Positions 1-64,000 of a stretch of 64,000 nucleotides of DNA are shown piece by piece. Below the pieces are notes generated by a model, which worked only from the letters and a program-made list of their open reading frames with translations, was not told the DNA's origin and searched no databases. The DNA lies in assembly GCA_002245135.1 (NCBI GenBank), contig NGBS01000597.1, positions 78,756-142,755 on the forward strand, read 5' to 3'. Made by a program: the position numbers and the translations under genes. This DNA comes from Proteromonas lacertae. Its lineage: Eukaryota; Sar; Bigyra; Opalinata; Proteromonadidae. Numbering within the stretch: the first letter of the stretch is position 1; every line of letters begins with the position of its first letter.

Positions 1-17
1 CTTCATCTTCTTACAAT

Positions 18-2363
18 ATGAGCGATATAATGAAAGTAAACCATGAAATATTCGGTCACAACTCCTTCCGTCCCAGTCAAAAAGAAATCATAACTGCTGC
101 TCTCAATAATGAAGATGTATTTGTAATAATGCCAACTGGAGGAGGTAAATCATTATGTTATCAATTACCAGCTTATATATGTCCAGGATTATCAATCGTA
201 ATATCACCACTAATATCACTTATACAGGATCAAGTAATGGAATTGAATTCATTGAATATAAATGCAGCATTTTTAAACTCCACTCAAAAAAGAGAAGATT
301 CTGATAGAGTAATTAATGGATTAAGACAAAACCCGCCATATTATAAACTACTCTATTTAACACCAGAAAAGGTTAACAACAGTAATTTCATAATGAATAT
401 ATTAAAGTCATTAGAATATAAAGGATATTTGAGTAGATTTGTAATAGATGAAGCTCATTGTGTTAGTCAATGGGGACATGATTTTAGACCTGATTATTTA
501 CATTTATCAATCTTAAAAGAGACATTTCCAAAAGTTCCAATAATGGCATTGACTGCTACAGCAACTGATAAAGTGAAATTTGATATAATTCGTTCATTGA
601 AAATGTCTAAAGTTGTGACATTTCAAAGGAGTTTTAATCGTCCTGAATTAAGATATGAAGTGAGAAAAAGATCTGGTTTTAAGAAAACAATTGATGAAAT
701 ATCTGCTTTTATATTAAAATATCACCCAGATTCAAGTGGTATAATTTACTGTCTGTCCAGGAAACTATGTGAAGAAGTAAGTAAAGCATTAAGTGAGAAA
801 TTTATAGGAACAAAATTAGAGAATATGGTTGAACATTATCATGCTGGAATTGAAGATGAAATGGATAGACAACAAAGACATATGAATTGGAGTAGTGATA
901 AAACTAAAATTATTGTCGCCACTGTCGCATTTGGAATGGGAATTAACAAGCCTGATGTTCGATATGTAATTCATTATTCTTTACCTCAATCATTAATTCA
1001 TTATTATCAAGAAAGTGGTAGAGCTGGAAGAGATCAGAATATAGCTAATTGTATATTGTATTATAATTACAGTGATAAATCAATGTTACAGTCTTTAATA
1101 AAACAGAATGTTGATAATCGAATGGAACATTATAATTTAACTAATATTGAAAGAGTGGTTAGTTATTGTGAAAATCAAACTGATTGTAGAAGATCGTTAA
1201 TATTACAATATTTTGGTGAGAAATATAATAGAGAATTATGTAATGGAACTTGTGATAATTGTAAAATATATAATAGAGTAACTATAAAGAATGTAAAAGA
1301 AGATGCGAAGAGATTATGTAGTATAATCCAACAGTGTAGTAGCAAGAATAACAATTGTACATTAATACAGTGTATTAATGTGTATAAAGGAAATAAAACA
1401 AAGGTTGAATTTGAAAGTTTAGATGAGTATGGTAAAGGTAAAAGTTGGGATAAGAATGATTTAGAAAGGTTATTACATAAACTAATGTTTGATCATATTA
1501 TAGAAGAAGAAGAAAGATTGAACCAATCAGGTTTCTTTAATCAATTCTTGAAACCATCAATTAATTTCACATCCTTTATGTTGGATAATGTTAAACCATA
1601 TGAATTATCATTTATTAAAGGTGGAACAAGTAGTAGTAGTAATAATAATAATAAAGACTTAGTTGAAAATAAAAAGAATATCGAATCTATCTCTAGAATT
1701 GATAAGAAATTATCTTCTCAATTAGAAGGTGAATTAAGAGCTGTAAGAACTGCACTATCAACTACAGAACATATAACAGCTTCAAGACTTGTAACAAATG
1801 AAGCAATCACTCAGATGTCTACTTTAATACCATCAACCGAAGCTGAATTGTTGTTATTAGATAATATGACTAAACCAAAGGTTCAGAAATGGGGTTTGCA
1901 TTTCTTAGCTGTGATTAATGACTTTTTGAAGAGGAATAATATAACACCAAAAGGTGAATTTGTTGTTCCATCATCATCATCATCATCCAATGAGAATAAA
2001 GAGAATATGTATATATATATTGTTATTATTATTATTAATAGGAATAATGCTAATATCAATCCTTCTTCTTCCTCTGTAAATGCGTTTAATAATGGTAGTA
2101 ATGATTTATCAGAGAAAAATAACAAAAGAAAATCAAGAACTCCAAGAAAGAAAGCTGATAATAATAATGACAGTAATAAGCAAGGAACGAAGAGAAGAAC
2201 TACTGATTTTTTAGATAGTGAAGCTCCTAAACCAAAGGTTAGATCGAAAGGAAAGTCATTACTTCATCCTGAAGCTAAGAATTCAGTTTCTGGGAATATT
2301 AATTCTACTGCTACTCCTTTATCTTCGAATAGCAAAGGATTACATGCTTTATTACCAAAATAA
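18..2363 (+). CDS. RecQ-family ATP-dependent DNA helicase, BLM/Sgs1-like
   Basis: This is a 3'-5' DNA helicase for recombination and fork repair, expected in the nucleus. The core carries the Walker A motif TGGGKS (residues 40-45), DEAH box (144-147) in VIDEAHCVSQWGHDFRPDY, motif III ALTATAT and motif VI QESGRAGRDQ. A RecQ zinc-binding segment follows (CENQTDCRR... then CNGTCDNC), then a winged-helix region and a probable HRDC domain near residues 585-640. The C-terminal 130 residues are Ser/Asn/Lys-rich and basic. The core follows vertebrate BLM closely. Only 17 bases precede the first ATG and that frame is still open, so a longer N-terminus outside the window is possible. A 33-nt GTATAT...AATAG intron (2009-2041) lies in frame, so spliced and unspliced mRNAs both translate. 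Family call sure; orthology to BLM likely. Confidence 0.93.
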   Translation: MSDIMKVNHEIFGHNSFRPSQKEIITAALNNEDVFVIMPTGGGKSLCYQLPAYICPGLSIVISPLISLIQDQVMELNSLNINAAFLNSTQKREDSDRVINGLRQNPPYYKLLYLTPEKVNNSNFIMNILKSLEYKGYLSRFVIDEAHCVSQWGHDFRPDYLHLSILKETFPKVPIMALTATATDKVKFDIIRSLKMSKVVTFQRSFNRPELRYEVRKRSGFKKTIDEISAFILKYHPDSSGIIYCLSRKLCEEVSKALSEKFIGTKLENMVEHYHAGIEDEMDRQQRHMNWSSDKTKIIVATVAFGMGINKPDVRYVIHYSLPQSLIHYYQESGRAGRDQNIANCILYYNYSDKSMLQSLIKQNVDNRMEHYNLTNIERVVSYCENQTDCRRSLILQYFGEKYNRELCNGTCDNCKIYNRVTIKNVKEDAKRLCSIIQQCSSKNNNCTLIQCINVYKGNKTKVEFESLDEYGKGKSWDKNDLERLLHKLMFDHIIEEEERLNQSGFFNQFLKPSINFTSFMLDNVKPYELSFIKGGTSSSSNNNNKDLVENKKNIESISRIDKKLSSQLEGELRAVRTALSTTEHITASRLVTNEAITQMSTLIPSTEAELLLLDNMTKPKVQKWGLHFLAVINDFLKRNNITPKGEFVVPSSSSSSNENKENMYIYIVIIIINRNNANINPSSSSVNAFNNGSNDLSEKNNKRKSRTPRKKADNNNDSNKQGTKRRTTDFLDSEAPKPKVRSKGKSLLHPEAKNSVSGNINSTATPLSSNSKGLHALLPK
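2009..2041 (+). other. 33-nt in-frame intron in the RecQ gene
   Basis: It starts GTATATATATATTG and ends TTAATAG, matching the other introns of the window. Its length is a multiple of three with no in-frame stop, so retention would add 11 hydrophobic residues (YIYIVIIIIN-like) to the C-terminal tail. Splicing is inferred from resemblance and not shown. Confidence 0.7.
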
Positions 2364-2460
2364 TTTAAATACTTTTTTCATTCTGTGATATTTTTGTGTA
2401 TAAAACTAAAATACAAATCTTCAAAGAAATACAATTGTATTTTTGTGTATTTTGGAATAA

Positions 2461-3635
2461 TGTCTCTTTTATCATTACCTGAACCTATTTATACTGTAAT
2501 AACATCGTATTTCAATGAAAAAGATATGATGAACTTCCTATTATCAAGTACTCGTTTATATAAGGTATTTATGCTTCATTTCACATACAGGCTTGTAATA
2601 CCAATGTGTGTTGGGAAAATATGTTCATGAATATGGTGTCAAAAGAAACATATGATATATATTCAGCATTTCTTCCAAATAATCTAACTTTAAGAAAATA
2701 CTTCTTTTGGATGATGAAAGTATGAATAGATTTAAATAATTGAATAGAGAAATAAAAAGAGAGACAAAAAGCCAGATACTTATCGAGAAGATTCAAAACA
2801 CTATTTCAAGTTGGGATATGATAGTTCAGACGATGATATTGAGAATTATCTTTACGAAGAAATATGCAAATGGGATGATCCAGGTAATATTCGTTATTTA
2901 TTAATTGGAGGATTGTATAATATATTATTCATATATTCATCTCTTTTATATTTTGATATTTTGATATAGAAGAGGTAATTCACCAAATGATATATTCAAG
3001 ATGCATTATTCGGAGTTTATTAATTTAAAATATTTGGATTTAGGATGTTATGGATATGAAGAATATGTATTAAACGTTTAAAATGAAATGTATTTCAATA
3101 GGAATTATCATGGACTGCTTCAATCAATATCCAATTATTACTTGACTGGTTTCCAAATTTATTATATCTATATCTTAAAAATGGAGAGAAACAATCTACA
3201 ATAGGCAGAAATAAACGTTATCCTGAAATGTATTATTTGGGAATAGAATCATGTGGAATATGTAATGATCTATTAGAAAATCTATTTTCTAATAAATTTG
3301 ATAATCTAATCGAATTAGAAGTCTGGGTAGGATGTGAAGAAAGAGGAAATCATAGTAATGAAAGTACATTTACTAATTTATTAAACAAATCATTTGCACC
3401 AAATTTAAAAATCCTGAGAATTAGAAATACAGAAAATATCAATGATTTATTACCTTCAATCATTTCTTCTCTATTATTCAAAGATTTGATAGAAATTGAT
3501 TTTTCATTTGGTGTAATTGATAATAATTCATATCGATATTTGAAAACAATATTAGAATCAGAGAATATAAAAGTTTTAGTATTATATAACCATTATATTG
3601 GAGAATCAGAAATAGATGTATTGCAGAAAGTATAA
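2461..3635 (+). CDS. F-box protein with STM4015-like leucine-rich repeats
   Basis: Five exons spliced by eye. Exon 1 encodes an F-box-like helix set (LSLPEPIYTVITSYF, then LLSSTRLYK). Later exons encode a domain resembling the bacterial STM4015 family of leucine-rich-repeat proteins: YLLIGGL, LKYLDLG, ELSW, LLDWFPNLLYLYLKNG, LIELEVWVG, LKILRIRNTENI and IEIDFSFGVI follow the order of motifs in that family. Introns are GTATTTATG...ACAG (after LYK), GTATGAATAG...GAATAG, GTATAATATA...GATATAG (about 2918-2969) and GTATTAAACG...CAATAG (about 3068-3102). F-box proteins usually recruit substrates to SCF ubiquitin ligases and LRRs are common substrate binders, so this may be an SCF adaptor (inference). 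Intergenic space to the upstream helicase gene is under 100 bp. Confidence 0.72.
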
Positions 3636-3834
3636 GAATATAAAATTTAATAATATAAAATAGATATCAGATGAAAATGGAAAGATTTTGAAAGAATCAA
3701 AATGTTACAGAAACAGACATTATGTAGCTGTTTCAGAATAATCGAAACAAACATATAATATCCATTTTTACTGTTATATTCACTTTTTCATTTTCAATCC
3801 CCAAAATTGAACTGAAATTAACAATATACTTAAT

Positions 3835-4901
3835 TTAAATAGTTATATATAATTTCTTACTCTTTACTACAGATAATAACATATCATCATTAAGTAGAAT
3901 TTCGCCTTGTTCACCAATTATTTGAAATTCCGCATTATAGTTATACACAATCTCCATAATACTTTTCACTAAATCATATAACTCAATACAACTCATTTTT
4001 GGATTAAATTTTCTATTTAAAACATAGTCATCTGGGAAAATAATCTAATCAAAATATTAATAAATAAATACTGATAATGATATAGAAGCTTGATAAAACT
4101 TTGGTTGTAAACCAAATATATCATTCAATAGCTTTTCAAAATCTTTCATTTCTCTTGAACTTCTGAATTTTTCTTTTATTCCATCTTTCTTTTGTTGAAA
4201 AAATGATGATATTTTATCACTGAATGAGAATTCTTTTTCTGCTTTTGTTAGTTTATTTACTGGGTAATAAAATGATTTTGTTTGACTTGTTGGCTATTTA
4301 ATATATTTATATATTAATAATAATACAATCATTGGATTTGGGAATGTACCGTATAATACAAATACACTTAAATTCTTATCAATCATCGATTGTAAATACT
4401 CCATCAAATAAGATTCTGTTAAATACTGTGGTCCTGATGAAAGACTGTTAAATAACCACCAATTCTCATACATATATCGCAAACCAATCCAGTGGTAATT
4501 ATAATTTGCTATAAAAGCTAGTGGATGAGAGTATTTGGAGTTATCTGAAAGTGGTTGATAATGTTCCATTGTAACTCCTTGTCTTGAAAAAGCAATTTTT
4601 AAAACCTTTTGTAATTTATATAAATAATTGATTTATACATCAACAGAAAAATTACCATTGAAATCTCCATAAGTATAAGGGTCAATCTATATTTAATGGT
4701 AGAAATATACTTTCTGAATTGTATCTCTTAAAGAATTCTCTTCTACACCTAGAGAGAAAGCAATAGCGAAAAGATCATCCTAAAAATAAATAAATAACAC
4801 TATACATCGGTATAAAAAGGGCCTTGTAATATGTTGTTTACACAATGCTTCCCACACATTGAGTCATAGCCTTGTTTTTCGAAATATAAAAGTTTAGTCA
4901 T
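3835..4901 (-). CDS. Ataxin-3-like Josephin deubiquitinase with C-terminal UBX-like domain
   Basis: Cysteine protease that removes ubiquitin. The start is the ATG at 4901. The N-terminus holds the catalytic Cys in SMCGKHCVNNILQGPF (Cys16) and the oxyanion Gln10. Downstream come the catalytic His in NYHWIGLR and Asn in LFNSLSSGP, with spacing as in ataxin-3. After the Josephin domain there is a charged helix (KEKFRSSREMKDFEKLL) and then a ubiquitin-fold segment (FPDDYVLNRKF... GEILLNDDMLLSVV... KKLYI) that looks like UBX, which binds p97/Cdc48. Josephin plus UBX is reported for Plasmodium ataxin-3, whereas animals have UIM motifs there. There are five introns of 24-40 nt; one (4687-4710) is only 24 nt. 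The gene is divergent from PCID2 with about 150 bp between the starts. Confidence 0.85.
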
Positions 4902-5052
4902 CTCAAACAGTTATCAAGTTTCATTTGACAATTTGTGTGTATATTTCACTGAAACTATTTTGCTATTCTGATATTGTCTTTATTTGTTCCATTAAAACAT
5001 TTTAGAGTATGATCTTGTTGAATTAATAGGTTGTTTGAAAAAGTTGATTGAA
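4902..5052. promoter_or_regulatory. Divergent intergenic region, Josephin gene / PCID2
   Basis: This 151-bp gap separates two divergently transcribed starts (4901 on minus, 5053 on plus), so it should hold both promoters. It is AT-rich; AAACTTGATAAC lies just upstream of the Josephin start on the minus strand. No clear TATA box can be told from the AT-rich background. Confidence 0.45.
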
Positions 5053-6598
5053 ATGGGTGTATGAAACTCAACCAAAAATTTGCACCTATATCATTTTTTT
5101 CAATAAATGAATAGAAGGCGTTGTGAATAAAGTATTCTTATTACTCAGATAAATATTATTTATAGTTTCTCTCTACATTTACATCAGCGATAAACTCGAA
5201 TAACACTATATTACTAAAACAGATATTTACTTTAAGTACAAACTCTCTTCCTGATTCATTTGCATCAAGTGCTCTTGCTGTATGTTAAATCATTATTATT
5301 TTCATAATAGAGTCCTGAAGAACTAAAATCAACATTACAAAGTTTAATAAATGGAGAAGAGTATTATTTAATTTTTATGTATTATACTTAGAGATTGTTC
5401 TAACTTTATATGTCATTTTATAAAGGCTTGGGCAAATTATAAGAATCATAACTTGAGTGAGTGTTGTAATAACTATGAAAAGTCTATAACATACTTTTTA
5501 TCATCTTACTACAAAGACACTGATAATGAATGGACAATACAATTAATGAAGCAATTCTGTCACGAATTATATCACACAGCTGTAAATGCTGATTTAGAAA
5601 CAAGTAAAAATAATAACAATGTAGATTGGCACAAATATGTATATATAAATAATATAATATAAATATATATATATAAATAGAAGAATAATTATAGTAGAGG
5701 TTTAATGGATTGGTTTGCAACTTGTTATGGAGATAAATCAAAACTCCAAAATCAAAAAATCCAAATTATTATAGTAATATCATTTTTTTCTAAATAGTCT
5801 TTTTTTAAATAATTAATGTTCCTTAATAATATGATATAAATAGTGAATTACTTGTATAGATTGTACTTCTTAATCAACAATATAACAATTAAAACTTGTA
5901 CAGTATTATACAATCAAATGAAGAAAATGCCAATTAATTTGTGTAGTAAAAGTGATCAAATTACATATCATTATTATATTGGAAGAATATTGATGTTTAC
6001 TGAACAGTATAGTGAAGGAGTTGAACATTTAGAATATGCATTTATTCATTGTCATAAGAATTATTTTAATAATAGAAGAAGAATATTGAAATATCTAGTA
6101 CCAATGCAACTGATGATTGGGAAAATGATAAATCTACAACTTGTTGAACAATATAAACTTAATAATGTATATATTATTGTTTATATTTATATAGTATTTG
6201 ACTTTATTAAAGTGTTTAAAGAATGGAAATATAGGATTGTATGATAAAGTATTAGAAGAGAATGAAAATGAGTTTATATCAACAGGTGTTTATTTAATAT
6301 TTGAAAGATTAAGATACATTGTATATCGTAATTTATTTATGAATACATTAAAAATACTGGAGAAACCTCAAGAACCTTTGAGTATATTTTTAAAAGCACT
6401 TGAAATTGCAGGTGAAAATAATGCAGATTTAGATCAATTGGAATGTATTTTAGCGAATCTAATAGCCAAAGTATGATTGTTTATATAATTGAATAGAAAT
6501 TTATCAAAGCTTATATAGCACATAAAAAGAGTTTCTTAGTGTTTAGAGCAACTGGTGCTTTTCCTCCATTTGAAGAAGGTAATTTATCAAAATTATAA
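5053..6598 (+). CDS. PCID2/Thp1-like PCI-domain protein (TREX-2 complex)
   Basis: TREX-2 subunit that couples transcription to mRNA export at nuclear pores. The spliced protein starts MEGVVNKFLSTFTSAINSNN (ATGG at 5053-5056, a short exon AAGGCGTTG... and then TTTCTC at 5166). The body matches PCID2 well: KAWANYKNHNL, FCHELYHTAVNADL, then YHYYIGRILMFTEQY, LEYAFIHCHKN, RRILKYLVPMQLMIGKM, RLRYIVYRNLF and LECILANLIAK. The C-terminus has the winged-helix end FIKAYIAHKKSFLVF...GAFPPF. At least six short introns. Without the tiny first exon the reading frame would seem to need a frameshift, so the start depends on this splice model. The stretch 5690-5860, between the exons ending DWHKY and beginning near NYLYRLYF, was joined only roughly. 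Confidence 0.85.
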
Positions 6599-6686
6599 TT
6601 AACAGAAAGTGTAATATGAAATTTGTTTCTTTTTTCTTTTTCTATTTTATCAATAAAAACAACAACAATATTATACAAAAAATAAA

Positions 6687-7776
6687 TTATATTAATGCTG
6701 CTTGTTCTGTACACGCCAAACCATAATAACCTAGAAAACAATCACATAAACCTGTTGTTGGATTACATATTCCATTACCACTACAAGACACAGGAGGTAA
6801 ACCTGTATTAGTATATTCTATATTACCTTTTCCTCCTTCGAATAGTTTCTTTCCATCATCCACTTCTTTACTCATGCCTTTATATCCTGACTTTGTATCT
6901 GATCCTAACTTAAATGGATATTGTGTTAGTTCATCTTTTCCAATTACTTGTATTTGTGATTGTCTTCCTGTTTGATGTTTTCCAAATAAAATTGTTATAG
7001 TGTAGTTTGTTGGCTCAGTTGGAGGAGTTGTTGGTGTTGGATTTACTGTAATTGAAGCAATATCTATAGAACCAGTTGGTAATGTGTATAATGCTCTTTT
7101 CCATTCACTTTCTAAAGTTAAATCTATAAATCTGTTGAATATTTTCTATTAAAATAGTCTGTGTAATATAAATAGCCATATTTGTTATCTTTAATATTCT
7201 TAAGTACAATTGTTTGTGTTGATTGACTTGGACTATCACAATCCGATGATGTTACATATCCTGTAGGACATCTACGTTGACTACAATCATAACCAGTCCA
7301 TTCATTATCACATACACATGCAAAACTATTATCAGCATCCCATACTGTATATTCATTATTATTATCATGTACATAATAATTATCAATAAGACTTGGATCT
7401 AACCCCATTAATTTGACTGGATCACAAATTCCATGTCCATTACAAAGATTTGGACAACTCATTCTTTGACAAGCCACTCCTTCATATCCATCATAGCACA
7501 CACACGATCCTGATGTTCTGTCACAATCTCCTTGACCACTACACTCCAAAAACACTCGATCTTCCGTTGTTACAGGTGAAGCATAAGGCCTATCATATGG
7601 GCATGATCCTAATCAATATATCATTTATAAATACTCAAAGAGCAGTCAGCACCCATAAATTCAGGAAAACACTGACATATACCAGATCTGTTACAGTTGC
7701 CATGTCCACTACACATATTTGGACATCCTATAGAAAGAACAGCTACTATTAACATCCATAGAAAGAGAATTTTCAT
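6687..7776 (-). CDS. Secreted EGF/tenascin-like repeat protein
   Basis: Starts at the ATG at 7776 with a clear signal peptide (MKILFLWMLIVAVLSIG). It continues with Cys-rich EGF-like units: CPNMCSGHGNC, CSGQGDCDRTSGSCVCYDGYEG, CPNLCNGHGICDP, then W-D-x(5)-C-V-C-D-x(2)-W-T-G-Y-D-C-S and CSGNGICNPTTGLCDC at the C-terminus. The W-D...CxCDxxWTGYDCSxRxCP block is common in secreted proteins of many protists. No TM or GPI tail is seen, so secretion is inferred. One 26-nt intron (about 7600-7625) follows GADCSL. Near 7140-7200 the frame breaks: either a 61-nt GTACTT...AATAG intron is removed, or there is a small insertion around a repeated GATTTA. The model after that point is less sure. Confidence 0.75.
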
Positions 7777-7914
7777 TTTAAAAACAAGTCCGTTGTCAAG
7801 CTTTTTTAAAGTTTGATCACATTTAAATCATCAAAGAATCTATTAATGGAAATAATTTTGACATTTTATCATTATTCAACACAACATAAATGCAATTAAA
7901 AAAACAAATTAATT

Positions 7915-9585
7915 TTAACGAGGTGATTCACCAACATTCTGTCTTTCAGATATAATTTTCAATGATCTAGATAGTCCTCTTTTACTATACAACATATAAA
8001 TAAACATATAAAAACATACATCAATTGCTTTTCACTTTGAAGTTCTACATAATCGTTATTCATACTATCGGATATTGGAGGATGATAAATAATAGATTGT
8101 TTATGTGAAGAAGGTGATGTAAATTCTTCTAACTGTTTCCCTCTCAAATGATATAAGAATTTAACAGCTCCAATGAGTGTTGAATAATAATATCTATAAA
8201 TAATTATTACATAATAATAAAATATACTCATATCCATTATTCATCAAGTCACTCACATCATAATATTTTAAATAATACAAATTAGTGATCAAATTACTAA
8301 TCTTTGATTTCCAGATTAATAACACAAATAATGGAATCATATCATCTGAAGCCAACACGAATTGTTTAGATTCATCTTTATCTATAAGAATAAATATAAA
8401 AAATATATATATAAATAATATACAATCCTCACCATAATATGATTTTCTATTATCTACAATCATATCAGATACACTTTGAGTTAATGATTGATATACTTCT
8501 TTAATACACTCATACTTCGCTAATGGAGATGTTCTAATTGATATCTGTTTAAATGTTGAGATAGGAGATGATAAATAATCAACACAATAATAATCAGATT
8601 TCAATCCAATAATATCTGAAGTTAATCCACCTGTATTAGTTATTTCATTCATAACACATTGAAAATCATCTTCTAAATTTTGATTCATTACTTTTAAACA
8701 GTAAAACAGCTTTTCATAGATTGAATCACTCACACATATAGCTATTGCTCTTCTTATTTGCTCTTTATATTTCTTATTAGTATCAGCAGGGAAAAAATCA
8801 TTATTATCTGTTACTACATAGGTTGTTACCATATTTATTGTTTGATTCATTTTATTTAATAAGTCTTTATATCCTAAGTCTCCATCTAGAAATATATATC
8901 CTTTGTTAAATGATTAAAAAAAAACATTCAAATTAAGGAAAAATATATATATAGTTATTTAATAAACAAAAAAAATGATATATTTGCATATAGCCATAGT
9001 ATATTTAATCCTTTTCTATTTCTTGCATCATTACATAAGATTTCTATATCTTCGTCTGATGATAAATCAACACCGAATAATAGACGTTTTTCATCAAAAT
9101 TAACCATCTGATTGGTTACATCTATTGGATGTTCAATACAAAGTATTTTGTATGGTTCATAATCTTCATTATAATATATTTCTTCAAAGAGTATCTTAAT
9201 TTTATGTTCTAATCTGTTTTTGGACGAAATTTGACTATCCTATTTTTTTATTTATATTTATGATAATCATACTCGAACTGTTATATAACCTGAATCAAAG
9301 CATATGAACAAATTACTAAGTGTAACCATTTCATTAACAAAAAAAGGAGAAGGACTTAATATATGATTATCTAACAGTAAATATATGATTAAAAAAACAA
9401 TACCTATGAAGCTTTTAGAAAATGTGAATTTCTTGAGGGAAGCAAGTTGTGGAACACATATAACCCATTTAAGTTGCACAGCCTGATATTGCAATTTCTA
9501 AAAACTATATTATATTTGGTTATACAGGATATTGACTTTGTAAAGCTTGAAAAAATATATTATCACCTAAATCTTCACCACTCAT
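7915..9585 (-). CDS. VPS9-domain protein (putative Rab5-type GEF)
   Basis: Starts MSGEDLGDNIFF at 9585; about 500 residues after removal of roughly seven introns. The recognisable part is the C-terminal VPS9 core: ASDDMIPLFVLLIWKS, then LITNLYYLKYYDVSDLM, then YYYSTLIGAVKFLYHL, which match the DD-x-LP, NL-x(3)-YI and A-x(3)-I positions of Rab5/Rab21 exchange factors. The region before it (IRRAIAICVSDSIYEKLFY, VYQSLTQSVSDMI) fits the helical bundle that precedes VPS9 cores. The N-terminal 250 residues match nothing I recognise. The protein ends KIISERQNVGESPR at 7915. Expected role: Rab activation on early endosomes (family knowledge). Intron phases all close with GT-AG splices, for example GTATGATTATC...AAATAG near 9240-9274. 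Confidence 0.75.
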
Positions 9586-9876
9586 ATTCTATAATTAACA
9601 AATTATCCTTATATGCTTGTTAGATAGCTAGAAAAAAATGATTTTGGTGTTTTTCAATTATGGTGTATGAAAATTTGTTTCAATAACCCATTAAACAAAA
9701 CAGACAATTTAATTTAATAAAACTCAATATTGAAGAATTGCATTAATAAATCTTTCTCTTCACAAATTTCAATTTTAATTATTCCAATTGATGAAAATAG
9801 ATTCGTTTCAGAATTTTAAAAACATTAACAAATACAGAGAACATATAATAAAATAATTAAAAATAGATAAAAATAA
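9586..9876. other. Intergenic spacer, no gene seen
   Basis: About 290 bp of AT-rich sequence between the VPS9 gene start and the 3' end of the next minus-strand gene. I see no ORF, repeat or RNA gene in it. It should hold the VPS9 gene promoter on the minus strand. Confidence 0.4.
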
Positions 9877-10488
9877 CTAATTATGTCCAGTAGCTTTAGT
9901 ATCAATATGTTTTCTTATACTTTCATCCATATATGAAGTTAAATATCCAGACCTAGTAAATGGTACCATAACTATATCTTGAGGAGGCGGAGTACAAAAA
10001 TTAGCCTATATTATTATTATATTACCTATAAACATACATGAGTTGTACTTTTATAATTTGGTGGAACTCTAAGGTTTTCTGTTAAATGCTTTACTTGATA
10101 TGAATCTTTACCATGAATATCACCCATATATGTTCTAACTCTGTTGTAAGGATCTTTATTATGAGGTATTTCTATTCCTGTAGGAGGTCTACTGCCTTTT
10201 AGAATCTTTTGCAACTCTTGATTAGTTCTTTCCAATTCTTCTAGAAGTCTATTCTTTATATTAAACTGAAAAATACTCATCTCTTCTATCAATCATATAT
10301 TCGACCTCTTCTGGTGCTACTGAGTCTGGATGTGGTTCTAAATTTGAACTTTTTGTACTTGACTTTGTTGAAGGTCTTGATGATTGTTGGTGTTGCTGAG
10401 CAACTATCAGATTATTTGAAAAAGAACTATACCTTGATCTTTGTGATACATTGGATGGTGTACCATTATAACTGCCTGTTCCATACAT
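9877..10488 (-). CDS. Unrecognised protein, disordered N-terminus and short coiled coil
   Basis: Three exons. The start is the ATG at 10488 (MYGTGSYNGTPSNV). The first 60 residues are Ser/Gln/Thr-rich and low complexity. A short acidic helix (APEEVEYMIDRRDE) joins, by a 28-nt GTATTTTTCAG...GAATAG splice, to a coiled-coil stretch LLEELERTNQELQKILKG. After that come a Pro-rich segment (SRPPTGIEIP) and a conserved-looking segment with RVRTYMGDIHGKDSY and NLRVPPNYK. A second intron (GTATGTTTATAGG...AATATAG) leads to the C-terminus PPPQDIVMVPFTR...KATGHN. No signal peptide or TM. Function unknown. Confidence 0.6.
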
Positions 10489-10579
10489 TATTTCTTAAAA
10501 AAATAACAGTACTTGGGGATGTGAAAATTTTTGGAAGTTTTCTAATACACCCAAGTGCTAAAATATTATAAAGAAATGT

Positions 10580-13500
10580 TTAATTTACACATCTGAATAT
10601 TATAATTATCAATAATATCAAGTTGCAACATATAATGTAGTGAATCATTTTTTCTGCTACATTTTCATCATAAAACAGTCTAGCCATTATTCTTGTTGAA
10701 ATAGATGAGTTAATATAATAATCTGATGTCATTACTACAGTTTTTTTAATGGATTTTTTCAACAAATTCACAATATCGCTATGTTGTCTAGCAGTAGCAA
10801 TTGCTAAAGCTGTAAAACCACTTAAATCCTTCGAATCAGGAGAACAACCGATATTCAACAAATATTTCACGATATCAGCATATCCTTCTTGTGAAGCAAT
10901 AATTATTGGTCTATTATTTGAATTTCCATCTTTTGATATTCCTGATTCAATTAATGCTTTTACTACATTCAAATGACCTACATAACAAGAAATTGAGAGA
11001 GGATCTGTACCACTACTACTTTCTATAGGATTTTTATTGTAATAATAAGGTAAAATAACTTTCACAATCTCCGAAAATCCATATGAAGCAGCAATCCATA
11101 ATGGAGTAGAATTAGTCTTTTCATTACAAATAATATCAGGAGAAGCACCTCTTCTAATCAAAAACTTTATAATTTCCAAATGACCTTTCTTTGAAGCTAA
11201 ACATATGGGAGATGGCGGAATACTTAATGAAGCACCATATTCAAGCAATGTTTTAATAATATTAACATGTCCATACAATGCAGCTAAATGTAATGCAGTA
11301 TAATTGTCTTTAGTAAGGATAGTATCTACATTTATATTCTGCAATATTTGTTCCAAAAAAAAGTCATATCCATTTTCACAGGATTGTTTTAATAGTTTGA
11401 TTGATTGGTGAGATATTGTACTATCCACTTGTTTAGACCAGTAACTATGTCTCCATCTAATTAAGAATTCGTGTAGTATTGGATAGAATGTTGTGGAAAT
11501 ATTCATTTTAAATAAATAGGCTGTTAATGAATGTTCATCTAATTTTGGATCTATTTTTGAATAAATAAATAAATAAATAAATAAAATATACCTTCACCTT
11601 TAACAAAATACTTTCTCATTAATATATTACAATTACCTCCTACTTTATATAACAACGATACAGTGTGTAAATTCTCATTCACTATCGCATAATCCATTGC
11701 AGTTAATCCATATTCATCAACTTCATTTATTTTTACACCTCTTAATAATAACAAGTCAACGATTATTCGCGAATGCTTTCTACTGGATGATGCATAATGT
11801 AATGAATTCTTACCATCATTACTCTTATAATTAACATTTGCACCTTTTTCTATTAGTGATAGTGTTATTTCATAATAACCTGAGAGTGATGATATATGAA
11901 GTGGATATTGATGACATGGACCTTCAGTAGATAAACCATGATTGAGTAATATATCAACAATCTATATATACAATTAAATAACAAAGAAATATATATTTAT
12001 ATATACTTGAGTATATTGATTCATTAATGGAAAACACAAAATACTTTCATATGAAGGAAGTGGAAAAATCATCGGATTTCTTTCAAATAATTTCTCCACT
12101 ACTTTTACTTGATTTAATCGTATTGCATCTAACAATGGATATGATAAGTTATTATATAATTGAGTATTTATATTGGTTAGTTTATTCTCAATTAATAACA
12201 AGGATATATCTTCATATCCATAAATGATAGATTTATGAAGTGGTGAAAAACCTTCTTGGTTTACTGTATTAATTTGAATAATTCTATTTATTAAATATCT
12301 ACTCATATCATAATTATGATTTTGAATTGCGATAAATAAGATAAAATCATTTTCATCAATACATGGAATCTAATAAAAAAGATAAATAATAAATGAAAAT
12401 TAACTATACATCTATATATCCTTGATAATTATCGAAATACTCCAACAAATCTTGCGAAGTTCCATTAATTGCAGCTCTACATAAACATTTTTGGATTGGT
12501 GCACCATTTTCAATTAAAATTTTAATGGTTTCTTTATGTTTGTATGTACAAGCCATTAATAAAGCTGAATCTAATAACATTGGGTAATTGGTAAATAAAG
12601 GCACTAAATATTTAACTGTTTCTATATATCCATATCTTGCAGCTACTTCTAATACATTTTTTTCACTATTATTCTTTGGAATATAGTCAACACCTTTCTG
12701 AATTAGTAATTTGATAATTTGTATATAATTATTCTTAATTGCATATTCTAAGGCAGTTTTATCTATTTTCATAATAATATTCAAACATAATATTTATACT
12801 TCTATTATCTCTTTGATTTAAAGTGTTTAAATCCATTGTATCTACTAGAATAAGTGCAACATCAAGATGTCTTTCTCTCCTATATAAATATATAAATAAA
12901 CATTATATTATATATATATACAATGCAATATGTAATGGAGAAATTGACAATTTATGTGAAATATTAGGATTTGCTTTTAAATGCAATAACACCAACAACA
13001 TCACTTTATCGCCTTTACTTGCACTTTGCCATACAGATGTTCTACCATCGTTGTCTTGTATATTTATATCCGCTCCATTATCACAGAGTAACTTTACTAT
13101 TTTGGTATAACCTTGTTGACTTGCTATAAATAGAGCAGATGTACCTGTATTATCTTTACTATTAACATTTATCCCTAATTAATAGAAATTATGGTTAATT
13201 ATACTGATTTTTAGTAATTCTAATACTATATCATATGACCCTGAATATGCTGCTGTCATTAGACATGTTACATTATCTTCTCCTATACAATCGTTCTTTA
13301 CACTATATTTCAATAAAGCTTTTACTATTTCTACTTTTTTTGTTAATGTTGACATCCATAACACTGTACAGTTGTTTTTATCTACTGAATGAGGGTTTGC
13401 ACCACTGTCTAGCAAGAAAATGAACATTTCAGTATTGAGATTTTGACTATTAGAGAATATAATCCAATAAAATACACTGCATTAAACAATAATAGAGAAT

Positions 13501-13888
13501 TACCATCTTCATTATTCACATTAGCCTTGTTTTCAACCAAATACTTAACAATTTGTAGTTGATTTTTCTATTTACATTTATTTAATATACATAATACGTG
13601 AGATGCAATTTCTAATGGAGTAATGCCATTTTTATTTGGTATATTAGGATTAAAACCATGTGAAATAAACACTTTCAAAGTATCAAATAAATTCATCTTA
13701 ATTGCATTACATAGTAAGGTCTCACCATTGATATCGTATTTGTCGTCAAGTTTGACGCTATCAACTGATTTTAGATATTTTTCTACTTCTGATGGCTTTG
13801 AAATAATTTTTAGTATAGATTCAAATGTATTATCACTCTGACAACTCACTACAACGATAGAAATTAGAAAAATAAACTCAAGCCACAT
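10580..13888 (-). CDS. Large ankyrin-repeat protein with signal peptide
   Basis: One gene of about ten exons and roughly 1,000 residues. Open frames through 10580-13888 join by GT-AG introns with matching phase; for example GEG|GTATATTTTATTTATT...AATAG joins the exons at about 11507-11590. The ATG at 13888 gives MWLEFIFLISIVVVSCQS, a typical signal peptide with a possible cleavage after SCQ. About 20 or more ankyrin repeats follow (TALHLAALYGHVNIIKTLL, TPLWIAASYGFSEIVK, ALFIASQQGYTKIVKLL, NGADINIQDNDGRT and many degenerate ones). The last residues hold a hydrophobic stretch (IICCNLILLIIIIF) that could be a TM helix, although a 3' intron there is possible. Ankyrin proteins are normally cytosolic, so secretory entry is unusual. 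Binding partner unknown. Confidence 0.78.
11561..11586. repeat. AAAT tetranucleotide repeat in an ankyrin-gene intron
   Basis: Six to seven AAAT units on the plus strand, lying inside the intron that joins GEG to the DPKLDEHSL exon of the ankyrin protein. Confidence 0.65.
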
Positions 13889-14416
13889 TTTCAAGCTTGA
13901 TTCTTATATTTCATTTTATGATGAAAGATATAATTTAAAAACAAGCGTAACAAATAATAAATAAGAAACCTTACTATTATTTTAAAAGAATAAGTTAAAA
14001 ATAATAAAAATTCACAAATATTCTATAACATATTAGTTATTTTCCACAATTATGCAATAAAGCAATTTTATAAAATAATGTTTTTGAATCATTGTAAACC
14101 TTTCTCATATGTTGAAAAATATGTTTTCTTATATTTAAAGCCAATAATTCTCCTCAATAATGCATTAAATAATATCAATTTTCGAACACACATATTTAGC
14201 ACAAATACCAGTGAATTACTCACAAAATTGTGAAAAGAAATTCTATTTCAAATTTAAGCACCACAACATAAATTCCACCATAGTAAAAGCAAAAAAAATA
14301 TATTGTAGTATAAAACACCTAATAAACAATCAGTAAAACAAAAAAGAAAAATCGGATTTTGAAAGAGGGTTTTTAAACCAAAATTTTGAGAGTGTGACAT
14401 ACGTTATTTTATTAAA
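13889..14416. promoter_or_regulatory. Divergent intergenic region, ankyrin gene / nine-module receptor
   Basis: 528 bp between two divergent secretory-protein genes. At the ankyrin side the palindrome TCAAGCTTGA ends four bases from the ATG (about 13889-13901). The receptor side has AAAAAGAAAAATCGG and TTTTTAAACC upstream of its ATG. I see no ORF or repeat in the rest. Shared control of the two genes is possible but not shown. Confidence 0.45.
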
Positions 14417-17400
14417 ATGATGAGTTTAAAAGAAGTGCTTCTGATTATACTAGTAATGATACAATTCTCATCAGAAAGTTCAATTGCCGCAAAGAAAATG
14501 TGTTTTGCTTTTGAAGATGATGAAGTTGCTGATGTATTAATAGATATAACTGAAGCATTATTCAACTCAACAAATGTAATAAATGATAATGATATGGAAT
14601 ATGTGAAGTTTGATACTTCAATAGATCAAAATACAGTAGATACTTATAAAAAATTGGGTGAAACAGGTAAATGTGGTATAGTATTTACAAAACTTAAAGG
14701 AATAAGAAATAATTTATCAGCAATAGTTGAAGTTAACAATATGATGAATTATTATAATATGTATACTATTAGTAGTGTTCTTGGGACAATACCAATATGC
14801 TTTAACCGTGTTATAAGAGGATATCTAACTTGTGATTCATCTTTTCAGTGTATGATTTATAAGATTTCTATTTATATATATATTTTAAATAGATATGAAT
14901 TATTATTGGAAAAATAACACCAATTTTGTACTAATATATTCAGATAAAAGTGATATGAAAGGTTGTGTAAGTAGTTATACTGAATACTTCAAAGGTAATG
15001 AAATGAATATCACACGAATAATAAAATATGATACTGCAACAACACCTCCTTTATATGAAAAAGTATTAGCTGAATTTAAAGATAAGAAAGCAATAGTGAT
15101 TAACTTTTTACCAGCAGATGAAACAGAACCTGTTGCTTTGTATATATCCACAAATACTCTAAATATTACAATGATTTCATTTCAAGAAATCTCAAAAGCA
15201 GATTTACCAAAATTTCCAACAACAAGAGATACCACTGATAATAAATATTCATTTTATGTAGCATCTCAAATTATATCATTGGATATAGAAAAAGATGAAG
15301 CATTTAAGAATGCTTATTTATATGTAAGAGATTATAAACCAACTTTAGATCCTTCTACCACTGATACTGCAGCTACTACTACTGCTCCACCCAATCCACC
15401 AACTACTCCTCCTCCAGTTAATATTGCTGATTTTACAACAGAAATGAAACTATAGTATATTTATTTATTTTGTATATATATATATATAGTTATGAGTTAT
15501 TATCATTATATTTGAATGAAGTAAAGACAAAAAAGATTGTAACACCTGAAATGGTTATTAATAGCTTATATAATGAATTAAGAACAATTAATGAGGTTAG
15601 TTACAGTTTATTGTCTAATAATGTTCTAGTTGGTTCAGTAGATGGTTATGAAATTGTTGTAGATGCTGGTAAAAATGTCTTAGCTAATGAACCATTTAGA
15701 GTTGTTCCAATCAGTTTTGATATTCAAGAAAAAGAGTTAAACGGCAAACCAATAGAAAATCTCTGTGATTTTTCAATTTCTGAAACTAATTTTAAATCAA
15801 CTTATCAATATATTATAACTGTAAGTTATTATTCAGGTGCTTTAAAAGTATTAATTGAAGGAATTGAGGATACATTAGAAGTTGCTTTGGATAGAATCAA
15901 TGAAGAAGAAGAGATATTGGGAAAGAAAACTCTCTCAATTACTATTGATGCTTCAAGTGGTGTTGAAAATGTATTGAATGAAATAAAAAAATACTATGAA
16001 AAATTTGATATTCTAGCCGTTTTATATTATGGTTTAGATGATGTATTAAATGCAATGATAAAAGCTTGGACTTATGATATTCCCATTATAAATTACAGTA
16101 TAACAGCAGGAGAACATTGTAATAGTAAAGTATTAGAAATGGGTGTAAATATCCAAACATTATGGAGAGCAACAACTGAATTATTTGATATTGACACCAT
16201 GATGATTGTATATAGTGATAGTGATTATTCAAACACTGCTCGTGATATTATAAGTGCAAATGCTGAGGAAATTGGTATATATTTAAAGGAAGATGCTTTT
16301 GTTGAAGAAAATACAGTGGAAGCTTCAAAGAACGCATGTGGTCAAATTTATTCAAAATGTACAGATGGGTGTTATGTGATTAATATATTAGATAGAAGTT
16401 ATTTTACAAATTTATTTACTGAATGTTATAATGATTATAATATTTCATCAACAAAATACCCAATAATATCATATGCTATTGATGAACAATTATTAAAATC
16501 AATTGATGCAAAAGCAGTAAATGGTCATTATGTAGTTGGATATTTCTTTGATTCAATGGAAACTGAAGTTGGAGAACAATTGAGAACTGCATTGAGGAAT
16601 AGGAATTATTTTGGCAAAGTAACTTCAAATATGGCTATTTTATATACTACCACATTTGTTATTGCTAGAGCATTTAATAAAGCAAGAAGAAGTGATCAAC
16701 TAAGAGCATTTTTGCTGTATATTTTCTATTATTTTTCTATTTACTTAGAGGTGCAAGAAATAGTTTTTATGATGGTCCAGGTGGTCATTGTTATGTTAGC
16801 CAATATGGATATGGAAGTTATTTATTTAATTCTGGATATATTAGTGATGGTAGTATAATTGAATTAGATAAATCAAAAGGCACACAAATTGCATCTGCTT
16901 TTAATGACCCTTCTGAATATTGTGATTGGGTAAATGGCAAATTAGATCATTTACAAACAAAACAAGTGATATTTTTGTATGTAAGAAATGAAACAAATAC
17001 TGAAAGAATTGATTATTATGAATATACAGCTAATCAAGTCGGAGGATTTCTTAATTCAAAAGGTGGAATTGCTGGTTATATGTTGAAAGTTAAAGTTCCA
17101 CCACTTCATTCAATTGAAGATTTAGTAAAATATATGAAAGGTGTAAATCCTATAAATGTTTTATGTTATGTTGGTACAACATCATATCTTTTTAATTTAA
17201 GATATTATTATTTTTATTAGTTATATATCTTTAATTACTGTTTAATAAAGAAGAAAGAGAAGCAATTAAAACAATATTAGCTGAACAGGATAAATTATTA
17301 TTCAGTATTCATGCAAGTGAAGGTGAAGAATGTGATAAACAAATCATTCAAATTGCTAGAATTCCACATCAATATGTATTTTCTGTATTTGGTTATTTCA

Positions 17401-20400
17401 CTGAAAGACAAAGCGTTTGTGCTATTATATCTGATAATTCAACGTATTTTGTTATTATTTAATTTATTATAAATAGTACTAACGATGGAATTGCAAATTA
17501 TTTATCCCAAGTGTCACATTCATTTGTTTCTTACAATTGCTATGTAATTAATTTTGAGAATTTTGAACGTTTGAAATATCAATTGAATTTAATGACTACA
17601 TTTTCAAATTCTACAACTTTATATTCTTTAATGGGAAGTTTGACAAATGAAATGATTAATAATATTTATGATTGGGGTTTTTTACCTCCTGAAAAATATC
17701 CAATAGTTATATTAGATTTATTATATCCAGAGTATTATAGTTTTGAAAATAAAACTAAATATGAAGGTCATTATTATGTTTCATCTTATTCATTACAAAA
17801 GACAAATCAAGAGAATTTACAGATGAAGTCAGTTATTGAATTGTATTATGGAAATTTGCCTCTACAAATGCATGAAGATTCTGTTGCTGCGTATATATAT
17901 ATTAATATTTTTTTTAGTTTTTCTGCTTTAACATTAGTTGCTTCAGCTATGGGAAACATTTTTATTGAATCATCAGCTGAATTAAGATATAAAATCTATA
18001 AAACATCAATCAATACTCCATATGGTGAAATATCAGTTTCTACATCAAATTTGATGAAGTCTTATTTTACAATTCATAAATTCACAAATGAGACTGATAT
18101 ATTGTTAATATTACCTGAACATTCACTTGAAAGGTCACAATATTCTGCTTTTGTATATATATTTATATATTTATATTATAGTTGAATAATAATATAAACA
18201 ATGTATGTGACTTTGATGAAGGTGTAAATGTCAATTATTATGAAAAAGAAGTATATAAATTCGCACTATGGTATGAAGATGAAGATGAAGCACTTTATTT
18301 TCTATTAAGAGAATATCAAGATATTACTAATGAAGAAGGTGGTTTTGGAGGTTTGAATTATGATTTAGTTAAAACATTTTGTAAGAATGATACAGAAATT
18401 GAAATGTCATTTAATCAGTCATATAGATTTATTATTAGTGGATGTAGTGATGAAGTTAATAACAAATATATTGGACGTTTAAATAAGACATTTATGTTTG
18501 TAATGAAAGATCAGCAAACTTCAGCTTGTAATGATTCAGCGTATATATTTTATATGTTTTATACATTATTAATATTGAAATAGAATATATTTGGGTTTAT
18601 CTCCTTATCAGCAAGCATATCCATTAATCAATTATATTTCGACTATTTATCCACTTAAAGCTTTTGTAATAATGGATATTAGTTATAACAATTCAATATT
18701 CCATGATATTATTGTTGAATATTTACATGAAAGTGGTTTTGAAACACCAATTGATGTTTATGTAAATGAAAGTAGTACTGTAAAAGAAGTAGAAGAACAA
18801 GTATATGGAATATTATCAAGAGTATTAAGATACATGCCAGAAGGTGGTGTAATATTTAATTATTTAAATGAATATTCTGAAAGTGTATATACTGCTTTTC
18901 ATGATATAATATGTTATTCTCAAAAATATGAAAATATAGATTGTAAAAATTCAAGTGTTTATACTGACAAATATGTTATTGTTACTGACAATAACGAAAT
19001 GTTTGGTGAAGTAGAACCAAAATTAAGAATTGGTCATTTGTTGTTAGTTAGTAGTTATGTAAATACAGCACCATATATTGAACAATTGTGGATTGATTTA
19101 TTTGGTAAAAATCAAATTCCAACTTCTATTGAAGCAAGAGGTGCTTTAGGTTATGAATTGATGAAAGACATTTTGAGTAATACATTAACAGATGATTATG
19201 ATACAGTTAGAGATTATATGTTTAATAATAATATAGAAACATCATTTGGTGAATTAGTAATAGATATAGATTTCCATTTACATGTGAAAATATCAATAAT
19301 GACAAGTGATGAAAATGGTAATATAGTAGAAGTTAGTCAATTGTCAAGTTATTTCCCAGCTGAAACATATTTCTTAACATCTAATTCAAAAACTGAACAG
19401 TTTGTGTGTGATTTCAAAGATGCACAAGGCGAAACAATTCAAAAGATATTTAATGTTGTTATATTTGGACCTTTATCAAATGCTGATGCTTACGTTGGAA
19501 ATGAGATGATGTATTCATTCTTATCAAGCTTCGACTTGATTAATGAAAATGGAGGTATTCAAGAAAGATTTGTCAATCCATTAGTAATTGATTCTACGAA
19601 TGATGAAATAGTTTATGATACTATAAGAAATATGAAGAGAATATACCATACAAGAATAATATTTGGATGTTATGATTCATTTACTAGAAATGGAATTGCC
19701 AAAGATTTGCATGAAAATGGAGTTTTATTGTTTTATCCACATAACTTTGAAGGCTTTGAATGTAAAGAGAATATTATATATTGTGGAATGCCTTTCTCAC
19801 TTAGAATTGCTTATATTCCTTGGATATTATCGACATTTGATAAAGATCGTATAGCTATATTATACACTGATAAAGTAACAGAAACAAAAATAATGCAGTA
19901 TATAAAAAGTGAATTTAGTATTAGAGAAGTAACACCTATTGCAATTATTGAAGTTTCAAACACTGATTATGATATGGAGAAAATATTGAAGTTATTACAG
20001 TCTAAAATGAGTAGTGGTGTAATTATATCTTTATTGACTGGAACTGCTAGATTTGAGTTGTTTAAAACAATGTTTGAATTAGAAATGACTTCTGATTCAT
20101 ATACAGTTGTTGCTGAAAAGGTGAGAAGAGTAGATATTGATGGTCCATATGGTAAATATATGGTAGGACATTATATTTGGGTTAGTTTCCATAAAGATTA
20201 TTATCCATTAACAGATGTAAGAGAAATATTCAATAAAGAATATTCGTTTGCAATAAATACTACTCATGGTAGTGAAAATGCATTCTTTGCAGCAAAAATA
20301 TTTGAGAATGCCTTTTCAAATATTCAATTCAATGATTCTGAAGGTTTAGAAGTTCCTTACACATTTGAAGAAGCTTTAGATGCAATTCATAATGCTATAA

Positions 20401-23400
20401 TAGTAGAAGGAGGTATGAATGTGAAAGTTTTTACCAACAATTATATGAGTTTTTCAATCAGTTTATGTAAAATATTAGAAAACAAAACAACTGGATATCT
20501 TGAAGCTAATGCAATATATGAGTATCATTCATCTGATGTTACTGCACCAAATCCTTGGAAAACTAGTGATCCTAATTATCCTAGATTATCATGTAATTGG
20601 GATACAAAAGCAGCAATAAGAGGTGAACAATTACAGGAAGATAGTTACTTCATTGGTGCAATATTTTCAGTTAAAAACAACGAATCTCCTTTTGAAATGT
20701 ATGGTTTGAATTTGTTAATTGCAATGACATCAAAGATTAATGATTTAGGTGGTGTAATTGGTAAAACATTGAATTTTAAAGTATATGATCCTTCAGCTTA
20801 TGATAATGATTATGAAAAAATAGCAAAAATAGCAGCTGAAGATGAAGTATCAGTATTCTTTGGTTGTTATACATCTGAATGTCGTATTGCATTTGCTAAA
20901 GAATTTCAATCAATCAATAAGTATTTATTCTATCCACAAACATATGAAGGTCAAGAATGTTATTCAAGTGTATACTATTTTGGAAGTATTGCAAATCAAT
21001 TATTTGACCAATTAGTACCATATTTAAGAGTTGTATCTAATTATAATGAGGTATTGTTGATTGGATCATCCGATTTTGAACCTGAATATACAAATACCTT
21101 ATTTGATGTAGTGAAATTTAAACTGGAAGATATAATGGATAAAAAAGGTGAATATAGAATAGACAGTAAGAGTGGAAGTGCAAGAGCAATTGTATCTACT
21201 GTATTAGATGATTTACCAAATGGTGGTATTATTATTTCAACATTGATTGGTGATCCACTAAATGAATTTTTGGTTGCATTGAATGAGAAGATTGTAACAA
21301 GACATCAATTACAAGTTATTTGTATTGGTCCAGATAGAGAAATATTGGATTATGCAATAAATGATTATATTGATGTTTATGAACCAAGTTATTATTTCGA
21401 TGAAGTAAATGAAACAAATGCATTCCGTTTAGCTTCTATGGAATATACAATAAAAGAAATAAATTCAGCATATGAAAGTTCAGTTTATGCAGGAATGAGA
21501 TTTTGGTATAGAGCTGTTTTAAAAGCGAATAGTTTAGAAATTGAAGATTGGAGAAAAGCAATAATGGGAATGGAATATGAGACTGGATCTGGTATATTGA
21601 AAATGAACAAAAATCAATATGTATCATTACCATTCTATTTAGGACAAGTTAATACAACAAGCAGAAGGTTTGATATAGCATTTGAACAGGATATAGTAAT
21701 CGAGCCAATGGCTTGGAATTGGGATATTGTTGAAACACATGGTAAAGTATGTGATCATACAATTGGTAAAAGTAAATACGATATTGATATAATAAATATA
21801 CTGTTTGGTATATCATTAACAGGCATTCAACAATCAATGGATACTGGATTATCTAATGTAATGAATATGTTAGTGGATGAGTTTAACAATCTAGGAGGAA
21901 TTATAGATCATAGATTGTATGTAACTGATATTGATATAGGTAGTGATGATACAGAATGTTCAACTGTATTTTTTAAGAATTTCGCTAATGATGTAGATGA
22001 TACAATCAATTTAATTATTACTACAGCAAGTATTGAATGTATGACAATGATATTAGATGAAGTAGTAAAAAGAGATATTCCAATTATACATATTGGTATG
22101 TCACCTGGTGAATCATGTGAGAATAATATCATCTATGCCAATAAAGAGCCAAGTATTGTAGAAAGAGTAGTTAGCATATTGAATGATGTAACTGATGAAA
22201 GTACATTAGCTTATGCAATATTATCAACTTATGATGAATCTAGTTCAAGAGCCAATCAATATGCTCAAAAAGTAGTTAAGAATTTAGGTGGAACAATTGT
22301 TCTTGCAAAGACATTTACATCAACCATATCACAGCAAGAAGTTGATTTAATAATGAAAACTATAAGTGAAAGATCAACAGGTTGTTTTGTTTTATTGTTT
22401 GGTAGTGATAATTTACATAAATATGTTGATAAATCATATACTAATATCAATATAAATGCTGAAAAATATAAGATAATATCTTATTCCACAGGTGAATCAA
22501 TGAATAGTCCAAATTATCAGCCATTCTATTCCATACAATCATATTTCCAATCTATAGAAGGTGAATCAAATGAAATATTTGTTAATAGAATATCTAAATA
22601 TACTAAGAATCCAATAACTGAAAGAATGTCAAGTTTATATGCAGTTTTCCATTTATGGGCAGATGCAGTAAAGAAGGTGAATAGTGTAGATTATTCAAAA
22701 TATCAACAAGCATTATACACTGTTAATTTTGATGCACCAGAAGGAAATGTGAAAATTGAGACGAATAACTATATGAATCATTATATTCGATTTGGTTATC
22801 ATAGAAAAGGAAATAATGACTTTGATAAAGTGTATGAAAGTTCATTACCAGTATCATCTAATCCTTGGAAAACTGAAATGAATGATGGTTATTATATATG
22901 TGATTTCTCAAGTTCAACAATTGGCAGATATGCAAGACAATCAACCGTTTCAATTGGTGTATTAACCAGTTTTAGTGGTTCATTAGCAAGTACTGATAGA
23001 ATTATATTGAATGGTCTTAAAGCTGCAGTAACTGAGTTAAATAATAATGGTGGTGTATTGGATAGAATGGTATTAATGCAAATTCGTGATTGTAAATCTT
23101 TATTACAGAATTATATAGCTTATGCAACAGAATTAGGAAAATTATCTGAAATTGTGGCTATATTTGGTGGTTCAAGATATTCACAACAGTTAGCTGTATC
23201 TGAAATTGCCATTAAATATAATATTTTATATTTCTATCCAGCAATGTCAGGTGGTGAATTCTGTTCAGCAAATACATTCTCATTTGGTATTGTCGGAAGT
23301 CAAATGATTTCAGTTATAAAGAAATATGTAACAATGAAAGTTAATACATTCATTGAAGTATATGATACAACCGATTTTTCAATTAACATTACAAAAGCAT

Positions 23401-26378
23401 TAGAAAGATATGGAGATGAAATAAAAATTGCTTCTTATCCAGTATCTTATCTCAATTTGACTGATATATTATCAATACCAGAAAGTATAAGAAAGAAAAG
23501 TGCAATTATTGTGTTTGTTTCAATTGATTTTATCCCTATAACTGTTAATACATTATGTGAGCTTGGCATTTATCCTGATGCTGGTTATAGTATATTTGCT
23601 GTAACAATGGAACAACTGCATGCCAAATCAATTCCACCAAAATGTTTAAGTAATTATAGAATGTTAGCAACATTTACAAATGATATGGGATTAACTACAT
23701 CAGATGATGTTACAAAACAAGATTCAGCAGTGACATTTGTTACTGCAATGAATGATTTGTATGGTGAAGGTTCTTGGTTTACACAACACTTAGAATCAGC
23801 ATATACAAGTGTGAAAGTATGGTCTGAAGCAGCAAAAACATCATTTTCATTTGATACTGACAAAATTAAAACTGCACTTTATGGTTTATCAACCACTACT
23901 CCAGCTGGTTTATTAGTTGTTAATCCAAATGGCTTTTCAAATCGTGTAATTTATGGATTTCAAGTTGATGGAACTGGAAAAACAAAAGTGACTAGTTATT
24001 CTCCTCAACCAGAAACAGCTGATGCTTATAATCAATTGATTGAAGGAAATGAAGAATATGTTTGTGATTTTACTGATAAAGGTGTGAGATTCAAATATGA
24101 TTCAGTAAAAATAGCATTATTCCATGATGCATCTAGTACAGCTCATGATAGAGAAATGAGAATATTGACTTTAGAAGAGTATTTAATTAATGATATTAAT
24201 AATAATAAAATCAATGGTTATTATATTCAACCAATCATTATATTTGGTACAACAGCTCAAGATTTTATTAATGAAATTCACAAGATTGAAAATGATACAA
24301 ATATTATATTATATATGGGATGTAGAGGAGATCCATGTAGAGAGACAGTATTAGCTGAAGCAGAAAGATTGAACATGTTCTTTATTTATACAGGTATTTC
24401 GGAAGGTTATATGTCAAGTAAGAATATGTTAGTTACTGGTAACACAGCTTATCAAAAGATTCGTGCTTCTATAACGTATATGTTAAGTCAAGGAGTAGAA
24501 AACTTCTTATTGATTTTATCTGATGATCCAAAGATGAAGAAGTATTTGACAACTGCCCAGTATGTATTAAAAGTTGAAGAAAAATACAGTAAAGTGAATT
24601 ATATAACTGTTGAGTCAAATAGAACAGATACAAGTTATTATACTTCAATAGCATCTCAAATATCTAGTTCGAAAATAATAAATGGAAGATTATGTTGTAT
24701 ATTTATTTATTTATTTATTATGTTAAATAGTATTATATTTCTTGGATGGTACATCTTCAAGAATGACATTACAAGCAATGAAAGATTATGGAATTAATTT
24801 CCATGAGATTATAGCTATTCTAATTAGATATACAAGATCAGATTATAGTGATGGTTTCTTAACTGGAATGCCTGGAAGTTTAATAACTGTCAGTTATTCA
24901 TCGTCTTTAACAACATCTTTATCTGAAGCGTTTGTAAGTGATGTGCAAGAGAATTTAGGAAATACAGCAGAGACTTTGCAAGAAATGGAATATATAAAAG
25001 TTGGTTTTGATATATGGAAATCTGCAATGATTCAAGCAGCTGAAGATAGTGGAAATAAAATTCCACCAATTGAATATCTTAGATCTTGTATAATTGGTCA
25101 AGATGTAAAAGCACCAAGTGGTTCTGTATATGTTGAAGAGAATTTGCATTTACAGAGAAATATATTTATAATGGAAGGAAATGCAAATGGTGATTATTTA
25201 CAAGTATATCCTGATACAGGACAAAGTATATTGATTGAACCAAGACCATATCCAGAAGGTTTACCTGAATCTGCTAGATATGGTAAAAGTAAAGGCTTAT
25301 TTGAATATAGCACTTCAATTGTAGCAGTTTGTTATTTGATGATGGGTATTGGTATTATATTTTCACTATTTGCATTGATATTCACAATTGTCAAACAGAA
25401 AAAACAAGTTATTCGTGCATTTGGAAGACCTTATTCTTACACATTAGCATTTCACTTGTTATTCTCATCATTTTCTGTTTTGACATATATTATTCCACCA
25501 AGTGAAACTAATGGTATATGTAAAGCTCGTGTTGCTGTAGTAGGTATTGCGTTTAAAGGTATTTTAGGTTTATTCTATGCAAAAGTAACAAAAATATATC
25601 AGAAATATGTCAGAACTCAAAAGATTATAGTAAAAGTATAAATATACATTATTTATTTATTTAATTATTATAGTCGCGTGTTACTACTGCTAGAATATTA
25701 TTGTTTTATGTTGGTTTTATAGTTTTAGGATTACTAGTTGTTATGGTATGGTTCTTAGCTGATATTCCAGAATATGATCCAGTTGAAACTACAAAATATT
25801 CATCCTATTTTGTAGATGTTTCAATTCGCCAATGCACAGTTTCAACTCCTCTATTGTATTTATTTATATTATATATTGTTTATTATTAAATTAGATCTGT
25901 TGAATTAGTGATTGATGGTTTGTTGTTGTTATTCCTTATTTACTTAACAGGAAAAACAAAGAATGCTGCAAATCAACAGAATGATAGTATTGGAATGTTT
26001 ATTTCTACATTGATATTGACACTATTAGGAGGAGTTATGGTAGCTTTAGATTTCAGTGTTAGTAATGAACCTGATTCAATATTGCTGTTAAGAACATTAG
26101 GAACAGAATTGATTATTATTCTAATGGTATTGTTACAGTATGGTATAAAGTTACTTAATTTGTATTTGGATGAAACAGCAAATCTTACAACTGAGTCTGG
26201 TAGTAAACATGTAGGAACAAATGGACATTTAGGAACTGGAACTGGAACAGGAATGCATACATCAACATCAATCAGTAAAATACCAAATTCAAGTTTATTA
26301 TCACAATCTGCATTTTTATCTTCTAAGATGACTCATACTCATACAGCCAAAACTCTCAGAACACAACAGAAACATTAA
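14417..26378 (+). CDS. Giant class C GPCR with nine tandem periplasmic-binding-protein modules
   Basis: About 3,840 residues in 12 exons. The start MMSLKEVLLIILVMIQ is a signal peptide. The ectodomain repeats a type I periplasmic-binding fold nine times. Each module opens with a C-[DN]-[FWH] mark: module 1 from 14490, then Cys codons at 15764, 16921, 18206, 19407, 20592, 21750, 22899 and 24063, about 1.15-1.29 kb apart. Modules resemble bacterial UrtA/AmiC amide-binding proteins: FGCY-x(2)-R, LLFYP, EG-x-EC and YxG (modules 5 and 6 best). After module 9 come seven TM helices (about 25310-26170), with a conserved Cys-Lys-Ala-Arg at TM3 and a short Thr/Ser/His-rich tail. This is the Family 3 arrangement, in which a ligand-binding lobe signals to G proteins. 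Ligand unknown; amides, urea or amino acids are guesses. The exon junction at 17184-17242 lacks GT-AG ends. Confidence 0.85.
17184..17242 (+). other. Candidate non-GT-AG intron in receptor module 3
   Basis: Removing about 59 nt here joins GTTS to (N)KEEREAIKTIL and restores the module alignment. The segment starts ATATCTTTTTAATT, has no GT donor in a suitable place, and near its end carries ATCTTTAATTAC, which looks like a U12 branch-point motif. Boundaries are uncertain by a few bases. A consensus error is the alternative. Confidence 0.4.
25310..26170 (+). other. Class C (7tm_3-type) seven-helix domain of the nine-module receptor
   Basis: Seven hydrophobic segments: IVAVCYLMMGIGIIFSLF, YTLAFHLLFSSFSVLTYI, VAVVGIAFKGILGLFYA, RILLFYVGFIVLGLLVV, VELVIDGLLLLFLIYL, IGMFISTLILTLLGGVMV and TLGTELIIILMVLLQYG. 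Two introns interrupt it (near 25637-25675 and 25855-25892). FGRPYSYTLAF before TM2 and NGICKARV before TM3 fit GABA-B-like receptors. Exactly one such domain serves all nine ligand modules. Confidence 0.85.
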
Positions 26379-26502
26379 TTAATTAATTATATAATATATC
26401 TTACATATCAATATATTATTGTTGGTGTTATTGATTGAAATTGCAACAAACAACAAAGATTAATAAATCATAAACGATATAAAACAGAAATTTCTGAATC
26501 AT

Positions 26503-27767
26503 TTAATTCCTTGGTTTAGCAGCTAGAAGAGTATGTCTCCATCCAACACTTATATCTTTAACAAACAAATTTTCGCATTCCTTCATAACAGTTGGTGGAT
26601 TAATCCAATCCCACTTATACACAACACCTTCATCATCAATTCCATAAAAGCAGTTATTCCCAGATATACTCTTTACTAAATTATGTTTATTTAATTCAAC
26701 CATATTCACAGGCTTTGGTGTATTAACCATCCTAGTCAATCCATTATTTTCTCTCAATTTCCCTTGTTTTATCAATTCTAAAGCAGTTAAAGCATCTCTT
26801 AATCCATACATATATAAATTCTGATGAATATCTTGCAAGATTGTAATATACATATTACTGTGTATATGGATGATTCTTTGTTTCATATCTATTCTTCTTG
26901 GATACAACTGATCATCATATATTTTCTTTTTAAAATTAGGTTTTAAGGATTGAAATTTACCCCAAGTATATACTTTACCATTTCCAGTTAATCCTAAACC
27001 ATTTGAAAATCCTAAAGATATATCCACAATTTTATCATTATTACTTCTCACAATACTAGTTAATTTATCACATTTTACTGGTTTTCTAATATTATCATTT
27101 TCTCCAATACCTAATTGACCTCTTGTACTTTTACCCCATCCATAAATATTACCTGATTTAGTTAAACACATTACATGTTGAAAACCACAGATAACTTTAG
27201 TTACAATTTCATCATCTAATCCTACAACTCTTCCTATTGTAAAAATATTATTCTTATCACTTCCTTGACCACATTGACCATATTCATTATCACCAAAACT
27301 GTACAATTTACCTGATTCTGTTAAGAAAAAGGTTAATGCCATTCCTGTTGTTATATCCACTATTTTTTCATTTTCAAATATGAATTCTTCTGGTAGTAGT
27401 ATATCCACTGCTGATTTACCAAAGAATTTATTGAACCACTTTGCTAATCGATGACTTGCATCATTCCATCTGCCTATTTCAAGTATATTATGAACATCAT
27501 GAGTTCTTCCGAATAAATATGGCTTATTAGATGTTGATAATACTGCAGAATGTCCCCATCCTGCTGATACTTTCATAACATCTACATCTTTCAATGCTTC
27601 TATTTTCTAAAAAACTGAAAAAAAAAGATACTTTTGGAATTGCAAGACTCTCAAAATCACCATGTCCTAAACAACCAATATATCCATCTCCAAATGAATA
27701 AGCTATAAAATTCGATAGAAGTTAACAAATACCTCTAAATCCATTCTCAACATTGCTAACTAAATGA
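26503..27767 (-). CDS. RCC1-repeat protein, RCC1L/WBSCR16-like
   Basis: Beta-propeller protein. Repeats include AYSFGDGYIGCLGHGDF, VSAGWGHSAVLS, LYSFGDNEYGQCGQGS, VICGFQHVMCLTKSG, IYGWGKSTRGQLGIG, ISLGFSNGLGLTGNGKVYTWG and a final ISVGWRHTLLAAK. The YGQCG and Gly-Phe-Gln-His blocks are closer to RCC1L/WBSCR16 (a mitochondrial protein in animals) than to the Ran exchange factor; this is a judgement by eye. Two short introns (one 25 nt, 27607-27631) link the main exon, whose first ATG is at 27594, to an upstream repeat running to at least 27767. The true start is unresolved, because no upstream ATG joins in phase. Divergent from the TPR gene. Confidence 0.75.
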
Positions 27768-27895
27768 CTATATATATTTTATTATACATAAACGCTTATA
27801 AATGTATTTATTCACACTTATATTAATTCTATTCATTGTTATTGGGAATTGAAAAGAAATTTGACTTGATTAGTTCAAGCTTTTCTATTTTTAAA

Positions 27896-29560
27896 ATGGA
27901 ATCTGACGATGAAGAAGAAAATAAAAAGCCATTTGACTTTCAAGAAATAATGAAGCAAGCTGCTTATTTGAAAGGCGAACAACTAAAGTCTGAAAGAAAG
28001 GTTTTTGATCGTTATCCCTGTTATATTCAACACTCATTATATTATTATGATAGTGCTGAGATAAAACGATGTGAATCACTAAAAGACAAAATCAATCAAG
28101 CTAATCAATTCAAATTAGAGGGAAATAATCTATTTCATGTATATATACATAAGATTAAATAATGATAGGAAGGGAAGTATACTGATAGTGTAATGTCTTA
28201 CGAAAAAGCCTTGACGTTGTTTGATTATTTAGAAACAAAAACACCAAATTGGAGAAGAACAGGAATATTTGATAAAGACATTACTTTAATACACATTGAT
28301 AGAGAACCATATGAAGAAGAAATAGATGAATTAGTTACTTCATGTTTATCAAATTCATCTCTATGTTATTTCAATGTATTTTCATATTTTTATATATTAA
28401 TAGAATAAAGAGTATAAAGAATGTATTGAATGTTGTGATGGTATAATAGAAATGCATCCAGACAATTCAAAAGCATTTTATAGAAGAGCAATGGCAAGAA
28501 TAACACCATTATCATCAGGAGCAACAGAATATGAATTAGGAATAAAAGTATTTACTATTTGTTATATATATATATATATAGGATTTAAAAGAAGCTTATC
28601 GATTGAATCCTAAAGATGCTCAAATTAATAGTAAATATCATAAAATAATAACAAATTATAATAATCAAAAGAAGAAAGATAAAGAACAGTTTAATGGTTT
28701 GTTTAATAGAGGAAAAATTGTGGATGGTATTATATATATTGTTTATTTTTACTGTTTAGAAAATGAAATAAAAGAAAAAGAAGACGATAAAGATAGAAAA
28801 GAGACTGAAAACCAGAAAATAAAAAGAATAAAAACAGAATTAGATTATTGTCAAAAAATAGCAAATGATTATAGAAAAGTTGGTAAAATCGCAGATGCTG
28901 AAAGAATGGAAAGAGAAATAGAAGATACAAGAATAAAACTATATCTATATGATGAAAAGAAAAAGCAAGAGAAAGATAGAATTCATATTGATTTTGATAA
29001 TCCTTCTAAAGAAATGGTTGAATTGGGAAAAAGATATGGTTTTGATTTAACTGATCCAGAAACTAGAAAAGTATATACATATACTTTGTAATATGTTAAT
29101 ATATATATATATAGTTGCTAGCTGATATTCAAGATGATTCAGAGAAATCTTATGAAGTAGATGAAGAATCATTGAACAATAATGATAGTAAACATAATAA
29201 TGATATAAGAAGGAGATATATGAATAATGAAATGAATGAAATTGATGAAAAAAAGTCATTCATACCAGCAGATTGGGGTTGTAATGAGATTAAGAGTTAT
29301 TTGGAGAGTGAAGGTTATGATACAAAGTGTATGGATGAAGTGCATCTTAGAGTATATAATTATATATTCATACACTCATTTTTTCATAGAGATTAGCCAA
29401 TATTATATTAAAGGATGAAATTGAAAATCATGACAAACCTAAGAAAAAGAAGCGTTGGTCTAGTGCAGCTATATCATTTGTTGTGTTTTTTGTCATCTTT
29501 TTCTTTAGATCGGTATATTTAGCATGGAGGATGGTGAAAGAAAAGAATCAACTTTATTAA
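27896..29560 (+). CDS. Tail-anchored TPR protein, FKBP8/AIP-type co-chaperone fold
   Basis: About 460 residues in eight exons. The chosen start is the ATG at 27896 (MESDDEEENKKPFDFQEIMK); an in-frame ATG at 27836 would add 20 residues. TPR helices: ANQFKLEGNNLFHEGKYTD...SYEKALTLF, SNSSLCYFNNKEYKECIECC, DNSKAFYRRAMAR and DLKEAYRLNPKDAQI, which follow the three-repeat clamp of immunophilins and Hsp90 co-chaperones. A long charged coiled coil follows (KEKEDDKDRKETENQKIKR). The last 40 residues have KPKKKKRW and then a TM helix (AISFVVFFVIFFFRSVYLAW), so the protein is likely tail-anchored in ER or mitochondrial outer membrane with TPRs in the cytosol. No FKBP peptidyl-prolyl isomerase domain is present. 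Confidence 0.78.
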
Positions 29561-29673
29561 ATTAACTTATTTTTTGATTTTTTAATGTAAATATGTTTGT
29601 AATTAAGGATATTATAGGAATCTAAATATTTCTGAATCAAGCCTAGACTTGATCAACGTATCAAAAGAAAAAC

Positions 29674-32600
29674 ATGTTTAAGAGAGCTATATTACTCCTA
29701 TGTATATATTATCATATATAAATTATTTTAGACATGCTCTTAAATGTGTTAGGATCTAGTTATTACAGTAATGGACCATTTAAGTATTTAGCTCCACTTT
29801 CAATACAATATCCTCAAAAAGAATATACTTTATATATTTATGACACAGTTTATCCCATAAAACCAATACTTAGCCAACCAGTATATAATTTCACAGTTGA
29901 ACCATCTTTACCATCTGCAATTACACTTGACTCTGAGACTGGTGTTATTAGTGGGTATTGCTTAAAAATAATAAATCAAACCTACACAATTACAGCTCAT
30001 TTAAGCAATGAAAAGAAAGCTTCCACAAAAATCTATTTCACAGTATCAGCAAAACCTATATTATCTGAAAATAACCAGTTCAATTTCAGATTTGATGATG
30101 ATCCAAATTGCCCAACAAATGGAAGAAAATATTATATTGGTTCATTTCCATCAGTATATACAACTTCAGTAAACTATTATAATTCCCATTTTGTCATTCC
30201 CACAAAATCATTATCAGAAATAAATCCATTATTAACATTTAATTATAAGAATGAAAATGTAAAATCAATTGATATTCAAATCAATTCAAATTCAATGTTA
30301 AAAGAGAAAAAAGTTGATAAAGAAAGTGAAAATGATGAAATTGTCATGAACATTCCAATAGAATATATAACAAAGGGAAGAAATGAAATAACAATCATTA
30401 TTAAGAAAATAAAGCCAAGTAATGATAATAACCTATTTACAGTTTCAATTAAATATAATATTGAAGATTATAAAAAAGCGATATTGGAACATCGAAGAAG
30501 AGTATTAGAAGATGAAAAAAAAATTATTGATTTTGGTGAATCACTTGAGTTATATGAATTTATATTAGGTATTAATTATGAATTACCATATAATTTAACT
30601 GATGGTAAAGATTATTGTGTTACATTCGTTGATAATAAAACATATGTAGGTAAAGGAGGATTAAGTGAAAATGATCTTATCTATACATATGGTATTTCAT
30701 TAGATACTGTAGCAAAGAAATTAGTAATAAAAGGTGTTAGTAGAACTGAGGAGAATATAACAGTAGTTGTAGGTGTATATGAAAAGGGAGATAGAGATGC
30801 TTGTGGAAATATATTTCCAAGTAATTTTACTGATTTTAACGATACAGAAAAATTAATTATTAAATTAAGATGTCCTCCTCCTTCTAATTTTCAGTTTATT
30901 CTTTCTGAAAGTACTAGTAAAGCATATGTTGGTGAGAAGTTTTCATATATGGTAAATGTGTATTTCACAGGTGGTACAATAGAAAAATGTCCAAACAATA
31001 TTTATGTTGCAGATGAAGATTCTTCATATTTTACTAATATGGGATTAAATATAACAGGAGGAGGTCAGACTAAGAATTATCATTTGAAAGGAACTCCACA
31101 ATATAGAGATATTAATTTCAATTTCACAGTTTATATGAAGAATGCAGATGATAAATCAAACGATTATTTTGTTAAATTCCCTATTTATTATAATAAACCA
31201 AAGAATTTGAAATATGAGACAGAACCTATAATTATGTGGTATCATTATAACTATTCCAGTGAAAGTTCAAATATTACATTAAATGCAACTGTTGATATAA
31301 AAAGTGAACCAAAATATACAATAGTATATAATCAAGGTTTGTTGAACAGTTATGGTATTTATATAAATGAAAGTACTGGTAGTTTGTATGGATATCCCAA
31401 TAATAGGACTATGTTAGATTCTACAAAACAAGCAATTCAATTCGAAGTACAAGGTTCAAATGAAGGTGGTCAAACTACTCAACCATTTAATCTTCGTGTA
31501 TTATATGGTCCACCAAATGGATTAGATATTGAACCGAAATATGTATATATGGAATTAGAAGAAAATATTGATCGATTTCATATAGATTGTTATGATTGTT
31601 ATATATTGAATTACACAAAAGATTTTTGTGGAGAAAATGTAAGTGTTGATTCAGGAATAGAATTTAATAATAGATCTAATAATGAAAATTCACTTAATCC
31701 TCTTTATATTGATCTGAGTGATTATAATAATATCAATACAAAAGATAGAGAAGATAAATTATATTTGAATAATAATACAGATACATATTTGTTTGAAGGT
31801 GATGCAGTTAATAAAGGTGATTATACATATTGTATAAGAGCATGTAATGATCAAGGATGTAGTAATCCAGTTGAAATAGAAATAGAAATAATCTGTCCAA
31901 TTGTAAAGAACTTTACTTATGAAGGTGGTTACAGTGAAACAGATGATGTAATTAATTCTGATGAAAATGAAGATTATAGATTTGAGGATTATGCAGATAT
32001 AGGTAAAGATTATAGTTACATATTCTTAAATGGAACTGATGTTCAACCTAATTTTTCACCTAATCCGAATTTACATTTAAAAAAAAATACAATGAATCAA
32101 TGTAATTATACATACACAATTGAAGATGAAGATATATTATCAGATGTAGGTGTTGATTTTAATGAATTAGATGGTAAATTCTATGGAACTCCATACGATG
32201 TTACTAATATTACAGCATATAATATAACTGTATATAATGAAGTGGGAAATGAAACATTAGATCAAGAATATATTTGGGTTGTTTATCCAAAACCAGGAAA
32301 GATTTATTATAATATGTATAATGTATCAGTAAGAGTATATTTGGATTGGTTAGATGTATATCCAATTAATGTAAATGATTATGTTACAGCATTTAGATTA
32401 GCTGGTGATGAAGCTGGAAGAATCAATTTCTTAAACGAGCATGCTTTAGATTATTCTACTAAAAGTGGTAGATTTTGGGGTTTAGCTAATTCATCATTTG
32501 GATGGGAAGAGTTTGGAGTATTTGGTAAGAATGATAGAGGAAATTCTACAAATGTAACTGTTATTTCTATAATGGCTTACTGTGTAGAAGCTCAGAATTT

Positions 32601-35223
32601 AACATACACTGATTTGAATAATTGTAAAATTAATAAAACAGATCCATTTTGTTTTAGAGAAGGTTATTTAAAAGCATATGTTGGTGAATATATTGGTATT
32701 TATAAACCAACATTTTGGTGTTGTGATTATATGTATTTATATTGTGACAAAGAATTAGAACTGAGAAAGAGTGGTATATTCTTCAACAGATTAACAGGTG
32801 ATTTTCAAGGAAATGTAACTCAACCTTTTCCTGAACAAGTTGTTCATTTTTATGTGTTTAATAGTGTTGATTATGATAAAGCAACAGGAATATCTATTCC
32901 TTTTAATTTGACAGTTTATTTTACACATCCACCACCATCCAATCTAAGATATTCTCCAAATCCTGTTACTTTTTATGTGAATGTAACAATTAATCCAATG
33001 ATTCCTACTATTGATGGTGTTGTTTATAATTATACTATTAGTAAAGAATTTGAAGAATTAGAAGGTTTAGAATTTGATAACAAAACTGGTATTATATCTG
33101 GAATTCCTGAAGAAGTAACAGATAAACCAATAATATTGAATATCACAGCATGTAATGATGAAGGATGTGTTTATTTCGAATTGAATATAACAATTGATAT
33201 TCTTAAAGAAAATACTATAATGTATTTACCAAAGAAATACATCTTCCCAATAAATGACTATTCAGAAATATCAAAACCATCCTATTATACGCAACAATCA
33301 ACATTATTGAAATTTGAAATAAGTGATTATGATTATTTAACATCAATTGGTTTTATATTCAATACAACAGATGGTTCAATTAAAGGAACACCAACCATAT
33401 TGGTAGAAGAACATGAGTTTATTATCACTGGTTATTTTAACGATAGTGATAATCCAACAGATAGAATATCAATACAAGTGTATGATCCATATCAATTCCC
33501 AATATATATACCAGAATCAGCTGTATTTGATGAAAATTCACTTCATATTTGTTTGAATTATACTCATCCAAAAGGATTGCCTATTATATGTAGATTATAT
33601 AATAATATTACCTTAACCAATGAATGGGAAACTGTTCCTCAATTTATTGGCTTATTAGATGGTCAGTTTTATTCAATTATAATGAAGAATCATTCAATTT
33701 TATTAGATGAAAGTAGCAAATATTATTATCACGGATTAGTTCATAATTTATTAGGTTCTACAATTAAAGATATTAATTTCATTATTGAAACAGGAGGTGA
33801 TGAAAATGAAAGTGTTTATTTGACTGAAGAACAAACATTAGAAACTACAGATGTTGGCTTTATATTTTCATATGCAAGTAAATCACATTTCTATAGTATT
33901 TTAGTAAAAGTGGAAGGTGATTTTTATACTAATTTGACTGTAGAGAATTATGCATTATTTGTAGCACACAGTTATTCATCTTCATTTGTTAAAGTGATGA
34001 TAGAAAGTGAAGGTAATGTTACAATTAATAATCTTGGAAGTATAGGTATAATGCTTTGTAATGGTGAAAGTTTATCCATAAAGAATTCTTATATTCATAT
34101 GAATATTGTAGAGTATAAAGATCCAGTTTATGCTGGTTTATTTGCTGGTGTTTGTACATTCTGTTCATTTTTAAATTCATTCAGTCATGTCCATACTTTT
34201 AATACTTATGTTATTTACTATGGTGATTTTTATATATCAGGATTTATTGGTGTTTCAGATTCTTCTAATTTTACTAATATTATGACGACTGTTGGAGAGT
34301 TTAATATTCAAGATGATCTAAGATTTAATGGAAAAGTTGGTCTTGAAATGAGAAAAATGCAGAATCAAGTGATAAGTGAATTAGTTGGTCATTCTCAAAG
34401 TTCAAAATACCTTACATGTAATACATATTCTAAATATAATATAATGAATACAGGCTTAAAGTTTGGAATTGGAATTGGTTCAGATGTTGCATTTAGAAAT
34501 AATTCAATTGCTGAGAGTTATTTTACAGTTTATTATAAGGATTTAGATAAGTCAAACAATTTCAAAACATTACCAATGAGATCCAATATTACTAACACTA
34601 TATTATATGTAAAACCTGATTTAGATGATTATTTTAATGATAATAAGGATGAAATAAAGGAAAATAATAAGCCAATCAGAGAAGATGTTTATATTTTGTA
34701 TAATAATGGTGAAGAAGTAAATTTAACAAAATATGAAGGAGTAAAAAGTGTTAAATTTAATGAAAGTTTAGATTCAAAGTTATTCGATGGATTAGATTTC
34801 TCAATATTTGGTTATTGGTCATATGTAGTTCCATATGAAGTGATTAAATCATTAGAGGATATAACTAATCCACCAGAAGATAAAGGAGAATTGAAGTTTA
34901 AAAAGTCAGTATTTCAATCAAGATTACCAATTAGACTTGATAAAGGAAATAATACATTTGAATACTGGCCTGTTGCTGGTAATTGTTATATTGTGTTAGA
35001 TGAATGTTGGGATGTTGAAACATGGGAAATTAAGACAAAGAACTTCCCTGTGTTGAATAGATTCAGAACAGATTATCATTATGAGAAACCATTTGAATCA
35101 TTTGTTGATAAATACTCTACACAGTGTTTGCCAGAGTGTAGTAAGCAGCAGCAGTGTATTAATTATAAATGTGTTTGTATTAACGGAATGAAAGGTTTAG
35201 ATTGTGATATACCATTTAATTAA
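29674..35223 (+). CDS. Secreted 1,839-residue putative-Ig (He_PIG-like) repeat protein
   Basis: Two exons: ATG at 29674 (MFKRAILLLYMLLNVLGSS, a signal peptide whose first ten codons lie in exon 1), then one 5.5-kb exon. The N-terminal two thirds hold putative-Ig repeats of the bacterial adhesin type, each with a pattern like (S)LPSAITLDSETGVISG or GLEFDNKTGIISGIPEE followed by a strand ending YTITA/ILNITA. Around residues 1290-1620 the pattern changes to short beta-strand repeats (GLFAGVCTFCSF, SGFIGVSDSSNF) that suggest a beta-helix. The C-terminus is an EGF-like unit (CLPECSKQQQCINYKCVC...GLDC). Many N-glycosylation sequons (Asn-x-Thr/Ser). No TM or GPI signal, so probably secreted or wall-bound. 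It shares the fold series with the giant gene at the right edge. Confidence 0.8.
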
Positions 35224-35489
35224 AATTAAAATCTCTCTATTTATACATATTATTTTGATAATTTGTTGTGTTTGTCGATATTTATGAAACTAAATTAGAG
35301 ATTGGAATAGAGCGTATTTCATACTTACTTAGCTACAACTTAACATGGTAAATACAATATTATTTCTCTGTAAAACTCTATATACAAAAATAATGATTAT
35401 TTAACAAAAAAAATGAATGAATCGGCTTGAACAGACAAACGTTGTTTTCATTTTCTTTGTTCAATTTTTTAGAGGCATTATCTACATTT

Positions 35490-36089
35490 ATGGACAAGAA
35501 CAACTCAGGTACTCGTCAAGCACGCACAAACAGTCAAGAGTCCTTTTATAGACCCAACTTTTTAGTAAAACCACAGAATCCCAATTACTTGAAAGACAGA
35601 TTTAGAAATAAATCAATGTCGTACAATTTAAAACAAGGAGAAATAAATAGAGTGTTATCTAACCAGAGTTCACCCATCACAACAAAATACTGTTTCAATA
35701 TATCAACCAAGACGCAATCAATATCATTTAGTCATCATGATCAAAGGTCATCATTAGGATCACCAAGAAGGAATAGTACTATACAACGGAAGGAAGAATC
35801 GTCATTACCATTCCTATATGGGCATTTGAATGAATATAATATCAAAACACATTACATAGATTTGTTTCTCAGAATTAATGATAAAACAGTCAGATATAAA
35901 GACTATCTCTCCAGTTATGCATCTATAGCCTTAGATTTATACAAAAGAAGTTTAATACCACTAATAAGTCTCGATTATTATACCAGACAAATTACATGCT
36001 TTGTAAGTCCGAAGATAAGAAAATTAGATATGGAAGGAGAGGTATTTTGGGGTGAAACAAGTCCAGTTAAACATAAAAGTGGTAAATAA
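35490..36089 (+). CDS. Unrecognised 199-residue basic protein
   Basis: The start is taken as the ATG at 35490 (MDKNNSGTRQAR). A short upstream ATG at 35413 opens only MNESA before a stop, and a GTTGTT...TTTTAG segment (about 35441-35472) looks like a 5'-UTR intron. The N-terminal half is basic, Ser/Asn-rich and disordered (RFRNKSMSYNLKQGE, SSLGSPRRNSTIQR). The C-terminal half looks folded: LPFLYGHLNEYNIKTHYIDLF, then YASIALDLYKRSLIPLISL and FVSPKIRKLDMEGEVFWGE. No signal peptide or TM. I do not recognise the family. Confidence 0.55.
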   Translation: MDKNNSGTRQARTNSQESFYRPNFLVKPQNPNYLKDRFRNKSMSYNLKQGEINRVLSNQSSPITTKYCFNISTKTQSISFSHHDQRSSLGSPRRNSTIQRKEESSLPFLYGHLNEYNIKTHYIDLFLRINDKTVRYKDYLSSYASIALDLYKRSLIPLISLDYYTRQITCFVSPKIRKLDMEGEVFWGETSPVKHKSGK

Positions 36090-36253
36090 ATGCGGTGAAT
36101 ATGTTTATAATATTTTTTTAGTTATTTATAACGCAATATGTAATTAATGTGTTTTGTGACTTATATTGATAGTTTTATTTTTAATAAACATACAAAGAAA
36201 TAAAAAAACATAATTAAAAAAAGCAGAAAATCAATTAAACATAATATATTGAG

Positions 36254-37026
36254 TTAATTCTGAAATTCAATATCACCAAGAACAAGTATATGAGATGGTA
36301 ATTCGCCTGGTTTGGGTTGTAATAATTCTACAGTTTCATTATTAACATCTACATTCAATATCTGCACAAATCCCATTGAATTACTGGTCAAAATCTCTTT
36401 CATCTCATTGGCTGTAGAAATAGAAGCTATTTTCTTTATATATTCATTCTTTAATTCATCAATCTTTATTTCTTCTACTTTATATGGTTCTCTTGTAGAT
36501 TTTGTCTCTATTGGCAATAATTAAATGATATATTAAGAAAAATATATCTTAGAAAAAAAGAAAAAAAAGGATATTGCACTATCATTTAAAGTTTTAACAA
36601 CTCGATAGAAATTGAATGAAGAAAATGAATAAGTAACTGTAGGAGGTGATAATGGACAACCCAAATTACCATAAAAATACTTCTTTATTGAATTATTTCT
36701 AAACCTGGTTCTAAATTCTTTATCTTTTTCAGATACACCTCCACTTTTACCCATTTTAGTAACAGCAATTCTTCGACCAAATTGATTATACAATTCATGC
36801 TAAATATATATATATATATATATATAATATACAAAAACATAATCATCACTTATTACTATAACAATATTAATATTAAATTGAGTTATTGCTTTCTTCAATA
36901 AATCCAATCCCAAACCAGTAACCCATCCAAATGTATTGACGATAATTCCACTAGTCTTTGCACTTATTGAACTTTCTGATGATTTGTTGACTGATACAGC
37001 TAATTTTGACATTAACATTTCATAAC

Positions 37027-37058
<32 letters not shown>

Positions 37059-37712
37059 ATACTAAACAGTATCAGATGGACTAGTTTTACCATAGAAATA
37101 ACATAATGGACTATTACCATTTAGATTGCCATAAATTGATAAACTATCTTTTGTAATTATAGAGGCACTTAATGTTCCATGGTATTACTAAATCATTCTG
37201 ACCAACGTCTAAATCTACAAATATTGGATTTGTTCCACAACGAACTGCATAAGACACTAATGTACGACAAATTGTTGATTTACCAACATCTGTTGGACCA
37301 ATTATCATCACTCGTGGTCCACTGCTTTTATTTCGTAATGCTTCATCTCGTAAACTCTGCAATTGACCATGAATGTTGATATAAACTAAATTTGGATTTT
37401 CTGACTCTATATGTATCATTTTAGGAGTACCAACCACTTTCACTCTGCAACCATGATATGTATAGATTGAAAACTATTAACAGGAAGTAAAAACGCTGAA
37501 ATTATACTTTTGTATCAACAAATTTATAGGTCATATCCGGAATTAATTCAATTCCAAAAATTTCTGCTTTGTCACTTTTCAACTACCATACATTATTAAA
37601 AAAAAACAGATACTGTTATTTCTATTGGATCATTCCCTACAATGATTCGAAGTTCTTCATATTTTTCAATAGTATACTCTTTTTCTTCATTAGTGTTAGC
37701 AAAGTCACTCAT
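36254..37712 (-). CDS. CLP1: Clp1-type polynucleotide kinase of the mRNA 3'-end/tRNA splicing machinery
   Basis: The start ATG at 37712 gives MSDFANTNEEKEYTIEKYEELRI. The central P-loop domain matches Clp1: NLVYINIHGQLQSLRDEA, Walker A GPTDVGKSTICR, VDLDVGQ, then SISAKTSGIIVNTFGWV, INIVIVISDD, HELYNQFGRR, IKKYFYGNLGCPLSPPTVTYSF and a C-terminal SMGFVQILNVD. Known role: member of pre-mRNA cleavage factor II, and 5'-OH RNA kinase with the tRNA splicing endonuclease. At least five introns, with two TA-repeat-rich ones near 36801-36833 and 37029-37066. One extra T at 37179 puts VIP and GTLSASI out of frame with no possible intron. The last splice (near 36497-36575) is tentative. Confidence 0.88.
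36800..36833. repeat. TA dinucleotide run in a CLP1 intron
   Basis: A run of TATATATATA near the acceptor of the intron between ISDDY and HELYNQFGRR. A second run lies at about 37027-37046, again in a CLP1 intron. Simple AT repeats are frequent in introns here and probably have no function of their own. Confidence 0.6.
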
Positions 37713-37838
37713 TTTGTTAAGACAAGTATTAGGATGTATTTTTTTCAAACATTTCTCAAGCTTTTAATTTAATTTTTATTTTTTTCTTGTTAACAATGAA
37801 ATAAATGAATGGCATTTCAAACATTTGTAATGTAGAAA
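37713..37838. promoter_or_regulatory. Divergent intergenic region, CLP1 / LRR gene, with TCAAGCTTTT
   Basis: 126 bp between divergent starts (37712 minus, 37839 plus). It contains TCTCAAGCTTTTAATTT at about 37754-37770, the same element seen near other starts here. Both genes must take their promoters from this stretch. Confidence 0.5.
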
Positions 37839-38817
37839 ATGAATAAATTAGAAAAGAACATGACTTTAAGCTTAGTGAATGAATGTAATAGAGTTTTAGA
37901 TTTTTTGGAAATTTCAATAGATATATTAGTAAAGAAGAATAAATTAATCATAATTTCATCAAAATTGTCTAATAAAGTAAAATTAGTAAAAGATTTATTC
38001 AACTTGGAAGAAATAACAATAATTGGAAATATAAATCGATTATTAATGAATGTAAGTGAATTTGTAGAAGAAGAGGAAGAAAATTATTTTGTTATAAATT
38101 ATCAAAATAATAATACTTTATTGTCTTTACTGAAATATAACTCAATTAGTTTTTATTATACATATTATCATAAAGTAGGATATAAAATTAGTATATCTGT
38201 AAATATAATACAGTGATAGAAAGAGATATTAATCGAAAAATAATTCTAACAAAAAATCTTACATTTGATGCGAGTTGGAGTATATAGATCAAAATATATT
38301 TTATTGGTTGAATTAAAAGTGGATGGTTTAGAATATGTTTGTGATAAATTAATGACAATAAGAAATATTAAAGCATTGTGTTTAAATTCTTGTGGGATAA
38401 ATGACATTGGATTTGTGTTTTTCTATGATGTTCTTCCTTATTTCTTAGAATTAGAGCATTTAAGATTAAGTTGTATTTTCTAATTAATTAGTGTATAATC
38501 TTAGATAACAATATTGGAAATAAAAGTGTGAAATTACTTATAGATAATGTACAGTCAGATAATAAATTAGAAACATTGGTTATTTCGTGTATATTTTTTT
38601 TTCTGATAAAATGAAATAGATAATTGTATTAACAATGAGATTTGTGAATATTTATATTCACATATTACAAAATTGGCAAAGCTAAGTTTATTAGGATTAG
38701 ATAGTATTATTGTAATAGTTATAATATGTTCTAGATAATCTATTTACAGATTATAAATGTTTGAAGAAGAATTTATTATCAATTCATCCAAACAAAAAAC
38801 TATTTATTGCTATTTAG
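37839..38817 (+). CDS. Leucine-rich-repeat protein
   Basis: About 240 residues after splicing of roughly five introns. The first exon gives MNKLEKNMTLSLVNECNRVLD and an alpha/beta region (KLSNKVKLVKDLF, EITIIGNINRLL). The later exons are ribonuclease-inhibitor-type LRRs: VELKVDGLEYVCDKLMTIRN or its spliced form, IKALCLNSCGINDIGF, LEHLRLNNNIGNKSVKLLIDN, KLETLVISYNCINNEICEYL and KLAKLSLLGLDNYKCL. The phases of GTATATAGATC...AAAAG, GTTGTATTTT...CTTAG, GTATATTTTT...AAATAG and GTATTATTG...TACAG splices all agree with the repeat register. No TM or signal. Specific function unknown. Confidence 0.65.
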
Positions 38818-38935
38818 TTATTTATATTTAAATTATGTTGTATGTTGATAAGATTGAATTAAAGAAAGAATATTACAATTTATGTTAATAAACAATAAAA
38901 TATATAAATTTATATAATTATATTGATAATGCAGT

Positions 38936-41900
38936 TTATCTTGACCAACAAACCACTTTTCCAATTACATCACCACTGTATAATTCTTTTCCAGTAAATT
39001 GTAAACAACTAACTCTACAACTATGAAATTCCAATTCATTCAGCTTCTTCAATTTAAATACATTATTACCTTCATGATTAACTAAATATAGTTCAATTGT
39101 TCCATCAATATATCCAACAGCAATAATAACCTTTCTCTCATTATCACAGGTAATATCACTTCTACTAATTACACTATTATGAATAACATTTTCTTGACAA
39201 ATCAATTTTCCATTCACATCCAACAAGACAATAGTATGTTTTGTACAAACACAGATTGTACCATTACTTTTATCAATACTGATATCTTCAATACTTTTAT
39301 CAGGTAATTCTATTTCTTTTATTTTATTCATTTTATATAAATCCCACATTATACATTCACCATCCACACTTACACTAATAATAATTCCATAACTTTTGCA
39401 TAATTTCACAATTCTAATTGGTTCTAAATGTCCAAATAAACTTCCTATATTTTCAAAACTCAATTCTTTAATACTACCGTCATAATTCTCTACTTTCAAA
39501 CTACATCTATAAATAGATAAAGAACCATTTTCTTCACTTCCTTTTATCAATATATTATTATCAGAAGATATATCAATGCAAGAGATTCTTTTATTATCAC
39601 AAGAATCAAAGGAAATACAACTTTCTACATTCTTTGTATTATTATTCGTACTACTATTACCTTCTAATTTACTAATTGGATATAATCTCCAAGCATTATC
39701 ATTATAACCCCATGAGATGTAATACTCCATTTTATTACCGAAGAATACACAATTTAATGGTATTGCTTCAACATGATTATTCATCTTTCTAATACATCCA
39801 ATTCCTATTGTTGGATCTCTTCTTGGTGCATATATATCACAACTACAACTTTGTTGTTTTCTTATTAATTTTGGTGTTATTGGATGTTTCTTATTATCCC
39901 AATCATATATTGATATTTCTTTAATTAATGGTTTTCTACGAGGATGACTAGTTGTGAATAATTGTTTGGGTGTTTGTCCAAATTCTCGTATTTGATTGAT
40001 ATATCCATTTCTTATAGTTTCATCAGGTTCATTCTCTAAATCAATTGCACCTTCATAAGTTAAATAATAAAATACATTACAACAATCTCTTGCTTCATCT
40101 CCTTGTTGTTTATAACCAAATATTAAATCAATCCATTCTGGTAAATGCTCAGAAACATATTCACTTTCTAATGCTAAACGATGTAATCTAATAAACTCAC
40201 TTGGACTACCATTAGCCCATACAGGTAATTCAACATTATTGATGGAATTATTACCTATTTTACCAAGTGGATATTGATTGACATTGATTAAAAAGGATGG
40301 TAAATAGAAGAACTCTGGTATTAATTCTTTAATATCTTGTAAATCAGCAATTGATGGATCTTCACCACTACTATTAACCCACGCTTTTCTTATGGATCTA
40401 AACATTCTACTAGGATTATCAAATGTTCCACTTTGTAAATCAACCATAAAACCAGCAAATGGTTGTAATCTTGCTAAGTAATACAATACAATTGGAGCTG
40501 TACTGTAATGCGTACCATAATGAAAAGGAGGAATATCACCATCTTCAAGACTTTCATATCTTTCCATAAACTCTTTTTTCCTATGTAAAGCTCCCATTGG
40601 TTTAGATAAATCACGATAAACGGATGGATCATTAATATCCAAATTTTTACAAACGTAATCTTGGATTATCCATGGAAATACTGGATATTGTGATAAATCA
40701 TTATAACTTCTACCAGATAATGTATTTAATCTTATTAAATATTCATAATTACTTATCTCACGATTAATCCATTTTTCTTCAATTTCTGCTAAATTTTCAT
40801 TCATTTTATCTTTATCAACTATACATTTTGTTATATCACTATACCAATATTTAAATGTTTGGAATAAATCATCTCTTTCACTCGTAGAATCAAGTGCTAA
40901 TAATATACTTCCACCATTTTGAAGGAATATCTCAAATGCAACATTTCTTAATTCATACCTTCTATAATATATTTCAACGATATCATTCACATTATATCTT
41001 TTACTTTTATGTTTATTATTTTCATTCAATTCCTGGATTTCACATTCATCATCATGATTACATTTTTTGCAAATAAAATCGTCGATTAAGGAAATACTAT
41101 CTTGACAACAAACAAATAAACAATTAGTCACTTTCATACCTCTAATTCTTAAACTATTACAATGATATAAGATAGTATCAACAGGGTATAAATATGATCT
41201 GATCTTATCAGTGAAATTATTTCTATTTGCTTCACAAATATCCACAATATCCAAAGCTTCTTGATTTAAAGTAGAGAGTGATAATTTCAGATTACTATAT
41301 CTTTGAGAATTACTCTTACTATCTTGTCGTGTTAATCCTACAGTATTACTTCCATTATTGGAGGATAATGATGGGATTTGTGGTAATTCATTTGTATCAT
41401 CATCATCGTCATTATTATTATTATTATCATCACTACTTTCACTATTCTCATCAGCATCCATTATTGTTGGTAAATCTTCTTTAATAAGTGAAGGAATATC
41501 AAATGCACTAGCACTTTCTTTAGCTATAGTTTCACCTTCGATCACTGGCTCTAAGTTATGTAAACTCATATTCTTAATAAAATCAGCAGGTAATCTGATA
41601 CTTGCATTTTTATTGGCTATTTTATTAGATCTAAAGTTAGTAGGTAATTCTTCAGAAGATCTTTCTTTTACTTCTAATTTGTTATTTGTTCTAATTAACT
41701 TCTTTCTCATTCTTAATTGATTTTCATGGAAGTTTAATTCATAATCACCATTAGGAGTAAGTGTTTTAACTAATGGATACATCAACAATTTAGTTAAACT
41801 TCTCCAACAATAAGAACCAAAGGTTATTTCATGATTTAGTTTAACTTCTGTACTGTTATTGATATTGGTTGTATCTTTTATTATTTCCATTAATCCTTTT

Positions 41901-44900
41901 TGTCGTTGTGTATCAATGTATTTCTTAATTGCTGAATTCTTTATTGATGTATTGATTTTCTTAGATTCAGCTGACCATAACTTACATAATGAATTCCACT
42001 GTCTATTCCACTTAACTTTCATTTGTTTATAATACACTAATAATTTATCAACTGAAAATGGTAATAGTTCAAATATAACATCTTTATAATCTAATAACCA
42101 TTCATTAAACACTACTAAATCATTGTTTAACACTACAGATGCTAATTTTACAACAACATTACTTCTATTTACATCACCTTCTTCTAAATACTCAAATAAA
42201 AACTTTTGATCTTTCTTTTCATCATTGATCATATACAATATATTCTTTATTGATTGGAGGATTAACACATTCTTTGAATCACATAAAACATTCATAAAGT
42301 AATGAATTAATAAATGAACTTGTTCAATTGAGAAGTTTGGCAAGATGAATTCTTTCATTAAGTTATTCAATTGAACCATTATTGTACTAGGAGGAATGTA
42401 GTTTCTATTATAACAATAGATTATGTAACAACAAATCAAATCATTGTAAGTACTAGTCTCTTGATTCAATATCTTATTCTTTATATTTTTAGCTAATGAT
42501 TTAAACAAATGAGATTTTTCTTTCTTTTCATTTTTATTTCTCAAATTCAACACTTTTAATGCCAATATTAAAACACATAAAATACCATCAGGGAAATAAT
42601 CAATATCAACATCAAATGGATCATTATAAACACTTTCAGGTGTAGAAGTGTATAACACAGTCTTTTCAACTATAATCTGCAAGACATTATCAAACAATTC
42701 ATTCTTTTCTTTCTTACTAGGATTATCCAATTCAAACTTATTAATATTACTATAGAGTGTTTTAACAATATTTCTCATTAATTCACATTGATATCTCAAC
42801 ACAATATGACAATAAACATTATCAGCAACATCAAATGGCATTTGTCCAAATATATTCTTCAATATATCAACAATACCATTAAATCCTAATTCTATACTTC
42901 TCACTACCATTGTTGATATGAAATCAAAGAATGAATTTACTACACTATCATCTCTTAATCCATCATGATTATCTTCGGTATATCCTTTATGGAATTTGAA
43001 TAAATCGTTTCTTAAATCACTATCATTCATTTCTTTATATTCATGAAACAGTGTTTCTTTATAATCTTGTCTTTTCTTGATAATATTATCATCACTTGTT
43101 TCAGCATATAATTCTTCATCAGATTTAGTGGAAATACTAAATCTTGGAACAAATGAAGATGATGATTGTGCTGTATTAGATGAGGTTGATGTTATACTTG
43201 AACTGCTGCTATTGTTACTGCTGGTTATACTATTATTTCCACTTCCAGACCTTCTTCTTGATCTTCCTGTTGGTACTTCAATCTCATGAATTGTACTTCC
43301 AATGGGAGTTCCATCTGGATTAATAAATATTTGAATAGAACTATATATTATTGTCATTACTTTTGCCATTGACATTTTCACAAATTCTGTATGTAATTCA
43401 AAGTTTATTTCTAATCCACGAACTAGTACAAGTATTCTAGAGATTGCTTTCAATATATCATTACATACATTAACATCCTTTTCATTAGAATATAATAGTT
43501 TAATTGCATAACTATAAGAAGTACCAATGTATTCAAAAATACAAGGCAATACAGAAGGACAATCAAATGATAATTCATCTGTTTTACTCAACTGTCTATC
43601 CAATTTATCAAATAACTGTTCTTCTATATTTTCATCATCTACATCAAATGCTAATTGTAAGAAGATATTGAATAATTCATAGATATAAATATGACCATAT
43701 GTTTTACGATGATCTACATGCCAAGCACCTTGAACTGGGAGTAATGAACCTAATAAATACTCACAACCGAAGTTCAAATAACCATCATAATTCAATTCAA
43801 TTTCTAATCTTAAGATTCTTAAAGCTATTAATACAGTGGATGGATTTCTTTTGGGGTTTATAAAGTAGAACAACCATTCGTAGGAGAATACTGATGCCAA
43901 AATCATCAGTATAACCAATATCCATTATAAATCTAATTAATAATCTCAATAATTTGTTTCTAATAGTCAAGACTTTATCGTGATAAACAACTTTCAATTC
44001 AGGCTTGAATGAATCAAAGTTATTGGGTTTACCAAAATGTATGGAAAGAGTACCAGCAATATAATCAGCATATTTTTGATATTTTGGTATTGTTGGATCA
44101 ACTGAAATACATTTATAAATAACTTCCAAGATTCCATCAACATAATCAATTTTAATAGATGGAATTGATAAGAAATATAGTAATTTATTCATTATATCCG
44201 TTACTGGAATTAATTCATTTTTAATCTGCTTTTGAACATTGAATAATGCATCTAATAAACTTAAGAAACAATTTATATAAACACCATATAATTCCAAATT
44301 CAATTCAAACCAAATTGATGATATAATAATTGTTTCAAATGGTACAATAAAGATATAAGATGTTTGAACACTGTGTAATAAAGGCTTCAGCAGTTGTTGG
44401 ACGATATAAAACAGGTGAAATTCCTACAAAACTGAATATATATTCAATAGTTGTTTTTGTTATCATACTATTTGTAACACCTTCTAATGGAGGTGAATTG
44501 ATTGATATTTGTTTGAATTTATTCTTTAATATATGTAATAACGCATTATAACCTTTTAATCTACACATTATATCGACATTAATATCACTTGCAATAATAC
44601 AGTGATATAATATCTTCAAACCTAAGTTCAATTCATCATTGTTACTACTTTTATCAATGATAGATAAACTGTATAAAATCCCACCTTCCGTTACTTCAGT
44701 TAAACTCATAGAGATATGTTCACAACATTCTGGAATTATATCACCTTCTATATATAAACGAGGTAAACCAGAGGGCGTACAATTTTGTACAGTAAATGAT
44801 AATACCAAATTTTGTTCAGATTTAAATATAAAGTTAGTATTATCAGGTGTATAACTAAATGCAATATCATCACAAGATATTGTTATATCATTTTGCTTGA

Positions 44901-47900
44901 AATAATAACTACCAGAATTCCATAATATACCATAATTAATGTTTAATATTTTACAGATTGGTACTGACAATAATGCAGTTAAGATTGGGATACCATAACG
45001 ATCTTGGGATGTGTAAAAACAGGAGTGATAAAATGGACCAATGCAATATAAAAATGCTATTTCTTTATTAGTTAAATATTTTTTAAATATATAGAAAGTA
45101 CTTAATCTCCATTTATAAGATGAGGATGGTGATAATGGTGGAATAGTGATGATTCCTTGGTTATATCCATTTGTAGGATATTCAATAGCATAAGAACCAG
45201 TTTCTAAACCATTTATATACAATGTAAAATTCGAATTTCCATTTTCTTTGTTTTTAGGAGAATGTGTAAATGCTATAAAATACCATAAATGTTCAACAAA
45301 TAAGTAATTTTTATCATAATACTTTTCACCATTACAAATAATCAATAAATGATTATTTATCACATGTAATTGTAAAGTTGTATTTTTACCATTTAATGTT
45401 AATATTGAGAGAGTAGTATCTGGTGTTAAAACATCAATATAAACCCATGATGAATAACTATAACCATTTGATATACTTTCACTTGATAATAACGGTATAA
45501 TCATTTTAGGAACATTCATCACAGTTGAATCAATAAGAAAGTAAGGAATCCATCTAAATATTGCATTTACATTCAAATCTGTTCCTAACATATTGTTATA
45601 ATGGTCAAATATAGGTTTAGGGTAAGTTGATTGGTTGATTAAATGGTAGTAATAAATATGGGAAGTATAAGGAATATGGATGTTTTGTTAATATTGATAT
45701 TAAATTATGAATACATTTATAGGTGATTTTATTATTAATAACAGTTTGAATTAAGGGTGTTAATACATTGGTACTACTTAGAATATGTATATTTGGTCTA
45801 TTACATAGTAAATTATAAATGGAAGTGAATATTTCTTCAATTTGAAAATCATAACTTCTCATATATTCTATTGAATTTGCACAATCAACTACAAAGTAGA
45901 TTAACTCTGGATGTAAGATTTCTGGTACAATTCCTTCAGTATAGAATGGTTTATTTTCATATTTAAATATTATATCATTACAATTATCATTGTTATTATC
46001 AGCTACACTCATCTTCAAACATGTTTGTAATAGCAATAGAGTTGTTTCATCAAAATATGAATCTAAAACAGGTAATAATGGAGTTAAGAATGTTTTGATA
46101 TGTTTTAATAATGATTTAAATGAGGATGGATAAGGTGGTAAATGGTGTAATAGTTTCATTAGAATGCTAAGTATATAATAAGGTATTTGTTCTACTTTAC
46201 AAATAGTTTCATTTGTATTTGTATTGATTAAGTTCCTTCCACTTTTTATCTTATTCTCTTTGATTGTTTCATCCCATTTTGAGATAATTACTTTAAATTC
46301 ACTAAATATCTCCTCTAAATCAACAGCTATTGATTCATGTGATATTAAAGTAAAACACAATTGAATAGCTTTAGGAGAGAGTGATAATAAATATTCAGTT
46401 CAATTTGAATAAATCTTTAGGATTATTGGTACTGTTATTACTTATATGAGTCTCTAAAGATCGTACAAAGAATGACAATATGTCATATAATGATTTAGAA
46501 AGTGGATAACAATCTGAGAAATTATCAATTAATGGTTGGCATAAACCATAAATAGAATCAACTAATGATTCTTCGTTTAATAATTGTATAAATATTGATA
46601 AATCTTCTTTGATAAATATTGGATATATATTTGTTGTATCTTTTATTAATAAAGCAGCAAGAATATTGATTATATTCTCTTTCATTTCATTGGTTATTAC
46701 TGATTTAATCTTTGATACTTTAAATGTAGGTAGATGAATCCATGGTGAGGAAATATTGCACCTTAAACAATCAAACAAAAAAGAAATCATTTCATTGGAC
46801 ATTAAAGCTTGATGTCGGCTTGAACTTCCCATTATACTATCTAAACTTAGAAATACATTTTTCATGTTGTAAGTAGATGGCATAATTCTTAATCCTTTCA
46901 AAAATGTTTGTAATTGTGTAGTTATATCAGAATCAGTATTATCATAGAATTCAAATATAAATTTCAACACTATATAACTCTTATCATCATCTAACTTTAT
47001 CAGCATTTTACATAATGATTTGATCAAATTAGAACTTGCTAATATGTTATAATTCTTCAAACAATTCTTAAATAAATCATGGTAAGTCTCCACAACAGCC
47101 AGCGTTATTTCATTACTTAAATTATCATCTAATACTTTCTTAATAAACATTTCCATTGTATTTAATATGGATTTCTTTGTAATAACAGAATCTGATGTTA
47201 TTACTTTATTTCTAGTGTCTTTTGATAATGTCATAATTACACAGTAACAGTTTACAATGGATCTTATTGTTTTGCTCTCTTTATCATCAACTTTCTTAAG
47301 TAGTGATACTAATTGGGTTATATGTTTTGTTATTACATTGTCTTTTTCTATTCTTTCATAAAATTCATCAAAATCAGTAGGTAAACATTTGATTAATACA
47401 CTTTGGAGGTAGACTATATAACTTTCTAATTCTAATAATGTAAACTCTTTCTTTACTACTGGAAATCCATCTTTGATATAGACATTAATATATTCTGAAT
47501 CTATAGTGTCAAATTTCTCTACAAATTGTATTAAATGCTATATATAAAGTATATAATAATAAATAAATATTATACTTTGGTTGTTCCATTTATAATGTTA
47601 TGATATAAACAAGTGAACAATACTTCATAATTAATTGCATCTAATATCTGTTGTTGTAATGAGACTGGTCCTGCATTCATTGCTCCTTCTATTATATCCA
47701 TTGTCAATAAGATTGTTTCACCTACCTATTTATAAATTAGATCAATGGTTCTAATAATTAATATATATATATATATATATACTCTTTCTGGTATTTCACT
47801 TGTTAGAACAACCAATAGATCATTAATTGCTGTTAATAGTTCTGCTGTACATAAGCTCATTGAGAAAAAACTATCTGCTAAACAAATAATCTTTAGAATT

Positions 47901-48289
47901 TCAACGACACAATAACGATCTGATTTATCTATATGTTTTGGCTTATTGTATTTATCCTTTATAAATCCCAACCATTCATCAAAGTAACTTCCAAGAGTAT
48001 TTAGAAAAGAATTAAATGTACTATTGCCAATATAAGAACAATATCTATTTCATATAAATTAATGCAATTTATACAACGAGTTTAAATCAATACATTGTTT
48101 TTGGATCTGAATTATGTCTTCAACGTATGTAAACCTCTTTTCATCATCATCAGTATTTATAAATCTCTGAATTTTATCTAGAACCTCATTTCTGATAATT
48201 GTATCTGGACTGTCTGCCGAACTATTTCTTCGACTTGAGTTGTCAATCTGAGTAATCACACTCTTACGTTTGGAGAACCAAGATTTCAT
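38936..48289 (-). CDS. LvsA/WDFY3-class BEACH-domain protein
   Basis: About 3,000 residues; start MKSWFSKRKSVITQID at 48289. Order: long alpha-solenoid; concanavalin-like fold near 45470-45060 (SWVYIDVLTPDTTLSILTL, LWYFIAFTHSP, FTLYINGLETGSYAI); solenoid; PH-BEACH near 41230-40830; BEACH near 40770-39930 (WINREISNYEYLIRLNTL, SRMFRSIRKAWVNSS, LIPEFFYLPSFL, PSEFIRLHRLALES, WIDLIFGYKQQG); WD40 repeats to the end. There is no C-terminal FYVE finger, so it is closer to Dictyostelium LvsA than to WDFY3. Family role: lysosome, contractile vacuole and autophagy membrane traffic. A 25-nt intron (43891-43915) gives the conserved FSYEWLFYF frame. Breaks remain at 46395-46397, 45617-45619 and 44335-44337; candidate introns are discussed in the findings. 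Confidence 0.88.
43891..43915 (-). other. 25-nt intron in the BEACH gene
   Basis: On the minus strand it reads GTTATACTGATG...GGCATCAG. Removing it joins IRFIMDIV to FSYEWLFYFINPKRNPSTV and shifts the frame by one, as needed. Without it the frame runs on 30 codons in unlikely sequence to a TGA at 43797. This is among the shortest introns in the window. Confidence 0.65.
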
Positions 48290-48465
48290 ATTACTTACCT
48301 TCAAATAACCTAAATATGAACAATAGCAACAGTAAGATCCAAAAAATCTTTGAAGGATGTCTCGAACCAAAGGCTTGATCACTTAACATTTGATTATTTT
48401 TTTATTTTGCTTTTCTCTTCCTATTTAAAGTGCATAAGAGAATAAGAAATATATATTCGGTATAA
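48290..48465. promoter_or_regulatory. Divergent intergenic region, BEACH gene / small membrane protein
   Basis: 176 bp between starts at 48289 (minus) and 48466 (plus). ATCAAGCCTTT (minus strand, about 48370-48380) matches the WTCAAGCYT element. An in-frame upstream ATG for the BEACH gene near 48382 would add a Cys/Tyr-rich leader of about 30 residues; I prefer MKSWF. Confidence 0.4.
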
Positions 48466-48622
48466 ATGACACGTGAAATTACTTGGAGTGGATATTTTCT
48501 TGGAGCATTCATTATGTTTGGTTGTGTTATTCTACCTATGATGTATATGAATTTATTATCTTTTTTTTAGACTCGTATACAAAAGAAATAAACGAAGAAC
48601 CAACATCAACAGAAGAGATTGA
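48466..48622 (+). CDS. Small single-pass membrane protein (about 42 residues)
   Basis: ATG at 48466 gives MTREITWSGYFLGAFIMFGC, then after a 28-nt GTATATGAATT...TTTTAG intron the protein continues ILVYKRNKRRTNINRRD. It has one TM helix (YFLGAFIMFGCVILPMI) and a basic tail, a pattern seen in small ER or mitochondrial membrane subunits, but I recognise no family. An alternative splice would give an acidic tail ending TSTEEID. Expression is not shown; the call rests on the open frame, an intron of the usual type and the divergent promoter position. Confidence 0.45.
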
Positions 48623-48931
48623 CTAATTAGTCCTTATTTTTACCCTACATAGATTAAAAAATATTAAATTATTTAAGTTTTATAGAAACTGATATTTTGG
48701 GATCATTAGTTACAACATATGAAAAATTGTAATTATCTTTGTACAGAATAATTTTTCGGTTAGAGTATAGGATTTATTACTTTTATCATCTGTCATAAAG
48801 TAATATTACATATTAAAAATGAATGAAACAGTATTACATGGGTATTTATTCAAAAAATAAAGTATAGTGTTTGATTACTCTTCAAGCTTATTCAGAAAAT
48901 TTAAAAATTTAAAATTACTTTCTCATTTGCT
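48623..48931. other. Intergenic spacer with upstream motif
   Basis: 309 bp with no gene that I can see. TTCAAGCTTA at 48881-48890 lies 41 bp upstream of the next ATG and matches the element found at other starts. The rest is AT-rich and without repeats. Confidence 0.4.
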
Positions 48932-49567
48932 ATGGAAGATAAAAACAGGTTCATTATTCGTAATCCAGAGGTATTTTGTAATTTATAGATGAATAGAATG
49001 CTGACTTCAATCAATACTGGTACTCTACAATAACTATAAAGACATTAGTTGGTATATACATGTCTATTCATAATAATGAAATAGATGAAGCAATAAAACA
49101 AGGAAATAATAACATTGCTTGCATATCAACTCCAAGTATTTACTTTTCCCTACCAAAAGATGTACAAGAGAATTCAGCAGTTTTTGATGTATAATTTTAT
49201 GTGAATATTGTGATAGTATGATGAAAAATTTAAGAAAACTCCTCAATATGTCAAATATGACTTTCATCAACCAGAAGATATACCACTAGAATATCAACAT
49301 AAATTTGATTTAGCTATTATAGATCCACCATTTATCACTCGTGATGTTTGGGAATCATATGCCAAAACTATTAGACTTGTATTGAAAGAAGGTGGTAATA
49401 TAATATTATCAACTATTGAAGAAAATAAAGAAATGATGAAAGAACTATTAGACGTTGAACCTCAAGTATTTAAACCATCAATACCTCATCTTGTCTATCA
49501 ATACAGATTTTATACAAATTATGACTCAGATATATTAAATAAACCAAATTCAGAAATACCTGAATAA
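48932..49567 (+). CDS. EEF1AKMT1-like protein lysine methyltransferase (N6AMT2/Efm5 family)
   Basis: S-adenosylmethionine-dependent methyltransferase that in animals and yeast methylates eEF1A on lysine. Start MEDKNRFIIRNPE at 48932. After splicing: NADFNQYWYS (family FWYS block), IACISTPSIYFSL, FDYDEKF, YDFHQPEDIP, FDLAIIDPPFIT (the DPPF catalytic motif), NIILSTIEEN and the C-terminal VYQYRFYTNYDS. Three introns of 26-34 nt (GTATTTTG...GAATAG, GTATATACATG...AAATAG, GTATAATTTT...GATAG). Length about 180 residues, slightly shorter than the human protein because of a short N-terminus. Cytosolic. Confidence 0.88.
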
Positions 49568-49623
49568 AATATAACCTTAATTATTATAAATTCTTTTTCT
49601 TTTCTCTATTTTTTGATTTTCAA

Positions 49624-50913
49624 TTACATAGTCACCGATATTGGAGATTGACAATATACACATTTACCATAAACAGTGCCAAATATGGATATACTCTTTG
49701 TTGTGTTTAATGACTGAATCCATTCATATAAACAGCTTTTATGATATATTTTATTGCAATATATTCATTAAGAAGTAATTTATATAGTTTTATTAGAAAA
49801 AAAGATATGTGATTACACACTATTTCTGGGATTACTTTATTCCCATTATTTTCTATTCTATACATATAACATATTCCACATTCTATCATTACTCCATTAT
49901 TATTATTATTATTAATACTATTGTTATTACTATTACTCATATCACTAAACAAACTATTCAATGAAGATTTAGATGGAAACTCTATTTCTAATAATTCACT
50001 TAGATTAACCCTGATTAATTCATTATTATTCCATTTACTTATATTTTCATTAAAATTATTTCTTAGTTCATTTATATAAGTTTCATTTCCTAAAAATGTA
50101 CATTCACATAAACTATTACTATCTAATGGATTTACTTTAATTAATATGGAACAGTTATTTCCTATTGATATTCTACGAATTGTATCACTTCTTTGGGGAT
50201 TTTCTGGTTCTAATATCCAGCAGTTTTTATCCAAATCATTCATATTTAACCAGAATAATTCATATTTATTTATTTCTTTCACAAAATCATTATAAAGATT
50301 CAATAGAATATTATCATTTTTCTTTATATATTCAAATGGGATTGGTAGTGATGTTGTAATTTTAGATATTGTTTTAGGAAATTCATCACTTAATTCTACT
50401 TTTAAAATATGAATTAAATTGCTATTATCTTTGTGTTTAAAACAAATTTCATATAAATCATTTGAAATGCTTTCTACATTACTCTTTATTGGTGATAGTT
50501 CTTTAATTAGATTTGAATAAAATTCAATACTAGGAATCTATAATTAAGGCAGAATAAAAGAGGAATAGAGTAATACTTTGGATTTTACAGAATCTGATTG
50601 TTTTTGGCTTAATATTAACATTACATCATTTACTATCTCATTAATAGATATATTCTGATTTTTTAATTTCTATTGATTGTAATAATAACATCATAGGCTA
50701 TATACAAGCAATAAACTACTCCCACTTGACAATAACAAAGACTTCAGTTTATTATTACACTCTATATATGGATTTTCAGGATCTCTACATATTACTAACT
50801 CGTAATTCGTTTTCTAACGCATTAACATTAATTCATACATTTTCTTGTATAGTTAACAGCTTTTCATATCCTCTTTCATTTAAATCAATTAAACAATAAT
50901 TCACTTTTGACAT
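49624..50913 (-). CDS. FANCL: FANCL-like RING E3 ubiquitin ligase (Fanconi anaemia core)
   Basis: Start MSKVNYCLIDLNERGYEKLL at 50913. The N-terminal region (YELVICRDPENPYIEC) fits an ELF-type fold. The DRWD/URD matches FANCL: NCWILEPENPQRSDTIRRIS, NNCSILIKVNP, CECTFLGNE, SKWNNNELIRVNL and LLEIEFPS. The RING starts MIECGICYMYRIE, then IPEIVCN, and after a break CNKIYHKSCLYEWIQSL and GKCVYCQSPISVTM, with all zinc ligands in place. FANCL monoubiquitinates FANCD2/FANCI in crosslink repair. Four standard introns. The break between VCNH and the CNKIYHKSC exon (about 49765-49808) starts ATATCTTTTT and has no AG acceptor. An Asn-rich insert (NSNNNSINNNNNN) precedes the RING. Confidence 0.88.
49765..49808 (-). 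other. Candidate non-GT-AG intron inside the FANCL RING
   Basis: Removing about 44 nt joins VCNH to IYCNKIYHKSC, giving the C-x4-C spacing known for FANCL. On the minus strand the segment starts ATATCTTTTTTTC, contains no AG, and carries ACTTCTTAATGA near its 3' end, like a U12 branch point. The boundary can slide by up to four bases because ATAT flanks both ends. Confidence 0.45.
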
Positions 50914-51423
50914 TTTTACTCTATTTGACGAACTAGAAGAAAAAGAAAATATAGAAATAAGCTTGGCTTGATTTCTTTTTTATAAAACATCAACAATAAA
51001 TTGAATGAGGTGTATTAATCAACAAAATAATTATATAGAATGAAATAATATAATAATGGTCAAATTTAATATATTATTTCTATTTCATTAATTGTAAAAT
51101 AAGAATTACCTGTAGTATTTGCAACCATCAAATATATAAGTATATCTATATTTTTATATATAATCTTCATATCTTTATTGTATTTATTTATTTTCATACA
51201 TACAATCATTTGAGTGAATTGTTGTAATATCAATATTATTTATGTTGATTAAATACACTTTTATTCATTCTATTAATTTTTATGGAGGTGTAGTTAATCA
51301 AATTCGTAAATGTCTTGCTGTGTTTAATAATAAAAAGAAATACCAATTTATATTGAAGTAAAAAATGTTTACAACCCTGAAAACAACATACAATGATATA
51401 TAAAATGCATTTATATGAGATTA
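50914..51423. promoter_or_regulatory. Intergenic region upstream of FANCL
   Basis: 510 bp between the FANCL start and the 3' end of the giant surface protein gene (both minus strand). ATCAAGCCAAGCTT (minus strand, about 50959-50972) lies some 46 bp upstream of the FANCL ATG. I see no gene or repeat in the rest. Confidence 0.4.
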
Positions 51424-54400
51424 TCATACTCTTTTACTACTGTTTTTCTTTTTAGCGTTTTTGGTTTTATTTTTATGAGGTTTTGAATCTTTTGTCTTTA
51501 ATTCATCAACAACTTTTTGAAGTTCTATCATTGCTTTATCATTATGATTTACTTTTACTCCCTTTTCAGCTATTGGGTTAGATTTGGTAATTTTAGGTTT
51601 GGATTTAGATTTTGATGAATGAGATTCAGTTTTTCTACATCGACATAGCATTATTCCAATTATTATTATTATCAATACCACCACTCCTCCACCTATTATT
51701 CCTATTAACATCACTGTTGATAAACCACTACTACTACTATCATCTTCATCTCCATTATCATTAGAATTTGTTGGATAGACTGGCTTTTCTTCTACTTTTA
51801 TTACTTCAACTTCCACATCTTTGAATATTGTTTCATCAAATAATTCACATTGTGTTTTGATTTCTTCATTTAATTTGTGGCTATTCATCATTTCTTTTGC
51901 GATTTCTATGATTTTATCTTTAGTTAATTCTTCAGGAACAGTCACTATTACTTGAATATTCATTTCATTTTCTAATCCTCTCAATAACATCTTTCGATTA
52001 CTATTACTTACTACTTCTATATCATTTCTTGTCAATCTTATACTTTCATTTTTGTAGATTTCAATTATTGAATCTTTTATTATATTTTTATCATTCTCAT
52101 TCAATTCATATGAAAAACTATCGGAAATATTGGAGATTCTAATTTCAATACCAATTCTTTCTATTGGTTTTGGTGTTGTTGGAATAATTGTTGTTGGTTT
52201 TATTGTTGTAGTTTCAGGAGTAGTTGGAGATTCAGTTATTGTTGGATTAATTGTGGAAGTTGGATTAGCTGTAGATGGATTGATTGTTGTTGGAGGAATA
52301 GTAGTTGGTTTTGATGTTGTTGGTTTTGGTGTTGTTGGATTTGATGTTGTTGGTTTTGGTGTTGATGGAGGAATAGTAGTTGGATCGATTGTAGTTGGTT
52401 TTGGTGTTGTTGGAGTTGGAGTTGTTGGATTAACTGTTGTGGGAATTGGTGTTGTTGGAGGAATTGTTGTTGGTTTTGGTGTTGTTGGAGTTGGGGTTGT
52501 TGGATTTGATGTTGTTGGTTTTGGTGTTGTGGGTTTTGGTGTTGATGGAGGAATAGTAGTTGGATTTGATGTAGTTGGTTTTGGTGTTGTTGGAGTTGGA
52601 GTTGTTGGAGTTGGAGTTGTTGGATTAACTGTTGTTGGATTTAGTGTTGTTGGTGGTGGAGTAGTTGGTTTGGATGGATCTCCATTATGAATATCTACAC
52701 TTAAATCAAAACATTTATTATCTACACCATAACTTAATGGAGATTCTACACAAATATTCACTGTTTCAATTACATTATTATCTACATTTCCTACACTCAT
52801 TATCACTTTATATTCATATTCATATGGTAAATATTTCACATTCTCAGATGATATCATGCTAATTATTACATTTCCACTTACTACTATCTTTGATGGATAA
52901 GGTAAACTAAATATCATATCAAATTCACTATTATCTTCGATATATCCAGAATAACTAACTGTATATGAGGGATTTACTTCTTTATTCACTATTTCTATTA
53001 TTTCTTTTTCATTTTCAGGTAATACATTATAATCAATTCGATTATAAGATTTATCAACACAACTATCTCTGTTTATTACTTCATTTATTGATTGAATTGA
53101 AAATTCATTTCTTGACCAACTTCTCACATTTATATTATCAGAACTAATACAGTTATTGGATGAAGATATTGATATATCTTTAGATTCATCTTTTATATCT
53201 TTTAACAACAAATATAATTTATATCTCTCTAATATATTCTCTTTGTATATCGGACTTAGACTAATCTCATTTCTATACCACACAGATTTCACTTTATTGT
53301 AATGTGGATTAGAATCTTCATCAAATGATATATCAACATTCTCCAATATTCCATATTCATCGATTATTCTTTTACTATTTTCATCATATCTTGGCATTAT
53401 TGAATAGTATAACTTTGATTTATCATCATTTACATAAAATCCATTCAAATATTTGTATGGCTTTTCTTTTATATCAGATTTTTCATCAATTATTTTGATT
53501 TCTTCATTGTTAAATAATCTTTCGATATTTATTGAACTTTTTCTTTCAATTATGACATTTTCAATTATACTTGGTTTTTCTGATCCATCACCATTTTGTA
53601 TATCTTTAAACTTACATGATATTATTAATCCATCATCTACACTTAAGCAACTATACACATTCTTTAACGATGATTGTGATTTGGTATATTTCGCCATCAT
53701 AAATATACTAGCTTCACTACTTTCTATATTCTTTATTAAGTGATAATGAATATAACTATTGGATAATATCACATTTGCACTATCTCCACCACTTTCAAAC
53801 ATTCCTCGAAATCCGATCACTTCACTTTTACCATTTAATAAACCTATTCTTATGTCACTCCAACATTCATCAACTATTTCTATCACATTACTTCGACATA
53901 AAAATGGACCAAAGAATCCCCAATCACCTACATCTATATCAGCTACTTCTCTTACTATTCCAAAACATCGATATAACTTCAAATATAATGATGTTGTTGT
54001 TGCATGAGCTACTGTTAAACTGTTGCTTATTCCTTTGATGGCTTTTACATTAAATGTATTTATATCACTATAACTGTATGAAATTATAAGATTTTCAGAT
54101 GAACCAAACAATAAACCTTCATGAACTTCATGATTTACATCTCTTGTTGATGTAAAACTATATTCATTCCCTTTCACAAATATTCCACTTATTTCTTTTC
54201 CTTCAATATTCTTTATCATTCCACTTATTAAGCCAAATGTTGATATATATGTATTGGAATTTATTGAGATTTTACCATCAAAGAATATTCCTACATGAAT
54301 CATTATCATATTCTCCATTGAATTACTTAATAAACCAAATACTTCTTTATCTTCTTTTTGAATTATTTCGATGTTGGAATTCACTTTCAATTCAACATTA

Positions 54401-57400
54401 TATAAATAACTATTTGACAATTTACTAAATATTCCATTGGAATTTAAATGTAATATATTTCCAGATGGTATTGATTCTATCACAAAATGAAGATGTTCAA
54501 ACAATTTACCATCTAAATTACCAAATAATTGAAGATTCTTTGATTCATCACTGTTTGTATCAAATTTTAATACTATTCTTGTTTCATCTCCTTTTCCTAT
54601 TAATTTGGAGAATTTTATACTCTCAGATGATGGAATATTCCAATCTTTCATTTCAACTATATATGATTTATCAAGTAGTATTTCATCTTGATTTTGAGTA
54701 ATAATTTTATAAAAATCATTTCTTGGTGGTAATGTTGTTGGTTTTGGAGTTGTTGGAGAAATAGTTGTTGGTTTTAGAGTTGTAGGAGTTGGTGTTGTAG
54801 GTGGTACTAAAGTTGGTGGATTTATAAAACATTTACTATCATCAATCACACTATCCCAACCATTTGATAAACATTTTCGAATTTTGTAGCCATAAGTACA
54901 TTTCACCATCGAATTTCCACTTACATAAACTGAAGGAAATTCTCCATCATTTTCACATACGGATAATGACTTTTGATTCATCACAAATAACTTAAATTGA
55001 AGATAAAATCCCCATGTAGCCATAAAGTTATTAATACTTAATACTTCTAGTCTATAACTCTCAAATGACTTTTTGTTATTTAATAAATTGTATTCATGTT
55101 TATTATAACATTCTAATCCTGCTATTTCATCTCTATCTCCACCTATTTCAGTTAAACCCATATTCTCATTAGAATACAATTCGTTCCAGATTGGATTGTC
55201 ACTATCACTACTTCCAAATATCTTCATTGATTTGGGTTGAGTATTGGCATTGTTGGTACAACCAGCTATTGAAAATTCATTTATATAATGAGCTTCATTG
55301 TTCTTAAATGTATAAGTTATATTATATGGAAAGAAATTCTCAGGATGTTTATCATATTTATCATCATTATAGAATGCAATTGAACAAAAATCTTTTACTA
55401 CTCCTTCTTTTATCTCAAATGTTTTTTCCATTCCTTCTACATTATATCCCTTATCTTTTTCATTATCTGTTGCTGGAGTACAAACATAATCAACATTATC
55501 TACTCTTGATATTTGAATAGATGATGTAATTGAATTTGTATTTGATAATTCTAATACAAATAAATCACTTTTATCAGTTGGAATGGAATTTTCATGAATT
55601 TCAACTCCTATATAGTTTATTCCATTTTGAATTACTTCCAATGGAATTGATAATTGTCGATTATTAATATCACTTTTTAATGATAAAGTTGAAAAATCGA
55701 TATTACCAGATTTAAGATTTCTTCGGAATATTTCATATCCATTTACATAGATTAATAAACCATCATTATATGCAACTCTTATAGATGGAGGACCAATATT
55801 CTTTATATCTTCTATCATAAAGTAGCTTCTATAATATCTAGTAATCGATGATTTCTTATCAAATTCACTTGGCTTTCCAGATTTCCAATTCTCTTCATTT
55901 GGTGTGAAAAATAAACACCAAGAAGAATCTGTTTGACTAATATCTGTATATTCCCATTTTGTTTTATCTGTTATAGGTTTATTTGGATCAGATGGTTCTT
56001 GAGTTGTTGGTTTTGGTGTTGATGGAGGAACAGTAGTTGGAGGCATAGTTGGTCCTTCAATTTCACCTGAAGTGTCAATACTTATAAATGTTGATCCAAA
56101 CAAATCTGTATAACCTTCTCCTACTAATCTATTAAATTCTTCCATAACAAGTTGTGTATTTGGATTGAAATATGAAGTTAATTTCTTTGCATTAGCTTCA
56201 GCATCTGCAATTCTTACTTCCACTTTAAGATTATTTTCTCCTTCTTCTGTTTGTTCATCAATGAAATCTAATAAAACTGAAGATGGTTTAACAATAACAC
56301 CAGAAGCACTTAATGCACTATTCAATGATTGAGCAACCAATTGTTGGAATACTTGATAATGAAAACCAGATATATCAGATTTAGATTTTAATGGAATAGA
56401 CATATCGAATTTAAGATATACTTTTTCTGGTGGTGGTATTTCTTTATCATCTACAGCCACACAACTTGAATTATTTGGAGTTCCCCATCTACCAATTGGA
56501 ACTGATCCACTAACAGTAAATGAATTACATGGTCTTACTTCAGTACCTAAGAATCCAGTTGGACATAAAACAGCAGCTTCTGAACCATAATCAGTAGTAA
56601 TCCATACACCTTCACCATTACATTGGAATGTTTCGATATTCAATGAGATTAATTGACGAATAGAATCACCTTGAGCATTGTGAGCAACAACATAATATAC
56701 ATCACTACCACGAGGAACTGTTGTTGATACTTTACCAGATATTTTACCCGTTGTTTCATCAAGTGATAATCCTTTTGGTAATGCTGGAGATAAATCATGT
56801 AATCTATAAGAATCTGGTTCACCTTGAACATTAGTTGGACTTACTTCAAATGGTACATCATAATAGACATTATTATCTTTTGAAGCATATTGGAATGATG
56901 GAACATCTACCATACATCTACCTACTGGACTTTGCCATTTTGGATCTTCAACATTTGGACAATATCTACTTCTTTGACCTACTTTTGTTGAATCAGTACA
57001 TGCTAATACAGCTTGTGAACCAGCTCTTGTTTCTGGCCATTCACCTTCTTCTGGACATACAGCTAATACAACTCTAATCTTAAATTTTGTTTCTTTTTGA
57101 CCTACATTGTTTTTACCCAAAATTATAATATCACTGGGAAAGTTTTCTACTGAACTCATACCTTGTAAATGACCAGTGTTTTTATTCAATGTAATACCTA
57201 ATGGTAATGTACCTTCTCTTAAAGTGAATGATGTTGGCATACCACCACTTGTTCTCCTTGGTGGTAATGATTTATAGAAACCTACACTGAATGTTACATA
57301 ACCATCCTTCATTTCATATCCCCATACTTCTGGAGCTGGAGTTGTACAACCTGAATCATCTTCATCACCCCATGATGGATTTGCTGTATATGGACATCTA

Positions 57401-60400
57401 ATAATTATATGACCATTATAACCTTCTGGACATGGCTTTGTTACTTCTGTACCAGCTTCACCTGATGGTAAATCTCTACTTGGAATAGCTGCACACATTG
57501 CATCTGCAACTACAATTGTCAAAGGAGTAGTCATTTCTTGATTTCCAATTGCACTTATTACTATATCTGGATAAGTTCTTGTTTCTGTTGGTGCACCTCC
57601 TATTGAACCATCTGTATTTAATTCTACACCTGGTGGTAATGTTCCAGATTTTACTGAATATGTAATATTATTCTTATTACCTACTATTACTGGAACTACA
57701 TTTGTGATTGGAACGTTTTTATATGCATTTATATAACTAATCGAATAAGAGAAGGATGTTGGATTTGGATTTTCACATGTACTAATAGGATCTTCTAATG
57801 TTGGATTATATTTCAATGGACAATATCTACTGATTTTACCAATTTGTGGTAGAGGACAGTCTGAAGAATAATATTCACCTGCAGGAACAGTTCCTGAACC
57901 AGGAAGACTACATGTAGCTTGTTGTACATTTATAGTAATAGGTTCTGAAACACCATTAATTGAAAGTGTATATGTTTTTGTGCCAACTTCCTTTGGTATT
58001 CCTTTAAAACATCCAGTGATTGGTGAAACAACATAATCTTGTGGTGTTATTGTAAGAGAAGTAACAGCTCCAGATACAAATACTACACTACTGTTGAAAC
58101 TCTTAGAACAATCTACTTCAATATCTTTATAAAGTGTAAATGCTTTGTTTATATATGCAATTGTTCCTGTTGAAGTAAATGCTTGAATCTTTAATGCTTG
58201 AGTATATGATGAATCTCCATTTGCAGCTGTTAAACTAAATTCATATAATCCAACATTTGGAGTCTCACATGTTAATGTAGCTGTAGTCGAACTTGAGGTT
58301 AATGTACATACATTCTGTGGATCATCTTTACTCCAAGTGGTTACTTGTCTTCCAGATATAACTGCGGCTGTCAATGGACTAGTTGATCCTGCAGTAACTG
58401 CAAATTCTGTATTGATTTGGTCATTTAACGAAACTGTGAATTCTGGTGGTAATAATTTACATCCAGATGTATCTTCACCTTCCCATGAAGATTCATATGT
58501 AGTTGAACATCTTCTAGTTCTATTTCCTGAATAACCATTTTCACATGCAATTGAAGCAGAATCACCAGCTTTTGTTTGTGGCCATGTTCCATCTCTATAG
58601 CAATATACAATTATAACAGTAATAGCAACTGATGCTTTTAATTCTTTACCATCTTCTGTTGTTCCTGTAACATCACATGAATATGTTTTAGCTTCATTAT
58701 CATTCTCAATCATAGCTATACCAGATAATATACCAGTTTCTGATTCAAATGAAATACCCATTGGTAAACCATTTGAACATGATATATAATAGCTATTTAC
58801 ACCACCATTAGTAGTTGGTGAAACAGAACTAGCAAATCCTACTTTAAATGTTGTTGGTGTATAGGAAATAGATGTTGCATGACTTTGACATCCAGCTATT
58901 TCATTTTCCCAATTTGCTGTTACTCCATCTGAATTAGCTACACATTTACGAGAAATCCATCCACTTTGAGTTGAATTACATGCTATTCTGGCAGTATAAC
59001 CAGCTGCTGTTGAAGGCCATCTACCATCTTCTGTTGCATTACAATAAGCTGGTATACAATTGTATTGTAATAAATCTGCCATTTGATAACCATAAACTCC
59101 ATTTTCTGGTTGTTTTACACCTGCTATTTGTAATCTAAATGCATTGTATGATTTGTAAATATTATTTAGATTAAACTTAGTTTGTACTGCATTAGCTGAT
59201 GGTAAGTTAACAGATAATTGTGTATCAATCAATTCCCAATCATCAGTACCATATTCTGATGAACCATATACTCTCCATCCTGTTGGATTTCTATATTCCC
59301 ATCTATCATTAGCTGTCCAGAAGTCATACATATTGAAATATTCAGCTCTTTTATTTGGCCAATAAATATCAAAATTAACAGGATAATCTTCTTTTTCATG
59401 TGTTACATATGTTTTAGTACCATGGTTATTATCAATTGCTTTGCTAGCTTCTTCACCTCCATTTGTTGTTCCTGATGTATAAGCTTGAACACCATTCATT
59501 GTTGTTTTTAATGAACATTTACCTGTTTGAGTTGTTGAACTAGCTGTTGGTAATAAAGATGCTTTAAATGGATCATATGCTATACTGCTTCTATATCTAT
59601 GACATTCTACAGCCATATAATTCTTACCAGCCTTAATCAACATTTGTGGAATTACAACAGTTCTTGCTGCTATTGGATCAATTAATCTCTTTCCCCATGT
59701 TGTTTCTGTTACTAATCCAATTGGTAAACCATTTCTGTATATTTCTACTCCATTCAAATAAATGATAATACCAGAATCATGTGTTACTGATAAATCTAAA
59801 CTGGAAATAAATGTTAATTCATCATAGAAATTAAACTCTATTCCATAATAACTAGCTATTGTTGTTCTTGTTGGGAATAATCCTGATCTATATTTATTTG
59901 GCATATATGATTTATCTAATTCACTCTTCCATTTATCATTATTTGGCTTGCTATTTGAGAAATGCCATTCAGAACTATCTGTTAAATAACTTGTTAATGA
60001 AACTACATACTGAGTAGTTTTTACTGTTGTTGAATCATGTCTATATGTATCAAGTAATTGTGTTGCTAAATAAATATAGAAATTAGTATCAGATGTCCAA
60101 GAATGCTTATCAGAATTTCCAACTACTAATTCATATGCACCTAATGTAACACAATCTGACATCCATTTATCATGATTCAATATATTACCTGCATTGCTTA
60201 TAACATAGGATGATGATGAAAATGATTTGAATGTATAATAGTTTCTTGGGCATTCATTATCACATGTAAATCTAAATACAGCTAATTCTTTTGTTCCTGG
60301 ACATTGTTGATCTGCAATAATTTGAATTGTTGTTGGACTTGATTCACCACTTGGATTTATGGCTTTTAATGTTATAGAAATACCATTTCTTCCCATTCCC

Positions 60401-63400
60401 ATTGTTGTACCAACAACACATCCTGTTTCTTCACTAAATCTTAAAAATTCTGGGAATTCACCAGATTCTACTATTTCTATTCTACTTGCACCATTTTGAA
60501 TAGATGGACATAAAGAAACAATTTGACCTGGAATTACATTCACTTGAGGTGTTGGATAAACTAAAATTGGTGGAGCATTTACTGTATTTCCATTAACAAC
60601 ATATGCATCTGTAGTCCAAGCACCATCAGTATTATTAGCTGAATATACAACCAAATTATCCATAGATATTCTAAACCAACCACCACTAGCAGCTCCTCTT
60701 CTTGTAAATGTTACATTGTACATATCTGGTGTATTACATTCAGTGTAAATATATTCTTGAAATCCTACTAATCCAGAACCTTGATGAAGTAATATACCTC
60801 TGCTATTCATTAATTGAACAACTACATCAGCATTTTGTATTGTATATTCAAATCTTAAGAATTTCATTGATCCTGGACAACCTGTTACTGTAATTGATAC
60901 TTTTGCTTCTGTTGATCCTGATGGATTTGATGCTTCAATTGTCACTGGTTCACTCCATTGTTCATAAGGAATGCCAGATATTTCACCTGTATTAGGATTA
61001 AGTGATAAACCTGTAGGTAAAGGTGATTTTAATGTATAAACTACACCAATCGCATTATCCAATGATGGAGATATTGAATTAACAGTAACTCCATTTACTG
61101 TTAATTGTCGACCAATACTTGTTGATATTGTTGGATATACTAAGTTTTGTGGATTGAATCTTTGTTCAACAGTAAATGTAATTTGAGTTGTATAGGTTGG
61201 TAAACTTGCATCTGATGAACTAGATGCTGTAATTGTATAAGTTGTTTCTAATACACCAAGATCAGTTGGAGTACCTGATATAACACCTGTTGATGGATTA
61301 ATCATTATACCTGATGGTAATAATGGATTGATTAAGAAATTGTTATATTTTGATGATTGTACTTGGAAGAATATTGGTTCATTACTTTTAATTGCAATAC
61401 CACTTACATATGTTGCCAATTTATAAGTATATTCTAAATAACCTTCTGGTACATGAAGTAAATATTCAAAATCAACCTCTTTTCTACTGAATGGATAATT
61501 TCCACTATCATGTGTCCATTCAAGTGAATGTGATTTATTACCTGAATTTTGTGCTTTACCAAATAATATACCAAAATATGTCAAACCACCATTTTCAAAT
61601 TTTATTGTTATATCCCTACTCTGTGAACCACAAGCTGTATTTTTATTTGAATAATAAGCACTTTCACTTGCTATATATAATCTTGACCAATCAGTTGCTT
61701 CAGCATGAAATGTATATTCTCCTGCTTCGGGTATATTAAGATAACCTTTCCAATAAGCAACGAATGAACTTTTAAAATCATTAGTTAAACCATCCCAAAC
61801 AGCAGCGCTTGATGGGAATTGTACACCTTTAGTTTCATATCTTGTAAATTTCAATGTTAATTGTTTAGGAACTTTATCAAGATCAATAATATCACATCCA
61901 ACATTTCCACTATAATAATAACCAGTTACACCTCTTGATAAACTATTTCCATTATTATCTAATATACCAAATGATATTTTAATAACTACTGTAACTACAT
62001 TTGTAGCTGTAATTGTATATTCTCTTCTGTTGTATGCAATTGTTGGAGTACCACTAATTACACCATTGTTAAACACAACTCCTGGTGGAAGATCTGGTTC
62101 AATTCTCCATGTTTTAACTGGTCCAACAAGAGTTGGAGTAATTGGTTCTATTTTAAGACCTTTTACAAAGATAAAATCATTTGTAGCATACGATACTTTC
62201 TGTAATATTGAACCTGTTGGTCTGGCAAATGCACTATCAGGAATACTAGTATAATCTGTAATTCCAGCATTTCTACTTCTCCATTTTATATCATAATATT
62301 GTGCAGTTCCACCATTGTAGAAATAAATTGCTAATTTTCTATAACCAGCTTGTAATGTCTTTGTATATGTGCCTGCTGCATTATAACTACCTGTCATAAC
62401 ATTTGCAACATTCATATCATCAATAAATACCCACATTTCATCATCTCCTTGTATTTTAAACTGCCATTCACCTCCTGCTGGAATATTAATATAACCTGTG
62501 AATCTAGTAGCATAATATTCTTTTCCTATAACTGATGAACTTGAATCTCGAACTGGATAAGCAATTTCATATGGTGAATTTCTTCCACTTAGTGTAGAAA
62601 ATGATGTTGGTATATCTACTTTTGTCACAGCATAATCACCTTCATTCCATTTTCTCATTAATTCAGATATTCCTATTGAACTAACTCCGCCATTTTCAGT
62701 CACTTCACCATCTAATTTACCATCATCCATAATTGCTTCTACAACTTGTAATAATAAATTATATTGTGGTGAATTTCCTGCTGGATTTACTGCATTCATA
62801 ATTATTGAAACTGGTGATGGAGATATTGTTGTTGCTATACCTGTTATTGATCCAGTTGTTCTATCAAATTTCAATCCTGCTGGCAATGATGCTTCATTTG
62901 ATATCATGTAACTATCAACAACACCAATACATGTTGGTGCAAATATTTCTGTTTCAATGTTTTGACCTACTTGCATTACTGAATTACCAAATGCATATGA
63001 AAACTTTTAATTAGTTCATAAATTTTCAATGGGAAGTTCAATTCATCATAGCCTTTTCTTTCACTTGTAACATTTAATACATAAGTTGTTGGACTTAATG
63101 CAACTGATGCTCTACCTGTAAAAGATAATGTTCTTCCAGCTACATTAAGCGAAATACCAGTTGGTAATGATGGATATATTGTATAATCTACAACTGCTCT
63201 AGTACATGTTATTACTTTATTAACTAAATCACCTACTTTAAATGTCATACCTGTAATATCTTGACAACCTGGTGGTGGTAATGAAAGGCATTTGCTTCTA
63301 TCTGGACTTGTCCATATTGGGTTGCCATTCACTAATGAACATGTTACTGTTGCACTACCACTATATTCACCACCACATCTAATATTAATTGAATTACCAG

Positions 63401-64000
63401 CTAGTGTTTCTGGATATAAAATTCCTCCTACTGTTTGACTAGCACAAGTTGGTTGATCTACTGTCAACTGTAAAACTTGAGATACTGGATTTGTAGTTGT
63501 TGTTGCTGTGATTGTATATATTTGATTTGATACTTTTTCAGTTGTGCTCCTTTAATAATACCTGTATTTGCATCAATTGATACTCCAGTTGGTAATCTTG
63601 GTGATATTGAATAACCTGTTACTTCACCATTTGGATTTGGTGTATATTTCATATTTGCACACATATATGCTTAACTGGGTTAATAAAATCATAATTCAAT
63701 TGTGTTGCATCTGGTTTCTTTAAGCATCCACTTCTATCAATATTATCATTCCAATTACCCGTAGAATCACATTCTCTTCTTTGATTTCCATCATATCCAC
63801 TTTCACATTCAATTTCTGCATAATCACCTGCTAATGTTGCTGGCCATAAACCATCTTCAGGACAACTTGCTTGTCTACATACCAATAAATTGAATTCTGA
63901 AAAATTGAATTTGATTTGGACAACTAGCAATTCCACTCTTTTTATTTTTAATACCAACCCTTATAGCTTCATAAGCATATTTCTTAGTAGTTGTAACAGG
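51424..64000 (-). CDS. Giant CCP / putative-Ig / PA14 / mucin surface protein, 5' end outside the window
   Basis: Over 4,100 residues visible. One exon of 3,850 codons (51424-62976) carries alternating putative-Ig units (for example LPAGLKFDRTTGSITG, LPTGLSLNPNTGEISG) and CCP/sushi-like units (WPSTAAGYTARIAC... GC). It has a PA14 domain at residues 115-260 and a second near 355-490; PA14 often binds glycans. Beta-helix-like repeats lie near 53.5-54.7 kb. Two similar SEA-like segments (before 56.0 kb and at 51.8-52.15 kb) flank Thr/Pro mucin linkers. A TM helix (VMLIGIIGGGVVVLIIIII, about 51650-51735) and a basic 73-residue tail follow, so it is a type I surface protein, probably an adhesin (inference). 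Upstream coding continues to 64000, but frame breaks lie near 63010, 63545, 63660 and 63905. Confidence 0.82.
52145..52678 (-). repeat. Thr/Pro-coding minisatellite (mucin-like stalk)
   Basis: About 530 bp of imperfect 18-bp units, read on the minus strand as [T-x-P-T-T-P]n with x = Lys, Thr, Ile, Asn, Val or Ser (TPTPTTPKPTT). It encodes a rigid O-glycosylatable stalk between the ectodomain and the last SEA-like segment. The opposite strand is open for 186 codons of Val/Gly repeats, which is an artefact of the repeat. Shorter copies of the same unit lie at about 54723-54827 and 55990-56050. Confidence 0.9.

Follow-up and report, generated by a model that had tools for sequence, protein, structure and literature searches.

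Class C receptors normally have one flytrap per chain, are usually dimeric, and use this flytrap to drive one 7TM domain. The GABA-B type is an obligate heterodimer. The ectodomains of the animal class C receptors belong to the ANF_receptor family. In bacteria, membrane proteins with two binding domains in a row are found among the BvgS-type sensor kinases and the GlnPQ transporters. Ectodomains of bacterial type are also present on class C receptors of other eukaryotes. In the anaerobic gut fungi of the Neocallimastigomycota, this receptor class is expanded, and about half of its members have a bacterial-type substrate-binding ectodomain, according to the accessible part of that report (PMC5168858). 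The glutamate-family receptors of Dictyostelium and of early fungi combine BMP, SBP_bac_1 and other periplasmic-binding ectodomains with a class C 7TM, as described in the available portion of that study (PMC3251606).

The window analyzed here, a 64,000-nt stretch of Proteromonas lacertae DNA, contains a gene whose predicted product resembles these receptors in kind. We read it, with a probability of roughly 60%, as a giant GABA-B-like class C GPCR with nine modules of the UrtA/AmiC kind, one of a large family of putative chemoreceptors.

Gene model and module array

In the predicted splice model, the frame starts with an ATG at 14417 and ends at 26376-26378 with its single, terminal stop. The features are as follows.

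14417..26378, + strand: whole receptor gene, predicted splice model with 12 exons, 3,848 aa
14417-14849, 14893-15454, 15490-16716, 16749-17183, 17246-17443, 17477-17890, + strand: exons 1-6 of the splice model
17918-18152, 18182-18540, 18584-24696, 24731-25635, 25674-25855, 25895-26378, + strand: exons 7-12 of the splice model
17184-17245, + strand: U12-type intron, AT-AA ends (AT-AC in the closest paralogue)
14417..14485 (end approximate), + strand: hydrophobic N-terminus, signal-peptide-like, hydrophobic peak at aa 1-19
14417..15763, + strand: module 1 (M1), degenerate, weak in-register profile match; Pro/Thr-rich stretch near 15350-15424
15764..16920, + strand: module 2 (M2), Peripla_BP_6, 74.8 bits
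16921..18205, + strand: module 3 (M3), Peripla_BP_5, 49.7 bits (provisional junction)
18206..19406, + strand: module 4 (M4), Peripla_BP_5, 27.5 bits, barely over the cut-off of 27.0
19407..20591, + strand: module 5 (M5), Peripla_BP_5, 95.3 bits
20592..21749, + strand: module 6 (M6), Peripla_BP_5, 147 bits; best PDB match UrtA 7s6f, E 1.1e-28
21750..22898, + strand: module 7 (M7), Peripla_BP_5, 108 bits
22899..24062, + strand: module 8 (M8), Peripla_BP_6, 108 bits; PDB 8tg1, E 6.9e-19, and UrtA 7s6e, E 1.3e-18
24063..25255 (end approximate), + strand: module 9 (M9), Peripla_BP_5, 101 bits; intron 24697-24730 inside
25303..26126, + strand: 7tm_3 domain; introns 25636-25673 and 25856-25894 inside
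26127..26375, + strand: end of the 7TM part and intracellular tail (C-terminal)

The modules are delimited by a Cys-(Asp/Asn)-(Phe/Trp/His) mark. All the Cys-Asp-Phe-like marks reported by the first-pass annotation were recovered, 1,149-1,285 nt apart: CDF at 15764, CDW at 16921, CDF at 18206 and 19407, CNW at 20592, CDH at 21750, and CDF again at 22899 and 24063. After cutting the protein at these Cys marks (with M3 at its provisional junction), eight of the nine modules (modules 2-9) exceeded the Pfam cut-off for Peripla_BP_5 or Peripla_BP_6, with scores from 27.5 to 147 bits. Together with alignments of M6 and M8 to solved structures, this bears out the periplasmic-binding fold that had been proposed from the letters of the window. 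In the final gene model, M3 scores 144 bits against a custom module profile. Module 1 gave no Pfam match; its comparison with the module profile yielded an hhalign probability of 49.6 and an E of 1.7e-4, versus E 0.23-0.42 in five out of five shuffles, and in the final model it scores a weak 6.2 bits against the custom profile. The ANF_receptor profile reaches at most 26.4 bits on any single window module (M2; cut-off 25.4). The 7tm_3 domain is clear (88.3 bits, cut-off 33.5), and the Pfam search revealed no additional domain in 26127..26375 and no lectin or adhesion domain in the window gene. It is near certain that the predicted domain architecture, nine flytraps followed by one 7TM, is real.

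The longest open part of the gene, 18579-24797, comprises 2,072 codons without a stop in DNA of 26-29% GC, a length far beyond chance expectation. Ten of the 11 introns have the form GTATNN...TAG and are 27-43 nt long. The exception interrupts module 3 at 17184-17245, where a frame-keeping GT-AG intron was sought and none was found. A DNA search of the genome identified a paralogue on contig C49, 75% identical over this stretch, and the alignment places the same interruption in both genes. The two introns have the 5' end ATATCTTTTT in common, as well as TCTTTAATT near the 3' end, and terminate in AC in the paralogue and AA in the window gene. For the paralogue intron, ATATC and AC are ends of the U12 type, and the ends of 17184-17245 presumably fit the U12-type (minor spliceosome) consensus. 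The genome also contains matches to the U12 RNA (56.9 bits, cut-off 53) and the U6atac RNA (81.5 bits, cut-off 33), at C424:32552-32701 and C1066:116605-116719 (L041, L042). Because of this intron and these two RNAs, the AT-rich genome seems to keep a minor spliceosome.

Excision of 17184-17245 results in 12 exons and 3,848 aa without an internal stop, so that the one gene assumed by the first-pass annotation across 14417-26378 is recovered as a single predicted spliced frame. A frameshift or pseudogene in module 3 was ruled out by the U12-type intron in common with the 75% identical paralogue. In comparison with the closest paralogue, three alignments that together cover aa 260-1210 give dN/dS values of 0.34, 0.43 and 0.35 (dS 0.60-0.91); they cross six stops of the paralogue, presumed to be intronic. 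Given these ratios, the N-terminal modules of the window copy (aa 260-1210) look to be under purifying selection.

Uninterrupted relatives support the same layout. Contig C283 of the same genome encodes a 3,672-aa frame with nine module hits and a 7TM, the first two modules being weak (19 and 25 bits). P0122, from another public source, is encoded in one frame of 3,886 aa on a 13,756-nt contig; it begins with Met and a hydrophobic stretch, and has nine Peripla_BP_5 stretches and a 7tm_3 domain of 128 bits. Since these frames hold nine module hits and a 7TM without interruption, the layout is no splicing artefact, and separate genes or misassembly as its origin were ruled out, one of the two relatives coming from a different source. 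The annotated arrangement, in which nine modules precede a single class C 7TM, therefore holds for the window gene and for both single frames; a division into separate genes is excluded for those two, while the window copy is a predicted splice model. P0001 and P0123 each have six module hits and a 7TM, and P0124 has seven module hits; all three are apparently partial. The best match of P0123 in this genome (on C1163) is only 80% identical over nearly its full length, which indicates a different, related organism or lineage that also carries the receptor family. For P0122, the closest of the retrieved sequences is 49% identical over 2,623 residues. In a collection of 5.8 billion proteins, one relative was found for the window frame and three for a paralogue; this search needs shared 5-residue words, and the lack of further relatives is thus weak evidence.

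The surroundings of the gene are those of an ordinary gene-dense eukaryotic region. On the minus strand, domain genes of the RCC1-like (26503-27606), BEACH (38936-43924), FANCL (49707-50537) and VPS9 (8194-8913) types are present. Beside the receptor, the region 10580-13903 (-) contains an ankyrin-repeat frame (10580-11593) and, by eye, further ankyrin-looking frames. An uninterrupted 3,860-aa frame at 51424-63006 (-) with PA14 and Ig-like (He_PIG) domains is probably another giant surface protein. A 1,833-aa frame at 29722-35223 (+) matches an Ig-like domain (He_PIG) once and, at E 1e-5, nothing else in Pfam.

The receptor family and the history of its array

The genome in which the window lies (50.2 Mb in 1,181 contigs) is eukaryotic by its introns and EF-1alpha. 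Three aligned EF-1alpha 2 chains contain a 12-residue stretch, taken as an opisthokont mark, that is missing from the EF-1alpha of this genome, and a fungal or animal origin was rejected for this reason. Among the 120 EF-1alpha rows listed, the two closest (98% and 92% identity) come from the source 'lgn', and a FastTree of 104 rows placed no named sequence near it. A profile search gave 132 7tm_3 matches, a number that includes fragments and near-copies and is not a gene count. Open frames of at least 1,000 aa contain 57 of these matches, 36 lie in frames of at least 2,000 aa, 22 in frames of at least 2,500 aa and seven in frames of at least 3,000 aa. Modules precede the 7TM at all eight best-scoring 7TM places and at all 20 places picked, non-randomly, for their long frames; three places are common to both sets, so that 25 of 25 distinct places carry modules; two of the best-scoring ones (L001 and L002) look like near-copies. 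With its upstream DNA included, the paralogue L009 also has nine modules, the first being a 54-residue trace of 11 bits. The window receptor is thus one member of a large family and no lone oddity. A search of a plasmid collection gave no match. The UrtA-like arrays are not the sole flytraps of this genome, which encodes proteins with ANF_receptor domains at other places (134 bits at C992).

A module tree was calculated from 139 of the 148 module hits of 22 proteins, nine pieces of at most 250 profile positions being left out; the window protein entered this and the following tree in a 3,852-residue version, whose module 3 junction contained an X and a small number of incorrect residues. On this tree, the chain position of the modules requires nine changes (minimum 7; shuffled mean 93.0; none of 200 shuffles as low), and the gene of origin 130. 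After addition of P0122-P0124, the position label requires 12 changes among 159 modules (minimum 8; shuffled mean 106.9), with M1 and M2 scarcely represented by one and two rows. Both trees are quick searches with long-branch warnings and unsure in their finer branching; in each of them, one branch separates position 9 from all other modules, and another does so for position 6. Since the modules sort by chain position and not by gene, the array was assembled once, with its order fixed, and whole genes were multiplied afterwards. The order of positions M3-M9 is kept across the 22 proteins. Position-specific Cys patterns agree with the tree in suggesting an array built once: M6 and M9 have an extra Cys pair at columns 202/211 (19-23 of 23), M7 has one at columns 170/211 (21 of 23 each), and M5 and M8 are almost without extra Cys.

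The modules have not diverged evenly along the chain. Averaged over all gene pairs, the identity is 0.200 in M3 and 0.186 in M4, compared with 0.246 in M8 and 0.258 in M9, the two highest values, with small reversals in between. In six of seven paralogue pairs, dN in M3-M5 lies above the M8-M9 level; the pair L020/L023 is flat, and the gradient is non-monotonic in some other pairs. A faster divergence of the membrane-far modules is shown for most of the pairs compared.

Two paralogues, L009 and L025, also differ unevenly from each other, and they are the one pair for which an identity profile was drawn along the gene. Their DNA identity is 0.54-0.68 up to position ~4,000 of L009, lies at 0.70-0.99 in the stretch that follows, as far as 6,413, and is 0.99-1.00 at 6414-8513, which spans most of M8 and M9. 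Correspondingly, dS is 0.01-0.02 in M8-M9 and 0.94-1.07 in M4-M5. Such unequal dS within one gene points to a recent exchange between the two paralogues, by gene conversion or recombination.

A further regularity concerns the junctions between modules. The mark Cys is present in 122 of 151 modules, and a Cys in a YEGxEC-like loop in 136 of 151. The mark Cys is associated with the loop Cys of the preceding module (counts 128/8/5/10, odds ratio 32, p 8e-8) and less so with that of the following one (113/23/9/6, odds ratio 3.3, p 0.04), p-values that overstate the association because the rows are related by descent. The two Cys are lost jointly in 10 cases, at four positions (six of them at M3), and one-sidedly in 13. 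The window protein has neither a loop Cys in M9 nor a mark before TM1. We read this as a mark-loop disulfide that would tie each module to its C-terminal linker.

Putative signalling, ligand pockets and possible functions

In the paralogues, the 7TM part is closest to the GABA-B receptors. Among solved structures, the L009 7TM is nearest to GABA-B2 (60.8 bits, versus 38.5 for mGlu3), and a profile of 20 paralogues gives 142 bits with GABA-B2 and 72 with mGlu7. The Cys columns of TM3 and extracellular loop 2, which we take to be the class C disulfide pair, are filled in all 22 proteins of the 7TM alignment, the window protein included. In this alignment, a short linker with at most two Cys joins M9 to TM1, and no Cys-rich domain intervenes. 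Site 3.50 is occupied by Lys in 15 of 22 proteins, Arg in three and Ser/Thr in four, and its acidic partner at 6.35 is present in every one of the 19 rows long enough to include it, three rows ending earlier; the window protein has Lys and Asp. These residues may correspond to the Lys 3.50 and Asp 6.35 of the GABA-B ionic-lock pair. The window 7TM, which is without a juxtamembrane Cys, reads KVTKIY at the KxWRxH stretch, and the basic residue at this site is absent in four of 22 proteins.

Potential signalling partners are encoded in the genome. Twelve G-alpha matches were found, five of them long (243-355 bits, two equal in score), as well as 85 RGS matches. Several RGS domains occur per frame on C85, C633, C371 and C36, for example three in a 510-aa frame on C85. 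This RGS expansion may parallel that of the receptors. Chemoreception through G proteins is the likely function, the coupling being proposed by homology.

The first-pass annotation recognized a UrtA/AmiC-type signature in several modules. In fold and overall sequence, this likeness stands: the best structure matches of M6 are UrtA (7s6f, 8hic and 7s6e), followed by 8tg1 and AmiC (1pea, E 2.3e-07), and M8 matches 8tg1 first and the UrtA entries next. It does not extend to the residues that contact urea, most of which are replaced. The urea-binding residues are known from Prochlorococcus UrtA, as given in the accessible part of that report (PMC10392092), and nine contact sites taken from it were mapped onto an alignment of the 139 modules with UrtA, in which no array position retains all of them. 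Window M5 and M6 keep S122, Y141 and E146, and both replace Q144, Y190 and N246, with Asn at 144 and Thr at 246 in M5. Across the family, M5 keeps Tyr141 in 14 and Glu146 in 15 of 22 proteins, with Asp at 144 in 13 and Glu/Asp at 246 in 17; M6 keeps Tyr141 in 15 of 22. With most of the urea contacts gone, the resemblance to UrtA gives urea no support as the likely ligand. For the same reason, some modules, or the majority of them, may have no ligand at all. An amine or guanidino compound would fit an acidic M5 pocket better than urea, but this is a guess.

Conservation of the pockets was compared with that of the rest of each module in two subfamilies, a borderline test with at most nine columns each and 13 uncorrected comparisons. 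The M5 pocket is better conserved than the rest in both (0.42 vs. 0.29 and 0.50 vs. 0.33), a level reached by ~6% and ~4% of random column sets, and M5 alone, of the positions tested in both subfamilies, behaves in this way. For M7, the relation is reversed in both subfamilies: its pocket columns fall below the remaining ones, to a level that 2.5% and 11% of random column sets also reach. These values, the scarcity of UrtA-type pocket residues and the weak matches of M1 and M4 would fit a long stalk, in which one or two modules bind ligand and the others are degenerate, rigid flytraps holding the sensor beyond the cell coat. A passive stalk, however, would not need far modules that diverge faster in six of seven pairs, nor an order of M3-M9 kept across 22 proteins with Cys patterns proper to several positions, and new pockets need not look like those of UrtA. 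Such a stalk is conceivable, but we consider it doubtful.

The fixed module order and the position-specific disulfides have also led us to consider that each position is a distinct working solute sensor. Up to nine cues would be combined, and the paralogues would trade their near ends and diversify their far ends by gene conversion, resulting in a combinatorial repertoire. We regard this elaborate version as unlikely.

A capture or phagocytic receptor, whose array would grip polymers or particles of prey bacteria, the modules serving for avidity and not as nutrient sensors, seems more improbable still. Many paralogues with variable distal parts would fit varied prey, and a precedent is provided by a Dictyostelium chemoattractant GPCR that recognizes lipopolysaccharide for phagocytosis, as stated in the available part of that work (PMC5969738); the modules, however, are of a small-solute-binding type and the Pfam search of the gene revealed neither a lectin nor an adhesion domain. 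An annotation artefact, be it several adjacent genes, an assembly error or a pseudogene in decay, is hardly credible: the window copy does need 11 introns, one non-canonical, and its module 1 is degenerate, but the two uninterrupted frames, the odd intron common to the paralogue in a genome with U12 and U6atac RNAs, and the low dN/dS all stand against it.

For the preferred reading, that of a giant chemoreceptor, the following mechanism is proposed. The protein would be located at the cell surface, where one or a few modules would close on small solutes. This closing would pass along the chain, by way of the Cys-latched linkers and of modules 8-9, which are conserved, into the 7TM, which would then activate G proteins, and the divergence of the far modules would give the paralogues different ligands. 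Nine serial flytraps on a GABA-B-like 7TM offer a test of the distance over which a protein can transmit the closing of a flytrap on its ligand, and of whether a single GPCR can process several inputs. The family also suggests a route by which a single-celled organism could obtain a large chemosensory repertoire from nutrient-binding proteins of bacterial type, and its modules are natural starting points for multi-input biosensors.

Comparison with described systems

The first-pass annotation knew of no receptor with this layout, and none with nine flytraps is present among the literature matches listed. Tandem flytraps on a class C GPCR are likewise undescribed among these matches, a scope outside which most subscription papers and preprints fall, and Peripla_BP_6 occurs together with 7tm_3 in no paper of the literature search. 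Within the range of these searches, the architecture is a new one in a known class of receptors.

The BvgS-type kinases and GlnPQ transporters differ in having two binding domains instead of nine, and are not receptors of the GPCR kind. In the Neocallimastigomycota, the domains are of type II and the N-terminal domains measure 200-1600 aa in the accessible part of that report, compared with nine type I domains and ~3,500 aa here. The Dictyostelium and early fungal receptors have N-termini of 57-1667 residues, and the available portion of that study mentions no tandem array (PMC3251606). UrtA and AmiC resemble the modules themselves, M6 being similar to both and M8 to UrtA at the E-values given above; unlike these bacterial proteins, the modules are arranged in tandem, fused to a eukaryotic receptor, and have most of the urea-contact residues replaced. 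The GABA-B receptors resemble this family in their 7TM, GABA-B2 and GABA-B1 being nearest to the paralogues among solved structures, and in a flytrap ectodomain that precedes TM1 without a Cys-rich domain. They differ in having one flytrap, where the present receptor has nine, composed of UrtA-like Peripla_BP_5/6 modules.
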